Shown here piece after piece: positions 1-64,000 of a DNA stretch of 64,000 nucleotides. A model generated the notes under the pieces. It saw only the letters and a program-made list of their open reading frames with translations. It searched no databases and was not told the DNA's origin. The stretch spans positions 98,701,085 through 98,765,084 of the forward strand of contig CM030366.1 in the NCBI GenBank assembly GCA_017893485.1. Direction: 5' to 3'. Source of the DNA: Hemerocallis citrina (taxonomy: Eukaryota; Streptophyta; Magnoliopsida; Asparagales; Asphodelaceae). The translations under genes and the position numbers were made by a program. How positions within the stretch are numbered: the first letter of the stretch is position 1; every line of letters starts with the position of its first letter.

Positions 1-99
1 TTTCCTTGTACTGTGGCCTTTCAAGGCGTTTGTGATGAATAAAAAATGATTTTTCCTTCCCTCCTTATTTTGTAAGAGAGATGGACGCTGTGCGTAGTG

Positions 100-1195
100 C
101 AAGCCGAGTGTCGGGCCCCGTCTTGTAAGAAAGTTGGTGGTTCAGGATCTTTGCCGAGCGCCTAGCCCATTAAGCTTGAGAAAGCTAGGGTGTATGGCTC
201 GAGGTTAATGCCGAATGTCGAGCTCTTGTGCTCTGTAAAAGAGTTAGGAAGTGGTTCGGGATCATTACCGGTGCCTATCCCATAAAGCTTGAGAAAGCTA
301 GGGTATGGCTCGAGGTTAATGCCGAATGTCGAGCTCCTGTGCTCTGTAAAAGAGTTGGGATGGGGTTCGGGATCATTACCGAGTGCCTAGCTCATAAATC
401 TTGAGAAAGCTAGGGTATGGCTCGAGGTTAATGCCGAATGTCGAGCTCTTGTGCTCTGTAAAAGAGTAGCCCATAAAACTTGAGAAAGCTAGGGTATTGC
501 TCGAGGTTAATGCTGAATGTAGAGCTCATGTGCTCTGTAAAAGAGTTAAGAAGTGGTTTAGGATCATTACTGAGCGTGTATCCCATAAAGGTTGAGAAAG
601 CTAGGGTATGGCTTGAGGTTAATGCCGAATGTCGAGCTCCTATGCTCTGTAAAGGAGTTAGGATGTGGTTCGGGATCATTACTGAGCACCTAGCCCATAA
701 AGCTTGAGAAAGCTAGGGTATGGCTTGAGGTTAATATCGAATGTCAAGCTCATGTGCTTTGTAAAAGAGTTAGGATGTGGTTCGGGATCATTACCGAGCG
801 CCTAGCCTATAAAGCTTGAGAAAGCTACGGGATGGCTCGAGTTTAATGCTGAATGTCGAGCTCTTGTGCTGTGTAAAAGAGTTAGGATGTGGTTCGGGAT
901 CATTACCGAGTGCTAGCCCATAAAGCTTGAAAAAGCTAGGGTATGGCTCGAGGTTAATGCCGAATGTCGAGCTCCTATGCTCTGTAAAAGAGTTAGGATG
1001 TGGTTCGGGATCATTACCGAGTGCCTAGCCCACAAAGCTTGAGAAAGATAGGGTATGGCTTGAGGTTAATGCCGAATGTTGAGGTACTGTGCTCTGTAAA
1101 AGATTTAGGATATGGTTCGGGATCATTACCAAGCGCCTAGCCCATAAAGCTTGAGAAAGCTAGGGTATGGCTCGAGGTCAATGCCGAAAGTAGAG
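100..1195. repeat. Tandem array, about 112-bp unit, about 10 copies
   Basis: A unit with landmarks CATAAAGCTTGAGAAAGCTA, GCTCGAGGTTAATGCCGAAT and GGTTCGGGATCATTACCGAG repeats head to tail. The CAT landmark lies at 168, 281, 393, 472, 584, 696, 808, 919, 1031 and 1143, so the period is 111-113 bp. One copy (393-471) is shortened to 79 bp by loss of the GGTTCGGGATCATTACC part. Copies are about 90 percent alike by eye; the leftmost is more diverged. The array sits between the integrase end and the missing 3' LTR of the Tat element, the 3' UTR position known in Tat/Ogre elements to seed satellites. Bases 1-99 show nothing further. Confidence 0.9.
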
Positions 1196-1339
1196 CTGGA
1201 GGCACCGAGTTTGCTTGCACAAAATTAGAACAAGAAAGGAATGAAACAGAGTTACACATTTTATTTACACAAAAAAAGTGGGGCACATGGTGCCGATTAC
1301 ATGAGTTTCTGTTACACAAGGAGTTCAGTCGTCCCCTTC

Positions 1340-2290
1340 GAGAAACTTGATGAGGTGTTCTGTGTTCCAGGGCCTCTTTATGATCCTGCCTCCTAGGTCT
1401 GTGAGTCGGTACGTGTCAGGACCCTCCCAATTAGGGACCAATTTTCTCTTTTTACCGGGGTCGAATACTGCTAGCTTCCGAAGCACGAGGTCACCAAGCT
1501 TGATGTTGGTGGGGCAGACCTTCTTAACTTCTCGATCCGTTGTTGGTATATGCTTCTTCTGATGGCGGATTTTTCCCTGACCTCATCGATTAGATCCAAG
1601 TTGGCTCTGAGGCCCGTTGAGTTGTTCTCTTCGTCGAAGGCCATGATCCTAGGCGAAGGGAGCCTGATCTCTTGGGGGATAACTGCCTCTGTGCCGTAGG
1701 TTAGGTTGAAAGGGGACTCGCCCATGGGGTTTCTCTTCATCGTCCGGTGCGCCCAGAGTACGCTTAGCAACTCATTGACCCACAACTCCTTTGATGAATT
1801 ATCCAACCACTTCTTGAGGCCGTCAAGGATTTGACGGTCCGTGTTCTTGGTCTGGCCATTTGACTTGGGGTGACATATCGATGAGAAGTGCTGCTGGATG
1901 CCGATGTCTTCGCAGAACTTTCGAAAGTTTTGGTCTATGAATTGGGTCCCGTTGTCTGTGATGAGTACGTGGGGGATCCCGAACCGGCAGATGATGTTCT
2001 TCTAGAAGAATTGCTGGGTTTGGTGCTCGGTGATCGTGGCCAGGGGCTCTGCCTCGATCCATTTAGTAAAGTAGTCGATGGCCACCACGAGGAACTTCCT
2101 TTGGCCCATTGCTTTTGGAAAAGGGACGACCAAATCCATCCCCCACATAGAAAATGGGGTCGAACTCGCCAGGGAGCGGAGGTTCGCTTGTGGAAGCCTC
2201 TTCACTAAGGAGAATCTTTGGCAAGGGCCGCATCTTTTGAAGAGGTCCTGGGCGTCTTGTAACATGGTCGGTCAATAGTACCCGTGGTTT
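1340..2290 (-). pseudogene. Tat-element integrase, decayed
   Basis: Minus-strand pieces show the zinc-finger end (KRCGPCQ at about 2235), the core start WGMDLV with PFPKA (about 2130-2160), the second Asp in a DNGTQF motif (about 1940), SNGQ (about 1860) and a C-terminal part with LLSVLWAHRT and PFNLTYGTEAVIP (about 1650-1780). The pieces are in different frames, so there are at least two frameshifts. The residue after SNGQT is Lys where the catalytic Glu is expected. In the family this protein inserts the cDNA into host DNA in the nucleus. This copy cannot be active. Confidence 0.85.
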
Positions 2291-3035
2291 AGGGCTTTTC
2301 TAGCGAACGACCTGCACCCCATGTGACACCCCCCCGATTCCTTCATGTAATTCCTTCAAAGCGTACTTAGGCTCGTCGGGGGCCAGGAAACGAAGATAGG
2401 GTCTGCCGTCCGTTGTTGTGTACGAGCGTTTGAAGAGTGTCTTGTTGATTATGATGAACCTCTCTGAATGGACTCGGGTCCTTCTAGCCTCAGCCCGATC
2501 TTGAGGAAGCTCACCCTCGGCCAGAAACTTCATAATGGGAGTCATCCAGTTGTTTGGATAGGGTTCGGTGGCGAGGCAGAGGACTTCTGGGAGGTCGATG
2601 CTAGGACTGAGTAGGACTTCGATTAATATGGTGCTGTCTAGCCCTTCGAAGGATGATGAGGCCAGTTTTGACAGGGAATCACCCTGAGCGTTTTGCTCTC
2701 TAGGGATTCGTTCCACCGAAGAGAAGCCAAAGGTTGCCAGGAGTTGCTAGACTACCGCCAAATATCGGACCCTCCAAGCGTCACGAATCTCGTACTCCTC
2801 GGTGAACTAGTTGACCATGATCTGGAAGTCGCTAAAGGCCCTGGTTTGTCTGGCCCCCGCCTTGTGCACCAGAGTGAGCTCGGCGATCATAGCCTCGTAC
2901 TCCGCCTCGTTGTTTGAGGCTGAAAAGTTTAGGCAGAGGGAATACTGGAGAATGAAGTTGTCGGAACCTTTGAGGATGACGCTCGTGCCGCTTCCCACTT
3001 CGCAAGACGAGTCATCGACATAAACTTTCTAGATT
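2291..3035 (-). pseudogene. Second (archaeal-like) RNase H plus linker of the Tat element, decayed
   Basis: Minus-strand reading at 2807-2998 shows GSGTSVIL, LNFSASNNEAEYEAMIAEL and LVHKAGARQ. This is the acquired RNase H found in Tat/Ogre elements in addition to the normal one; the Asp-Gly-Ser start lies just upstream at about 3010. The linker towards integrase follows at 2300-2716, where APDEPKYALKELHEGIGG marks the approach to the zinc finger. Stops between the pieces break the frame. Confidence 0.75.
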
Positions 3036-4640
3036 GGATTTGCCTCTTGAGGTTCAAATGGCTCAGAGATAGTGCACTCCATGATAAACTTGGTGAGGGC
3101 CTGCCCCTTTTTGGCTATCCTGGGCTGGTAGCAATGTCGTACTGGCTTAGTTCGATCAACCACTTGACTACGCGGCCGGAACTTTTGGGCTTGTGGAGGA
3201 CGGCCTTGAGAGGCTGGTCCGTAAGGACCTGGATAGAGTGGGCCTGGAAATATGGGTGGAGCTTTCGCGCGGCCATTACCAGGGCGTATGCCACCTTTTC
3301 CATCTTTGCATATCTTGTCTCGGCTGAGAGTAAGACTTTGCTCACATAGTATAGAGGCTTCGGAACACCCTCTTCTTCCCGGACGAGCACGACACTGAGG
3401 GCGCTTTTCGAGGGTGAGAGGTACAAAAAGAGCGGTTCGCCCGGTTCGGGTTTGCTCAGAAGCGGGGGGTTGGCGAGGTAGGACTTCAACTGTTCAAATG
3501 CCTGTCGCTGGGGGTCGCCCCATTCGAAACCTTTCGCCCCTCGTAGGGCCATGAAGAAGGGGAGGGACTTCTCTCCGGACTTGGTGAGGAAACGGCCGAT
3601 GGCCGCCAGTCTCCCCATAAGCTGCTGAACCTCCTTAATGCTTCTGGGAGGGGCCATGTCGATTATGGTCTGGATCTTCTCGAGATTTGTCTCAATACCA
3701 CGTTGGCTGATGACGAATCCAAGAAATTTTCCTGAGGAGACGCTGGAGGCACACTTGGCGGGGTTGAGCCTCATGTTGTGGGAGCGAAGGATGCCAAAGG
3801 CTTCCTCAAGGTCGGCGACATGTTCCTGCCCTCGTTGGCTCTTGACGAGCATGTCTTCGACGTATACCTCCATGTTATGACCGATCTGATTTTTGAAGAC
3901 TCGGTTGACAAGTCCTTTGGTAGGTGGCCCCTGCTGTTCTTGAGCCCGAAGGGCATGACCTGGTAGCAGTAGAGACCCTGGTCGGTGATGAAGGTTGTTT
4001 TGGCGATGTCCAGAGGGAACATCCGGAACTGATTGTAGCCTAAAATGGCATCCATGAAGGTTAGGAGCTCGTGACCCGACGTTGCATCGATCAGAGCGTC
4101 GATGCACAGGAGGGGAAAGGATCTTTCGGGCACGCCCTATTGAGATCCTTTGAAGTCTATGCAGATCCTCCAGTTCCCGCTGGCCTTCTTGACCATCACA
4201 ACGTTAGCCAGTCACTCGGGGTATCAGACCTCCTGAATGAACCGGACGGACAACAGTTTGTCCACCTCCGCTTTTACTGCTTGTTGCCTCTCCGGGGCAA
4301 ACTTGTGCCGCTTCTGATGGATTGGCTTGGAGCCCAGTGCGACGCTCAGCCAGTGCATGATTAGGTCCTCGGAAATCCCGAGCATGTCGGATGGGGTCCA
4401 GGAGAAGAGGTCGATATTATGGCGAACGCAATCAATCAGCCTGGCTTCAGGTCGGGGGAAAGGGTGTGGCTCACACAGAACCACTTGGATTTGTCTTCCG
4501 CCTCGTATGCGACCTCCTCCAATTCGTCTGCAGGTTCCGACTCGAGCTGGCTTCTTGCAGGCGGAAGGTCGACCGCGTAGAGTGGGAACACCCCGCTGCC
4601 GACCGTGGTCATGTAGCACAAACGTGCCGACTCCTAATTT
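3036..4640 (-). pseudogene. Tat-element reverse transcriptase and RNase H, decayed
   Basis: RT landmarks on the minus strand in order: VKKASGNWRICIDF (about 4170), IDALIDATSGHELLTFMDA (about 4060-4110), a YVEDMLVKS box (about 3850) and LGFVISQRGIE (about 3700). RNase H follows with LYLSPSKSALSVVLVREEEG (about 3400) and LTDQPLKAVLHKP (about 3210). One extra G near 4150, just after the ICIDF motif, shifts the frame, giving two overlapping open frames (4133-3771 and 4107-3115). The catalytic YxDD box reads YVED, an inactivating change. The normal role is copying element RNA into cDNA and degrading the RNA strand. Confidence 0.85.
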
Positions 4641-4663
4641 CCTCTAACAACACCCACTCGAGG

Positions 4664-5015
4664 TCAGTAGGGGAATTTTAGCTTCAAGTGGTAGGCCGAA
4701 GGAACGGCCTGGAATGAGCAATGGCCGGGTTGGCCGACGATGGCACCGTACGCCGCCTTGATGTTGAGCACCATTAAGTCTATCGATTTGGTCCACGTGA
4801 TGGGGGTTGTGGCAGCTGTTACATCCAGCATAACGATCCCTTCAATCTGTATTGGGATGCCTGAGAACCCGTGCAAGGTGTACCCGGCCGGCTTTAGCTT
4901 ATCTCGGGGGGGGGGCTTGAGGTTCTCAAATGCTTCCGAGAAGAGGATGTTGACCGAGCTCCTGTTGTCCACGAGAATTCGGTGGGCTTCAAAATTTGCC
5001 ATGACGAGGCTAATG
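4664..5015 (-). pseudogene. Tat-element aspartic protease domain, split by a solo LTR
   Basis: The minus strand shows MANFEAHRILVDN with the active-site region SSVNILF (about 4950-5000), then GYTLHGFSGIPI, LNIKAAYGAIVGQPG and AYHLKLKFPY. This is the retroviral-type aspartic protease of Tat elements. The catalytic Asp is kept, but the expected Gly after Asp-Asn is Arg. The first codons of the domain (PHCDALV region) lie at about 8130-8150, on the other side of the 3.1-kb LTR insertion. Confidence 0.8.
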
Positions 5016-5020
5016 ACGAG

Positions 5021-8000
5021 TGTAACACCCTGCAAAATTGGAAATAATAATTTTGCCCTTGTGTGTTACGCACGTGTATTTTGTAATGTATTTTCATTTC
5101 GTATTTTGAATTTCGACTATTTATGCATTTCCCGTATTGATTTTAGTCGTTTAAATATAATATTTTAATCTCTGTATTTTTACTTGCTTTTTACGTATTT
5201 TCGATGCACGTATCAATTCCGTATTTTTCTACTGCCATGTGTGATATTTCTGTGTCTCAATTATTTATTTTATTCATTTGAACTCGTTTTATAAAACAGA
5301 AATTCATTTCCCCTATTTTGATTAAAAATGCATTTTTTCGATTTTTGCACGTATGATGCACGTGCTAATTTATCCATCTCTTTTCTTACTCTCATTTACT
5401 AATTTTAGCATGCATAACCTTATTTAGCCTTTTTATTTTAATCCATGGACCTAAAGATTAAATCATAGCCCGTTAGATTAATTAAAAGAAGAGTCCACTA
5501 GAATAATTAAGTTAATAAATTAAAATAAAAGCCCATGGGACAAGCCCATTAATTAAATTCTATTTTTAAGTTGTGCATGGACTCATACATGACATGTAAC
5601 AACTTTTAATATACATTTTAGAAGCATAGGAGTTGTTTTTATTTTTGTGTATGTGTGTGCACTAGTGCACAACACGTGCACGTGTTAGTTGAAGGGTTGG
5701 GAGTTAGGGGATGTGAAGAGATGGGAGTTAAGTTTTGAAGAGTTGGAAACATGAAGAGTTGGGAGTTTTGGGAGTTAGGGTTTTGAAGAGGTGAAAAAGG
5801 AGTTAGAAATGTGAAAGGTTGGAGGTTTTGTGAGTTAAGAAAATGAAGGGTTGAAAATTAAATTGAGTGATTTATTAGGTGGGTAATTTTGCAATTTGAA
5901 CCCTAACAATATCCTATAAATAGCACCCCATTTCTCCTTCAATTTTCACACCAAAACGAAAATCGAATATAAGAGAAAAAAAAAAGAAATGGAGTAAGAG
6001 AGTTCTTGTGCTTGGAGGAGTTCTTGGTAGGAGAAATTGCTAGGAGGAGAAGATCTTGCTAGGAGCTAGGAGTGGATTCCATCATTCCCATTCTCAAATC
6101 TTCCATTAAAGGTGGGTGGTTTCATTATTTTCTAGTGTAGAATATGCATGCTAAAATGAGTAGTATAAGAAGATGTTGATGTGAAATATGTAGATAAAGT
6201 TCATGCTAGTGTAATATGCTATGAATGGTAGTTTTGTTTTGATTGAGTAAAGAAAAGGTAGATACCATGCTAATTAAAAAGAAGATTTCTTTCATACTAT
6301 GAATCATGTTTGTTTGCAAAAATTTTGTACATTGTTGAATATATGAAATTTGTTAAGGAAAGTTATATTCAAACCATGCTTTGATAAATAAGAAAGAAGA
6401 AAGAAAGTAAATTTTAGTTAGTGCTTTGAAATGTATTTTTGCTATGTCCTAATTGAAAATATAAACAATTGGATAAAAGAGATAATTGATTATTGTTGAT
6501 TGTATGAACACTTGTTAGAAATTCTTCCTTTAATAAGCAAATGAATTTTTTTGTAAAGTAAATTTGATACTATGGAACTTATGTGATTGTTCATAAAAGA
6601 TCTAATGTGCTATTTTGATTAAATTAAGTAAAGGCAATTTCATGTTTACTAACAAGATTTTTCTTGCACTTTTGATATATAAAAATGGATATTTTAGGAA
6701 AATGAATAATGTGACTTCAGAAATTTATTTAAGAAGAGATCTTTTGAGAAGAATGAAGTACTAATTTGTGAAGTGATTCCTAAAGGGAATTATACTCTTA
6801 CTTTTTGTTTGTTTAAAGAATCTTTTAAAGTGAACTGAGACATTGGATTTGTTATAACATTTCATATGATGAAATTGTGTTCTTGAAAGGAATGATTTGC
6901 TTATAATGAATTTGAATAAATAAATAGATCATCAATAGTGTTAAGACTAAGAAATGACTACTTGGTGAATAAGTGTTAAGACAAGTTATTGATCTTTTGT
7001 GAATTAATTGAAAATGAAAATATCTAAGTTTAAGACATGTTTATTAAAGGGTATGTGTACCCATGGATTCTTGTACATGAAAAAGTTGTGATTTAGAGTT
7101 GGTGAGACCTCGGGTACCGGCACCATTTGATTTGAAAAGAGTTGAGATATATTTTGAGATATGATCATGGAGCTATCTCGAATTTGTTGATTAAGTCCGG
7201 TAGGAGGTAAGACTAATTCTAGGTCTGAAAATTTATTCATGTCTCGAACTAAATAATTAGGCACATAAGTGAAGATGTAGTAAACCTGGGCAAGCATAAG
7301 TGGGTTGCTTCTATATAGTCGGCGGTGGATCTCCGTGGCTATAGACCCAGTTGGTGGACTGTGGTTGCTCCGTGGAAGATGGGCTTTATTTTTAAATACG
7401 GGACTTAGCGTAGTCGGCCGGATAGTTTGCCATACTCCAATGTACATACGTATACCGGGGCTAGGGGGCACTTGCGGGATGATTCGCACGATGAGGGATC
7501 TGTTATAACAGCCAGCGAGGTTGGGATCCATATTCGCAGAATGATCTAAACCTTGTTTTATTACTGGGTAGTTTCATGGCGAGGGAATCGAACCCTTTAT
7601 TGTGGAGTACGTAGGCGTTTGCCTTCGGACCTATATAGTATGGGATGCATAGAATCCGAACAAGTGTGCATTAGTGTCATCCTAGTATAAAAATGTGTGC
7701 ATTAGGCATTAAGGCATCGCATACATTTATGTTCTTAGCGTAGTCACAACTTAACACTATTGTTCATTTCAACTTTTTGTGATTTGTTAAAGTAATGAGA
7801 TCGTCATATGTATGGCATGGAGAGGATAGCCGAGTATAACATTTTCGTCAGTTGTAAGTGACTAACGTGCCCACAGCTTGACATGCAGGTAATGGACTTT
7901 GCCATGAAGATGTTATGATGCAGTGATGATTTACATTGTTAAAATTATACAAGTTGTATTTTATTTCATCGTTGTATTTCTTTTATTCTTTTGCTGTGTA

Positions 8001-8125
8001 AACAAAATGTAATGAACTCTGATGTATCATTGAAAAATTTTAATTTTCTTGTAATATTGTACGAAGTGAAGTAAAGATCCTGTGAAATCTCGAATTCGGT
8101 CATATTTGGAATTCGGGGTGTTACA
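5021..8125 (+). mobile_element. Solo LTR of a Tekay-type gypsy element (3105 bp)
   Basis: It starts TGTAACACCC and ends GGGGTGTTACA, with a perfect 5-bp target duplication ACGAG at 5016-5020 and 8126-8130. It has a TATA box and no coding capacity or PBS. Its 3' half matches the LTRs of the complete chromovirus at 41119-52855: GAACCCT, GGATGCATAG, GAACAAGTG at 7590-7670, CGTCAGTT at about 7845, and the terminal CGAATTCGG..GGTGTTACA. It is therefore a lone LTR left by LTR-LTR recombination after insertion into the older Tat element. Small open frames inside (7004-7531) are not genes. Confidence 0.92.
5915..5922 (+). promoter_or_regulatory. TATA box of solo LTR
   Basis: TATAAATA within CCTATAAATAGCACCCC, about 895 bp into the LTR. 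A transcript would start near 5945-5955. The LTR could still act as a plus-strand promoter inside the minus-strand Tat remnant. Confidence 0.65.
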
Positions 8126-8130
8126 ACGAG

Positions 8131-9690
8131 GGCATCGCAGTGTGGGAGCCGGACTCCCTCCAGGTCTTCTCGGGAAATGGGTCCCATTCTGGCCGTCGGT
8201 TGATTGTTCGAGGAGGAGGCAAAGGCCTTAGATTCCTCGGATCCCTCCGGTCTCGTGGATTATCCCGAGTGAACTCTCTTAAGTACCTTCGCTGGGTGAG
8301 GGCCTCGATCTCGTCTTTAAGGGCCCGACAGTTGTCCGTCTCGTGCCCGTTGTCTCCGTGGAAGCGGCAGTAGAATATTTGGTCCCTCTTCTTGTTGTTG
8401 CTCGGTCGGGGAGGGAGTTGGACGAGCCCTTTATCCTCGGGCTCCATCAGGATTGCCGAGACGTTCTGGTTCAGCAGCGTGTACCTCTCAAATGGGGGGA
8501 CCGGAGGAACTCTTTTGAGACTGATTTCTTTCATGGTTTTCTTGGCGGGTTCGACGTCGTCGGCCTTCCACTTCCCCTTGGGAGTTTCTTCTTTGGTGCT
8601 CTCCGGATTTAGGGCCTCTTTCGCTCAAATGTACTTCTCGACCCTGTTGAGCAGGTCGGAAAATTCAACGGGTAGTTTTTTGGCCAATGAAGCCTTCAGC
8701 TGACTGTGTCGAACGTTGTGTCGGAAAGCCGCCGAAGAGATGCCCGCATCCAGAGAGGAGACCGATCTCGCCTCGGCGGTGAACCTCCGAATGAAATCGC
8801 GGAGTGACTCCCCTTCGTTCTGCCTGAGGTCTAGAAGGGACGCGCTCTTCTCGACCTTTCGGCTGGTCACGAAGTGGACTAGGAAGTTTGCTTCAAACTG
8901 GTCGAACGAGAAGACTGATCCGGGAGTGAGCTTTGAGAACCATTCCCGAGCCGGACCGCGAAGGGTGGCAGGGAAGGCGCGGCATAGGAGGGGATCCGCA
9001 GCGCTGTGAACCATCATGAGGGTCTTAAATCTCTCCATGTGATCAGCGGGATCACCCTCGCCGTTGTATGTCTCGAATTGGGGAGGCCTGAAATTTCGGG
9101 GGATCTCGGCTTCCAAGATTTGGGGGGAGAATGGGGGTTGGGTCGGCCGATGACCATGACCCGGCATTGGTCCGCCCTCGTTGAGATGGGCGAGGCGGTT
9201 CTCCATCTCCCGTAAGCACCGGAGGACGGCGTCTTCTTGTTCCATGGGATGGGCCGATCCGTAGGATTCGTCGCCCCTTGCTCCTAACCGAGGGTCGGAG
9301 TTTTTGCGGACCTCGGTTCCATGGCCGCCTCAAGTTTCTTGGAGGACTTCGTCCCAAAAGTTTTGGAACTCGGCCCTTGTGACTGGGCTAGCCCCACCGG
9401 GTCCTGCGGGGGTGGAGGCTCACGGGGCGTGTGGCTGTGTCCCGGATCACGCTCTATGGACGGTCGTCTGCGATGGTTCGAGACCGAGTTCGAAGCGACC
9501 TTTCTCCTAGTTCGACTGGCCTGCCGATCCAGGATGACTCGTCGCAAATTGGTTGTGTTTGAGTGAGAAGCACCTGGGCCGTGTCCGGCCGCGCCATTGA
9601 CTCGTGGTTGGTTGGAACCCTGGGCATCCGCGCGGCTGTGATGTGGAGGGTTTGGGTGTCGTGCCGAGGTGACGACCTTTCTGGCTTTGG
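8131..9690 (-). pseudogene. Tat-element gag, decayed
   Basis: The minus strand gives a proline/arginine-rich N-terminal part (9690-9284), a retrotransposon gag core (9245-8625) with IPRNFRPPQFETYNGEGDPADH, LRGPAREWFSKL, FVTSRKVEKSASLLDL and GESLRDFIRRFTAEA, and a C-terminal part (8534-8131) with the finger CRFHGDNGHETDNC (C-X2-H/C type, as in Tat gag). The three parts are in different frames. Gag forms the particle shell and packs the RNA. The first ATG at 9778 lies inside the PBS, so the ATG at about 9691 is the likelier start. Confidence 0.85.
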
Positions 9691-9759
9691 GAGCCATGGA
9701 AGAGCTCGAACTTGAGGGGACGTTCCTGGCTGGGCTCGGACTGGCGACAGTACCTGAGT

Positions 9760-9778
9760 TTCCCACAGACAGCGCCAA
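9760..9778 (-). other. Primer-binding site of the Tat element
   Basis: The minus strand reads TTGGCGCTGTCTGTGGGAA directly after the LTR end, a typical TGGCGC-type gypsy PBS two bases from the LTR. It fixes the orientation and the inner LTR edge at 9781. Confidence 0.8.
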
Positions 9779-9780
9779 CC

Positions 9781-10279
9781 TGATGCTGTTTGTTTTGGAA
9801 GTGTGGGGGCAACATGTGTGAGTTCTTGTAATTTGTGTAGCGGAAGATATGGTACTGGCGTCGATCAGATCCTAGGCCGCAGGACCGACTTTCGGAGTAG
9901 CAGAAGAGAGGTGGAGGCCGGGTGCTCGACTCGGATCTTTGAGGCTCGACTCGATCTTTTGTACCTGCACACTGCCTAGAAACATGGGGAGAAGTCCCGG
10001 CGACTGGCCATCCGACGATCTAGTCAGTCACTGAGAATGCAACAGTAGCTAGGGTTCAGGTGGGGAAAAGTTTATTACCTTCAAAAGTGAGGAGGGGGTC
10101 TGGTATTTATAGGCAGGGGTAAATGGGTCTAAGACCCTAACGGATTGGGTCGGACCCGTTCGCCTGTGGGTCTGAATGGGCTGAAGCCCGTCTGACTCGT
10201 TCGACTTGGTGAACACAGGGGAGAGAAGTCTGAGGAGATCTGATGGTCCAGATGGGGCCACGTCACTTACCCCATATCA
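9781..10279 (-). repeat. 5' LTR of the Tat element (about 499 bp)
   Basis: On the minus strand it starts TGATATGGGG and ends CAGCATCA, giving TGAT..ATCA ends. It adjoins the PBS and holds a minus-strand TATA box. The outer edge is inferred from the inverted ends only, because the partner LTR is outside the window. Confidence 0.75.
10104..10111 (-). promoter_or_regulatory. TATA box in the Tat LTR
   Basis: The plus strand reads GGTATTTATAGGC, so the minus strand reads CCTATAAATACC. This would give initiation near 10075-10080, inside the LTR. Confidence 0.7.
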
Positions 10280-10764
10280 GTAGTAGTTAACTGTAGTTTT
10301 CTATTCCCATACACAGTACATACATATTTTGCAAATATAGCTAATTAATCATCACAGTATTAATCTAAGAGGAACAGTAGTTAGGCCAGTTTCGAGATAG
10401 CTAATTAATCATATATGCGAAACACGGTATTAATCATCACAGTATTGCAAATATAGCTAATTAATCATCACAGTATTAACCACTTCACACTCATGTTCTG
10501 CTTTCTGCATATTCTGAGCCGAGCAAATTAGCAGAGAATCCTAGTGACTGTTTCTTTATTTATTTTGCTGATGCTCAGGTAAACTGCTACCCCAACATCC
10601 ATTTTGGATTCTTGTGTTTCCACTTTTGAACTTTCTTCCTTAAATAATACATATTCAAACAACAATAAAAAGATAACGCTAACCATACTTATTGTTGCTA
10701 ATTTTTTTGGGTGTGGGAGCAATCAATAGTGTAGGTTTTTTGGAGGAACCATAAAAACTTGACC
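10280..10764. repeat. Non-coding AT-rich stretch with local duplications
   Basis: The phrase AATATAGCTAATTAATCATC followed by ACAGTATTAA occurs at about 10335 and 10449, with a partial copy at 10397. These are short interspersed duplications. No gene is seen. Confidence 0.6.
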
Positions 10765-11070
10765 TTTTGATATTCAACGGTGTTGACTGCCTTTGACTGC
10801 GATGAACTTGACGATCTGACTCGTTTGCACCGTAGGATTCGATTCGTATGGTGATGATCACCTCTGCCGACCTGCAAAAAGTTTGAAACACCAGGGTTGA
10901 TCTCAGCGACAGACCCTCCGACGCTCAAGTCAGAAATCAAGAAGTTTTTGAAAGAGCTTTTGTGGAGAAAATACTGATTACCTGTTTCTAGTGGAGGTTG
11001 GCGATCAGTTTCGAGATAATCATTTATCTCTACTTCCCGGTGTTTTTGGATTGAATTAGTTATCTTTTCT

Positions 11071-13959
11071 TGTAACGGGCACAAAATATTAAATTTTAGA
11101 ATTTTGCACATACGTGCTTTACACGTGTTTTCTTTGTGCACATATCAATTGGAAAATCTTTTAGAGTATGTAAATATTTTTATTCTATTTTACAATGTCT
11201 AAATGATTAAGTCTAGTTTTAATGAAAGTAACTTAATTTAAACCCATATTAAATTGAGTAACATATGTAATTTTTATTAAATAAAATTCCTAATGTTTTT
11301 GTGTGCAACCTATGTGCACACACTAACACATTTGAAACCCGTGCTTTACCTTCTTAAGTGGCCGGCCAAATTGATAGGAGGGAAAAGAAAAGCATTCGAA
11401 TGTGTTTAAGGGGTTTGTGGGTAGTTATTAGGAGTGTGTAGGTAATTTTAGAAACCCCCCATCACCCTCTTCCTTTATATCCCCACCGGCCAAGCTTAGG
11501 AGAGCCCCTCATTTTCATTTTGTTCAAATCATACACTCTTGGCTTTGGAGTTCTAGTCTTGGAGGAGGAGGCCTGGAGATTTCTAGGAGTTTTTCTATTA
11601 CAAGTTGCATCAAGAGGTAGGTGTTTCTTTGATTTCCATTAGTTGTTTTTCGAGTAGATTATGTCATGGAATCATGATTATGTGTAGTTTTAAATTCTTT
11701 TAGATTGTAAATAAAGTTTTCGAATGCATGCCAATTAATCTAAGTTTAAAGAGGTGACAAAAAAAAAAGAAAGAAAAATTGATATCATGCAATAATTTTC
11801 TATAATTTTGTTAGTATGAAAATGTCATGTTTGCTAGCTAAATTGTTAAATAGAAATTAATATATTATATTAAAAAATAGCATGAGATGTAAACATAGAA
11901 ATGATTGCTCATATTGGTATAAATTGATTATATTGATGTTGATGTGTAAATTAGATAGATAGAATTGTGAATAATATGAATAATGAATTTTCCATGTTAT
12001 TATTCTCTGGAATTCACTAAAAATCGTATGTGTGCTCTTTGAATGTGAGATGAATTGTATGATCGAATTTTAGTTATGTTTATTGATGTTAGAATATAAA
12101 GATTCAGAGTCCACATTTAAAAGTTATGCATTTTGAGTGTAGATAGTGAGTGAGACTGGTGAGTTTGGTTTGCGTGTTCGGCTTTAGGCACTAGGGTACA
12201 GTACCCAGGTCTCGTGTTCAAGTCCATGAGAGCCTTATTCTTTTTGGAAATACTTATAGATTCCTATAAACAGTGAACAGAAACTTATAGTATATTTTTG
12301 TGAAGAATTTTACATGTACAACAAGTTGGAAACTTGGCTGTGAGGTGCGATTTGTGGCGTAGCTTGCGCTTGGGTTTGATTTTGGATGGGGCCATTTTTT
12401 TGTTATTATTATTTTTTACATTTATTTGCTTGTATTTTTCTTTGAGAAAGAGTTTAAACTAATTTAGTATATTAATGGAATATTTTTGAAATAACTAAAT
12501 ATAAATTTAAGATTTATTGGGGTTAATTACGTTACAAAAATAGAAGATATGTTTTATTGATTATTTGGAATCATTCCAAAATCGTTTCGTTTTAAGGCAA
12601 ACTAAAATTTGGAATATTGTGAGATGTTTATATAAAATTTAGAGATTTATTTTGTAGTAAAAATTGCGTTGTAAATTGTTCATTGGATAATGAATTAAGA
12701 ATTATTTCGGTAAAGCTTAATCAATGTGAAAATCTTATTGAAATTTTCATTATAACAGGTAAGAAGTGATTTAGTCGTTTGAGATTGATGAATTGAAAGG
12801 AATAAATGAGAGAATAAAAGAACTTATAATTGAATGAATGAAATTTTATATTTGAGGTTAAGAATAGCCTGAAAGATCTTTGAATGTGAGATGTATGGAA
12901 TCTAGAGGCTAAGTGAAACCCAGAGTGCCGGCAAATTTGTGATTTGAAAGTTTGAGAAGTGGCCATTATGATCTATTGTTTCTCGGTATGTTGATTTAAG
13001 TCTGGTAAGAGGGTAAGCTAGCTCTAGGTGGTATCATTTATGTTTAAACTTAAGGATACACACTAGAAGAAGATATAGAAACAATGACGAACATGTCTGG
13101 TAAAGAATTGCAGTTCCTAGGAGTTTGGGATCGAGGAATACGCCCAGTAAATCCATATATCTGGGCTAGGGGTATGTCTGTGTGTCCACGAAAAGGCCGG
13201 TAAAGAGCTTGCAGTTCGTAGGAATGGCTGGGAATGAGGATACGCTGGTAAATCCATGATGTGTGGGCTAAGGGTATGCCAGTAAGGTTCGTAGTTACGG
13301 GAGATCGACTTGTCAGGATTCGTGACTGAGGATACACTCGATAAATCCACGATGTGTGGGCTAGAGGTATGCCGATAAAGTCTAATATCCTGGGGTGCGA
13401 CTCACATGTGATTACGCATTGGAGTATATTCATTGGGATTAAGTATTGCATAGCGAGAGATTGAACCCTATAATGAGGAGTACGTTAAGGGCTTGTCCTC
13501 AAACCTATGTAGTATGTGATGCATAGAATCCGAACAAGTGCTCATTAGAGTTGTATCATAGCATAAATGTCTGCATTAGTCATTAGGATCATAACATACA
13601 CTGACATAATTAAGATAGTCACTTTTCATTTTGCATTCACGTTTGTGATTGTTAAATTGAGGAATCGCTGTATTATAGTATTGCGTCAGTTATATGCAGC
13701 TGACGTGCCCGCAGTTCTCAAGTTGCAGGACACAGATTAGTGAGCGACGGGGACATGAGATTGCTGTCAATGGATATGGCAGGATTGAAGATGTTTGATG
13801 ATATAAAATGTATTTTCTTTATGTAAATTTTTGCTGCATATTGTTAAAAAAAAATATTGTAATGAAAAAGTTTTAAATTTCTTATATTTTTGTACGAAAT
13901 TGAAGTAAAGATCTTGTTTGTGCTACGAATTACCTATGTTTGAAATTTGGGGTGTTACA
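11071..13959 (+). mobile_element. Solo LTR of a second Tekay-like family (2889 bp)
   Basis: It starts TGTAACGGGC and ends GGGGTGTTACA. No internal region or PBS follows. It shares with the other Tekay LTRs the box at about 13455-13540 (GATTGAACCCTATAA, GGGCTTGTCCTC, GGATGCATAG-type, CCGAACAAGTG), the hairpin CGTCAG..CTGACG at 13684-13705, and the 3' end. A TATA-like TTTATATCC lies at 11474-11481. The flanking 5-mers TTTCT and CTTCT differ by one base, suggesting an old insertion. Confidence 0.85.
13095..13385 (+). repeat. Imperfect tandem triplication inside solo LTR 2
   Basis: Three copies of about 92-103 bp contain the series GTAAATCCAT..GGGCTAGGGGTATG, with landmarks near 13137, 13239 and 13331. 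They make a repetitive open frame on the minus strand (13050-13451) that is not a gene. Confidence 0.7.
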
Positions 13960-14216
13960 CTTCTCTATTAAGAGATAAGATCGGTTGGGGAGAGTTTAAG
14001 ACTCCCTTCAAGATAAGCGATATGGCTTTTGAACCGTCTCTTATGGATAATTATGAGTTTAAACCGTATTTAAACAATTTAGACCCATTCTTATTGGGCT
14101 GGTAGGACAACCCAGTTAAACAGACCTTTTTTGTGAAAATACCGTTTTACCTTAAGTGCTTTAAGATTCGTGCCTGATTCGAACGGTCCGATCTGGTTCT
14201 ATTTTTACCAAAATCA

Positions 14217-14377
14217 CTTATGAAGTTAATCCTGTAAGTTACCTTGTTTTCGAATTTGATCCCTTTACAAATGAATTATTCCATTAGATATTCAATTCAC
14301 ACTTAAACTCATAACTAGCATTGGTATAAATACCCGAAACCCGAATCTGATTCGGACCTGTTATTGGACCGGAACTG
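14217..14377. other. Short unassigned segment before the Athila insertion
   Basis: AT-rich, then from about 14325 it turns into ACCCGAAACCCG..GACCGGAACTGACCCG. This is the left part of the GGGTCC-rich foldback that continues after the Athila element at 24331. Confidence 0.6.
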
Positions 14378-14549
14378 ACCCGTGATGAACACAAGAATAT
14401 TCACATTTAGGAGCAATAAACTTATTATAAATGCACATTTAAAAGCTCTATATGTGATATTTAACTCTTATTTTCTCTTTTCAATAGGAAACAGCCGATA
14501 ACAGCAAACAAAGCAGATTACAGACCAATACAGACTACAGCAGAGATCA

Positions 14550-14697
14550 GTCGACTAATTCCTCAGCCAGTCGACCGGACAGAGAGTTTGCTAAGCCTCA
14601 GCATAGTCGACTTCCCCAAACACCAGTCGACTTGACCGAGAAATCGTGAAGCCACAGATGTTTCAGTACCAGTCGACTTACATCCAAGGCAGTCGAC
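14550..14697. repeat. Three pairs of AGTCGAC palindromes in U3
   Basis: GTCGAC starts at 14550 and 14570, 14606 and 14626, 14672 and 14692: each pair is exactly 20 bp apart, start to start. The wider form is CAGTCGACT, with CCAGTCGACT common in the second member. They lie 260-410 bp upstream of the TATA box. The same six are in the 3' LTR at 22824, 22844, 22880, 22900, 22946 and 22966. Confidence 0.9.
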
Positions 14698-14955
14698 TGG
14701 TATGCGGCGGAGTGAAAGGATAAGATGCAGCCGAATCTAAATCTAAATCTATCCAAACCCAGGCTACATGCGAATAATAACTTCTCCAACGAATCAAATC
14801 CAGAGACAGGGGATTGGCAAGAGCACGTGGTTAGCAGATAAGGAATAAAAGAAGAAAAGAGAAAGATATAAATCGCCGATCAAATAAGGAAAGAAATAAT
14901 AAAAAGAGAGGGACTTTCCTGAAAAAGGAGAAATCCTAATTCCTCAGCCGTGTTC

Positions 14956-14963
14956 TATAAATA
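14956..14963 (+). promoter_or_regulatory. TATA box of the Athila 5' LTR
   Basis: TATAAATA in TTCTATAAATACCAACC. It predicts initiation near 14985-14995. The matching box in the 3' LTR is at 23230-23237. Confidence 0.75.
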
Positions 14964-15096
14964 CCAACCAAGAAGCATGAATGAGAGGATCTTCTTCCAC
15001 GTTCCTAATCACCGAATCACAAGTTCCAGAGTCATCAACAAGAAGCACTTTTATCGGCATCAAGGAAGGAGATAGGAGATCAAGTATTCGAAGGCA

Positions 15097-15389
15097 GTCG
15101 ACTGTGTGACAGCCAGTCGACTTCATTGCCGGACTTCATTAGTTTATTTCTTCTTCTTCTATTCTTTATGTTGGTCATGTATTCGAACTTGTTGATTAAT
15201 AAAAGTATTATTATGCGGAACTAATTTCATAGTTGGGTAGATTGAAACCGTAGTTATGTAATGCTATATTCTTTTGAAATCTTCTACTTTACTTATTGAT
15301 TGAATCTGATTGAATTGATATAGACTTATGATAATCAACTTGGTTCTCAAAGCTCTGAGAGCAGTCGACTGAGGTGAGAGCCAGTCGAC
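15097..15389. repeat. Two pairs of AGTCGACT palindromes in the transcribed LTR part
   Basis: GTCGAC starts at 15097 and 15116 (19 bp apart) and at 15364 and 15384 (20 bp apart). In the 3' LTR the first site is mutated to GCCGAC (23371) and the other three are kept (23390, 23638, 23658). Confidence 0.9.
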
Positions 15390-15525
15390 TGACATACAGA
15401 GCTTGAGAATATCAAGTTTGCATTACCATTTATCTGAATCTGTTATATGAGCATATTGAGACGACCCGTATCTCGTGCCCGTAAATTGTAACAAGGGAAT
15501 CCTTTGGGGTTCTTGGTTCAATCAA

Positions 15526-15727
15526 CTTAAGGGATCTAGATCTGATACCAATTTCTAGAACCTTGAGTGTTTGTTCGTTTCCACTGATCTTATGTTTTCT
15601 TTAAGTGCAACTTAGTAGATACCATGCTAAAAACACTTAATGAGAGAAACGAATTAGAGTAGATACCATGCCTAATTCTTGGCTTAGGGAAACAGTACTT
15701 TAAGGAGTAGATACCATGCCCTTGAAG
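15526..15727 (+). other. Cluster of leader hairpins with a shared GATACCA loop
   Basis: Four successive inverted repeats. 15526-15567: stem CTTAAGG/CCTTGAG, inner stem TCTAGA/TCTAGA, loop with TCTGATACCA. 15601-15640: TTAAGTG/CACTTAA with inner TTAG/CTAA. 15651-15678: GAATTAG/CTAATTC around loop AGTAGATACCATGC. 15698-15727: CTTTAAGG/CCTTGAAG around the identical 14-nt loop. The stems differ while the loop is constant, the mark of an RNA structure. The cluster lies in R-U5, downstream of the TATA box and upstream of the PBS, and recurs in the 3' LTR at about 23800-24001. Confidence 0.7.
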
Positions 15728-16057
15728 GGAACAAACATGAGTAATAAGAAGAAGTTCAGAAGGTGACTTAGCATTACTGACTATTGGTGGAGATCTAAAC
15801 CCAACTACTTCCTAAATATTTGTGATTCAACACTTCTTAATTTAGTTTTAATCTTTTTATTTCTTTTAGACTTTTAAAACAACTCTTTATGATTCCTATT
15901 CTTTTTATTGATTAGTAAGTTAAAGTCTACAATCTCTGTGGGATCGACCCTTGCTATTGCTACGCTTTTCTAAACGATTCGTGCACTTGCGAGGTTTTTT
16001 TAATTTGTGTCTAGTTTTCTCTATTTATTTAGGTAACTAGATAGCACAACAAGTTTT

Positions 16058-16075
16058 TGGCGCCGCTGCCGGGGA
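16058..16075 (+). other. Primer-binding site of the Athila-type element
   Basis: TGGCGCCGCTGCCGGGGA, six bases after the LTR end. It matches the tRNA-Asp-type PBS known for Athila/Tat elements, with one difference from the common TGGCGCCGTTGCCGGGGA form. Confidence 0.85.
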
Positions 16076-16181
16076 TTGTCTAGTATTTTAACCTACAGAT
16101 CAGTAGGAAGTTTTTTTTTTTTTTTCTTTCTTTTAATTTTATTAATTAGTATTTTTCTTTTAGGATACAGGATTTTGGTGA

Positions 16182-19100
16182 ATGCACGGAAGGAGATCAC
16201 TTCGTCCAGAGCTACTACCTATTGACGCAGAAACAGAACGCACTTTGCATAGACTAGGTAAACTGTTTGCAGCGCACCAGTCGACTGTCCACACGAACCA
16301 GTCGACTGTCCAGAGACGCAGTTCACATACAGTAATGGCTGAGGAAATACCAAATCGAGTGCCAATGCAGGACAAGTTCACACCTAAGAACATCGAGCAA
16401 CCTTCCTGCATTGCGTATCAACCTAATGTCACAGGGAACATGCATCTATCTCCTCAGTTACTTAGTATGGTTCCCCACTTTAGTGGCAAACCAGATGAAG
16501 AGCCTCATCTCCATTTACAAGACTTTTTCGATCTTTGCAGGACACAAAGCGTCCAAGGGCTTACCCCTGAACAAATCAGGTTAATCTTGTTTCCTTTTTC
16601 CTTAAAACTTAACGCTAAACTATGGTATAATTCTTTGGAACCAGGATCAATAAACTCATGGGAGCAATTGGCGACAAAATTCTTAAAAGAATTCTTTCCA
16701 GCCCAAAAGACCAAACAGCTGAAAAGGGAGATTCAACTCTTCCAACAAAAGGATGGAGATTTATTTTTCGAAGCATGGAAAGATTTCAAGAACAAGCTTC
16801 TCAAGTGTCCTACACACAACATGCCTAAAGATGATCAGGTACAAGCTTTTTATGAAGGTATAAATGATACTAACAAGACAATTATGGATTCAGCTTGCAA
16901 CGGGATCTTAATGAGGAAAAGCGGTGAAGAGGCCATTGAACTATTTGAAGAACTCAGCGAGAATTCACAACAATTCTCAACAAGGAGGGGCCCTTCGAAA
17001 AAACAGGGAGTTTACGAAATCTCTAATAACAATAACATTCAATTGGAAATGGTAAACATGAATAAGAAAATTGATATGCTTGTTAATGCAATATCTATGA
17101 TGGGTGGAGTTAAAAATCAAACAAATGAAATTTGTGCAATTTGTTCTCATGTAGATCATACCACTGATACTTGTCCCATGTCTTCTTTCACAGATCAGGA
17201 GCATGCAAACTATGTTGGTCGAGGAGTATTTCCACCAAAGAACAATCCATTCTCAAATACATACAACCCAGGATGGAGGAACCATCCAAACTTCTCCTGG
17301 AGCAATAATCAGAATAATCAAGGGACTCAATTCACACAAGGACATGCACGGAACTTCCAAATGGGAAGTGGGATTGATTGGCCAGTTCAAGAACAGAAGA
17401 AGTTGGATTTTGAATCCACCGTTCTTCAATTGCTCCAACAACAACATCAAACAAGCAACCAACAAGGGCAAGCAATTCAGAAGTTGGAAACACAGATTGG
17501 CCAAATTGCTAAAGAATTAAGCGAACGAAAGGCAGGGGAACTTCCATCACAAACTATACCAAACCCTGGAGGCCAAGAACAGCTCAAGGCAGTCACAACA
17601 TTAAGAAGTGGTAAGATAATTGACAACAAAGTTGGAACACACACAGAAGAAGCAGAAACACAACCATCAAAAATTGTGGGGTCCAACAAGGTAAGTGAAA
17701 AAGAAAGAACAGTTGTGCCGCCATTTCCTCAAAGGTTAGTCAAACAAAAGAAAGATCAACATTTATTTGACATCTTTGAAACTCTCAGAAAGGTAGAAAT
17801 TAATATCCCCCTACTTGATGCTATTAAACAAATTCCGTCTTATGCTAAATTTTTGAAAGAATGTTGTACTCACAAAAGAACATTTCAGGTTAGGGAGGAT
17901 GTGGCTTTGACAGAAGAAGTGAGCGCCATCTTATTAAGAAAATTACCTCCCAAATTAAAAGACCCAGGTAGTTTTACCATTCCTTGCAGGATTGGTGAGC
18001 ACTTCTTTGAGAAAGCATTACTAGACTTGGGGGCAAGCATAAATCTTCTCCCATACACCGTCTATGAAAAGCTAGGATTGGGGGAGCTCCAACCAACATC
18101 CATCACGTTGCAGTTGGCAGATCGCAGTATCAAAAGACCTAGAGGTATTTTGGAAGATGTCCTAGTTCAGGTAAACGATTTCATCTTGCCTGCTGATTTT
18201 GTTGTGTTAGACATGGAGGAATCTTCAATGCCATCTTCTCTACCAATCATTTTAGGTAGGCCCTTTATGAGTACGGCTGATATAAAAATTTGTGTTAAAA
18301 AGGGTACTATAAGCATGAAAATAAATGGAGAGAAGGTTGAATTTAAAATGTTTGATACACTGAAATTACCACATGATGATCATGAATGCTATAATGTTGA
18401 TGTGGTGCAGGAGATTGTTGATCAAACATTTCAGGTACATAGCGTTGAACCACTACAAGCCACAATTACACAATCTCTAACTTTATCTAATGTTGAACAG
18501 GAATACGATGACTGGGGGATTGCAGAGACAATACATCACCTTGAAACTCCAGAGTCATACTCAGGTAAGTTTGCACCAGTATTTGAAACATTGGTGACTG
18601 ATGACACTTTTGTTTCTGCAGATAAGTCGACTGGTGCATTAGACAAGTCGACTGTTGGAGAGGATGAGTCGACTGCCCATACTGCTACCAGGGACCAGTC
18701 GACTGCACTGAGACCTCCACACTTAGAGCTTAAGCAGTTGCCCGACCATTTGAAGTATGCACACTTGGGCGAGAACCAGACGCTACCAGTAATAATTGCT
18801 GCAAATTTAAGTGCACAGGAAGAAGACAAGTTGCTAAGGGTATTACGAGAACACAAAAGCGCAATAGGATGGACCATAGCAGACATCAAGGGAATAAGTC
18901 CATCCAAATGCATGCATCGAATACTCCTTGAAAACAACGCAAAACCAAGCAGGGAAGCACAGAGAAGGCTTAACCCAAACATGAAGAAAGTGGTAAGAGC
19001 AGAGATTCTGAAGCTACTAGATGTTGGCATCATCTACCCTATCTCAGATAGCAAATGGGTAAGTCCTATACATGTAGTGCCTAAGAAAAGTGGAGTCACA

Positions 19101-21683
19101 GTGGTGACAAATGAAGAAAATGAACTTATCCCGACAAGAGTGACCACAGGATGGAGGGTTTGCATTGATTACAGGAAACTGAATAACGAAACCAGGAAAG
19201 ATCACTTCCCACTTCCTTTTATTGATCAAATGTTAGAAAGATTAGCAGGATATAGTCATTATTGTTTTTTAGATGGTTATAGTGGCTATAATCAAATTGC
19301 TATTGCCCCAGAAGATCAAGAAAAAACCACTTTTACATGTCCTTTTGGTACTTTTGCATACAGGAGGATGCCCTTTGGATTGTGCAACGCACCAGCTACA
19401 TTTCAAAGATGCATGATGAGTATATTTTCAGACATGGTGGAAAGGTTCATTGAGGTATTTATGGATGATTTTAGTGTTTTTGGATCTTGTTTTGATGAAT
19501 GCCTTAACCATTTGCAGCTTGTACTTAAGAGATGTGAAGAATGCAATTTAGTACTGAATTGGGAAAAGTGTCATTTCATGGTAAAACAAGGTATTGTATT
19601 GGGACATGTAGTGTCAAAAAGAGGCATAGAAGTAGACAAAGCGAAAATCGATATAATATCAAAACTACCCCCTCCCACTACAGTTAAGAGTGTTAGGAGT
19701 TTTCTTGGACATGCAGGGTTCTATAGAAGATTTATAAAAGATTTCTCAAAAATCTCCAAACCCCTTTGTGATTTATTAGCTAAGGATGTTGAGTTTGTAT
19801 GGACAGAAGAATGCACAAATGCTTTTAATACATTGAAAAATTTTCTCATTTCTGCACCTATTGTCATGGCACCAGATTGGAGCCATCCTTTCGAGCTAAT
19901 GTGTGATGCAAGTGATTATGCTTTAGGGGCTGTGTTAGGTCAAAGAATCAATAAGAAACCCCATGTTATTTACTATGCTTCTCGAACTTTAAACGATGCA
20001 CAGCTAAATTATTCTACTACTGAAAAAGAAATGTTAGCTGTTATTTTTGCTGTAGAGAAGTTTAGATCATATTTGATTGGTTCTAAAGTTATTGTTTTCA
20101 CTGACCATGCTGCTTTGAGATATTTATTTGCGAAAAAAGATGCTAAGCCTAGGTTGATCAGATGGGTGTTGTTGCTTCAAGAATTCGATCTTGAGATTAG
20201 AGATAAAAAAGGAAGCGACAATGTTGTTGCAGATCACATGTCCAGGCTACTGCAGGAGGAAGAAAGAATTGTGCCGCCACTTAATGAAAATTTCCCAGAT
20301 GAACATCTATTTGAAATAAACATATCATCGGGACAGTCGACTGGTAACAGGACCAGTCGACTGGTATCTCACTGTTTAAATTTTCCATGGTTTGCTGACA
20401 TTGTAAATTATCTCACTGCTCATGTTTTCCCTCCAGGTATGCCAAGTCAGGAACGAAAGAGACTGGTGGCTATGTGCAAGCACTACTATTGGGATGACCC
20501 TTATTTGTTCAAATTTTGGCCTGATCAAATTATAAGAAGATGTGTGGCAGAAGAAGAACAACTGAATATTCTACAACATTGCCACCAATATGCATGTGGA
20601 GGACATTTTGGACCAAAAAGAACAGAACTCAAGGTATTGCAATCTGGATTTTATTGGCCTAAGGTATTCAAAGATGCTTTCTCTTTTTGCAGGACTTGTG
20701 ACAAATGCCAAAGGACAGGAAACATCTCTTCTAGAAATCAAATGCCACTGCAAAACATCCAAGTGATCGAGCTTTTTGACGTTTGGGGAATCGACTTCAT
20801 GGGTCCCTTTCCTAACTCATTTGGTTATTTATATATACTTGTTGGTGTGGATTATGTGTCTAAATGGGTCGAGGCTGTCCCCTCAAAAACTAATGATCAC
20901 AGAATTGTTGTCAAGTTTTTGCAGGAGAACATTTTCACTAGGTTTGGTACACCACGAGCAATAATTAGTGATGGAGGGAGCCACTTCAATAACTTTCCAT
21001 TTGCTTCTTTGATGAAGAAATATGGTATCACATATAAAGTGGGCACCCCATATCATCCTCAAACTAGTGGACAGGTGGAGATCAGCAATAGAGAAATCAA
21101 GAGCATTTTGGAAAAGACAGTCAACACAAGGAGAAAGGATTGGTCGCTGCGCTTGAACGATGCATTATGGGCCTATCGAACGGCTTACAAAACACCCATC
21201 GGCATGTCACCATACCGTTTGGTTTTTGGAAAAGCTTGTCATCTACCAGTAGAGTTGGAACACAAAGCATATTGGGCCATCAAAAGGTTCAATTTTGATA
21301 TGAAACAAGCAGGTGACAAAAGAAGGTTGCAACTGAATGAGCTTGAAGAGTTGAGGCACGACGCATACGAAAATGCAAAATTGTACAAGGAAAGGACAAA
21401 GTTGTACCATGACAAACAGCTAGCAAGGAAGGAATTTTATGAAGGACAAAAGGTATTGATATACAACTCAAGATTGAGACTTTTTCCAGGCAAGCTTATG
21501 TCACAATGGTATGGGCCATACATCGTCACAAGAGTCTTTCCACATGGTGCATTGGAGGTTCATAGCCAAGAAAAGAATCAAACATTTAAGGTGAACGGGC
21601 ATAGAGCGAAGCCATACATAGAGATGAGTCTAGAACCGCAAGAGGAAGCTGTGAATCTTCAAACCATTCAATACATCGCATGA
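16182..21683 (+). CDS. Athila-type gag-pol polyprotein, 1833 aa, intact frame
   Basis: A single open frame from the ATG at 16182, 107 bp after the PBS. Gag core lies at about residues 95-225 ([32 protein letters not shown]). A CCHC finger is at C318-X2-C321-X4-H326-X4-C331. The protease active site is D615-LGAS with a later ILGRPF, the DLGAS form usual in Athila. RT has [20 protein letters not shown] (about 990) and FMDDF with D1095/D1096. RNase H starts at CDAS (D1242) and has [10 protein letters not shown] and ADHMSRL. Integrase has H1466..H, C1503 and CDKC, then D1538, D1597 and E1633 (35 residues between the last two). All catalytic residues seen are present. Pairs of AGTCGACT encode QST/KST peptides in three linkers: residues 33-42 before gag, 815-841 between protease and RT, and 1385-1393 between RNase H and integrase. 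No env or chromodomain is present. It may be mobile. Confidence 0.95.
16280..16306. repeat. Pair of AGTCGACT palindromes in the gag N-terminal linker
   Basis: GTCGAC starts at 16280 and 16301, 21 bp (7 codons) apart. Both read CAG TCG ACT (Gln-Ser-Thr). Each sits in CCAGTCGACTGTC. Confidence 0.9.
18626..18703. repeat. Quartet of AGTCGACT palindromes between protease and RT
   Basis: GTCGAC starts at 18626, 18647, 18668 and 18698: spacings 21, 21 and 30 bp, all in the same reading frame (KST, KST, EST, QST). The surrounding peptide is acidic and of low complexity, as expected of a tolerated linker. Confidence 0.9.
20336..20361. repeat. Pair of AGTCGACT palindromes between RNase H and integrase
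   Basis: GTCGAC starts at 20336 and 20356, 20 bp apart. Because 20 is not a multiple of three, the first reads Gln-Ser-Thr and the second reads Thr-Ser-Arg-Leu. The DNA word is kept while the peptide is not. Confidence 0.9.
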
Positions 21684-22656
21684 ACTCATCATGTCTAGCT
21701 GAAGACAGAAAACACAGCGCTTATTGGGAGGCAACCCAATTTTTCAGGGGAGTATTTACACTTTCCCTCTATTTTCTTTCATTTTATCTTTTATTTTCAG
21801 TCTCTCCTTACTAGATGTGACACATGCCTATTTTTAAATTTTCTTTTGAACATTGAGGACAATGTTCCATCTAAGTTTGGGGGTATTAGGGTTATTTTAT
21901 AGAGTCTTTTGAATTTTTTTTTTAGGATAAACAATTTCTTATAAAGTAAGAAGAATGATACTTATTTACTTTAGGATTGTTGAGTTTCATAGTTCCCTAC
22001 AAAGTTATATAAGTCATGCGATTATACATAATAAACAAATGTGATACCTTTTTCTGGTGATTATTCTCTTTAAATCTAGTCCTAAATTGAGTTTAAGTAA
22101 ATAGAGTGATAAAATATATATATATATTTGAATAAAGTCAATCTACTCCAATGTTTTGAGTGCTTAGTAACTAGGGGTATTCATCACCAATGTTTACCTT
22201 TACGTCAAACGGCAACTTGAAATATGAGTATGCAAAGCACTTTAAAGTTTGTGACTTGCTGAGTAACCGGGTGGATTCATCACCAATGTTTCGCATTCGC
22301 GTAAAAAGGCAAGTGACAACTTTAGAGAAGAGACTAAAAAAAAAAAAAAAAAAAAAAAACTCTAGTTTGCTACTCGGTTTGTAGTAGAGAAAAGGGGATA
22401 ATCACAGATTGAGCAGTCGCATACTATAACTACATTAATTGCATGACAAATATGATTGAGTCTGGGGATTATGACTAAACAATTGCACTAGAGAAAGTGG
22501 GTATGTTTAGTTTTACTTTATCTGAAATTGTATATATATATTGATGCCCACATAATAAGAATGCTAGGTGGTTAAGGCTATCATTATTATAAAGATACCC
22601 TTGTTCATAATTCTAGTTTGCTTGAGGACAAGCAAAAATCTAAGTTTGGGGGTATT
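21684..22656 (+). other. 3' non-coding region and polypurine tract of the Athila-type element
   Basis: No env-like frame. TTGAGGACAATGTTCC and AAGTTTGGGGGTATTAGG at about 21851-21890 look like a duplicated copy of the final TTGAGGACAAGC..AAGTTTGGGGGTATT at 22622-22656, which is the polypurine tract beside the 3' LTR. Between them GTAACTAGGGGTATTCATCA and CACCAATGTTT-type phrases occur twice (about 22168 and 22263), and there is an A tract of about 24 bases near 22337. Confidence 0.8.
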
Positions 22657-24325
22657 TGATGAACACAAGAATATTCACATTTAGGAGCAATAAACTTATT
22701 ATAAATGCACATTTAAAAGCTCTATATGTGATATTTAACTCTTATTTTCTCTTTTCAATAGGAAACAGCCGATAACAGCAAACAAAGCAGATTACAGACC
22801 AATACAGACTACAGCAGAGATCAGTCGACTAATTCCTCAGCCAGTCGACCGGACAGAGAGTTTGCTAAGCCTCAGCATAGTCGACTTCCCCAAACACCAG
22901 TCGACTTGACCGAGAAATCGTGAAGCCACAGATGTTTCAGTACCAGTCGACTTACATCCAAGGCAGTCGACTGGTATGCGGCGGAGTGAAAGGATAAGAT
23001 GCAGCCGAATCTAAATCTAAATCTATCCAAACCCAGGCTACATGCGAATAATAACTTCTCCAACGAATCAAATCCAGAGACAGGGGATTGGCAAGAGCAC
23101 GTGGTTAGCAGATAAGGAATAAAAGAAGAAAAGAGAAAGATATAAATCGCCGATCAAATAAGGAAAGAAATAATAAAAAGAGAGGGACTTTCCTGAAAAA
23201 GGAGAAACCCTAATTCCTCAGCCGTGTTCTATAAATACCAACCAAGAAGCATGAATGAGAGGATCTTCTTCCACGTTCCTAATCACCGAATCACAAGTTC
23301 CAGAGTCATCCACAAGAAGCACTTTTATCGGCATCAAGGAAGGAGATAGGTATTCAAGTATTCGAAGGCAGCCGACTGTGTGACAGCCAGTCGACTTCAT
23401 TGCCGGACTTCATTAGTTTATTTCTTCTTCTTCTATTCTTTATGTTGGTCATGTATTCGAACTTGTTGATTAATAAAAGTATTATTATGCGGAACTAATT
23501 TCATAGTTGGGTAGATTGAAACCGTAGTTATGTAATGCTATATTCTTTTGAAATCTTCTACTTTACTTATTGATTGAATCTGATTGAATTGATATAGACT
23601 TATGATAATCAACTTGGTTCTCAAAGCTCTGAGAGCAGTCGACTGAGGTGAGAGCCAGTCGACTGACATACAGAGCTTGAGAATATCAAGTTTGCATTAC
23701 CATTTATCTGAATCTGTTATATGAGCATATTGAGACGACCCGTATCTCGTGCCCGTAAATTGTAACAAGGGAATCCTTTGGGGTTCTTGGTTCAATCAAC
23801 TTAAGGGATCTAGATCTGATACCAATTTCTAGAACCTTGAGTGTTTGTTCGTTTCCACTGATCTTATATTTTCTTTAAGTGCAACTTAGTAGATACCATG
23901 CTAAAAACACTTAATGAGAGAAACGAATTAGAGTAGATACCATGCCTAATTCTTGGCTTAGGGAAACAGTACTTTAAGGAGTAGATACCATGCCCTTGAA
24001 GGGAACAAACATGAGTAATAAGAAGAAGTTCAGAAGGTGACTTAGCATTACTGACTATTGGTGGAGATCTAAACCCAACTACTTCCTAAATATTTGTGAT
24101 TCAACACTTCTTAATTTAGTTTTAATCTTTTTATTTCTTTTAGACTTTTAAAACAACTCTTTATGATTCCTATTCTTTTTATTGATTAGTAAGTTAAAGT
24201 CTACAATCTCTGTGGGATCGACCCTTGCTATTGCTACGCTTTTCTAAACGATTCGTGCACTTGCGAGGTTTTTTTAATTTGTGTCTAGTTTTATCTATTT
24301 ATTTAGGTAACTAGATAGCACAACA
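22657..24325 (+). repeat. 3' LTR of the Athila-type element
   Basis: 1669 bp, the same length and ends as the 5' LTR, about 8 substitutions by eye, followed by the ACCCG target duplication. Nine of the ten GTCGAC sites are kept. Its own TATA box (23230-23237) would drive plus-strand transcription out of the element toward the 3' end of the NPH3 gene. Confidence 0.97.
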
Positions 24326-24330
24326 ACCCG

Positions 24331-24750
24331 ACCTATCTGGGTCTGGGTCCGGGTCCTAAAATGGGACCCGTTGTATTTTCGGGTCCAGGTCCGGGTCCGG
24401 GTCCGCTCAAAAGTGACCCGACCCGGATCCGGACCCGGACCCGTTAAAAAAAACCCAAAAAATCAACATAAAATTAAATATTATATCCTCATCCCTCCCC
24501 TCCTTTCTCCTCAATTCTAAATCTTTCTCTTCCAAACTCAAAACTCATGCATTTTTCTTCTTTCTTCTAGTTTAAATCATCCACTTGCCGCCTCCGCTCG
24601 CCGCTCACACTCCCACTCCAACCCGAACGGGTAGGAATATTTTAATAGGACCCGGACCCGGTCCTCACGGGTCCGTGTCCGGGTCCAATATTTGGACCCG
24701 TAGAGGACCAGGTCCGGTTAGTGAAGGACCCGACCCGATCCGACCTGATA
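24331..24750. repeat. GGGTCC/GGACCC-rich foldback repeat
   Basis: Runs of GGGTCCGGGTCC (24338-24410, 24675-24690) alternate with the complement GGACCCGGACCC (24413-24445, 24648-24660). The segment can fold on itself, and an AT-rich core separates the arms (24446-24600). With 14325-14377 it forms the pre-insertion target of the Athila-type element. It is a low-complexity or foldback element of uncertain class. Confidence 0.6.
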
Positions 24751-24922
24751 CCAATGCTACTCATAACTCATTAGCAATCGAAAGGAAATAAAACTTGATA
24801 ATGCATTTTCCATGTACTTTCCTCTCATATACAAAGATGTATCCACACCAAATGCAGATAATGCTATGTACATATATGTATCAATACCTGTGAAATCAAC
24901 TAACTGTGAAATCAAGTACAAT

Positions 24923-27595
24923 TCAAGAACACATTCTGGGGAGTGATTTTGAACTACTATGGCGGGATAGCTTCTTCGTCTTTCTCATCTTTGTAATCTG
25001 AGTCTGCATCTTCATGCAGAGTCTCTCCAACTCCTTCACTCTCCATTGCATTCCTTCGAGGTTTCTTAAGAGCTTCTGATTCTCAACTGAGAGGTCAACC
25101 TTCTTCGCACAGAGAATGATTTGTTCACTGTTAGCTGTTTGTTTTACTTCGCCTGAGTGTACTCCCAGGTTGTTGACATCTTTCAAAAGGCTTTTGAGCT
25201 TCGAATGCTGAGTGATTAGAGCTAGAATAGCAGTTCTTGAAGGAAACTTTGAATTCTGCACGAGTTGCTTGCACGATTCTGATGATAGCTTCTCATGGTT
25301 TATAGCGCAACAAATCTTCATCTTTTCTTCTTCTGATAACCGAGTGTGTACCTAAAAGAAATGGTATATAACAAGAATAACGTTAAATGTTAGCAAATGT
25401 GTCCGGGTAAAAGAAATTCAATAATTATGAATTTTTTTTTAAACTTTGGATAATCTTTTTGAATTGCAATTATTAATCATATTTGGTATCCTGCCTGAAT
25501 CCATCCTATTTTATTAAATAAGACCCACAAACACGAGAGATTAATGAAAACATGAACACATAAGCTATATCGTTATTCTATCTCAAATAATCAATCCTAC
25601 TTCATCAAAATGAGATACCCACAGACACAAACTAACACGTCAAATTCATTTACAAATAGACAGAAAAACAAACTAATCGATCCGGCATACCTGAAGGTAC
25701 ATGTCAATTGCTCGATAAAGTGAATCATGTGAAACCCTTGCTACATCAGGCAGAGCAGTGACCAACTCCTGAAACTTCAAAGGTTCCAATCCTGAATCTG
25801 GTGCAACTTCTGTCAAATATTTGTCTATCAAACACCCAACCTTCTTCAATCGAGCTATCTCCACCCTACCCTCACTATCAAGAAAAAACCCGACAAATCT
25901 CAGAACAAGATCTACATCATACAGACTTTCCGGTCCTGCTGGGGATGGAACGAGCAAATTATCCAACACAACTTGATCAATCTGAGCACCTATCATGGTC
26001 TCCAATCTAATCCTACATAAACTGCTCAAATTTTGAGATGATGAAACTCGCAGAATCCCGAACAGCTTCTTGCAAGGCACTGAGCTTTGATCTAAGGAGT
26101 ATAACAAATCAACGATGGTCTCGGTAACTTTCTTCTTCCCTTCAGGAGTAGAATTGAAGAGACTAACCTTGAGATAGTAAAAGAGGAACCTACTTATAGC
26201 CGCATCATCTAATTTCTGCGTAATCATTTTCTTGATTGCCTTCTCTATAATCAGAGAATTCAAACAAGTGAGATCTTCAAACCACCAACTTCGACAGTGA
26301 TTAATTTTTGTGCTCAGAGTGCTTTTCGTATCAAATGAGAAGAGAAAGGCAGAGCTTTCGGGCGAGGAACCGGAACAATCCGAAAGCGTGGCAATTCTCC
26401 TTACTAAAGAATGCAAGAGCCTGTCCAATATCCCTGCTGAGCTTGCTATGGAAACAAAATCTTGACATTGTTTCAAAGCATTGATAACCTCCGACCACTT
26501 CCAATACGAAATGCTCTCAAGAGATTTCTCAGTTTCCTTGGTTATTTCGGCCATTTCTAAAAAATAGGCAGCTAAGTGGGCTAGGCAAGTGTTGTTTGGA
26601 GTCAACTGAATGCCACCATTGTTGTAACAGAATTTGCTTATGATCTCAAAAGCTTCAGCTCCTCCTGGTAGTTCAAGAAGGACAACTTTGAGGGTCTTTG
26701 TTGTCTCCATGACCGATAACTTCGCAAACAATTTTCGTAGTCTACCACAAAATGAAGAAAGGATTTCCTAAACAGAGATAAAGTTGTAAAATCTTAAAGT
26801 CCTCAAAAATTTTGAAACTTTTGAAACTTTTGAATTGAGTGAACAACTAAGATTAGCAGACAAGGTATGTTATAGTGATGGTCATTGAATATAGAGGTAA
26901 ATGGAATAGGAGGCGGCAAAGAGAGCAGCATTATTCCTTCTCAAATGGCAAACAGTAATAGTACAACCAAAGGGGCATTGGCCAGCATTAATTCAAGGAG
27001 AGATTTAAGAAGGATGGGTGAGCAATAAATCCTTACATGAATTGGGTTATAAACGAATAAGCTAGACAGAGAGAGAGAAGGCTATTGGGCAATGTCAACA
27101 CCAAACCAATAGATGCCATTGATGAAGCAAATTGCTATGAATAAAATAACAGAGAAATGAAGCAAACATTCTAATAAGGAAGATGTAGTGACTCCCAACT
27201 GAACCTAAAAGAAGTGAACAAAAAACAAAAATAAAGTATGAAAACAGAGGCATTGGAATTTTAACTAAGGTTGTGAAGGACAAAAAGAAGAAGAAGAAGA
27301 AGAAGAAGAGCACAAACTACATATATCTCATAAAAGACAAAAAATTGTGTGGATTATTCCAAGGACAAGGTAGAAGAAGATGCCATCCACAATTACCAAA
27401 ATAAACCCTCAAATTAAGAACCAAAAAATAGGTATAAGAAAACAAAACAAAACATGTTCTGACAAGAATAAAAAAATTGGTATGATAAATACTAATTACG
27501 TGGAAAGACAAAGTTTTAAGGATAAATTAGATGATTACCTTGTCCACAAAAAAGATCTCTTCACCATTAACGTCAACTTCAAGGTTGCAAACCAT
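24923..27595 (-). CDS. BTB/POZ-NPH3 family protein, three exons, 520 aa
   Basis: Exons on the minus strand: 27595-27539, 26767-25691 and 25351-24923. All introns are GT-AG (donors AAG|GTAATC and CAG|GTATGC, acceptors TTTAG|GAA and TTTAG|GTA), all phase 0; total 1563 nt. The protein starts MVCNLEVDVNGEEIFFVDK, the short N-terminal BTB typical of this subgroup (LPGGAEAFEIISKFCYNN at about 50-70). The NPH3 domain runs from about residue 180 (WWFEDLTCLNSLIIEKA) to about 430, with YDVDLVLRFV, LIDKYLTEVAPD and HDSLYRAIDMYLQ. The C-terminus has VHTRLSEEEK and a coiled coil (about 455-505). Length and layout resemble Arabidopsis At3g22104-like proteins. Family members are thought to be CUL3 E3 adaptors in blue-light and auxin-related signalling; the target of this one is unknown. 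No stops or frameshifts are seen, and it is the only host gene in the window. Confidence 0.92.
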
Positions 27596-27773
27596 CTCCA
27601 AAGCTTGTGCAAACAAAATTATTCTAGAAAAAGAAAGAAGTATAAAGATGAAGATGGGAAAGGTGGTAATGAACAAAAAGTAAACCACAAAGCTTTAATC
27701 TCAAAAGGGTTTGCACCAAACTGAGGTGAAGGAGGATGATGCTCTTTGCATTCCTCACTCTACACTTCCAAAG

Positions 27774-27783
27774 TTTATATATA
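27774..27783 (-). promoter_or_regulatory. TATA box of the NPH3 gene
   Basis: The minus strand reads ATTATATATAAAC, about 180 bp upstream of the ATG. It predicts a 5' UTR of roughly 150 bp. Intron 1 (771 bp) also holds a (GAA)n run at 27285-27310. Confidence 0.55.
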
Positions 27784-27795
27784 ATTCTTCAAACA

Positions 27796-28531
27796 CAAAG
27801 AAAACATAAACGAAAATAAAACTAACACAACAAACATCTTTATTTTTGCCAGTTGCCATGTGAAGTTGTGAAAATATTTTTTTGGGGGGGACTAAAATGC
27901 TCCTATCTTACCCTCTAGTCTTACAAATTTAAATTTAAAAAAAAGTGAGGGTTTTTAGTACTGCAATTGCAATTTCCCAGAATGCCCTTGCCCTATTGAA
28001 TTGTATTCTCAATTGCTGTGTTATCTTTGCATGTGGGTTTAGTGTGTTTGGGGTTTCCCTTGTTCCCTCTCTTTGCTTTAAAGCATTTGAATGTTACATG
28101 CTACTGGTCCACAAGAAAATATTTATTTCTGAAAACTGTTTGAACTGGTAGTATCTAATTTCGTGATTTCTTTGTAAGATATGGTTTTTGGTCTATCGGC
28201 ATATCAGTTATTATGACAGATAGCAAATAAGACTAAACAGCAATATTTAAGATGAGAAACTGATAGTTTGATACTACAACAAGCATAGTAAAACAAAGCA
28301 GGAGATCCGGCGTTTGAAAATTTACCCTTGAAAGATATAAAGAGGTCCAGGGTCCAAATTGAGTCAAAGGGTACCCTTTAAATTATGTTGGATGTCGTGG
28401 GCATTTTGGTAGTGGTCTTCTTAAATTTGCAACAGTAGACAAATAAATGTACTTTTAAATTTATGCCCTTCTCATATATTGAGCTAAATCATTTATTAAT
28501 TTAGGCTACCTATTACTCAGCTGAGAATTTG

Positions 28532-28536
<5 letters not shown>
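27796..28536. other. Upstream region of the NPH3 gene, no gene seen
   Basis: AT-rich non-coding DNA with short homopolymers. No coherent frame or repeat is found. It ends in a (TA)n run at 28537-28580. Confidence 0.6.
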
Positions 28537-28580
<44 letters not shown>

Positions 28581-28583
<3 letters not shown>

Positions 28584-28791
28584 GCTTCTTCCATTGCAAA
28601 CGCTACTGTAGCGTTTGCAAACGTGCACACCACTTAACCCGTCATTGGCGATGACGGGTTAAGGCAAAACACATAACCCGTCATCACCAATGACGGGTTA
28701 TGTGTTTTGCCTTAACCCGTCATCGCCAATGACGGGTTAAGTGGTGTGCACGGGTTTGCACAACATTTGCGTTTGTAATGGAAGATAGCCC
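28581..28791. mobile_element. Foldback MITE in a (TA)n run, 211 bp
   Basis: It is bounded on both sides by (TA)n. Ends are GAGGCTTCTTCCATTGCAAA and, as reverse complement of the right end, GGGCTATCTTCCATTACAAA. The inner 130 bp is a near-perfect inverted repeat (GTGCACACCACTTAACCCGT and its complement), and each arm contains smaller palindromes AACCCGTCAT..ATGACGGGTT. No coding capacity. Confidence 0.85.
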
Positions 28792-28819
<28 letters not shown>

Positions 28820-28822
<3 letters not shown>

Positions 28823-29007
28823 CAATGCTCCATTGCAAAAGTAAATATTGTGAAAACGCGTAAAAACCACATAGGCCGTTATTCCCAACAATGACCTAGG
28901 TTAGGTTATAAACACAATCCGTTATGTTATAACCAACGGCCTAGATTATATTAAGCCTGAAGTCGTTGTTCCCAACAACGGCTTCAGTGGTTTGTAATAG
29001 AGCATTG

Positions 29008-29009
<2 letters not shown>
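28820..29009. mobile_element. Foldback MITE in a (TA)n run, 190 bp
   Basis: TIRs are AGCAATGCTCCATTGCAAA and, reverse complement of the right end, AGCAATGCTCTATTACAAA. It is flanked by (TA)n at 28792-28819 and 29010-29041. Inside are hairpin words GGCCGTTATTCCCAACAATG and GTCGTTGTTCCCAACAACGG. Confidence 0.85.
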
Positions 29010-29055
<46 letters not shown>

Positions 29056-29811
29056 TGAGAGAGAGAGAGAGAGAGAGAGTAATGCTCAGCTGCAAACAGG
29101 TTTATTTGCACAGATCCATATTGCAAACCGAGTTCCTGGTCGTTGGACCGTTTCGATCATGATCCAACGACCAAGATCGATCCCGCCCATCAACCCCCTT
29201 TTTCACTTAACTGAGGAGGGTTATTTTGGGAATTTTACCCCCAAATAACTCTTCGACTTAGCCCATCAGCCAATCTCTTGCACTTGCACTTTGTCGAAGC
29301 TGATCAAGTCCTAATTTTTTGGCCAAATTTTAGCCTAGGTCGTTGTTAAGAACAACAGCCTAAGTAGTTCAAAATATTTTTTGAACCTTAGCCGTTGTTT
29401 CCAACAACGACCTATATATAACCTAGACCGTTGTGGGAAACAACAGTTTAGGTTATACAACTTTTTTAAAACACTTGTACTAGTTTGCTCAATTGTCTAC
29501 CTCTATCTCTCACTCTCTTCCTTGCTCGAACTCTCTTGCTCATTTCAGAACCCAACAGCACTAAACCCTAGCTCCGGTACAATGACTTTAGGTAAGCTAA
29601 TTGTTTGAGAGTTTTTATGGTTAGGTATTTGGGTTTTTTTTAAAAATTTATTATTATTTTTTTGAGTTTTTTTTAAGTTGTAAAATTTTAAATTTAATTG
29701 AAGCCGTTTTCTCAAACAATGACCTTCATTAACCTTGGCCGCTGTCTCAGACAACAGCCCACGGTCAATAAGAAATTTAAAAAAAAACTCTTCGTGTCTG
29801 AGTTGATGTCT

Positions 29812-31925
29812 TATTTGGAGGGTTCACGCTCATACAGCAAGGCAACTTGCTCAAATTATTTATATTAACTGAAGCCATTGTTATAAACAATGACCTATGT
29901 GAGATTAGGTGGTTGAGATTAAGTCGTCGTTATTTTTTTTCCATTTAAAATTTTTCATTAGATTAACCTACCGTTATTTGAATACTAGTAATTCTATACG
30001 AAGAAACGGATAAATTTGTGCATATAATTTAACAAACAACTCAACTCTACACAAGAACCAAGACACAAGAACATACTATTTTTTTGAAATTGGTATGAAT
30101 AAAATAGAAGAACAATTAAAGTGGGACTTTTAGGTGAGAGAGGATCATACCGGAGAACAAATTGAAAAAAAAAAATCCACACACAACCCCCTAGGTATTG
30201 GGTAGGTTATGGTTGGAGGGTTAGGGTAGGGTGTACACAAACGATTCTATCTATTGGATAATACATGAGAACTTATTTAAACATAATTTTTGTATATTTG
30301 AAATGTCAGAGTAATTTTAGCTTTAATTTATTTAAAAACCATTTAACTTTAAAAAAAATTTCCTTACGTTCTACATGATCCCAATAGATGTGTTCATCCC
30401 CTTCATTAGAAATGTCATCACATTTTCATAATAAATAAAATTATTCAATAACATGGTTCACTTTACCACTACACTTTAGTACGCAAAAAACCCTAAACTA
30501 GAAACAAAAATAAAGAGGAAAAAATGGTTTTCAAACCCCCTAAAAGTCAGAGAAAACTAATGGTTTTTTGACATTTGTGGTTAACCCTTAGGTCGCTGTT
30601 TTGCAACAACGACCTAGGTATCTTAATTTTTTTATAAACGACAAAATGAACGAAAAACATTTATGTCTTAGGCTACCCTTAAGCCGTTGTTGTAAACAAC
30701 ATCCTAGGTTATACTAGGCCGTTGGTTGGAACGACTTCCGTTTAGTATTTAAACATATACGAATTACCTTTCTACACTTAATGGAGATTTCTCTTACGAT
30801 GTTCAGGATCTCAATAGACGTGTTCATGCATTTCCTTATTGATGTGATTATATAATTATTTTTAAAAAAGTTCGTAAAATATATGTTCATCGTTTAGTAG
30901 GACATTCCCCTTCTTTTCTTAACATTAGGGAATGAACTTAGGTCTTTGTTGGAAATGACGACCTAAGTTAGGGAATTTTTTTACTTCACAATATTTTTTT
31001 TGTTTTTATTCCAAGCAAAAAATTTCAACTATTTACCCTTACTGCTAAAAAATAAATTTAATAAAATAATAAAATATTTAAAATATGGGAATTATCTTTC
31101 TACACTTAAAGGAGCTTTCCCTTACGATGTACATGATCTCAATAGATGTGTTCAAGCACTTTCTTAGTGATGTCATCATATAATTAATTTAAAAAAATGT
31201 CGTAAAATATAAGTTCATCGTCTAGTAGGACATTCACCTTATTAACATTATAAACCAATATTTAAAAAAAAATCCCCCCCCCCCCCTCCCTAAAAAAAGT
31301 ACATCCATAGAATTCCCAAATAAAAATAAAAAATTTATTATACCCTAACCCTCCCCTAACCGTCCAATCATACCCTTCACCTTAAACCCTATCCATACTC
31401 CTAACCATACGTCATTTCTCATTTATTATCATTATCTGATATGATCATTTCTCTCTCCTAAAAGTCCCACTTTAATTTGTTCTTCAATTTTTTCTGTACC
31501 AGTTTCTAAAAAATCATATGTTCTGGTGTCTTGATTCCTGTGTAGAGTTGTTTGTTAAACTATAAGTATGAATTTATCCTTTTCTTGGTATGGAAATAGT
31601 AGTATTCAAATAACGGTTTTAGATTAGCTAATTCAGTGAACTCTTGTTTTTTTTTTCTTTTTCTTTACCTTTGAATTTTAAATGTAAAAAATAAAGTAAA
31701 AAGGAAAATAACAAATTCGTTGTGTGGAACAACGACTTTAGTTTTAAATGAAGTTCATCCAGAATAAAGTTGCTATGTGCCATGAATCTGTCCATTTCAT
31801 ACAACTGAAGCCGTCGTTTGAATCAATTACCTAGTCTCACCTAGCCATTTTTTTTAACAACGACTTCATTTTATATAAAATTTTTGAGCAAGTTGCATTG
31901 CTCTCTGATTTGAACCCTCCCACTT
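29812..31925. repeat. Nested long inverted repeat inside the large TIR element
   Basis: The left arm (29812-30230) and right arm (31340-31925) are inverted copies. Shared words are GAGGGTTCA, AACTTGCTCAAA, GTTATTTGAATAC, TTAACAAACAACTCAACTCT, ATTAAAGTGGGACTTTTAGG and GGGTTAGGGTAGGG. It is probably a second transposon that landed in the 7-kb element. Confidence 0.7.
30345..31255 (+). repeat. Three direct copies of a 130-165 bp segment
   Basis: TTTCTACACTTAA, TTACGATGT, CATGATCTCAATAGATGTGT and TAGTAGGACATTC recur at 30758-30928 and 31089-31250, with a third, more diverged copy at 30360-30430. They sit in the loop of the nested inverted repeat. Confidence 0.65.
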
Positions 31926-32539
31926 AGGTCGTTGTCTCCAACGAAGAGCAAGGTTAAATGAGGTCGTTGTCTCAAACAAAGGCTTCAGTTATACCTTAAC
32001 AACATAAAAATGGCTATTGTTCATGTCAGAGAGCAAGGGAATTGATACAAAAATTTATATTTTAACTGAAGTCCTATCCAACGACGGCTATGGTTATATT
32101 ATGTCTTTGTCTTGGAAGACGACTTCGGTTGTTCAAAAATAGGCATACCAAGTCAGAGAGTAATTCTTTTGTCTTCAATTTGGCATTGAGCTTAGCCCAT
32201 TGTGTGCAACAACGACCTACGTTAATGAAAAAAAACAAACAAAGGCATCAGCAGCAGTTGAAGTTGCTGCACTTGTATCCCATCAGCAACAATATCCACA
32301 AAAATTGACTTTACTTCACTAACAACAATAGCTTCACAATCACTTCAATCCACAAAAAAACTAACAACAAATACAATATAATCAACATCAATAAGATAGA
32401 GAATTTTTAAAGTTAACTAACATAAAAATATTAACATTAACATTAATACCATGTTTCACGTACAACACGAATCAAAAAACACTCTTTCCTACCCCGGTAT
32501 GTAGTGTTGTGGTGCTCGCCTCTTCCGAGTAGGTTGTCA

Positions 32540-34529
32540 CCAAATACACCCAATTTGGGTTACTTGTGATATCTTCTTCTTGCAACTTGGTCTTCTTCTT
32601 TGTACTCTTTTTGATGCTCTTCTTGTTGCTCTTCTTCTTGTGGTGAAGGTTGGTGTAACCATTGTTGCACCAAGCGAGATGACCTATTAATCACGCTCTT
32701 ACGATGCTGTGACGTACGTTCGTATATAAATAACGGGTCAGTCTTTCGCCATCTCCTACCTCTTTTAGTGAGCCCCGACATGAAGTAAGCATCTTCCGAG
32801 CGAAAGCTTTCATGTTCGCGGCGGCATTGCTCTTAAGTACCTGTGCACATTCCTTTGTAATATCCCATGTATTATCGATCTACAACAAAGATGAAAATAT
32901 TGGAGCACAATTCCATGAGGAAATCATCAATTTTAAAACAATTAATGTGAATAAAAAAAATATATTTCAAACAAATTTGACTTACCAACAACCAATATGA
33001 TGATGCCATTGGTTGGTACATGTGTTATGACGTAGAATATGCCGGTGGTGGTTCTCTCTCTCTTCAGAATTGGTACTTGAATGCTAACTTGTACGTCGGT
33101 CTTTGGAGGTATGTACAAATGTGTTATTCCCCGGTACCAAGTCATGTACGTTATAATTGAAGTGCCATCATACGGCTTGACATCATCAAATACAATTTCA
33201 AATCTTTGCTCATTCCAAATTGATACAACACCACGGTGGAAATCTGCCCAGTCATGATTGGGCATACGACGCGTACCTCTAATGGCGTGTAACTCAGCGT
33301 TGTACCGGCGACTGATAAGAATTTCCTACTTTAGCCCAATTGACGAAGGACTCTATCCGGCCAATTATGCTACACCGTACCAAAGTTGACGAGTACACGC
33401 TGGTGGTAGTCTTTCCACACGCTCGGAGGTATAAGACTCACAAATTACCAATTTATCTTGCAGTTGGTCGAGCTCGTCTCTGTAATATGTTAGAACTCCT
33501 TTTGGGTTGTTTTTGTAGCTTCGACTACCGACCCAATACACACCTAAAGGTGGTCGCATCTCAACGATGGGTGCAGGGGCCACCCAACCCTCCGTGGATC
33601 TCGTAATACAGGGATGACCCAAGTGTATACATTCCCATGTCCAAATATGAATCAAGACCATCCACCCAGTCGTCTCAACTCCATCGAGAGCAACTCACAC
33701 AATATCTTGTACAGGATGGTTAATGTGCAATTTTTCCAACTATACTGGTTGGCTAAGCTTAGGTCAGCGAGTAATCGTAGATACATAAGCGGGACAGTAT
33801 CTCCGGTGGAGTTAGGCAAGAGTACACCTCCAAGCACTGTTATAATATATGTCATAGTGTAGCACTGCACGTTATAGTCACTCGATGCATCGGTCAATTT
33901 TCCTTCAAAATATTCCTTCAACAATGATAGTCAGATTGATTATCTGACAAAAATACCATCATCATCAAACCCTGTACCGAGGAGCTCATTACACAATTCT
34001 AATTTTTGGAAAATCATATTACCCGTCACGACCATCCCATATATTGGAAGACTAGAAATCATGGCGATATCTTGCATTGTCTCTGTCATCTCCCCAACTG
34101 GTAGGTGAAAACTGTGTGTCTATGGCCTCCATCGCTCGACGAGGGCTGCAAAAATTGCTCGGTCTAGTTTCACCTTAACCATCAAACCAACTTCGTAAAA
34201 ATCGGCTTCAACAAAGTACTCATGGGTACGTGGGTGCATCTTCAATGTCACGTGCGTTCGAAAGTTACAATTTTGTGTCGTCCCTCTCCTCACTTCCTCG
34301 GATCTGTGGTGGTCTTGCAAAGTGAGTATGTCTGGATGTAAAGGTCCTGGACAGTGATATTCACCCGAAGACGATGCACCAACCTACACCAACGTTTAAA
34401 ATTTTATTATTGTACATTCAATATTACGTATACCAAATTCACAATAAAAACTAATAGTACACTTACTTCTGTGGAAGGTTCGCCCCTACCACTACCAGAC
34501 GGCCTTCTGGTTCCCCTTGTTCTAACCAT
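32540..34529 (-). pseudogene. Plant mobile domain (MAIN/MAIL-like) gene, degenerate
   Basis: Exon 1 (34529-34467) encodes MVRTRGTRRPSGSGRGEP and ends at a GT donor. Intron 1 is 83 bp and exon 2 starts at 34383. The domain shows FYEVGLMVKVKLDRAIFAAL-VERWRP, then HSFHLPVGEMTETMQDIAMI, GNMIFQKLELCNELLG, SLANQYSW, TWECIHLGHP, YRDELDQL and a C-terminal DWADFHRG, YMTWYRGITHLYI and SNAAANMKAF. This is the aminotransferase-like plant mobile domain. An in-frame TAG stands at 34120-34122 where a Glu codon is usual, more stops follow at about 33935-33945, and frameshifts split 33924-32942. PMD proteins occur both as host silencing factors (MAIN, MAIL1) and as passengers of transposons; here it lies inside TIRs. 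It is non-functional as it stands. Confidence 0.8.
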
Positions 34530-34591
34530 TTCTTTATAAAAAAATTTGTAACAATTGGTCAATATACTATTCATTCATATATGTAGTTACG

Positions 34592-34890
34592 AAAAAAACG
34601 TGAGAAAACCGCACAAACAGGATCTAGAAATTTCCAAATTTTGTGAGTAGGTCGGACTCACCACACACAAGTCAACGCAACTTGTAGAAGCGAGTTTCGA
34701 CTCACAGTTTGCAAGATACGGTAATGTATCACTTTATTTCAAATTAAAAGCAAACAAAGTGATACACGACCGTATCATGCAAACCGTGAGTCGAAACTCA
34801 CTTCCACAAGTTGCGTTGGCTTGTGTTTGGTGAGTCCGACATACTCGCAAAATTTTATTTTTTCTGGATGTCGTTTGTGCAGTATTCTAG
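34592..34890. repeat. Foldback element 1 upstream of the PMD pseudogene
   Basis: A near-perfect inverted repeat: the left arm has GTGAGTAGGTCGGACTCACC, ACTTGTAGAAGCGAGTTTCG and GACTCACAGTTTGCAAG, and the right arm has their complements. The centre is at about 34740. Ends are of the type GAAAACCGCACAAACAGGATC against GACGTCGTTTGTGCAG-like sequence. Confidence 0.8.
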
Positions 34891-34947
34891 TGAAAAGTCA
34901 CTCAAAAAATATCAAAGTATAATTATTGTTGTTGTTTGATATTGGGA

Positions 34948-35235
34948 GAAAACCGCGCAAACGAGATCAAAAAATTTCGAAACTTTGTGAGTAGGTCGGA
35001 CACACCACACATAAGCCAACACAACTTGTAGAAGCGAGTTTCAACTAACGGTTTGTAATATAAGACAATGTATTTCTTTCACTCACGAAAAAGAGTCGAA
35101 AGAGACATACGGCCGTAGATCGCAAACCGTGAATCGAAACTCACTTCTACAAGTTGCGTTGGCTTTGTGAGTGGTGAGTCCAACCTACTCGCAAAATTTC
35201 AAAATTTTTTGATCTTGTTTGTGCGCTTTTACAAA
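34948..35235. repeat. Foldback element 2, same family
   Basis: Inverted repeat with the same words (GTGAGTAGGTCGGACACACC, AACTTGTAGAAGCGAGTTTC and complements), centred at about 35085, starting GAAAACCGCGCAAACGAGATC. The two copies are separated by about 60 bp and lie 60-700 bp upstream of the PMD start codon. Confidence 0.8.
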
Positions 35236-36144
35236 AAAACGAACGATATAATTTACAACTACAACTACAACTATAATTTAGAAAAAAAAACTATTTCTAC
35301 AATTCAGCCGTCTACAATTATCGAACAAATATATACAATACACATCAAACAACTAACTACGCATCAAAAAAAAATGTAGACTCAACAAATTTAACAAAAT
35401 TTTCAATCAACCAACATAGCTACATCTACTAAATGCCAGAATATAGTGAATACCTTGCACAATGTGGGTCTTTGAGAAGGAGCGAGAGGAGGTGGTTGCG
35501 TTCTGTAGACGGCGGAGGAGGACTAGGGTTTCAGAGTGCTCGTTAGGGTTAAGGTTTTTTGGGACCGGGAGATTCAAAGGAAGCGGGCAAGAGATCGAGA
35601 AGAGGGAGAGAGTGAATGACAGAGTCAAGTGACAGAGGATGGGTGGATTAAGTAAAGGAGGAGCTACGGTTTTGAGTTTGGGTTTGGGAACGAGCGAGAG
35701 AGAGAGAGAGGGTAGTGTGAGAGTGAGAGATAGAATGTAAGAGGAGAGTGGGATTTGTACAAATATTTTAAAACACTAATAAACCTAGGTCGTTGTTTCT
35801 CACAATGGCCTAATTTATACATAATTCGTTGTGTGAAGCAACGACCAAGGTTGGAAGATAAATTTTGAACTACTTAGGCTATTATTTCCAACAACGGTCT
35901 ACGTTCAAATTTGGCCAAAAAAGATACAAGTCATCAGTGACGAGCGAGAGAGAGAAAGCGAAAGATTGGATAAGTCGAAGAGTTATGTGGGGTTAAAATA
36001 CCCAAAATAACCCTCCTCACTTATGTGAAAGATTGGGTTGATGGGCGTGATCGATCCTAGCCATTGGATCATGATCAAAACGATCCAACGATCAAGACTC
36101 GAGTTTGCAACAGATCTATACAAACAGACCCGTTTGCAACTGAG

Positions 36145-36175
<31 letters not shown>

Positions 36176-36178
<3 letters not shown>

Positions 36179-36766
36179 GTGCTCCATTACAAACGGGTCT
36201 GTTTGCACAGACCCGTTTAAACGGTGTTGCTGGCCGTTGGATCAGATCGATCAAGATCCAATGGCCGTGATCGAACCCGCCCATCACCCCATCTCACTTA
36301 AGTTGTGAGGGGTAGTTTGGAAATTTCATCCCAAAAAACTCTTCGCCTCATTCGCTCTTTCACTCACTCCCACTTTTGAACCTAGGCCATTGTTTGGAAA
36401 CAACGATCTTTTATAACTTAGGCCGCAGTTCCCAAAAACGACATAGGCTATAAAATGCTGCTGTTTCAAACACCCTAGGTCGTTGTTCAGAACAACGACC
36501 AAGGTTCATTCAACAACTTGTCTGAAACAACTACCTTTTATAATCGGCCTAGGTTATAAAATGTCTTTGTTCCCAACAACGGCCTAGGCTATAAAATACC
36601 GCTGTTTCAAACAAGCTAGGCCGTTGTTCCATACAACAAGCTAGGTTCATTCAATGGGCGGAGCTCGATCACGACCTTTGGATCAAGATGAACTTGATCC
36701 AATGGCCAGCAATGTCGTTTGCACGGGTCTGTGCAAACAGACCCGTTTGCAACTAAGCTTTGCTCT
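36176..36766. mobile_element. Non-autonomous relative of the 7-kb element, 591 bp
   Basis: The left end TAGTGCTCCATTACAAACGG and the reverse complement of the right end AGCTTAGTTGCAAACGG lead into TIRs of about 105 bp with GGGTCTGTTTGCACAGACCC, GATCCAATGGCC and CCGCCCAT. The left terminal 190 bp also matches the right TIR of the 7-kb element (ACTCTTCGCCTCA, CGATCAAGATCC). Flanks are (TA)n (36149-36175) and (CA)n (36769-36821). Inside are at least six CGTTGTT..AACAACG hairpins. Confidence 0.8.
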
Positions 36767-36768
36767 CT

Positions 36769-36785
36769 CACACACACACACACAC

Positions 36786-36860
<75 letters not shown>
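36769..36860. repeat. Compound microsatellite (CA)n-(TA)n
   Basis: CA repeats at 36769-36821 and TA repeats at 36823-36860. The open frames here on both strands are artefacts of the simple repeat. Confidence 0.9.
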
Positions 36861-36864
<4 letters not shown>

Positions 36865-37055
36865 AAACGGTATGCAAACCACTGAAGTCGTTGTTCCCAA
36901 TAACGGCTTAGGTTATAAACCTAAGTCATTGTTGGATTCCAACAACGACTTAGATTATAACCTAGGTCGTTGTTGTGAACAACAGCTTAGGTTATATTAA
37001 GCCTGAAGCCGTTGTTCCCCAACAATGATTTCAGTTGTTTGCAATGGAGCATTGT
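36861..37055. mobile_element. Foldback MITE in a (TA)n run, about 195 bp
   Basis: The right end TTGCAATGGAGCATTGT is the complement of the ATGCTCCATTGCAAA end seen at 28820. The left end is AAACAAACGGTATGCAAACC. It contains four hairpin words of the CGTTGTT..AACAACG type (about 36888, 36925, 36967 and 37007). Confidence 0.75.
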
Positions 37056-37075
37056 ATATATATATCTATATATAT

Positions 37076-37216
37076 GCTACACCAACAACCATTTTTACAA
37101 TTTTTTTCTTTACAATTTTATGTGGCACAATATTATTAGAGGTATGACCTCCAATAGTATTATGCCACATAAGGGTGTAAAATAAAAAGGTTGTAGAAAA
37201 TATTGTGGGTGTAGTA
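37076..37216. mobile_element. Small palindromic MITE, about 141 bp
   Basis: GCTACACCAACAACC and TGTGGGTGTAGTA ends, with inner TTATGTGGCACAATATTATT against AATAGTATTATGCCACATAA. It is fully foldback and belongs to a different family from its neighbours. Confidence 0.7.
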
Positions 37217-37697
37217 TTATTGTTTTTTTTTAAGGGGAAAGGTTAAATATATCTACACTTTTAATAATCTATAAAAATATTTTTATTTATATATGAACCG
37301 GTACAAAATCCTTGATAAGCTGATATGTCTCACGTTACATTCTTACCAAAAAAAAAATTGAAATTGACAATCCAACTTCTCCATCTGTTTCAGCATTACA
37401 GGTGCTTTCCCTCAATATAGACATAAACCAGAGAAGGTCGTATTTGATCACATAAAAACAGATATGGTTGTACTGAAATACATTTTGTACAAAAGGTGAA
37501 AGTTCCCTTTGATGTATAAGTTAGGAGCTAGTCCAAATTAAAGGACAACATTTAGTTACTCACTAAAACAAATATGGTGGGAGATCAGTCATTTGACTTA
37601 ATAACAACTCCTTAGTTTAAATCTTGCTTGTACCAAAAAATTCTCAATTAATATATTCGAGATAAAGTGTAAGTGTGTATAACTACGACCTTATTTA

Positions 37698-37742
<45 letters not shown>

Positions 37743-37977
37743 TAGTGACTTCATTCCTTGGTTTCTTATGTGACTCATGAGGTTTGTTTAATTTGGGACG
37801 AGTAATATGTGTAAATCTGGGGATTAGACTATGATAGCATAGGTTATATATGTCCTTGTACTTCTATGATATTGCATTCATGTGTCTCCTTTGCCTTTTA
37901 TATATACACATTATTACGCTGAGAGTGATCATGTTCTCACCATAAGCTTCGTGTGCATTTTTTACGTAGCCATCACG
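37217..37977. other. Non-coding AT-rich stretch with an (AAT)n microsatellite
   Basis: An (AAT)n run covers 37697-37742. No gene or transposon end is recognised in the remainder. Confidence 0.6.
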
Positions 37978-38212
37978 TGGATGATCCGAGATGTTCACAT
38001 TTTTTAGAATAACTAAATTAGTCTAAATATATATAATCAAAGCCATGTGAAATTCATATGACCATCCATCAAGTCATTATAAAATATTACGTTATTCAGC
38101 CATACAATTTCTAAAACTTTAATAAATGAACAAACAAATATTAAATGACTTAATTTCTCTTCCGTAGACTAATTTAGACATGTAGATAAAAACGAACTGT
38201 TCGGATTTTTCA
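37978..38212. mobile_element. MITE remnant related to 60296-60588
   Basis: Arms: CTAAATTAGTCTAAAT with GTGAAATTCATATGACCATC and, inverted, AGACTAATTTAGACATGTAG. The core TTCAGCCATACAATTT is shared with the copy at 60296-60588. Bases 38213-38473 show nothing further. Confidence 0.65.
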
Positions 38213-38473
38213 GTTTATCTCCGGAAAGAAAATTCACACTTGGTTCTTAGAGAAGGAATTCTTACATAATCATAGCCCTTTATTATTTTGTTTTTTTTTC
38301 CTCTTATTTAATTATTCATTTATTTATTTCAAATAGATGCCCTTATATATGTTGTTTTAGTGTGGTAGAAACTTATATCTTGTTGCTGCTTATTTCTGTG
38401 TAGGAGCAAACATATATGTAAATTCTTTTAATAAAAACAATAAAGATCAAACATTTTGATACTACTAAAAACC

Positions 38474-41118
38474 TGTCATGTCCCGCTTCTCAAAAGGAAT
38501 ACGGAATATGAGTACGTGACAAAACCCAGCGAATGATTTACACCATTCATAAGCTGTAAGGATCGACTCAACAACATAACAGGAATATAAAAGAATATAA
38601 AACCACGCATGCATGAAATAAAACTCATAATCAACAGAATTATTTGAAAAACAATACATAATCCTCAAATAAATCTAAGATCTGGATCAAAAGTAAAACT
38701 TCGGGACAACAAGCCCATTACAAGTTTAAGTAGCAACATGAAATTAATAAACTCAAAACAAAAGTAAACTAAAGCATGATTTATCCCAAGCAAAGCTTAG
38801 AATGTCTGCTCACCCAATCCTGCAGGTAATTGATCTCCAAAACCTGTGTATTTAACATGTAGAAGAAATAGAGAAACAAGAGATGAATGAGCGTTAGTGC
38901 AAGCTACGGGCCGCAAATAGTACAAGCAACGGGTATATGAACAAATACAAGAAGTATGAAGTAGAGATTTGAAATCAAGAATATGCAACACATCATGGTA
39001 GGAATGCAACAAGTAAAGAGGTCTAATGAAACTAGCGGGCAAGTTCATCGAGTCAAGTAGCAGGATCATGTAACAAGTGAATAAGTAAATTTGTAACAGG
39101 TATCAAATAACAAGTGACAGGAACAGGTAATGGGAATGTGCAAGTGAACATATTATACTTAAGTCTGTTGTTAATCCTATCTAATGTAGCACTTCATGCA
39201 TCCCATTTATTTAGGACATAGTTGCTACATACAAATAAGTTGCGTTTAGACTTAGTGGTGAATTTTATAGGGTGGTGTACTCAGGCATCATACTAGCAGG
39301 TAAGCAAACGCAGGAGTCATGTAATCACGAATCTATGCACAACATATGAGACCTAGGGGTCCCCCTTCCAAGCACAGATGAGGCCTAAGGGTCCCCCTTC
39401 CAAGTACACCTTCCTATAAGGAAGAATGCAGCCAGGAATCAAATAACAGGTAACAGACACACGAACCATGTAATCATGTATTCATGCAAAAACAGATGGA
39501 ACCTACTGGCTCCCCCTGCTGAGTACATTTCCTATATTGTCCACTACTAAATCTTTCCCTAAAACCCCGACTTGTTAATTATTATTATTTCAAAATAGGC
39601 ATGAAAGTGCACAAACAGGGCAAGTAAACATGATAGAAAACAAAAAACAAGAAACAAGTTTAGGCTAGGTAGAAAACATATTCAAGTGTCAACACAATTT
39701 ATAATTAACAAGGACAACAAGAATTTTAATTCTGGATAGCAGGACGTGGCTGCACCAAAACTGGAATTTCCGTTGCTATAGGAATGCAAATCTGTATCCG
39801 TCAGAAGTTCTAGAAACTAGACTTTCTGCCGGTTCCAGTGCATATACACATGATATATAAAAATTACAGCAACTGGGTTCAAATTAACATTCTACACAGA
39901 TTTTGTGTTCAGTTAGAATTCTTAAAATTATGTTTATATGCATGAATCAGGTCTGAAAGCTCATCAAATAAATCAAGGAAAATTAAGGGTGATTCCCTAG
40001 CATGTCTAGTCTCAGAATGTTAAATTTCGTGTTATTATATTATTGATAGCATGCTCAATTTAAATTGCAAAATATGGTGACACAGTGAAATTATGAATCT
40101 AGAAATCCAGACACAGCAGCACTAAAACTGCCATAACTTACGCAATATAATTCGAAATTTGATCCCGTCAAATTTTCTGAAAACTAGGCACATGGGGATA
40201 TAATTCATATTTAGAAATTAATTCATAATTTTGTCATTAACAGGGTCGAAATCATCAGACAAAATCAGGACAACAGTATATAAAAATACTTTTTGCATAG
40301 ATTATAACATGATTAGTATTTATGATGGACTCGAATTGATGTATGGTGTAAATCAGAGTGTAACAAGTATCTAATCAGTAAGTCACGTGTATTTTCAACT
40401 CATTAACAAAGGAGACATCATTCAAGCTCAACATACAACCAAACATCTATAACATGATTTCATATAGATAAATCTCTTAGATCTACATAGTGTTTGTGTG
40501 ATAGATATAAGAATGGGATGTTTGGGAACTCTTTTTGACTATAGGATTGATAGAAGTCAATCAACGACTAGAATCAAGATCATCAATAAGTAAGAACATG
40601 AAGAACAAGTACTAGTGAAATCCACTTAAGGTATTTATGCTTATACGAGGAACAAGAAAATTCATATAAGATACTTGCCTTAATTGGATGATGAACTAGA
40701 TGATGATGTTAATTGATGATCGAGATCGGATGGATCAGATCTGGCCCGGATCTTGATGAGGATCAAGATCAAGATGATCAACGGCTAATAATCCCAGGGG
40801 CTTGATGATGATGATGATGATGATCGCAATCGATGATCGGATGGCTGAGATTCAAATGATCAAGAAGTCCCCCCCCCCAGAAGCAGATGATGCACACGTG
40901 GATGGTGGGTGGTTGCACTGGTGGCCGTTGAGGAGGCTCGACCGACCCTCTGTTTCGGAAGCGGTTCAGAGGACATGGCGGGTGGCTTCGACTGCTACTT
41001 CGGGGGACGAGGGCGGAGCGCAGGGGCTGGTCGACGAGGAGCAGGGGTGACGGGTGGAGCTGTGCACAGGACGGCGACTTGTGGCGATCAACATAGGGCT
41101 TGACGAGGGCAGGGTGGT
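38474..41118 (-). mobile_element. Chromovirus-type LTR (minus orientation), inner-edge part, split by a nested element
   Basis: The plus strand starts TGTCATGTCCCG, the same word as the LTR edge at 62810 (TTTCACGCCCC). The two share GGAATACGG-type sequence, ACGTGAC and CCCAGCGAATGATTT. The other end of this LTR is at 53516 (GGGGGTTACA) once the nested element at 41119-52855 is set aside, so its length is about 3.3 kb. A degenerate PBS-like GATACTACTAAAAACC lies on its left. It contains (GAT)n at 40804-40824 and no gene. Confidence 0.65.
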
Positions 41119-41684
41119 TGTAACATCCTGATTCTTTATTTGTAATTAAATGAAGGGATTGTCGATTTTTACGTGTTTTTGCATGTACAAATTCATGTGC
41201 ATTTTCCCCTAGAAAATTATTTATTTTGTAGCATGAACAAATATTTTAATCTTTCTCTTTTGTATTTTTAAAAGCCTAATTAAATTCTAAAGCCTAATTG
41301 TTTATTCTTAACCCCACCCTAATTATTTAATTATTTTAATTAGCCCATGGAGTTCTAAGCCCACAAATTTGAAAGCCCACTAGTTTAATTCTCTTTTAAT
41401 TAGCATGACTTGTAGTGTAGACCAATTTAATAGACAATTAATAAATTCACATGAACAAACAAATAATTAGGGGTACTAGACGGGTACGTGCATTGCACTA
41501 GCACATGCATTGTACACTTTTGACCTAGGCCGGTTTGTACTAGGTGAGTGGAAGAGTGGGTATGGTTGATTTGGAAGTGGGCCACACTCATGTGCGTGAG
41601 GGAGAAGAGTGAGGGGATCATGGGGGGAGGGGGGGGGGGGGTGGGGGGGGGGGGGGGGGTGTTACATTAACTAATTTAGTTTTT

Positions 41685-41695
41685 CTATAAATATA
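41685..41695 (+). promoter_or_regulatory. TATA box of the Tekay-type 5' LTR
   Basis: CTATAAATATACCC, 25 bp downstream of a run of G that could form a quadruplex. The 3' LTR has ATATAAATATACCC at 50138-50151. Confidence 0.7.
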
Positions 41696-42572
41696 CCCTA
41701 AGTCTACATCCCTTCACACCCCATCACTTTAATCACTTCATTGTTAAAATCAATTAAGGGAGAGAGAGGGAGCCTAATCAGTGGCCGAAAGCAATTAGGA
41801 GAAGGAGGAGGCACTGTGCATTGCGTCGGGGGTTCGAAGTTCATTCTTGGCGAGGTTTTCTAGGAGTTCGGTGTCCCCGTTGAAGGCGGGATTAATTTTA
41901 CGCTTCTAATAGGTGGGTGATTTTCTCGAACTTCTAAGTAGACATTATGCTAGGGTTTGGTTGATAAAAATTGAGAAGAAACTTTAGTTAATTTAGCCAT
42001 GTATTGTGAGAATGAGACAAATTGCTATTGGTAGGAATGTATGTTAAGAGAATGTTAATCAAATGCAAATTGTGATTGTTAGTTTAGAAATTACCATGCT
42101 ACCATGCTTTATTTGCTAGTTATGTGCTAAACTAAGAAGATATGATTGTATGTTTAGATAATTGAAATCAGAACTATGGAAAATGTGATTTGAACTATTT
42201 AATTGTGTAATGGCATGAAAAAGAAAATTATCGCTGAAATAATTGCCTAATGGTAATAAAAATGATGTAAGTGATCTAGGAAGATTTTTAAGTGCAAAGT
42301 TGTAGAGAGAATATGCTTGTTTCCCTAAAATTCGAAATTGAAGAGTAAAATGCAAGCAGAGAGTAAAATTATGTTTTTTGTATCAAAAATAAAATTTTAT
42401 TTTACTGAAATACTGTAATTGCGTAGAAAATAAAATCTGGAGTTTTTTTGCATTAAATTGGAGAAGAAGAGCACCTAAAAATACTTACTTTTATAAACAT
42501 TCGAAATAACAGAGATTCGGACTATAACCCCTAAATACCCCAACCTATATCAGGTTAGGCACTTGGACCATT

Positions 42573-42815
42573 TGGTTAATTGGTGCATTTGGGGCACTTT
42601 ACTGTAGCTTGCGGGTGGTCTTGGTCTCGGGTTCGAAACTGGGCATTGCCCTTTTGTTTTCATTTTTTTGGAAAAAAAACCGAAAACTGAGAACTATATC
42701 ATATGGAATTAAAACCATCTTCATAACACACTTGCGCTCTGGCCATTCTGGTTAGCACCATCGCCACAGTGTGCACTGTAGCGCGTGGGTGGTTTTTGGT
42801 TGTGGGTTCGAATCC
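42573..42815 (+). other. Two tRNA-like A/B-box modules in the LTR
   Basis: Module 1: TGGTTAATTGG (42573-42583) and GGTTCGAAACT (42630-42640). Module 2: TGGTTAGCACC (42749-42759) and GGTTCGAATCC (42805-42815), the latter a perfect RNA polymerase III B box. Spacing is 45-47 bp. Both recur in the 3' LTR (B boxes at 51084 and 51262). A full cloverleaf is not evident, so these are tRNA-like modules and not tRNA genes. Confidence 0.5.
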
Positions 42816-43651
42816 AGAGTTTGGCACTTTAATAAAAAAAATTTTGGTTTTTGACTTTTAAAAATATTTGATTTTGGACTCTTAAAAATCCGAAAAAATA
42901 TTATAATTCTTCTAAAAATGTATGGACCTCATGAAAAATATCTATACAATATTTGACTTAAATAAAAGTGGTTTAGAAGTAAAAATTGAGTAGAATTCCA
43001 CGAAATTGAAATTTGTATAAGTATAAAAAGTGATTTGTTCCATGAGAAAATTATACTAATTTATAAAAGATGATCTTGTATGAAGAAAAATTAAAGTGTG
43101 TTGTTTATGGACTTTTATTCATTAATTTGGGTATTACATGCATTCGAAAGATAAATGAAAAACACAAATTGTGATTTTGAAATCAAGTAAAGGAAAGAAA
43201 GAATAGCATGAGAATTAAATGGATTTTTTTTATTGAAATTAATTTTGAATGTGAAATGCATAAATTGAAATTGAACTTTATATATGAGATTGATTCATAG
43301 AAAAGAGAATGGAAATCATGTTAAATTGTGAAAAAAAAGAACTTATGAGTATGTAGACTCAATTTTTGTGATTATGAAGTGAAATTGAGAACTAGAGTGT
43401 AGCTAAGCCTCATACCGGCATTGAAAAGAAATAGTTGAAATGAGACTTGAAATGAAAAGACCAAGACTTGGGGTCATGTTACATAAATGGCTAAGACCGG
43501 TATAGTGGAAGGGCTAACTCTAGAAGATTGATTTTATTCATGATTCAAATAATTAAGGACTAGACACATAGTGAAGATGTGACGAAAGTAAGAGAAAAAC
43601 ACGAGTATGAGGGCCTCGGAGCTACGGCGTGAGAATATTTACAGGCTTTCT

Positions 43652-43796
43652 ACACGATGCATCGTGTCATGACGTGGATATGTCTCCAGGAGTCCGTACC
43701 GCAGGTGACGCTTGTGGGGTGTTTAGTGATTACGGGTGGTGTCATGTCCCATAACAGAGGCTGAATTGTCCATAGGTTCTACACGATACGTCGTGT
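43652..43796. repeat. Two ACACGATGCATCGTGT-type palindromes
   Basis: 43652-43667 is a perfect 16-bp palindrome. 43781-43796 (ACACGATACGTCGTGT) differs from a palindrome at its centre. Each is followed by CATGACGTGG and, further on, CTCCAGG, so the unit is a duplicated block of about 129 bp. The 3' LTR keeps both in altered form (about 52111 and 52238). Confidence 0.75.
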
Positions 43797-44398
43797 CATG
43801 ACGTGGGATTTCCCTCCAGGCTGTCTGGACATGAGCTCGTAACTCATAGAATATCTAGGATACTTATCGTAGTTACTGTAGTAGTTTAAGTCATGACGAG
43901 AGATTGAACCCTACAAGATGAAGAACGATTAAGGGCTTGCCCTCGGACCTATGTAGTATGGGATGCATAGAATTCGAACAAGTGCGCATTAGTGTCATAT
44001 AACATAAATAATTGCATCAAGGACTAAGTGCACATTCACACGACATCAATAGGATAGTCCCCATAATTCTGTTTTTGACAAGTTTGTGCTTTCCAAGTAA
44101 GAGAAAGTTGATGTATTATATCCTAGCGTCAGTTGAATGAACTGACGTACCCACAATTTCTATGCAAGATAAAATGATTAACAAGACAAAAGTATGCATG
44201 CTGCTTAAAGAATGATTCAAGTGTTGTACATTTTATTCAAGTAATTGTTGTAAATTGCTTCCGCTGTAAATATGTAATGTAAATGTAACTTTGATGTAAC
44301 AAAAGTTTTTAATTCCTTGTAAATTTGTACGAAGAGAAGTGTAAAAATCCTGTGGAACTTCGAATTCAGTCTTTTTTGGAATTCGGGGTGTTACAGAG

Positions 44399-44411
44399 TG
44401 GTATCAGAGCC
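44399..44411 (+). other. Primer-binding site (tRNA-iMet type) of the Tekay-type element
   Basis: TGGTATCAGAGCC, three bases after the LTR end TGTTACA. Confidence 0.92.
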
Positions 44412-44554
44412 ACGCTTCTAAGTAGTATAAATTTATAAGGAACGACACCCTAGAAGTGGACATTAGAGCGTGTGTTGAGTCTAGAGATTTAAATGTAAGT
44501 CACTTACATTTGTGTTTCTCTATGATTTATGCTTCTTCTTCTCATTTCTCTAAG

Positions 44555-46101
44555 ATGGAGGACCACTTTGACCCAGCTGGAGGTGATGACTGGCACATAG
44601 TCGAGGAGGAATACTACCCCAGGCAAGCTGTTTCAGACAAAGAAGATCCTGAAGAATTTGGGGAGGAATGTCCTGAGTCCCGAGAGATCACTCCACCCCC
44701 GGATTCATCTGATGATTCCTCCGACGAGGAAGAACCAGTTCCGAGTAGTCTCATTGTGTCTCTTCAGAGGTAGGTAGAGACTCGGAGGAAGAGAGCTGAG
44801 CTGCTGCAGGCACAGTGTGCGAATTGCAACTCTTAGTCATCGTATTTGGGATCTCGAGAAGAGGAAAAATATGTACGATGTACTGAAGGAAGAAGTGGCG
44901 GAACTATGGGAAGAACTTCGAGAAGCCATGAAGAACCGTAGGAACTAGAATGTTGTATCTTCTTACTGCTTTCATTTGATGTCAGAAATGTTTTAAATTC
45001 GAATGTATAAAGTTTGGAATTTAATGAAATGAAGAGTTGATTTAAATTCATGTTTTCTACTTCGAATTTAATGGATCTTTTGCATAAGAATATGGCCGGA
45101 AGAAGAGTTATAAGCGGAGAAGGTCTGAACTTGGAAATGGAGTTAGTGAGGGTCTATCAGACACTAAATGCCATTGCCATGAATCAGAACCAGGGGAGGA
45201 TGCCTGTGAATCCAGTTCCTGAGGCAATCAAGCTCATGGAATCATTCAAGCGGATAAAACCACCAGTGTTTGAGAGGAAGTCAGACCCTGATGTGGTTGA
45301 CAATTGGATCAGATAGGTAGAGACTATCTTCGAAGTCTTGGAGACTCCGAAGGGAAGCAAGGTGAAGTTGGCTGCACTGCTGTTCGAGAAGGATGTGGCT
45401 GTGTGGGGCAGTCGATGAAGCGGACGATGGGAGATATTTTTCTTGGCTGGAAAGAATTCTTGGAGGAGTTCCGCAGTCATTATTTTTCATCAGACGTCCA
45501 GGAGAGGAAGGACATGGAATTTCTGGCGCTGCAGTAGGGAGGCATGTCAGTCAGAGAGTATGAGACAAGGTTCACTCAACTCTCGAGGTATGCACCCGAA
45601 CTGGTGATGGATGAGGCAAAGAAGGCCCGAAAATTCAAGCATGGTTTGAGGCCAAGTCTGAGATCCAGGATGATACCCTTCGATATCAAGAGGTTTGACA
45701 AGATGGTCAAGCGCTCCACAGCCACTGAGGCAGATATGGAGCAGTTCCATGCTGTTCAGAATCGGAGGAATAACTGGAATGTTGGGAAGAGGCCCGCAGT
45801 TTCTGGCAATTTCAGGGGACATCCGTCAGCTCAGAGGTTCAAACCGATAGGAGCGAATGCTGTCAACATAGCTGGGAGACCCAGAAATAATTGGGTGAGA
45901 CCTCTGGTGGTGACTTGTTTCAGCTGTGGTGAGATGGTACATTACAAATCTCAATGCCACAAGCCGCAGAATGTCACCCATGGTGGACCAACGCATCAAG
46001 TTGGGAAGAAGTCGTACCAGCAGGGGCGAGTATTTGCCTTGACTGAAGCTGACGCTGATGAAGTGGATCACGCCATCACTGGTATGATGGAGGATGTTTA
46101 G
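44555..46101 (+). pseudogene. Tekay-type gag, decayed
   Basis: It starts MEDHFDPAGGDDW with a very acidic N-terminal segment (DSSDDSSDEEE). A gag core follows from about 45050 (FKRIKPPVFERKSDPDVVDNW, WKEFLEEFRSHYF, MSVREYETRFTQLSRYAP). A CCHC finger CFSCGEMVHYKSQC lies near 45920-45960. In-frame TAG codons stand at 44771, 45314 and 45535, each where CAG is expected, and a 2-nt deletion lies near 45400. It cannot give full Gag. The acidic N-terminal part is an addition to the usual core. Confidence 0.85.
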
Positions 46102-46129
46102 AAGTGTTTTTCTGTTGTTCTATTTTTTC

Positions 46130-49100
46130 TGCTTTATTTAGTGAACTGTTATGTAACGAGTGTGTGTTATGTAACAGCAGAACTTTATTTGAATGGAAAG
46201 AAAACTGTTGTTTTGTTCGATACTGGGTCCTCTCACACTTTTGTATTACCTAAGTTTGCTAAAGTTTTGGGAGTTGAACAAAGGTCTTTCCAAGCAAGGT
46301 CTTAGCAGTAGCTACTCCGTCAAGGGAGATTTTAACCACTGATCGGTACTATGCGAACTGCGAGATCATGATTGGAGATAGAATTTTCGGGATTGATCTG
46401 ATCGAGCTGAATGTCTTGGGAGTCGATGTTATCATTGGCATTGATTGGATGTCGGTGTACAGTGCAAGCATCGAGTGCAAGACCAAGGAAGTAACAGTGA
46501 AGGCTCCAGGTGGTCCTGAAGTCACTTTCCAAGGTAAGAAGAGATAATCTGGGCTGGTGGTAGCTATCAGTAAGAAGGAGGTTCCTGTAGAGGTGCAGCA
46601 AATTCCAGTGGTTCGGAATTACCCGACTGTATTCTTGGAAGATTTGTCTGGGTTACCCCCACATCGTGATGTAGAGTTCAACATCACTATTCAGTCAGGG
46701 AGTGCACCCATTTCCAAGGCACCGTATAGGATGGCGCTTGTGGAGCAAGATGAGATCAAACGGCATATTGAGGAACTGTTGGAGAAATGCCTTATTCAAC
46801 CAAGTGCGTCACCTTAGGGAGCACCAGTGCTGTTGGTAAAGAAGAAGGATGGTTCGATGAGGATGTGCATCGATTACCGAGAGCTGAATAAGGTCACTGT
46901 TCATAATAAGTATCCTATTCCCCGAATTTACAACCTGTTCGACCATCTACAAGGAGCAGCTATTTTCTCCAAAATAGATCTTCAATTAGGATACCATCAG
47001 GTTCGAGTGAAGACTGAAGATGTGCATAAGACTGCATTTAGAACTCGACACGGGCATTACGAATTCTTAGTTATGCCGTTTGGAGTGATGAATGCACCTG
47101 CAATCTTCATGGACATAATAAACAGAGTTCTGATGCCGTTTATTGATTCTTTAGTCGTGGTGTTTATCGATGATATCCTTGTGTTCTCCAAGTCGGAGGA
47201 GGAGCACGCTGAGCATCTGGCTGCAGTTTTGAAGAAGCTCTAGGAGCAAGAGTTGTATGCCAAGTTGTCCAAGTGCGATTTCTGTAACTCTGAGGTGGCA
47301 TTCCTGGGTCACATCCTTTCTAAGGAGAGAGTGGCAACTGATCCAAAGAAGATAGAGGTGGTGAATGATTGGGCTAGGCCTACTACAGTGAAGGAAATCA
47401 GGAGCTTCCTTGGGCTAACTGGATACTATAGGATGTTCATTCAGGACTATGCTCAGATATCCGTGCCGCTCACTGGTCTGACCAAGAAGAATGTGAACTT
47501 CAAGTGGACTGAGCAATGCGAGGTAAGCTTTCAAGAGTTGAAAGAAACGCTTACTACTGCTCCCATTTTAGCTTTGCCTAGAGCAGGTATTGAGTATGAT
47601 GTCTACAGTGATGCTTCACATTGTGGGCTCGGTTGTGTCTTAATGCAAGAAGGGAAAGTGATCGCTATGGGTCTAGACAACTACGACCACATGAGAAGAA
47701 TTATTCGACTCATGATCTAGAGTTGGCTACGATTATCTTTGCCTTAAAGCAATGGAGACACTACGTGTATGGTGAGAAATTGAACATGTAAACGGACCAT
47801 AAAAGCTTGAAGTACATCTATCAGTAGAATGACCTAAATCTGAGGCAACGGAGATGGCTGGAAGTACTTAAGAAAATTCGTCCTACGATTAAGTACCATC
47901 ATGGAAAGGCTAATATCGTTGCTGATGCACTTAGCCGTAAAAGTAGTCTGGCTAGTTTTATTACAACTCAGAGGCCACTTGTAGAGGAGTTGGATCGGGC
48001 TGGTATTGAAGTCGTTTTGCAAGGCTTGGGATCATCTTTAGCTCAGTTGATGCTCCAACCAGCGCTGAATGAATGGATTATCGCAAGTCAGAAGGAAGAT
48101 GCAGAGATTCAAAAGATGAAGGAGCAGGTTGGTGCTGGTAGGTTGCCCGAGTTTCAAATCAGGGATGAAGTGCTGTGGTTTAGAGAGAGGCTGTGTGTTC
48201 CGGATCAGTCGGACTTGAAGGAGAGTATTTTTTAGGAGGCGCATGCTACTCTTTTGTCTGTGCATCCTGGGAGTACTAAGATGTACAAGAACATTAAGCA
48301 GCATTTCTGGTGGTCAGGTTTGAAGAGGGATGTGGCTAAATTTGTGGCTAGGTGTGAGATCTGTCAGCAGGTCAAAGCCGAGAATCAGAAATCCGGAGGA
48401 CTATTGCAATCGTTACCTATTCCGGAATGGAAGTGGGATAACGTTAGTATGGATTTCATCATGGGTTTGCTCAAGAGTTCAAAGGGCAATGATGCGATTT
48501 GGGTCATAGTCGATCGACTAACCAAGTCTACTCACTTCTTGGCGATGAAACTCACTTCATCGATGGACAAATTGGCCGAGTTGTATGTTGGAGAGATCGT
48601 CAGGCTTCATGGTGTTCCGTTAACCATTGTGTCTGATTGAGATGCGCGATTTACTTTGCATTTCTAGAGGAGTCTTCAGATAGCTCTGGGTACCAAGACG
48701 GATTTCAGCACTGCCTTTCATCCTCAGACCGATGGGCAGACCGATGAGAGTCAACCGTATTCTTGAGAATATGCTTTGGTGTTGTGTTCGAGCCTTTGGA
48801 GGAAGTTGGGAAAGGCATTTAGCTCTGGTGGAGTTTGCCTAAAACAATAGTTTTCAGACTAGTATTGGATGACGCCGTACGAAGCGCTGTGTGGCAGGAA
48901 GTGCAGAACACCTGTTTGTTGGTTTGAGTTGGGGAGCTGTAGATATTTGGTGCTGAGATCGTGCAGCAGACCTCTAAAAAGATTGATCTGATCAGGAAGA
49001 GGTTGGTGGATGCACAGAGTAGGCAGAAGAGCTATGTAGACAACCGAGGAGGGACCTTGAGTTTGAGGTTGGTGACTTTGTCTTTCTGAAGATTTCACCT

Positions 49101-49487
49101 AGCAAGGGTGTGATTCGCTTCGGCAGAGGTAGGAAGTTAGCCCCAAGGTTCATAGGCCCGTACAAGATATTGAAGCCGATTGGGAAAACTGCTTACCAGT
49201 TAGAGTTAGCGGAAGAGTTGTCTCAGGTGCACAATGTCTTCCATGTGTCTATACTGAGAGGGTACATTCCAGATCCGAGTCACCATTTTCCTGAAGTTCC
49301 GGAGGATTTGCAGTTGGATCTGTGTTACATTGAGCTTTCGGTTGAGATTGTCGATCGTCGGGAGAAAGTCTTGAGGAACAAGACGATACTGATGGTCAAA
49401 GTAGTCTGGAGAAACCAGTTGGTTGAAGAGGCTACTTGGGAATCTGAGGAGAGGATGATGAAAGATCATCTTAAGCTCTTTGTTTGA
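46130..49487 (+). pseudogene. Tekay-type pol (protease, RT, RNase H, integrase, chromodomain), decayed
   Basis: Protease LFDTGSSHTFV (Asp codon 46219). RT from about 46600: [35 protein letters not shown] (about 47165). RNase [16 protein letters not shown] (about 47600). Integrase zinc finger HPGSTKMY..CEICQQ (about 48260-48370), MDFIMGL and HGVPLTIVSD. The C-terminal frame 49110-49487 has the GPYKILKPIG tether and a chromodomain-like end (RREKVLRNKTI, VKVVWRNQLVEEATWE). Breaks: TAG at 46815, 47241, 47825, 48233 and 48665; TGA at 48638; TAA near 47788; frameshifts near 47670 and 48746. Most stops are C-to-T or G-to-A changes in CAG, TGG or CGA codons. Confidence 0.88.
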
Positions 49488-49596
49488 TTTGTATCTTCTT
49501 TTCTTTTCCTTTCTTTTCTTATCTCTTTGTTGTATTTATGTTTTCTCACTCTTTAAGTGTAGTTCCGGGGACGGAATTATTCTGAGGAGAGAGTGT

Positions 49597-52500
49597 TGTA
49601 ACATGCTGATTCTTTATTTATAATTAAATGAAGGGTTTGTTGATTTTTACGTGTTTTTGCACGTATAAATTCAAGTGTATTTTTCCTTAGAAAAATATTT
49701 ATTTTTTTGTATGAACAAATATTTTAATCTTTCTCTTTTGTATTTTAAAAGCCTAATTAAATTCTAAAGCATAATTTTTTATTCTTAAGCCCACCCTAAT
49801 TATTTAATTATTTTAATTAGCCCATGGAGTTCTAAGCCCACAAATTTGAAAGCCCACTAGTTTAATTCTCTTTTAATTAGCATGACTTGTAGTGTAGACC
49901 AATTTAATAGACAATAAATAAATTCACATGAACAAACAAATAATTAGCGGTACTAGACTGGCACGTGCATTGTACACTTTTGACCTAGGCCGGTTTGTAC
50001 TAGGTGAGTGGGAGAGTGGGTACGGTTGATTTGGGAGTGGGCCGCACTCATGTGCGTGAGGGAGAAGAGTGAGGGGATCATGTGGGGAGGGGGAGGGGGG
50101 AGGGGGGGTAGTTACATTAACTAATTTAGTTTTTATATAAATATACCCTACGTCTACATCCCTTCACACCCCATCACTTTAATCACTTCACTGTTAAAAT
50201 CAATTAAGAGAGAGAGAGAGAGGAAGCCTAATCAATGGCCGAAAGCAATTAGGAGAAGGAGGAGGCACTGTGCATTGCGTCGGGGGTTCGAAGTTCATTC
50301 TTGGTGTGATTATCTTGGAGTTCGGTGTCCCCGTTGAAGGCGGGATTAATTTTATGCTTGTAATAGGTGGGTGATTTTCTCGAACTTCTAATTAGACATC
50401 ATGCTAGGGTATGGTTGATAAAAATTGAGAAGAAACTTTAGTTAATTCAGCCATGTATTGTGAGAATGAGACAAATTGCTATTGGTAGGAATGTATGTTA
50501 AGAGAATGTTAGTCAAATGCAAATTGTGATTGTTAGTTTAGAAATTACCATGCTACCATGCTTTATTTGCTTGTTATGTGCTAAACTAAGAAGATATGAT
50601 TGTATGTTTAGATAATTGAAATGAAAACTATGGAAAATGTGAATTGAACTATTTAATTGTGTAATGGCATGAAAAAGGAAAATTGTCGCTAAAATAATTG
50701 CCTAATGGTAATAAAAATGATGTAAGTGATCTAGGAAGATTTTTAAGTGCAAATTTGTAGAGAGAATATGCTTGTTTCCCTAAAATTCGAAATTGAAGAG
50801 AAAAATGCAAGTAGAGAGTAAAATTATGCTTTTTGTATCAAAAATCAAGTTTTATATTACTGAAATACTGTAATTGTGTAGAAAATAAAATATGGAGTAT
50901 TTTGGATTAAATTGGAGAAGAAGAGCACCTAAAAATACTGACTTTTATAAACATTCGAAATAACAGAGATTCGGACTATAACCCCTAGATACCCCAACCT
51001 ATATCAGGTTAGGCACTTGGACCATTTGGTTAAAGAGTGCATTTGGGGCGCTTTACTATAGCTTGCGGGTGGTCTTGGTCTCGGGTTCGAAACTAGGCAT
51101 TGCCCTTTTGTTTTCATTTTTTTGGAAAAAAATCCGAAAACCGAGAACTATATCATATGGAATTAAAACCCTCTTCATAACGCACTTGCGATCTAGCCTT
51201 TCTGGTTAGCGCCAGCGCCACAGTGTGCTGCACTGTAGCACGTGGGTGGTTGTTGGTTGCGGGTTCGAATCCGGAATTTGGCACTTTAATAAAAAAATTG
51301 GTTTTTGACTTTTAAAAAAAATTGATTTCGGACTCTTAAAATCTGAAAAAATATTATAATTCTTCTAAAAAAGTATGGTCCTCATGAAAAATATCTATAC
51401 AATATTTGACTTAAATACAAGTGGTTTAGAAGTAAAAATTGAGTAGAATTCCTTTAAATTGACATTTGTATAAGTATAAAAAGTGATTTATTCCATGAGA
51501 AAATTATACTAATTTGTAAAAGAGGATCTTGTATGAAAAAAAATTAAAGTGTGTTGTTTATGGACTTTTATTCACTAGTTTGGGTATTACATGCATTCGA
51601 AAGATAAATGAAAAATACAAATTGTGATTTTGAAATCAAGTAAAGGAAAGAAACAATAGCATGAGAATTTAATGGATTTTTTTTATTGAAATTAATTTTG
51701 AATGTGAAATGCATAAATTGAAATCGAACTTTATATATGAGATTGATTCATAGAAAAGAGAATGGAAATCATGTCAAATTGTGAAAAAAAAAAAAGAACT
51801 TATGAGTATGCAGACTCAATTTTTGTGATTATGAAGTAAAATTGAGAACTAGAGTGTAGCTAAGCCTCATACCGGCATTGAAAAGAAATAGTTGAAATGA
51901 GACTTGAAATGAAAAGACCAAGACTTGGGGGTCATGTTATATAAATGGCTAAGACTGGTATAGTGGAAGGACTAACTCTAGAAGATTGATTTTATTCATG
52001 ATTCAAATAATTAAGGACTAGAAACATAGTGAAAATGTGACGAAAGTAAGAGAAAAACACGATTATGAGGGCCTCGGAGCTACAACGTGAGAATATTCAC
52101 AGGTTATCTACACGATGCATCGTGTTATGACGTGGACATGTCTCCAGGAGTCCGTACCGCAGGCGACGCTTGTGGGGTGTGTGGTGACTACGGGTGGTGT
52201 CCTGTCCCATGACGGAGGCTCAATTGTCCATAGGTTCTACATGATGCGTCGTGTCATGAGGTGGGATTTCCCTCCAGGCTGTTTGGACATGAGCACGTAA
52301 CTCATTGAACATCTAGCTACTTATCGTAGTTACTGTAGTAGTTTAAGTCATGACGAGGGATTGAACCCTATAAGATGATGAACGATTAAGGGCTTTCCCT
52401 CGGTCCTATGTAGTATGGGATGCATAGAATCCGAACAAGTGTGCATTAGTGTCATGTAACATAAATAATTGCATTAAGAACTACGTGCACATTCACACAC

Positions 52501-52855
52501 GATATCAATAGGATACTCCCCATAGTTCTGTTTGTGACAAGTTTGTGCTTTCCATGCAAGGAAAAATTGATGTATTATATCCTAGCGTCCGTTGAATAAA
52601 CTGACGTGCCCACAATGTCTATGCAGGATAAAGTGATTAATAAGGCTAAAGTATGCATGCTGCTTAAAGAATGATTCAAGTGTTGTACATTTCTATTCAT
52701 GTAATTGTTGTAAATTGCTTCCACTGTAAATATGTAATGTAAATGTAACTCTGATGTAACAAAAAATTTTAATTTCTTGTAAAATTGTACGAAGAGAAGT
52801 GTAAAGATCCTGTGGAACTTCGAATTCAGTCTGTTTTGGAATTTGGGATGTTACA
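49597..52855 (+). repeat. 3' LTR of the Tekay-type element (3259 bp)
   Basis: TGTAACATGC..GGATGTTACA, collinear with the 5' LTR. The G tract is shorter and interrupted (50083-50110). The tRNA-like modules, palindromes and conserved 3' module are present with substitutions. The purine tract GAGGAGAGAG precedes it. Confidence 0.92.
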
Positions 52856-53516
52856 TTGGCAGTGGACTTCGACAGCGGCGGGATATCATTGCAAATTTGA
52901 GGACGAGGATGGAGAAACGAGATGGAGGATGGGGGCGGTGAGGCACTGAGCAACGGGGGTGACGACGGGTTGATGAGGAGCTGTTGGGTTTCGAAAATCA
53001 TAGATGACGAAGAAGGTGAACAAGGGGGATTACGTGGCTGAGTAAAGGGGTAGTACAAAATAATCAAATAATCAACTAGTAATAATATAATAGTATGTTC
53101 AAAAATTTATGGATTCCATTATATAAATAACTAAATAAATACAAAAAAATAATAATAAAATAATACGTTCGTAAGATGAAATATGATTTCGGTTTGAAAA
53201 TCAATAATCATTTGAAAAGAATTAGCCACAATATAATGATTGATTAGAAATACTTTAATAGAGATCGAAAACGAATTAATATAATGCATTTAAGAACCGG
53301 AAAGATTTTGTAAAGAATCGAAATACATGAATATACAGAAAATATGTAACATCGGAAAATACAATCGAAAATGGCTCTGGCTCAAACAGAAATTAATCGA
53401 ATGCTCAAATGAATGCAATTGGGTTCAAAAGAATAGTTAGACACAAAGGAAATCGAAATACAAGAGTATGAAGAAAAGAGAAATGAAAGTCTGTATAATC
53501 AGGAACGGGGGTTACA
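52856..53516 (-). mobile_element. Outer part of the chromovirus-type LTR that hosts the Tekay element
   Basis: The plus strand ends GGAACGGGGGTTACA, so on the minus strand the LTR starts TGTAACCCCCGTTCC. Immediately to the right, the minus strand reads GAATTTCGATGACGAAATTC then CTTTTTGTAAGG, the usual chromovirus end of the internal region. This is therefore the 5' edge of a 3' LTR. Confidence 0.7.
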
Positions 53517-54531
53517 ATCCTACCCACCTTACAAAAAGAATTTCGTCATCGAAATTCAATTCAGGCGGAACGTAGGACAAAGCAAAAAAAAACTTGTGGG
53601 TAACAAAATAGAGAATTTGAGGAAGAGAAACGGATAGTTGGTAACACCAATAGGAATAAGGAACAAGTGGATGAGAATGATATCAAATAATAAATTGATG
53701 CATTATGGCGAATGGAATGTAAGAAAAAAAGTAAACGATATCAAGAAAGGAAATAACATAAGACTGGTGAGATAATGAAGCAAGAATATGTAGGAGTAGG
53801 TAGAACTTGAATAGAAGAGAGAATGGACAGGGAAGAATTGAATGGGTCAACGGATGAGGATGAATGCAAGAAATGAAAGAAATCAAACAATGCAAAGAAA
53901 AAGAAGTGATATGAGAATCCTGGGACCTGTGGGTTATGGGTCCACACGCTTTCACTGTGCCACTCTGATCGGGAAGACTATCAATAACATCCACTAGCTC
54001 CAGCAATCTGCCTCGTGGCTCACCATATCCTTAACATGTCCAAACGACATCTCTCTAGCATGGAGTTCGAACACCTGACCAATTCAGATTCCGAATGCTT
54101 CCTGAGATCTGGGACTCTGCATGCACATCTTGGAGAAAACGACAACACTTCTTCTCCTGGTGATGATCCAAGCCACTGACATGTCATAGCAGATCAAGCG
54201 ATACCGATCGACTAACCAAGCAGAAATAAAAAGAATGGATGACACCATAATCAAAGGAATATGGGAACGAAAATAATGAAATTATACCCAATAAGGAATC
54301 AACGAATGTGGGAGACTGTAAAAGATGGAAGGAAACAAGGAGTCAAAGAATTGAATGTGAAGGGATCTAAATGGATGGAATAAGACCAGTATCCAGATCA
54401 AGTTGATTATCAGTTATTCATGTGATTTGCATGGCCTACTTATTGTTGAGTTAAACCTGGCTAAGCCAAGTCTGAATAACATATTAGTTAAACTAATACA
54501 TTAGCCAAAACCAAACCTAGCTCTGATACCA
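53517..54531 (-). mobile_element. Short internal remnant of a chromovirus with tRNA-iMet PBS
   Basis: Bounded on the left by the chromovirus 3' internal end (53517-53560) and on the right by the PBS (plus strand AGCTCTGATACCA at 54519-54531). About 1 kb lies between, with no recognisable gag or pol. It is either a heavily deleted or a non-autonomous element. The bases right of the PBS (CTAAAAACC) match the spacer seen at 62800-62808. Confidence 0.6.
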
Positions 54532-54544
54532 CTAAAAACCAAAC

Positions 54545-55136
54545 CTATTCGTCGATGTTCACCATCAAGAAATGCACTTGACTCCGAAATCTGATCGTCA
54601 GGAACAGATGATATCGCTCCCATGGACCTGCAAACAATTTCGAAACACCGAGGTGGCCCCGACACAGTTCCTCTGATGCCCAAGTCAGAAACTTTAAGAT
54701 ATGGTGAGTTTTGAGTGCGAGATTTGCAATTACCTGGTTTTTTGAGGAGGTACCGTCTCGAGGTATATGTAGTCGCTGAGGGGAGCTAGTTTTAAGATAT
54801 TCATCTATCTCTACTTTCCGGTGCTTAGATAAAGACAGTTATCTCCTTCATATTAAGATATAGAGTTTTCAATTCTCTCTTGTGCATCGGGAGATAGAAT
54901 CGGTTACCCTTAGAAATAAGGGGTTTAAACTCCGTTGGATGAATCTGGACTCCTTTGCGTTAGGGCTATTGGAGCAGCTCCTATTTCAGGCTAGATCAGG
55001 TTAATGGGCCTGAAAATAGCCCATTCCTTCTCACCAGACTTCTTTCTAGTGAAAATTAAAGTTTTACCGCTGTGAGCTTTAAGATTCATGCCTGATTTGA
55101 ACGGTCTCGATTTTTTTCTACTTTTTACACATATCA
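54545..55136 (-). mobile_element. Tat-like LTR remnant, copy 2
   Basis: It aligns with the split copy at 10765-14216. The minus strand starts TGATATGTG, like the Tat LTR at 9781-10279. It is unbroken here, about 590 bp. It abuts a Met-type PBS that belongs to another element, so the junction is a nested insertion or recombination. Confidence 0.6.
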
Positions 55137-56045
55137 CAAGCCCCCACTCCTGAAGACTGCGTTTCACAGCCTTAAAGGAGTAGTTCGCCTATTTTTAATG
55201 ATGTATAGAACGTATCTGAGTCTTCGAGGACATTTGAATCTTGCTCATGGTGTAACGAAAATGTTCCAACTTTGTAAAGCATCCAGAATTATTCTAAAAA
55301 AAATCTGATTTTTTGGTGACTGTTTTGGGAATCTTCTGGATTTTCCTCAAATTTTAATCATTTTTCAGATTTTTAATTAACTATTCTGAATTTTAAAATA
55401 ATATTCCAAATTTTAATTATATTTTAGAACTTATAAAATAATTTTCCAGATTATTAAACTAATTTTCAGTTTTTTAAATTTTTTTCTGACATTTTATAAT
55501 TAGTAAAAAGAATTTAAATAATAAATAATACCTGAATTAATCTGGATCGTCGATCGAGGTGAGAACGGATTTTGAGGAAATCATGCGGCCTATAGAGTGT
55601 GAGGCAAGCGCTCTCCTCGGACGATAGATTGCGTCGAGGAGAGTGTGGTGTCACGGTGGGACCCACCTTGCCACGTCACCGTCCTTCCTCTCTCCTCTTT
55701 CTATCTCTTTCGTTGTACATGCATAGCAGTATCAAATATTGGCGCGTTGATTGGAGAGATCATGTCCCCCGATCATAGCAAGTGCACATTTCGAGGCGAT
55801 CGAACGGTGGAAGCGATGCAAAGGTGGCACTCTTCTTGGATGGCAAATCAAACTGACGAGCATGTGGGGCCTGCGTGGGGCCCTGTGTCTGAGAAATCCA
55901 GAAGCCATGGAACCCACTAGCACTTGAGTGGGGGACAAGCCCACATTGGCGAAGCATCGAGGCATGACATGTGGCAGAGAGAGAGGGAGTGTGGTTGTTG
56001 TAGGTGGTGTAACGCCTCGAGCCTAACTTGGCTCAACACTTTACA
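55137..56045. other. Retroelement-like non-coding region
   Basis: Nothing coding is recognised. 55290-55500 is a run of TTTTCAGATTTTTAA-like degenerate words. 55590-56045 is GC-richer and leads into the PBS at 56049, so it may be the LTR of the small element there; its ends could not be set. Confidence 0.4.
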
Positions 56046-56165
56046 AAATGGTATCAGAGCCGACTTTCTACACCGATAGCGAGTAACACATCGGTTAGAA
56101 AGGAAGATCATGGACTGAGCACGGGCCCAAACTTAGCGAGGAAGCTAAGTCATAAGAGGGGTGAA
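56046..56165 (+). mobile_element. Miniature PBS-to-PPT internal region (TRIM-like), 120 bp
   Basis: LTR-like end ACACTTTACA (56045), PBS TGGTATCAGAGCC (56049-56061), then only about 90 bp to a purine tract AAGAGGGGTGAA and a new LTR-like start TGTAATACCCCGGG at 56166. This is the layout of terminal-repeat retrotransposons in miniature. The two flanking sequences could not be shown to match, so a full TRIM is not proven. Confidence 0.5.
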
Positions 56166-57050
56166 TGTAATACCCCGGGTAGAGAGGGCTTGGATATGCA
56201 TAAGTCCAGGTTGTGTGCATACATGGCATGCACATGAGGAGTTTAATGAAATGCTTAGAACCGTATACGAAGATGATTTGCAAACACTAGGGGCGTGCGG
56301 AGCATAGCACACTAGTTAGGCCTCCAACTCAAACCCAAGATCAGCAGACCTGAGGCCTGCGTGACACATGGTGGAGAGAAGGTGTGCAACTGCTGCAGCA
56401 GTAGGGGCCCGCGTGACATGTGGAGGAGAGAGGATGTGCAGCTGCTACTGCAATGGGTCCCTAATGACAATTGGCAGAGACAGGAGAAAAGGATGCAGCT
56501 ACGCTTGTGGGGCCCATGCCGCGTGTCACTGCGATGGTGACGTATGGCAGGAGGTAGAGGGGCAGCACTGCAGTGCATGGGGACCGTGTTTGTGGCCAAT
56601 TAGCTGGCGACGTGTGGTTTCAGCACATGATTTTTCACACGCTACGCGCTTGCTTACTATGAGAACTAGTATTTATACGCGAGAACACTTATTTATACTC
56701 GAGAACACATATTTTTACGCATTTTACTGTATTTTAAGCATTTTGCACTGTGTTTTGTTCAGTTTATTGCCCCTTTAAATTCACCTCCTCTTGGCTCATT
56801 TTTCATACTTCACTATCCACCTCTTACCACCAAATCAACTCTTCTTCTCCAAAATTCGGTGCAAGCGGTACATTTTGTCAATTTCCAACGAACATGTATT
56901 ATCTATCATTTCGGATTTTGTCCTCCAAAGAAAATGGTCGGTCCCTCCACAATGGTAAAAGAAATTGACTAAACTAGGGACGATAAGGGTTGTTCTCTCT
57001 CCCAATTTCATCCTCACCTGTTCCACTCCTAGTTTGCCAGTACCCTGAAG
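56166..57050. other. LTR-like region with about 52-bp tandem repeats, no gene
   Basis: It starts TGTAATACCCCGGG. At 56356-56510 a unit of about 52 bp with GCGTGACA(C)ATG, GGAGAGA, GTGCA(A/G)CTGCTGC repeats about three times with decay. At 56650-56710 GAGAACAC..TATTTATAC repeats. Open frames here differ between copies and are not convincing. Confidence 0.45.
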
Positions 57051-57059
57051 AAGTAGCGG

Positions 57060-58413
57060 GGGTAGCATGGTACGGGGTCACATATGATGAGCTCGACAAT
57101 TACCCCATTTTCGAGAGTGGCCATGTCAAAACTATTCTCACAAGGGAGGAAGATCATGGAGATTAGGGATTATTTTGGAATTCCTGTCGAGTATGAGTTG
57201 TTTTTTCCTGGTCCTGGAATTAGGGTGTTGTCTAGGATGTCGAGGGAGTAATGTATATTTCCTTTTGATGCATTCTACTCCGGATTGCGTCTTACTATGC
57301 ACCCCTTCTTTGCAGTCATTCACAATTGGTATGGGCTTAGTCCAATCCAGTTTGTGCCCAACTTTTGGAGGAATCTCATGGGTTTTATCTATCGGTGCCG
57401 GGATATTGGTACCAATCTGAACTTGAGGCTGTGGAGGAGGCACTTTAAGCTCCATAAGCAGCGGTCGTGTGACAATTGGTATTATGTCTTTCCTTATCCC
57501 AAAAGGATATTGGGGAGGAAGGGGGGTGATCACCACTCCTGACTCAATCAAGCACTGTAAGTGCAAGTATTTCATCATCAAGAGTTCTAGGCCATGGGGA
57601 TTCCCTACTAGATGGCAGAGTCATGTACTGAGGAAGTTGACAAGGGTGCCTGAACTGACCGAAGAGGAGAAGAAGATTAGTGATGCTCTTCTTGCTGGCA
57701 GTGAGATGAAGTGGAGGGATGTTACAAAGGAAGTTCTTCATGCGGGGGGGATGAGTCTGATGAACCCTAGCATGACTTTCTAATCCTTGCATTTAGTTTC
57801 TTCATTTTAATTCTCACACTTTCAATTTTTCATCTATGATATGCTCTTGTTCTAATACTTCTTCGTGTTTTGTCATTGTAAAGGCGATCAGCATGGACTT
57901 CCGGGCTCTCCTTGCAACTCGGGTTCCTATCCACAACAACGGGATAAGAAGAGGAAGGGACGTCGAGCCATCCTGGATTTCGATGGCCGCTAGGGGCTCT
58001 ATTGCTTCTACTTCGACAAGGATGGAGTGTCAGTTAGTGAGGATGAGCCCTACCGAGGGGAGCTCATGCTTGGACGCTGTCTTGGCCGTCCAACAGGCTC
58101 CTTTGACCCTTACAGCCATTGAGGTATTTACCGAGGAAGAAAAGAAAGTATTCAGTCCGGAATGGGGGGTGAAGCAGTGTGATGCCATCCTAGAGGACTC
58201 GGTGAAGTACCTCGATGTGGTGAAGAATCTTCCCCCTCCTCGGGATGAGAAGGTTTTAGTGAAGGAGACGATCATCGGTTCCATCATGGAGCTTTCCCTA
58301 GGCGTTGTGTCTGTAAGTAGTTCTACTCTTAGTTTCTTTAAAAGTTCTTCGTTTGAATTTCAAAATTTTCCAAGTCTCTTCTTTTTCCACTTTACAGATG
58401 GCTTGCCGGACTG
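57060..58413 (+). pseudogene. Putative gypsy-type transposon ORF (Transposase_28-like), fragment with introns
   Basis: The plus strand reads, in shifting frames, IRDYFGIPVEYELFFPGPGI, then FDAFYSGLRLTMHPFFAVIHNW, PIQFVPNFWRNLMGF and WYYVFPYPKRILG. This is the plant domain labelled putative gypsy type transposon. Downstream are intron-like stretches: an acceptor TCATTGTAAAG before 57884 (exon GCGATCAGCATGGACTTC), and a GTAAGT..TTTACAG intron at about 58311-58397 followed by ATGGCTTGCCGG. An in-frame TAA at about 57250 and frame changes break it. The LTR at 58416 interrupts the last exon. Such ORFs accompany Tat/Ogre elements; function is unknown. Confidence 0.6.
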
Positions 58414-58960
58414 CATGTAACACCCCGCAAAATTGAGTTATGACAATTTTGCCCTACACGTGTTATACACACGTGTTTTGTACATTATCAATATAAATAT
58501 TTTACGTTTTTGTATTTCAATCTCGTATAAATTCATTTCGTTCTTTTAATTCATTTTTGATCTCGTATTTTGAACCCGACCCAAGTATTTTCTGATCCAT
58601 TCTAAATTTCACAATTTTTTTAATTAGAGTTTAAATTTAAATTTTAACTCTAATTAATTCTAATCCTAATTAAACTCTCTAATCCTAATCCATAACCCAA
58701 ATTCATTCTGTAACCCAACCACATTTAATTCCACCTCCATCTAAACCAACTGTCTACTCCCTATTATTTTACTATGCTCCTACCTCAACCCTCTCCTCCT
58801 TCTCACTCCACAGCACAATCCACTCCTAATCTATTAGCCTACTCCTTATATTTCACTATAGTCTAACCTAATATACACTCATCTTCTCATTCTACAGCCC
58901 TCTCTCACTCTTATATATATATTCCTACACTCATGCATACAACTCACTGACTATCTCTTT

Positions 58961-58963
<3 letters not shown>

Positions 58964-59005
<42 letters not shown>

Positions 59006-60212
59006 TCAACCCCATCACTATCTTCTTCTTCTTCTTCTTCTTTTCATCTCCGAAACCCACATCCCCCACAGCATCACCACCTCTCCTTGTTGCTCTCCAC
59101 CTAGGCGTCACCGCACACCATTGCCCTCGACCTCCACCGCACTCCCCCTCACACAGCTTCACCTACAAGCACCAACGACTAGCTCCACCCTCACCATCAA
59201 CCTCCGAGCTCCCCTCCATCGCCATCGCCTCCCGTCGCTCACTGCCTCCAACCCCGACCACCCTCTCCTCTCGTAGTCTGCCAACACCACCACCATCGAT
59301 CACATCATCTTCCTCACCGCCACCACCTTCACTTGAACCCCGAGCATCCTTCTCAACCACCGGCTGCCTCTTCCTCCTTCACCCTATCCATCCCGACCAC
59401 CCTCTCACCTTCCGAGCTCCACCCCCACCCGCCTGCCTCTTGCCTCCACCTTCTCCTCATCACCCTTAACCCCCGACTACCTCACCCTCATCCTGCACTC
59501 TTGCCACCATCGTCAAGACATCATCACCTTCCTCGACACCCGAGCTCCTTCCTCACCTCAACCTCCGAAGCTCCTCCACCATCGCTGCCTTCACCATAAA
59601 CCCATCACCACCACTCCATCCACCGCAATGCTGCTCCTTATCCTCACCATCGCACCCTGAGCTCCATCTCCATCTTCATCACCACCTCTCCCTGTTGCTC
59701 TCCACCTCGCCATCACCGCACTCCACCTTTGACAACCTCTCGCTCACTGCAATCCACCTCCGAGCTCCACTTCACTCAGCACCCTGACCCCACTCCTCGC
59801 TGCTCCTACTCAAACACCAACACCACCATCGAGCCACCACCAAAACCCAACAGCGAAGCTCCTCCACCATTGTCATCAGCCTCTGAGCTCCCCTTCCACC
59901 ATCGCTGTCACACCAGCCTCTTGCCACCACACCGATGCTACCTCACTGTGCTCCATCATTTGCTACTCCAAGCTCCACTTCGAACACCTGCCATCTCCTC
60001 CCTCTCCCTCGAAAACCACCTACTGCCTCCTTCACTCGAGCTCCAACTCGATCGCCACTTCCATTGCCTATCCTTGCATTACCGAACCCACAACACCACC
60101 CGACAACCCATCAATACCTCTGCCATCTCCTCACCTTGATCACCCCGAGCTCCAAAACTCCCCAAGCCTCCATCGAACCCCACAACCAAGCCTTTCACTG
60201 TCTCTCACTCCG

Positions 60213-60278
<66 letters not shown>

Positions 60279-60279
60279 A
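58964..60279 (+). repeat. C-rich, G-poor region with (CA)n, (CTT)n, (CT)n and (TA)n
   Basis: (CA)n 58964-59003, (CTT)n about 59020-59043, then about 1.1 kb of CACC/CTCC-rich DNA that reads as Pro/Ser/Thr/His in any plus frame, then (CT)n 60207-60253 and (TA)n 60254-60279. The phrase CATCACCACCTCTCC..TTGCTCTCCACCT recurs (about 59080 and 59680), so part is duplicated. No gene is supported. Confidence 0.7.
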
Positions 60280-60295
60280 TCCCCTTTCATTTTGC

Positions 60296-60588
60296 ACTCG
60301 TGAGCACTTGGCCTTCCTACCTTCATATCGACTGTTCACAATGATCTACACATCTAAATTAGTTTAAATGTGTAAAATCAAATTATTTGAAATTCATTTG
60401 CCCATCCATCATGTGACTATAAAAAACAATGATTTTCAGCCATACAATTTTGTAACACTTTAATGGATGGGAAAATAAATTTCAAATGATTTGATTTTAC
60501 ATATTTAAACTAATTTAGATGTGTTAATAAATGTGAATGGTTTGGATTGTCAATACGAAGGCGGTAAGGCCGAGTGCACATGGAGGCC
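60296..60588. mobile_element. MITE with about 130-bp inverted arms
   Basis: Left arm CGTGAGCACTTGGCCTTCC..TTCACAATGATCTACACATCT..AAATTAGTTTAAATGTGTAAAA; the right arm is the complement (ACATATTTAAACTAATTTAG, GGTAAGGCCGAGTGCAC). It shares its core with the remnant at 37978-38212. Confidence 0.85.
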
Positions 60589-61284
60589 TAGTGTACAACG
60601 GATGAGGACTATATATATATATATACATACAATTCTAATTTTGTTACTTTATCCGAACTCAGTGAACAATTGCAGTCCGTAATACCATTATCGTCATCGT
60701 GGTTGCTATTTGTGGTGCCATAGTCGTCATTCAACACAAGCGTAGAAGCAACCGAATTCGGAAACGAATAAGTGGGTAACAACTTTAACCAATTCTATTT
60801 ATTTTGTAGAATATGTGAATGCTAGATAATTAGTAGATTAAGTATTCATGCTTAGATTATGTATGTATTGGTGTTCGATTATATGTTAATTGTTGTTAAT
60901 TGATCGGGTGAGATTATGATATGATTATCTTAGAAACGTTATTATAATTCTGTCCAGAATTTGATCTCACTTCTAGAAAATTATTTCTATTTAAATACAT
61001 GGATTATGGGGCTGAAACATTTGTATGTGTATCATGTATGTGTGTAAAAAATTTCCTCAAAAATTCATAATTTTTTGATGTCGTTTGGTATTTTAATAAA
61101 ATACGAATACATTACGGGTTTAGAAATGAAATAGATTTTATTTCATAATTCTGGCTGTTCCAATCCTCTGACATGTTGCTGCACTCCAACTGATGGCGAG
61201 CCACAAATCGAGAGGAGACAAAAGAATGGGTTGCTCCGGAATAAAAAAGAACATGAGCAGGAAAAGAGCAAACCAGGATGATAC

Positions 61285-61426
61285 CTAAGATAGAATCAAA
61301 AGACAAGAGAATAAGGAATCGTCGAAAAGGGGCGAGGAAAACAAAATGCAGAAAGATAACAGGAAAGGATAAAGCAAGCCAAAAAGAAGAAAGCAAAAAG
61401 AAATAACAAAACAACAAAACAAATAC
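61285..61426 (-). other. Probable spliceosomal intron in gag-protease (142 nt)
   Basis: The minus strand reads GTTGCAG|GTATTTG at the 5' side and TTCTATCTTAG|GTATCATCC at the 3' side. The segment is T-rich. Its removal is phase 1, makes a Gly codon at the junction and joins the gag frame to the protease frame. AGGTAT is duplicated at the two edges, so it may have arisen as an insertion. Confidence 0.6.
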
Positions 61427-62071
61427 CTGCAACAACACCTTCAGCTGACTCTGCCTCTATAACAGTCAGGTTGAAAGCCTGACCTCTCCTCGGAACAGCG
61501 GTCCTCTGACCGACAATCTGGCACTGAGGAGGAAACGATGACCTGACTGGACCACGAGCTGGGGCAACCTGCTGAACGGGACCCCTGGCTAGAAGAGCCA
61601 ACTGCTGCTGTGGCTGCAGACAATCTCGTACTGAATGATCGGTAGAGCTACACCTAAAGCATCGGTGATTGGCGCGCCTACATTTCCTGTGATCATGCCT
61701 AGCCAACTGACAGAAGTCACAGAAACCACTCCTGTGGGAACCAATAGAAGAGTAAGGAGCTGCCCTGATCGGAGGGGTTGGGACAGGCCTCCAAACTGGC
61801 CCACTGGAAGGCCTAACAATAGCAGAGTGCAGAACAGTCCGTTGTGGAGGAGCCAATCCACCATGAGCCTGCTCTTGAGCTCGAGCTTCCTCAAGAGCCT
61901 CAGCATAAGTACGCAAGCGGAGGGAGACAAGATGCACCTTGATGTCTCGAGCAAGTCCCAAAATGAATCTACGAGCCCTGTCCTCTTCGTTTGCCAAAAG
62001 AACGACAGCGAAGTGGCCGAGTCTAGTAAATTCGTCTGCGTACTTATCCACAGACCTGGAGCCATGTTTCA

Positions 62072-62150
62072 AGAAAGTCTCATGTTACAACATTGCACAA
62101 ACAATATGTAACAAAATTCCATTACTAGAAATAACGACCAACCTATTTCA
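62072..62150. other. 79-bp insertion in gag flanked by TTTCA
   Basis: TTTCA at 62067-62071 and 62146-62150. Removing one copy plus the insert restores the gag frame at the LALK/HGS junction. The insert contains GTTACA..TGTAAC, a small inverted repeat. It introduces a TAG stop. Confidence 0.65.
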
Positions 62151-62786
62151 GGGCTAAGAATTGTTGCTCCATCTCCACTCTAGTGCTTCTAAGAAAGAAC
62201 TTCTCCAAAAAGTCCCTCGTGAAAGTGGCCCAGGTGATCGGTTGTTCGAGCCTTTCGGACTCGGACCTCCACCAGATATGAGCCAAGTCCACCAGCTGAA
62301 TGGCTACCACATCCACTTGATCTGCATCTGCAACTCTAGCTACCAAGAGCAGTTGCTCAGTCTGAATCAACCACTGTTCAGCCTCCAAAGGCATCTCAGT
62401 GCCTGAAAACCTGTCGGGATGTAGCCTCATGAAGTCCGTGACTATACCCGGACGGGGAGGAAGAGCGGTCTGCACAGGCACAGCGAGCGGCGGAACCCAT
62501 GCAGCTTCTAAAGCAGCCAACACTAAGTCACTGTGGTTCTGCTGCATGTTAATCAGCCATTCCAACATAATGGTGACGACCTCAATCCCAGGCTGATCTC
62601 CCTGTGGACAAGAAGAAGAACCTCCACGAGCCATAGTCTATACAAAACCAAAACAATTAGTATCCAGATCAAGGTTGATAATAAATAATTCATTTATGCA
62701 TGCATGGTTGGTGAAATGTTGAGCCGATCTCAGTTCGAGCCAAGCTTGTCTAATATATTAGGCAACTAAAACATCAGCCAAACCTG

Positions 62787-62799
62787 GGCTCTGATACCA
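62787..62799 (-). other. Primer-binding site (tRNA-iMet type)
   Basis: The minus strand reads TGGTATCAGAGCC, ten bases from the LTR edge at 62810 and about 150 bp upstream of the gag start. Confidence 0.9.
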
Positions 62800-62809
62800 C
62801 TAAAAAACT

Positions 62810-63299
62810 TTTCACGCCCCGCTTCCCAAAAAGGATTACGGAATACGGATACGTGACTAAGCCCAGCGAATGATTTTCATCATCCATAAGCTATTCAGAA
62901 TCTTTACAACATCTCGCAGGAATAATCAGAGTCAGAAACAAAAGAATTAACCAAGTATGCATAATCGAATCAAATATTCCAACAGAAATTTACTTGAAAA
63001 CAAAAGATAATAATCTCAAATAAATGAAGTCTGGACAAGTCAATAATATCCTAGGTCACATTGCCCAAATACAAAAATAAATCCAAGTATCAAATACAAT
63101 TGTTCAAGCAGCAACAGGAAATAATAATAATAAATGCAAAACTCCAGCACTAATATCTCAAATCGCCAACTCCATCTGACAACTAGTCATCCTGATCTGC
63201 AATTAAGAAATTGCAGCAAACAAGAAAAATACAAAGAAAGTATTACACCAAAAAGAAAAATACACTCAAAAATACACAAAATGGAAAACACGGGTTACA
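62810..63299 (-). repeat. 5' LTR of the minus-strand chromovirus fragment (490 bp)
   Basis: On the minus strand it runs from TGTAACCCGTGTTTTCC (63299) to GGGGCGTGAAA (62810). The inner 80 bp match the LTR at 38474. At 490 bp it is far shorter than the related 3.3-kb LTR, so internal deletion or a short variant is likely. Confidence 0.7.
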
Positions 63300-63975
63300 A
63301 AGACAATGCATGCTTAATTAACTCCTCTGAGATATTGGGCATGACGGTAACGGTCCAAGGAAATAGGTCATTGTTCCCTCTGATGGACTCAATGATCTGC
63401 TCTTTGACCTGAGGGAGGGCTTTGCTTACATGGAAATTCTTTGTCAGATCCCTCTTAGAGAAAGGAATCTCTTTCGAGTTCATCAACTGGTTCAGAAATG
63501 ACTTGACTACTCCATTGGGAGAGTTCTAATGCTTCGAGCGAGAAGATCGAGCCCCCCCCCCCCCACCCCAATTGTAGTTGTGTAGCATCTCCGATCTTCG
63601 AGCTGTCTATTGGTTTCCTTTGACTTCTCATATTCCTGCTGAGATCGGGAACTACATTTTCATGTGAAAGGCTAAGGGTACGGCATGAAGTACTAATAGG
63701 CATGGTCAACCGAGGATGGCAATGTAAGCGGCCTTCACATCGACGACCATGAAGTCCATCACCTCTGTCCGGGTTGTCGGGGCTTTCCTATGGTCACGTC
63801 AAGAGTGACTATTCCTTCTATTGAAACTGGAACCCCAGAGAACCCGTGGAGTGTGTACCCAGCAGGCTTGAGAAGATCTCAAGAAAGCTTGAGGCCTTTG
63901 AAGGCTTCCATGAAAAGGATATTGACAAAACTGCCATTGTCGACAAGGATTCGACGCACCTCGTGGTTGGCCATG
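63300..63975 (-). pseudogene. Tat-lineage protease and RT-start fragment
   Basis: Minus strand: MANHEVRRILVDNGSFVNIL (about 63935-63975, catalytic Asp kept), GYTLHGFSG-like and VDVKAAYIAI parts (about 63710-63880), then EQIIESIRGNNDLFPWTVTVM (about 63360-63420), the region before the RT. A C/A tract at 63555-63569 and stops break it. It is a second Tat copy besides the one at 1-10279. Confidence 0.75.
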
Positions 63976-64000
63976 TGTAACCCCCATTCCCAAAAATTAG
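63976..64000 (+). mobile_element. Start of another LTR at the window edge
   Basis: TGTAACCCCCATTCCC begins directly after the ATG codon context of the Tat protease fragment. It matches the LTR start TGTAACCCCCGTTCC found in inverted form at 53516. Only 25 bp are visible. Confidence 0.55.

What the first reader, a model, noticed from the sequence alone, without database searches (positions are those of the whole stretch)
14550..23663. Paired AGTCGACT palindromes at two helical turns throughout an intact Athila-type element
GTCGAC occurs 18 times in one LTR plus the internal region (10 in the LTR, 8 in gag-pol) and 9 more times in the 3' LTR. 17 of the 18 are AGTCGACT. A random 8-mer would be expected about 0.13 times in 8.3 kb. 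No copy is alone. Start-to-start spacings inside clusters are 20, 20, 20, 19, 20, 21, 21, 21, 30 and 20 bp, mostly two DNA turns. They sit in U3, in R-U5, and in three linkers of the polyprotein: before gag, between protease and RT, and between RNase H and integrase. Coding pairs use 21 bp (7 codons), except the pair at 20336/20356, where the 20-bp spacing puts the second copy in another frame. The DNA word is kept and the peptide is not. The rest of the window holds only about three GTCGAC sites. Inference: these are phased binding sites for a dimeric or tetrameric protein, made by the host or the element, and they have multiplied within it.
Basis: partly seen in the sequence, partly recalled or inferred. 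Interest (0 to 1): 0.93.

Follow-up and report, generated by a model that had tools for sequence, protein, structure and literature searches.

The report
Shared paired palindromes in daylily retrotransposons
In a plant genome that is probably daylily, several unrelated kinds of jumping genes carry the same short symmetric DNA word in pairs two helical turns apart, as if one unidentified DNA-binding protein recognised them all.

Summary
The window element (14383-24325, LTRs 99.5% alike, TSD ACCCG, one 1833-aa gag-pol ORF) holds all 25 AGTCGACT of the window. The assembly (3.775 Gb, probably Hemerocallis citrina) holds 661,471 exact copies against 35,539 for the reversed control. 204,136 pairs start 20-22 bp apart (control 4), 88% of all pairs at 13-43 bp. 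Pairs occur in three lineages: Athila-type Ty3, Sirevirus-like Ty1/copia, Tekay-type chromovirus. In four aligned Athila U3 copies octamers are 97% identical, in-pair spacers 55%. The coding clusters lie in insertions or unalignable linkers; no listed homologue (0 of 120) could encode a pair. Outer flanks often read CNGNNC, inner rarely, so the unit is a dyad about 40 bp long. Covariation tests do not support an RNA hairpin. Best reading: arrays of composite sites for one sequence-specific DNA-binding protein (host activator or element-made anti-silencing factor), acquired convergently. Closest known: palindromic 'RM boxes' of Sireviruses and VANC-target arrays of VANDAL transposons; cross-superfamily sharing, two-turn pairing and gag-pol linker insertions go beyond both. 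No binding protein was identified.

The parts
14378..14382 (.). target-site duplication ACCCG, left copy (right copy 24326-24330)
   Evidence: sequence
14383..16051 (+). 5' LTR, 1669 bp, TG...CA; 8 mismatches to the 3' LTR over 1670 compared bases
14549..14576 (.). U3 pair 1: AGTCGACT + AGTCGACC, starts 20 bp apart
14605..14632 (.). U3 pair 2, 20 bp
14671..14698 (.). U3 pair 3, 20 bp
14956..14963 (+). TATAAATA box; U3 pairs lie 258-407 bp upstream, the other LTR pairs downstream
15096..15122 (.). R-U5 pair, 19 bp
15363..15390 (.). U5 pair, 20 bp
16058..16075 (+). primer-binding-site-like TGGCGCCGCTGCCGGGGA
   Evidence: sequence; assignment recalled
16182..21683 (+). single gag-pol ORF, 1833 aa: gag, protease (just below cut-off), RT, RNase H, integrase; the only other + strand ORF of 100 aa or more in the element is one of 105 aa inside gag
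16279..16307 (.). coding pair in the N-terminal linker before the gag domain, 21 bp, peptide [10 protein letters not shown]; stretch missing from P0001 and unrelated in the other homologues aligned
18625..18704 (.). coding cluster of four octamers between protease and RT (21, 21, 30 bp), within a 27-residue insertion relative to P0001 and P0002
20335..20362 (.). coding pair between RNase H and integrase, 20 bp, two reading frames (QST / SRL), in an 18-residue insertion relative to P0001 and P0002
22640..22656 (+). polypurine-tract-like CTAAGTTTGGGGGTATT next to the 3' LTR
   Evidence: sequence
22657..24325 (+). 3' LTR with the same pairs; one octamer changed to AGCCGACT at 23370
22823..22972 (.). 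three U3 pairs of the 3' LTR
23370..23396 (.). R-U5 pair of the 3' LTR, AGCCGACT + AGTCGACT, 19 bp
23637..23664 (.). U5 pair of the 3' LTR, 20 bp

Best explanation
Each pair is one composite, dyad-symmetric binding site, roughly CNGNNC-AGTCGACT-N12..14-AGTCGACT-GNNCNG, for a sequence-specific DNA-binding protein that acts as a dimer of dimers on one face of the helix. Arrays of such sites upstream of the TATA box, in R-U5 and in coding linkers recruit it along the whole element, and binding favours expression of the element, either as an ordinary activator or by keeping silencing marks off. Several unrelated LTR-retrotransposon lineages of this genome gained and kept the same site because the same trans-acting protein serves them. 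SHOWN: word, pairing, spacing, flank asymmetry, conservation against diverged spacers, place in coding linkers, presence in three lineages, absence at peptide level in the listed homologues. INFERRED: that a protein binds, that it is one protein, that the gains were independent, and that binding helps the element. Whether it is a host factor (slightly favoured) or element-encoded is open.
For: Genome-wide 204,136 exact pairs at 20-22 bp against 4 reversed-control pairs, out of 232,380 at 13-43 bp against 91. 124 of 130 exact octamers in the window and L001-L019 have a partner with at most one mismatch at 17-24 bp; background 1.7%. U3 of four Athila LTR copies: octamers 96.9% identical, in-pair spacers 54.9%, rest 72.8%, 0 of 5000 random block sets as conserved; spacing varies only 19-22 while indels occur in the spacers. 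PR-RT linker: all four octamers kept between window and L004 while spacers change. The coding clusters lie in stretches that the six homologues aligned lack or do not share; 0 of 120 listed homologues has a peptide that could encode a pair at 19-22 bp. Lineages: Ty1/copia, Athila-type Ty3 (window, L004, L005), Tekay-type Ty3 (L032, 9 exact sites in each LTR part held, none internal). Outer flank CNGNNC in 130,062 of 408,272 pair flanks; in the first 100 listed pairs 70 of 200 outer (rows) against 3 of 200 inner. Clusters of 3-4 octamers in 21-bp steps suit a helical face.
Against: No binding protein, methylation, expression or small-RNA data were available. The outer-flank preference seen in 37 distinct pairs (C at -6, P 3e-8) was not significant in 8 held-out distinct pairs (6/16 against 3/16); its further support is the genome-wide count, in which large families may dominate. 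4 of 130 octamers had no partner even at two mismatches, one of them cut by a locus end. Spacings of 20, 21 and 22 mean that tight phasing is not required. The Tekay-type element of the window and 12 of 14 blind 10-kb loci have no exact octamer, so many repeats amplified without it.
Confidence: 0.72

Rival explanations
1. Element-encoded anti-silencing, VANC-like (one form of the best explanation): one retrotransposon family makes a protein that binds the pairs and strips silencing marks from its own and from pirating families.
For: Closest functional precedent: VANC21/VANC6 bind short motifs that multiply by tandem repetition, and VANC6 motifs also occur in the unrelated AT9TSD1 (PMC5735166, passages read). 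Here sites run through whole elements and across families. The Copia copy in L002/L003 has an open 362-aa ORF between pol and 3' LTR (L020:113-1198, PF20167 'putative plant transposon protein', 56.6 bits against cut-off 45), directly downstream of a pair array (L002:8931-9103).
Against: The window element encodes only gag-pol. I know of no evidence that PF20167 binds DNA; its model failed (pLDDT 36.6). Another Copia copy (L006/L021) has the pairs without an intact ORF of this kind. Whether PF20167 loci in general carry pairs could not be tested: all 7 requests met a busy server.
Confidence: 0.3
2. Host transcription factor hijack (the other form of the best explanation): a daylily factor binds the pair and drives expression in the tissue where the elements replicate.
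For: Arrays lie upstream of TATA in the window LTR, as do Sirevirus RM boxes, which mainly matched stress-factor sites in the PLACE database (PMC2829016, section 9 read). Sharing between unrelated lineages is simplest if the protein is the host's.
Against: It does not by itself explain arrays downstream of the TATA box and inside coding linkers. No named factor was found: literature searches for AGTCGACT (20 of 711 papers listed) and CAGTCGACTG (20 of 29 listed) showed only unrelated titles.
Confidence: 0.38
3. RNA-level hairpins: a repeated palindrome is also an inverted repeat, so each pair could fold into a 7-13-bp stem with a loop of about 6-14 nt for dimerisation, packaging or small-RNA production.
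For: Eight window segments with pairs fold with z from -1.1 to -6.2. Maize Sirevirus palindrome clusters with predicted structure attract small RNAs (described in PMC10760457, passages read).
Against: In 45 distinct pairs no covariation between partners, inner or outer, at the positions tested (permutation P 0.35-0.95); in the earlier set of 52 pairs the lowest value was P 0.08, outer position 4. Of 23 distinct pairs with a variant octamer none restores eight Watson-Crick pairs, though 4 keep eight pairs if G-U is allowed. Arrays of three or four octamers at 21 bp have no single natural partner.
Confidence: 0.1
4. Neutral or mechanistic spread: satellite-like duplication or a tiny mobile hairpin that copies itself into elements.
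For: Local duplications exist: 21-bp steps in PR-RT, 29-bp duplication in L005 R-U5.
Against: In-pair spacers differ between pairs (79 distinct among the 100 listed) and octamers stay 97% identical where spacers fall to 55%; a neutral copy would decay alike. Starts 20-22 bp apart in 88% of close pairs.
Confidence: 0.05

Closest known systems
Repeated-motif (RM) boxes of Sirevirus Ty1/copia retrotransposons (Bousios et al. 2010, PMC2829016; passages and sections 6, 7, 9, 19 read)
   Same: Short palindromes in high copy (8-32 per element), in LTRs upstream of TATA and upstream of an env-like gene, conserved while flanks diverge; the grape RM CGGTCGACCG even has GTCGAC at its centre. The Copia family here resembles Sireviruses (PPT AGGGGGAG two bases before the LTR, LTR about 1.5 kb, array before a 3' ORF).
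   Different: RM boxes are reported as a Sirevirus-only feature, differ in sequence from element to element, and lie in LTRs and the linker, with a few extra copies at the start of the ENV gene in Osr10 and HOPIE. Here one identical word serves Copia, Athila-type and Tekay-type elements, sits in gag-pol linkers too, and is organised as pairs two turns apart.
VANC / VANDAL anti-silencing target motifs in Arabidopsis (Hosaka et al. 2017, PMC5735166, passages read; Sasaki et al. 2023, PMC10398659, abstract read)
   Same: Short words that accumulate in transposons, partly by tandem duplication, can be shared by an unrelated transposon, and direct a trans-acting protein.
   Different: VANDALs are DNA transposons (recalled); the motifs are non-palindromic and reported in non-coding regions; a known element-encoded protein. 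None is identified here.
Athila/Tat-type Ty3 retrotransposons (lineage name recalled)
   Same: Gene order gag-PR-RT-RNase H-integrase in one ORF, large LTRs.
   Different: No env-like ORF; linker insertions that carry the octamers.

Membership tests
Sirevirus RM boxes | palindromic repeated motif with dyad symmetry, at least 8 copies per element | tested here: met
   18 GTCGAC in 5' LTR plus internal region, 9 in the 3' LTR; 25 of 27 are AGTCGACT
Sirevirus RM boxes | clustered in the LTR upstream of the TATA box | tested here: met
   three pairs 258-407 bp upstream of TATAAATA; two more LTR pairs lie downstream
Sirevirus RM boxes | CGG-CCG core signature (12 of the 13 published RMs) | tested here: not met
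   octamer lacks it; CNG/CNG flanks on the outer sides only, in about a third of flanks
Sirevirus RM boxes | confined to Sireviruses and to LTR, linker and ENV start | tested here: not met
   present in Ty3 elements and inside gag-pol
VANC-type anti-silencing system | element encodes the binding protein | tested here: not met
   for the window element: only gag-pol; a candidate ORF exists in one Copia copy
VANC-type anti-silencing system | transposons with the motif lose methylation when the protein is expressed | not testable with these tools
   no methylation data
Athila-type Ty3 element | gag, PR, RT, RNase H, IN in Ty3 order | tested here: met
   Pfam order (protease 22.9 bits, just below cut-off 24.3)
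Athila-type Ty3 element | placement in the Athila clade by RT phylogeny | not tested
   no named reference set at hand; lineage names Athila and Tekay are recalled, not from a call
Athila-type Ty3 element | env-like ORF after pol (present in some members; recalled) | tested here: not met
   no + strand ORF of 100 aa or more after 21683 within the element
Sirevirus (Copia family in L002/L003) | PPT AGGGGGAG starting exactly 10 bp before the 3' LTR | tested here: met
   L003:884-891, LTR from 894; followed by AA/TG instead of the usual AT/TG
Sirevirus (Copia family in L002/L003) | several identical upstream PPTs | tested here: inconclusive
   only the 0.4 kb between ORF3 and the 3' LTR was looked at: one near-copy AGGGGGAA

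The most novel reading that the evidence does not exclude
A guild of unrelated retrotransposons (Ty1/copia, Athila, chromovirus) in one plant genome has converged on a single composite operator, two palindromes two turns apart with outer CNGNNC arms, because all depend on one trans-acting protein, possibly an anti-silencing factor made by one family and pirated by the rest; the elements even wrote the operator into their protein linkers so that the factor covers the whole element.
Probability: 0.33. Interest if true: 0.92.

Novelty: new variant of a known kind. Interest (0 to 1): 0.8.

Why it matters
If true, it is a case of unrelated transposable elements sharing one regulatory code, written some 200,000 times in a genome. 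It would give a direct handle on the open question whether large plant genomes grew through elements that share, or steal, one activator or anti-silencing factor. The predictions are sharp: a 45-bp probe, a spacing rule and an octamer. Because the code also sits in coding linkers, it would show selection on DNA-level binding inside a reading frame.

Tried and rejected
AlphaFold of the Copia 3' ORF family (A5, 8 sequences) failed (mean pLDDT 36.6), so no fold search was run. A scan of IMG/VR for AGTCGACTN{11,14}AGTCGACT gave 10 contig stretches; none was examined further. Literature: AGTCGACT (20 of 711 papers listed) and CAGTCGACTG (20 of 29 listed) showed only unrelated titles; 'GTCGAC palindrome' with LTR/Athila terms (15 of 248 listed), Hemerocallis with retrotransposon/motif/palindrome (10 of 875 listed) and Copia/Gypsy/convergent/anti-silencing terms (12 of 35 listed) showed no title or abstract start that reports this motif; the only relevant rows were the RM-box paper and the VANC papers. 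A half-turn offset between successive pairs was tested on 14 distinct gaps of 57 and is not convincing (periods near 13 bp fit better than 10.5). The genome-wide count of inner CNGNNC did not complete; the inner figure rests on 100 listed pairs. An alignment call failed on a wrong frame and a paper look-up on a term that was too short.

Sampling limits: L001-L005 and L032-L055 were chosen because they lie at listed octamers; L020 and L021 extend earlier loci; only L006-L019 are blind picks, of which 2 of 14 carry exact octamers. Nearly all pair-bearing loci are from the first megabase of one contig (exceptions: the window, L006/L021, L016). De-duplication left 45 of 156 pairs, 52 of 118 (other rule) and 38 of 111. 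In one search two of the 52 kept pairs (L002:1425, L015:341) consist of two one-mismatch sites and may be chance.

Full report
CHECK OF THE OBSERVATION. The window holds 30 GTCGAC against 6.1 expected and 25 AGTCGACT against 0.45. All 25 octamers lie in one LTR retrotransposon, 14383-24325, with 1669-bp LTRs (8 mismatches over 1670 compared bases), a 5-bp target duplication ACCCG and one 1833-aa gag-pol ORF. The other 54,047 bases hold no exact octamer.

SCALE. The assembly that holds the window has 3.775 Gb in 701 contigs, eleven of them 217-472 Mb long. It contains 661,471 AGTCGACT against 35,539 for the reversed palindrome TCAGCTGA; 232,380 exact pairs with gaps of 5-35 bases against 91 in the control; and 204,136 with gaps of 12-14, i.e. 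starts 20-22 bp apart, against 4. So 88% of close pairs use 3 of 31 possible gaps. In the window and L001-L019, 124 of 130 exact octamers have a partner with at most one mismatch at 17-24 bp (background 1.7%); two of the other six have a partner with two mismatches, one is cut by the locus end.

HOST. The host gene at 25673-26731 (NPH3 family) is nearest, among named proteins, to one of Asparagus officinalis (66%). Size and 11 chromosomes match Hemerocallis citrina, published at 3.77 Gb and 11 pseudochromosomes (PMC8027641, passages). This identification is an inference.

WHICH ELEMENTS. Pairs are present in Athila-type copies (window, L004, L005), in Ty1/copia copies (L002/L003, L006/L021, L035; Pfam RVT_2 and Retrotran_gag_2) and in Tekay-type Ty3 elements (L032: 9 exact octamers in each of its two LTR parts and none between, 99.3% alike over 761 bp; a longer-LTR type in L001 and L005). 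Of the 20 contexts, chosen for their octamers, the best match was Athila-type for 12, Tekay-type for 3 (one weak), Copia for 2, ambiguous for 1 and nothing for 2 (L038, L050). A further, unclassified repeat (L016:1640-2637, L034) also has the word. The Tekay-type element of the window (41117-52855), about 71% identical to L032 in its internal region, has none. Lineage names are recalled, not from a reference tree.

CONSTRAINT. In four aligned Athila U3 copies octamers are 96.9% identical, in-pair spacers 54.9%, the rest 72.8%; none of 5000 random block sets reaches the octamer value, and the spacing stays 19-22 although spacers gain and lose bases. These four were chosen as homologous LTR pieces that carry pairs. 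In the PR-RT linker the window and L004 keep all four octamers while the residues between change. Before gag the pair is kept too.

CODING PLACES. Against P0001 and P0002 (78 and 77% identical in the alignment), the PR-RT cluster is in a 27-residue and the RH-IN pair in an 18-residue insertion; the N-terminal pair is in a stretch that is missing from P0001 and unrelated in the other five aligned. Of the 120 homologues listed (418 passed the threshold), none has a peptide that could encode two octamers 19-22 bp apart; the window protein has four such readings. DNA of those homologues was not available, and sources of the two nearest are unnamed.

SYMMETRY. C precedes and G follows most octamers. 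In 37 distinct pairs the outer side also prefers C at -6 (45/74 against 12/74 inside) and G at -4 (38/74 against 19/74); in 8 held-out pairs neither is significant. Genome-wide, 130,062 of 408,272 outer flanks read CNGNNC. In the first 100 listed pairs it is 70 of 200 outer (rows) against 3 of 200 inner. I conclude that the pair, not the single octamer, is the symmetric unit.

HAIRPIN TEST. A repeated palindrome is necessarily an inverted repeat, and the pairs do fold. But partners do not covary: complementarity of partners is not above that of permuted partners at the inner and outer positions tested (P 0.35-0.95, 45 pairs; lowest P 0.08 in the earlier 52 pairs), and none of 23 distinct variant pairs is compensated to eight Watson-Crick pairs, though 4 keep eight pairs with G-U. 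Arrays of three or four octamers in 21-bp steps also fit a helix face better than stems.

KNOWN RELATIVES. Sirevirus RM boxes (PMC2829016, passages and sections 6, 7, 9, 19) are the nearest known thing: high-copy palindromes in LTRs and before the env-like gene, reported as Sirevirus-specific, with a few copies at the start of ENV in two elements. The Copia family here has a Sirevirus-like PPT and a pair array just before a 362-aa 3' ORF. The second relative is the VANC system (PMC5735166, passages), where VANC6 motifs also occur in the unrelated AT9TSD1. Membership in either is not claimed: defining features fail (see table).

VERDICT. Convergent arrays of a composite operator for a DNA-binding protein, confidence 0.72 for the binding-site reading; host factor and element factor remain about equally likely. 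The protein is the missing piece.

Noticed in passing
L020:113-1198 (also L002:9413-10000 plus L003:1-498): Open 362-aa ORF after Copia pol, family PF20167 'putative plant transposon protein' (56.6 bits), with seven homologues (39-51% identical) on ENA contigs; function unknown.
   Followed up: partly
window 41117-52855: Tekay-type Ty3 element with about 3.3-kb LTRs (93% alike) that has no octamer pairs although related elements (L001, L005, L032) do.
   Followed up: partly
window 21871-21887 and 22640-22656: The polypurine-tract-like 17-mer CTAAGTTTGGGGGTATT occurs twice, the first copy about 770 bp before the 3' LTR, reminiscent of the multiple PPTs of Sireviruses.
   Followed up: no
window 1-1200: Tandem repeat with a unit of about 112 bp (self-matches).
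   Followed up: no
window 24330-24460: The element sits in a repeat rich in GGGTCCGGGTCC-like words; a similar repeat is in L017.
   Followed up: no
window 58001-60000: Strong GC skew of -0.52 over 2 kb.
   Followed up: no
L005:4354-4410: A 29-bp duplication made extra octamers in the R-U5 region, showing how pairs can multiply locally.
   Followed up: partly
L016:2305-2400 and L034:860-1085: An unclassified repeat also carries the octamer, partly at 32-44 bp spacing.
   Followed up: no
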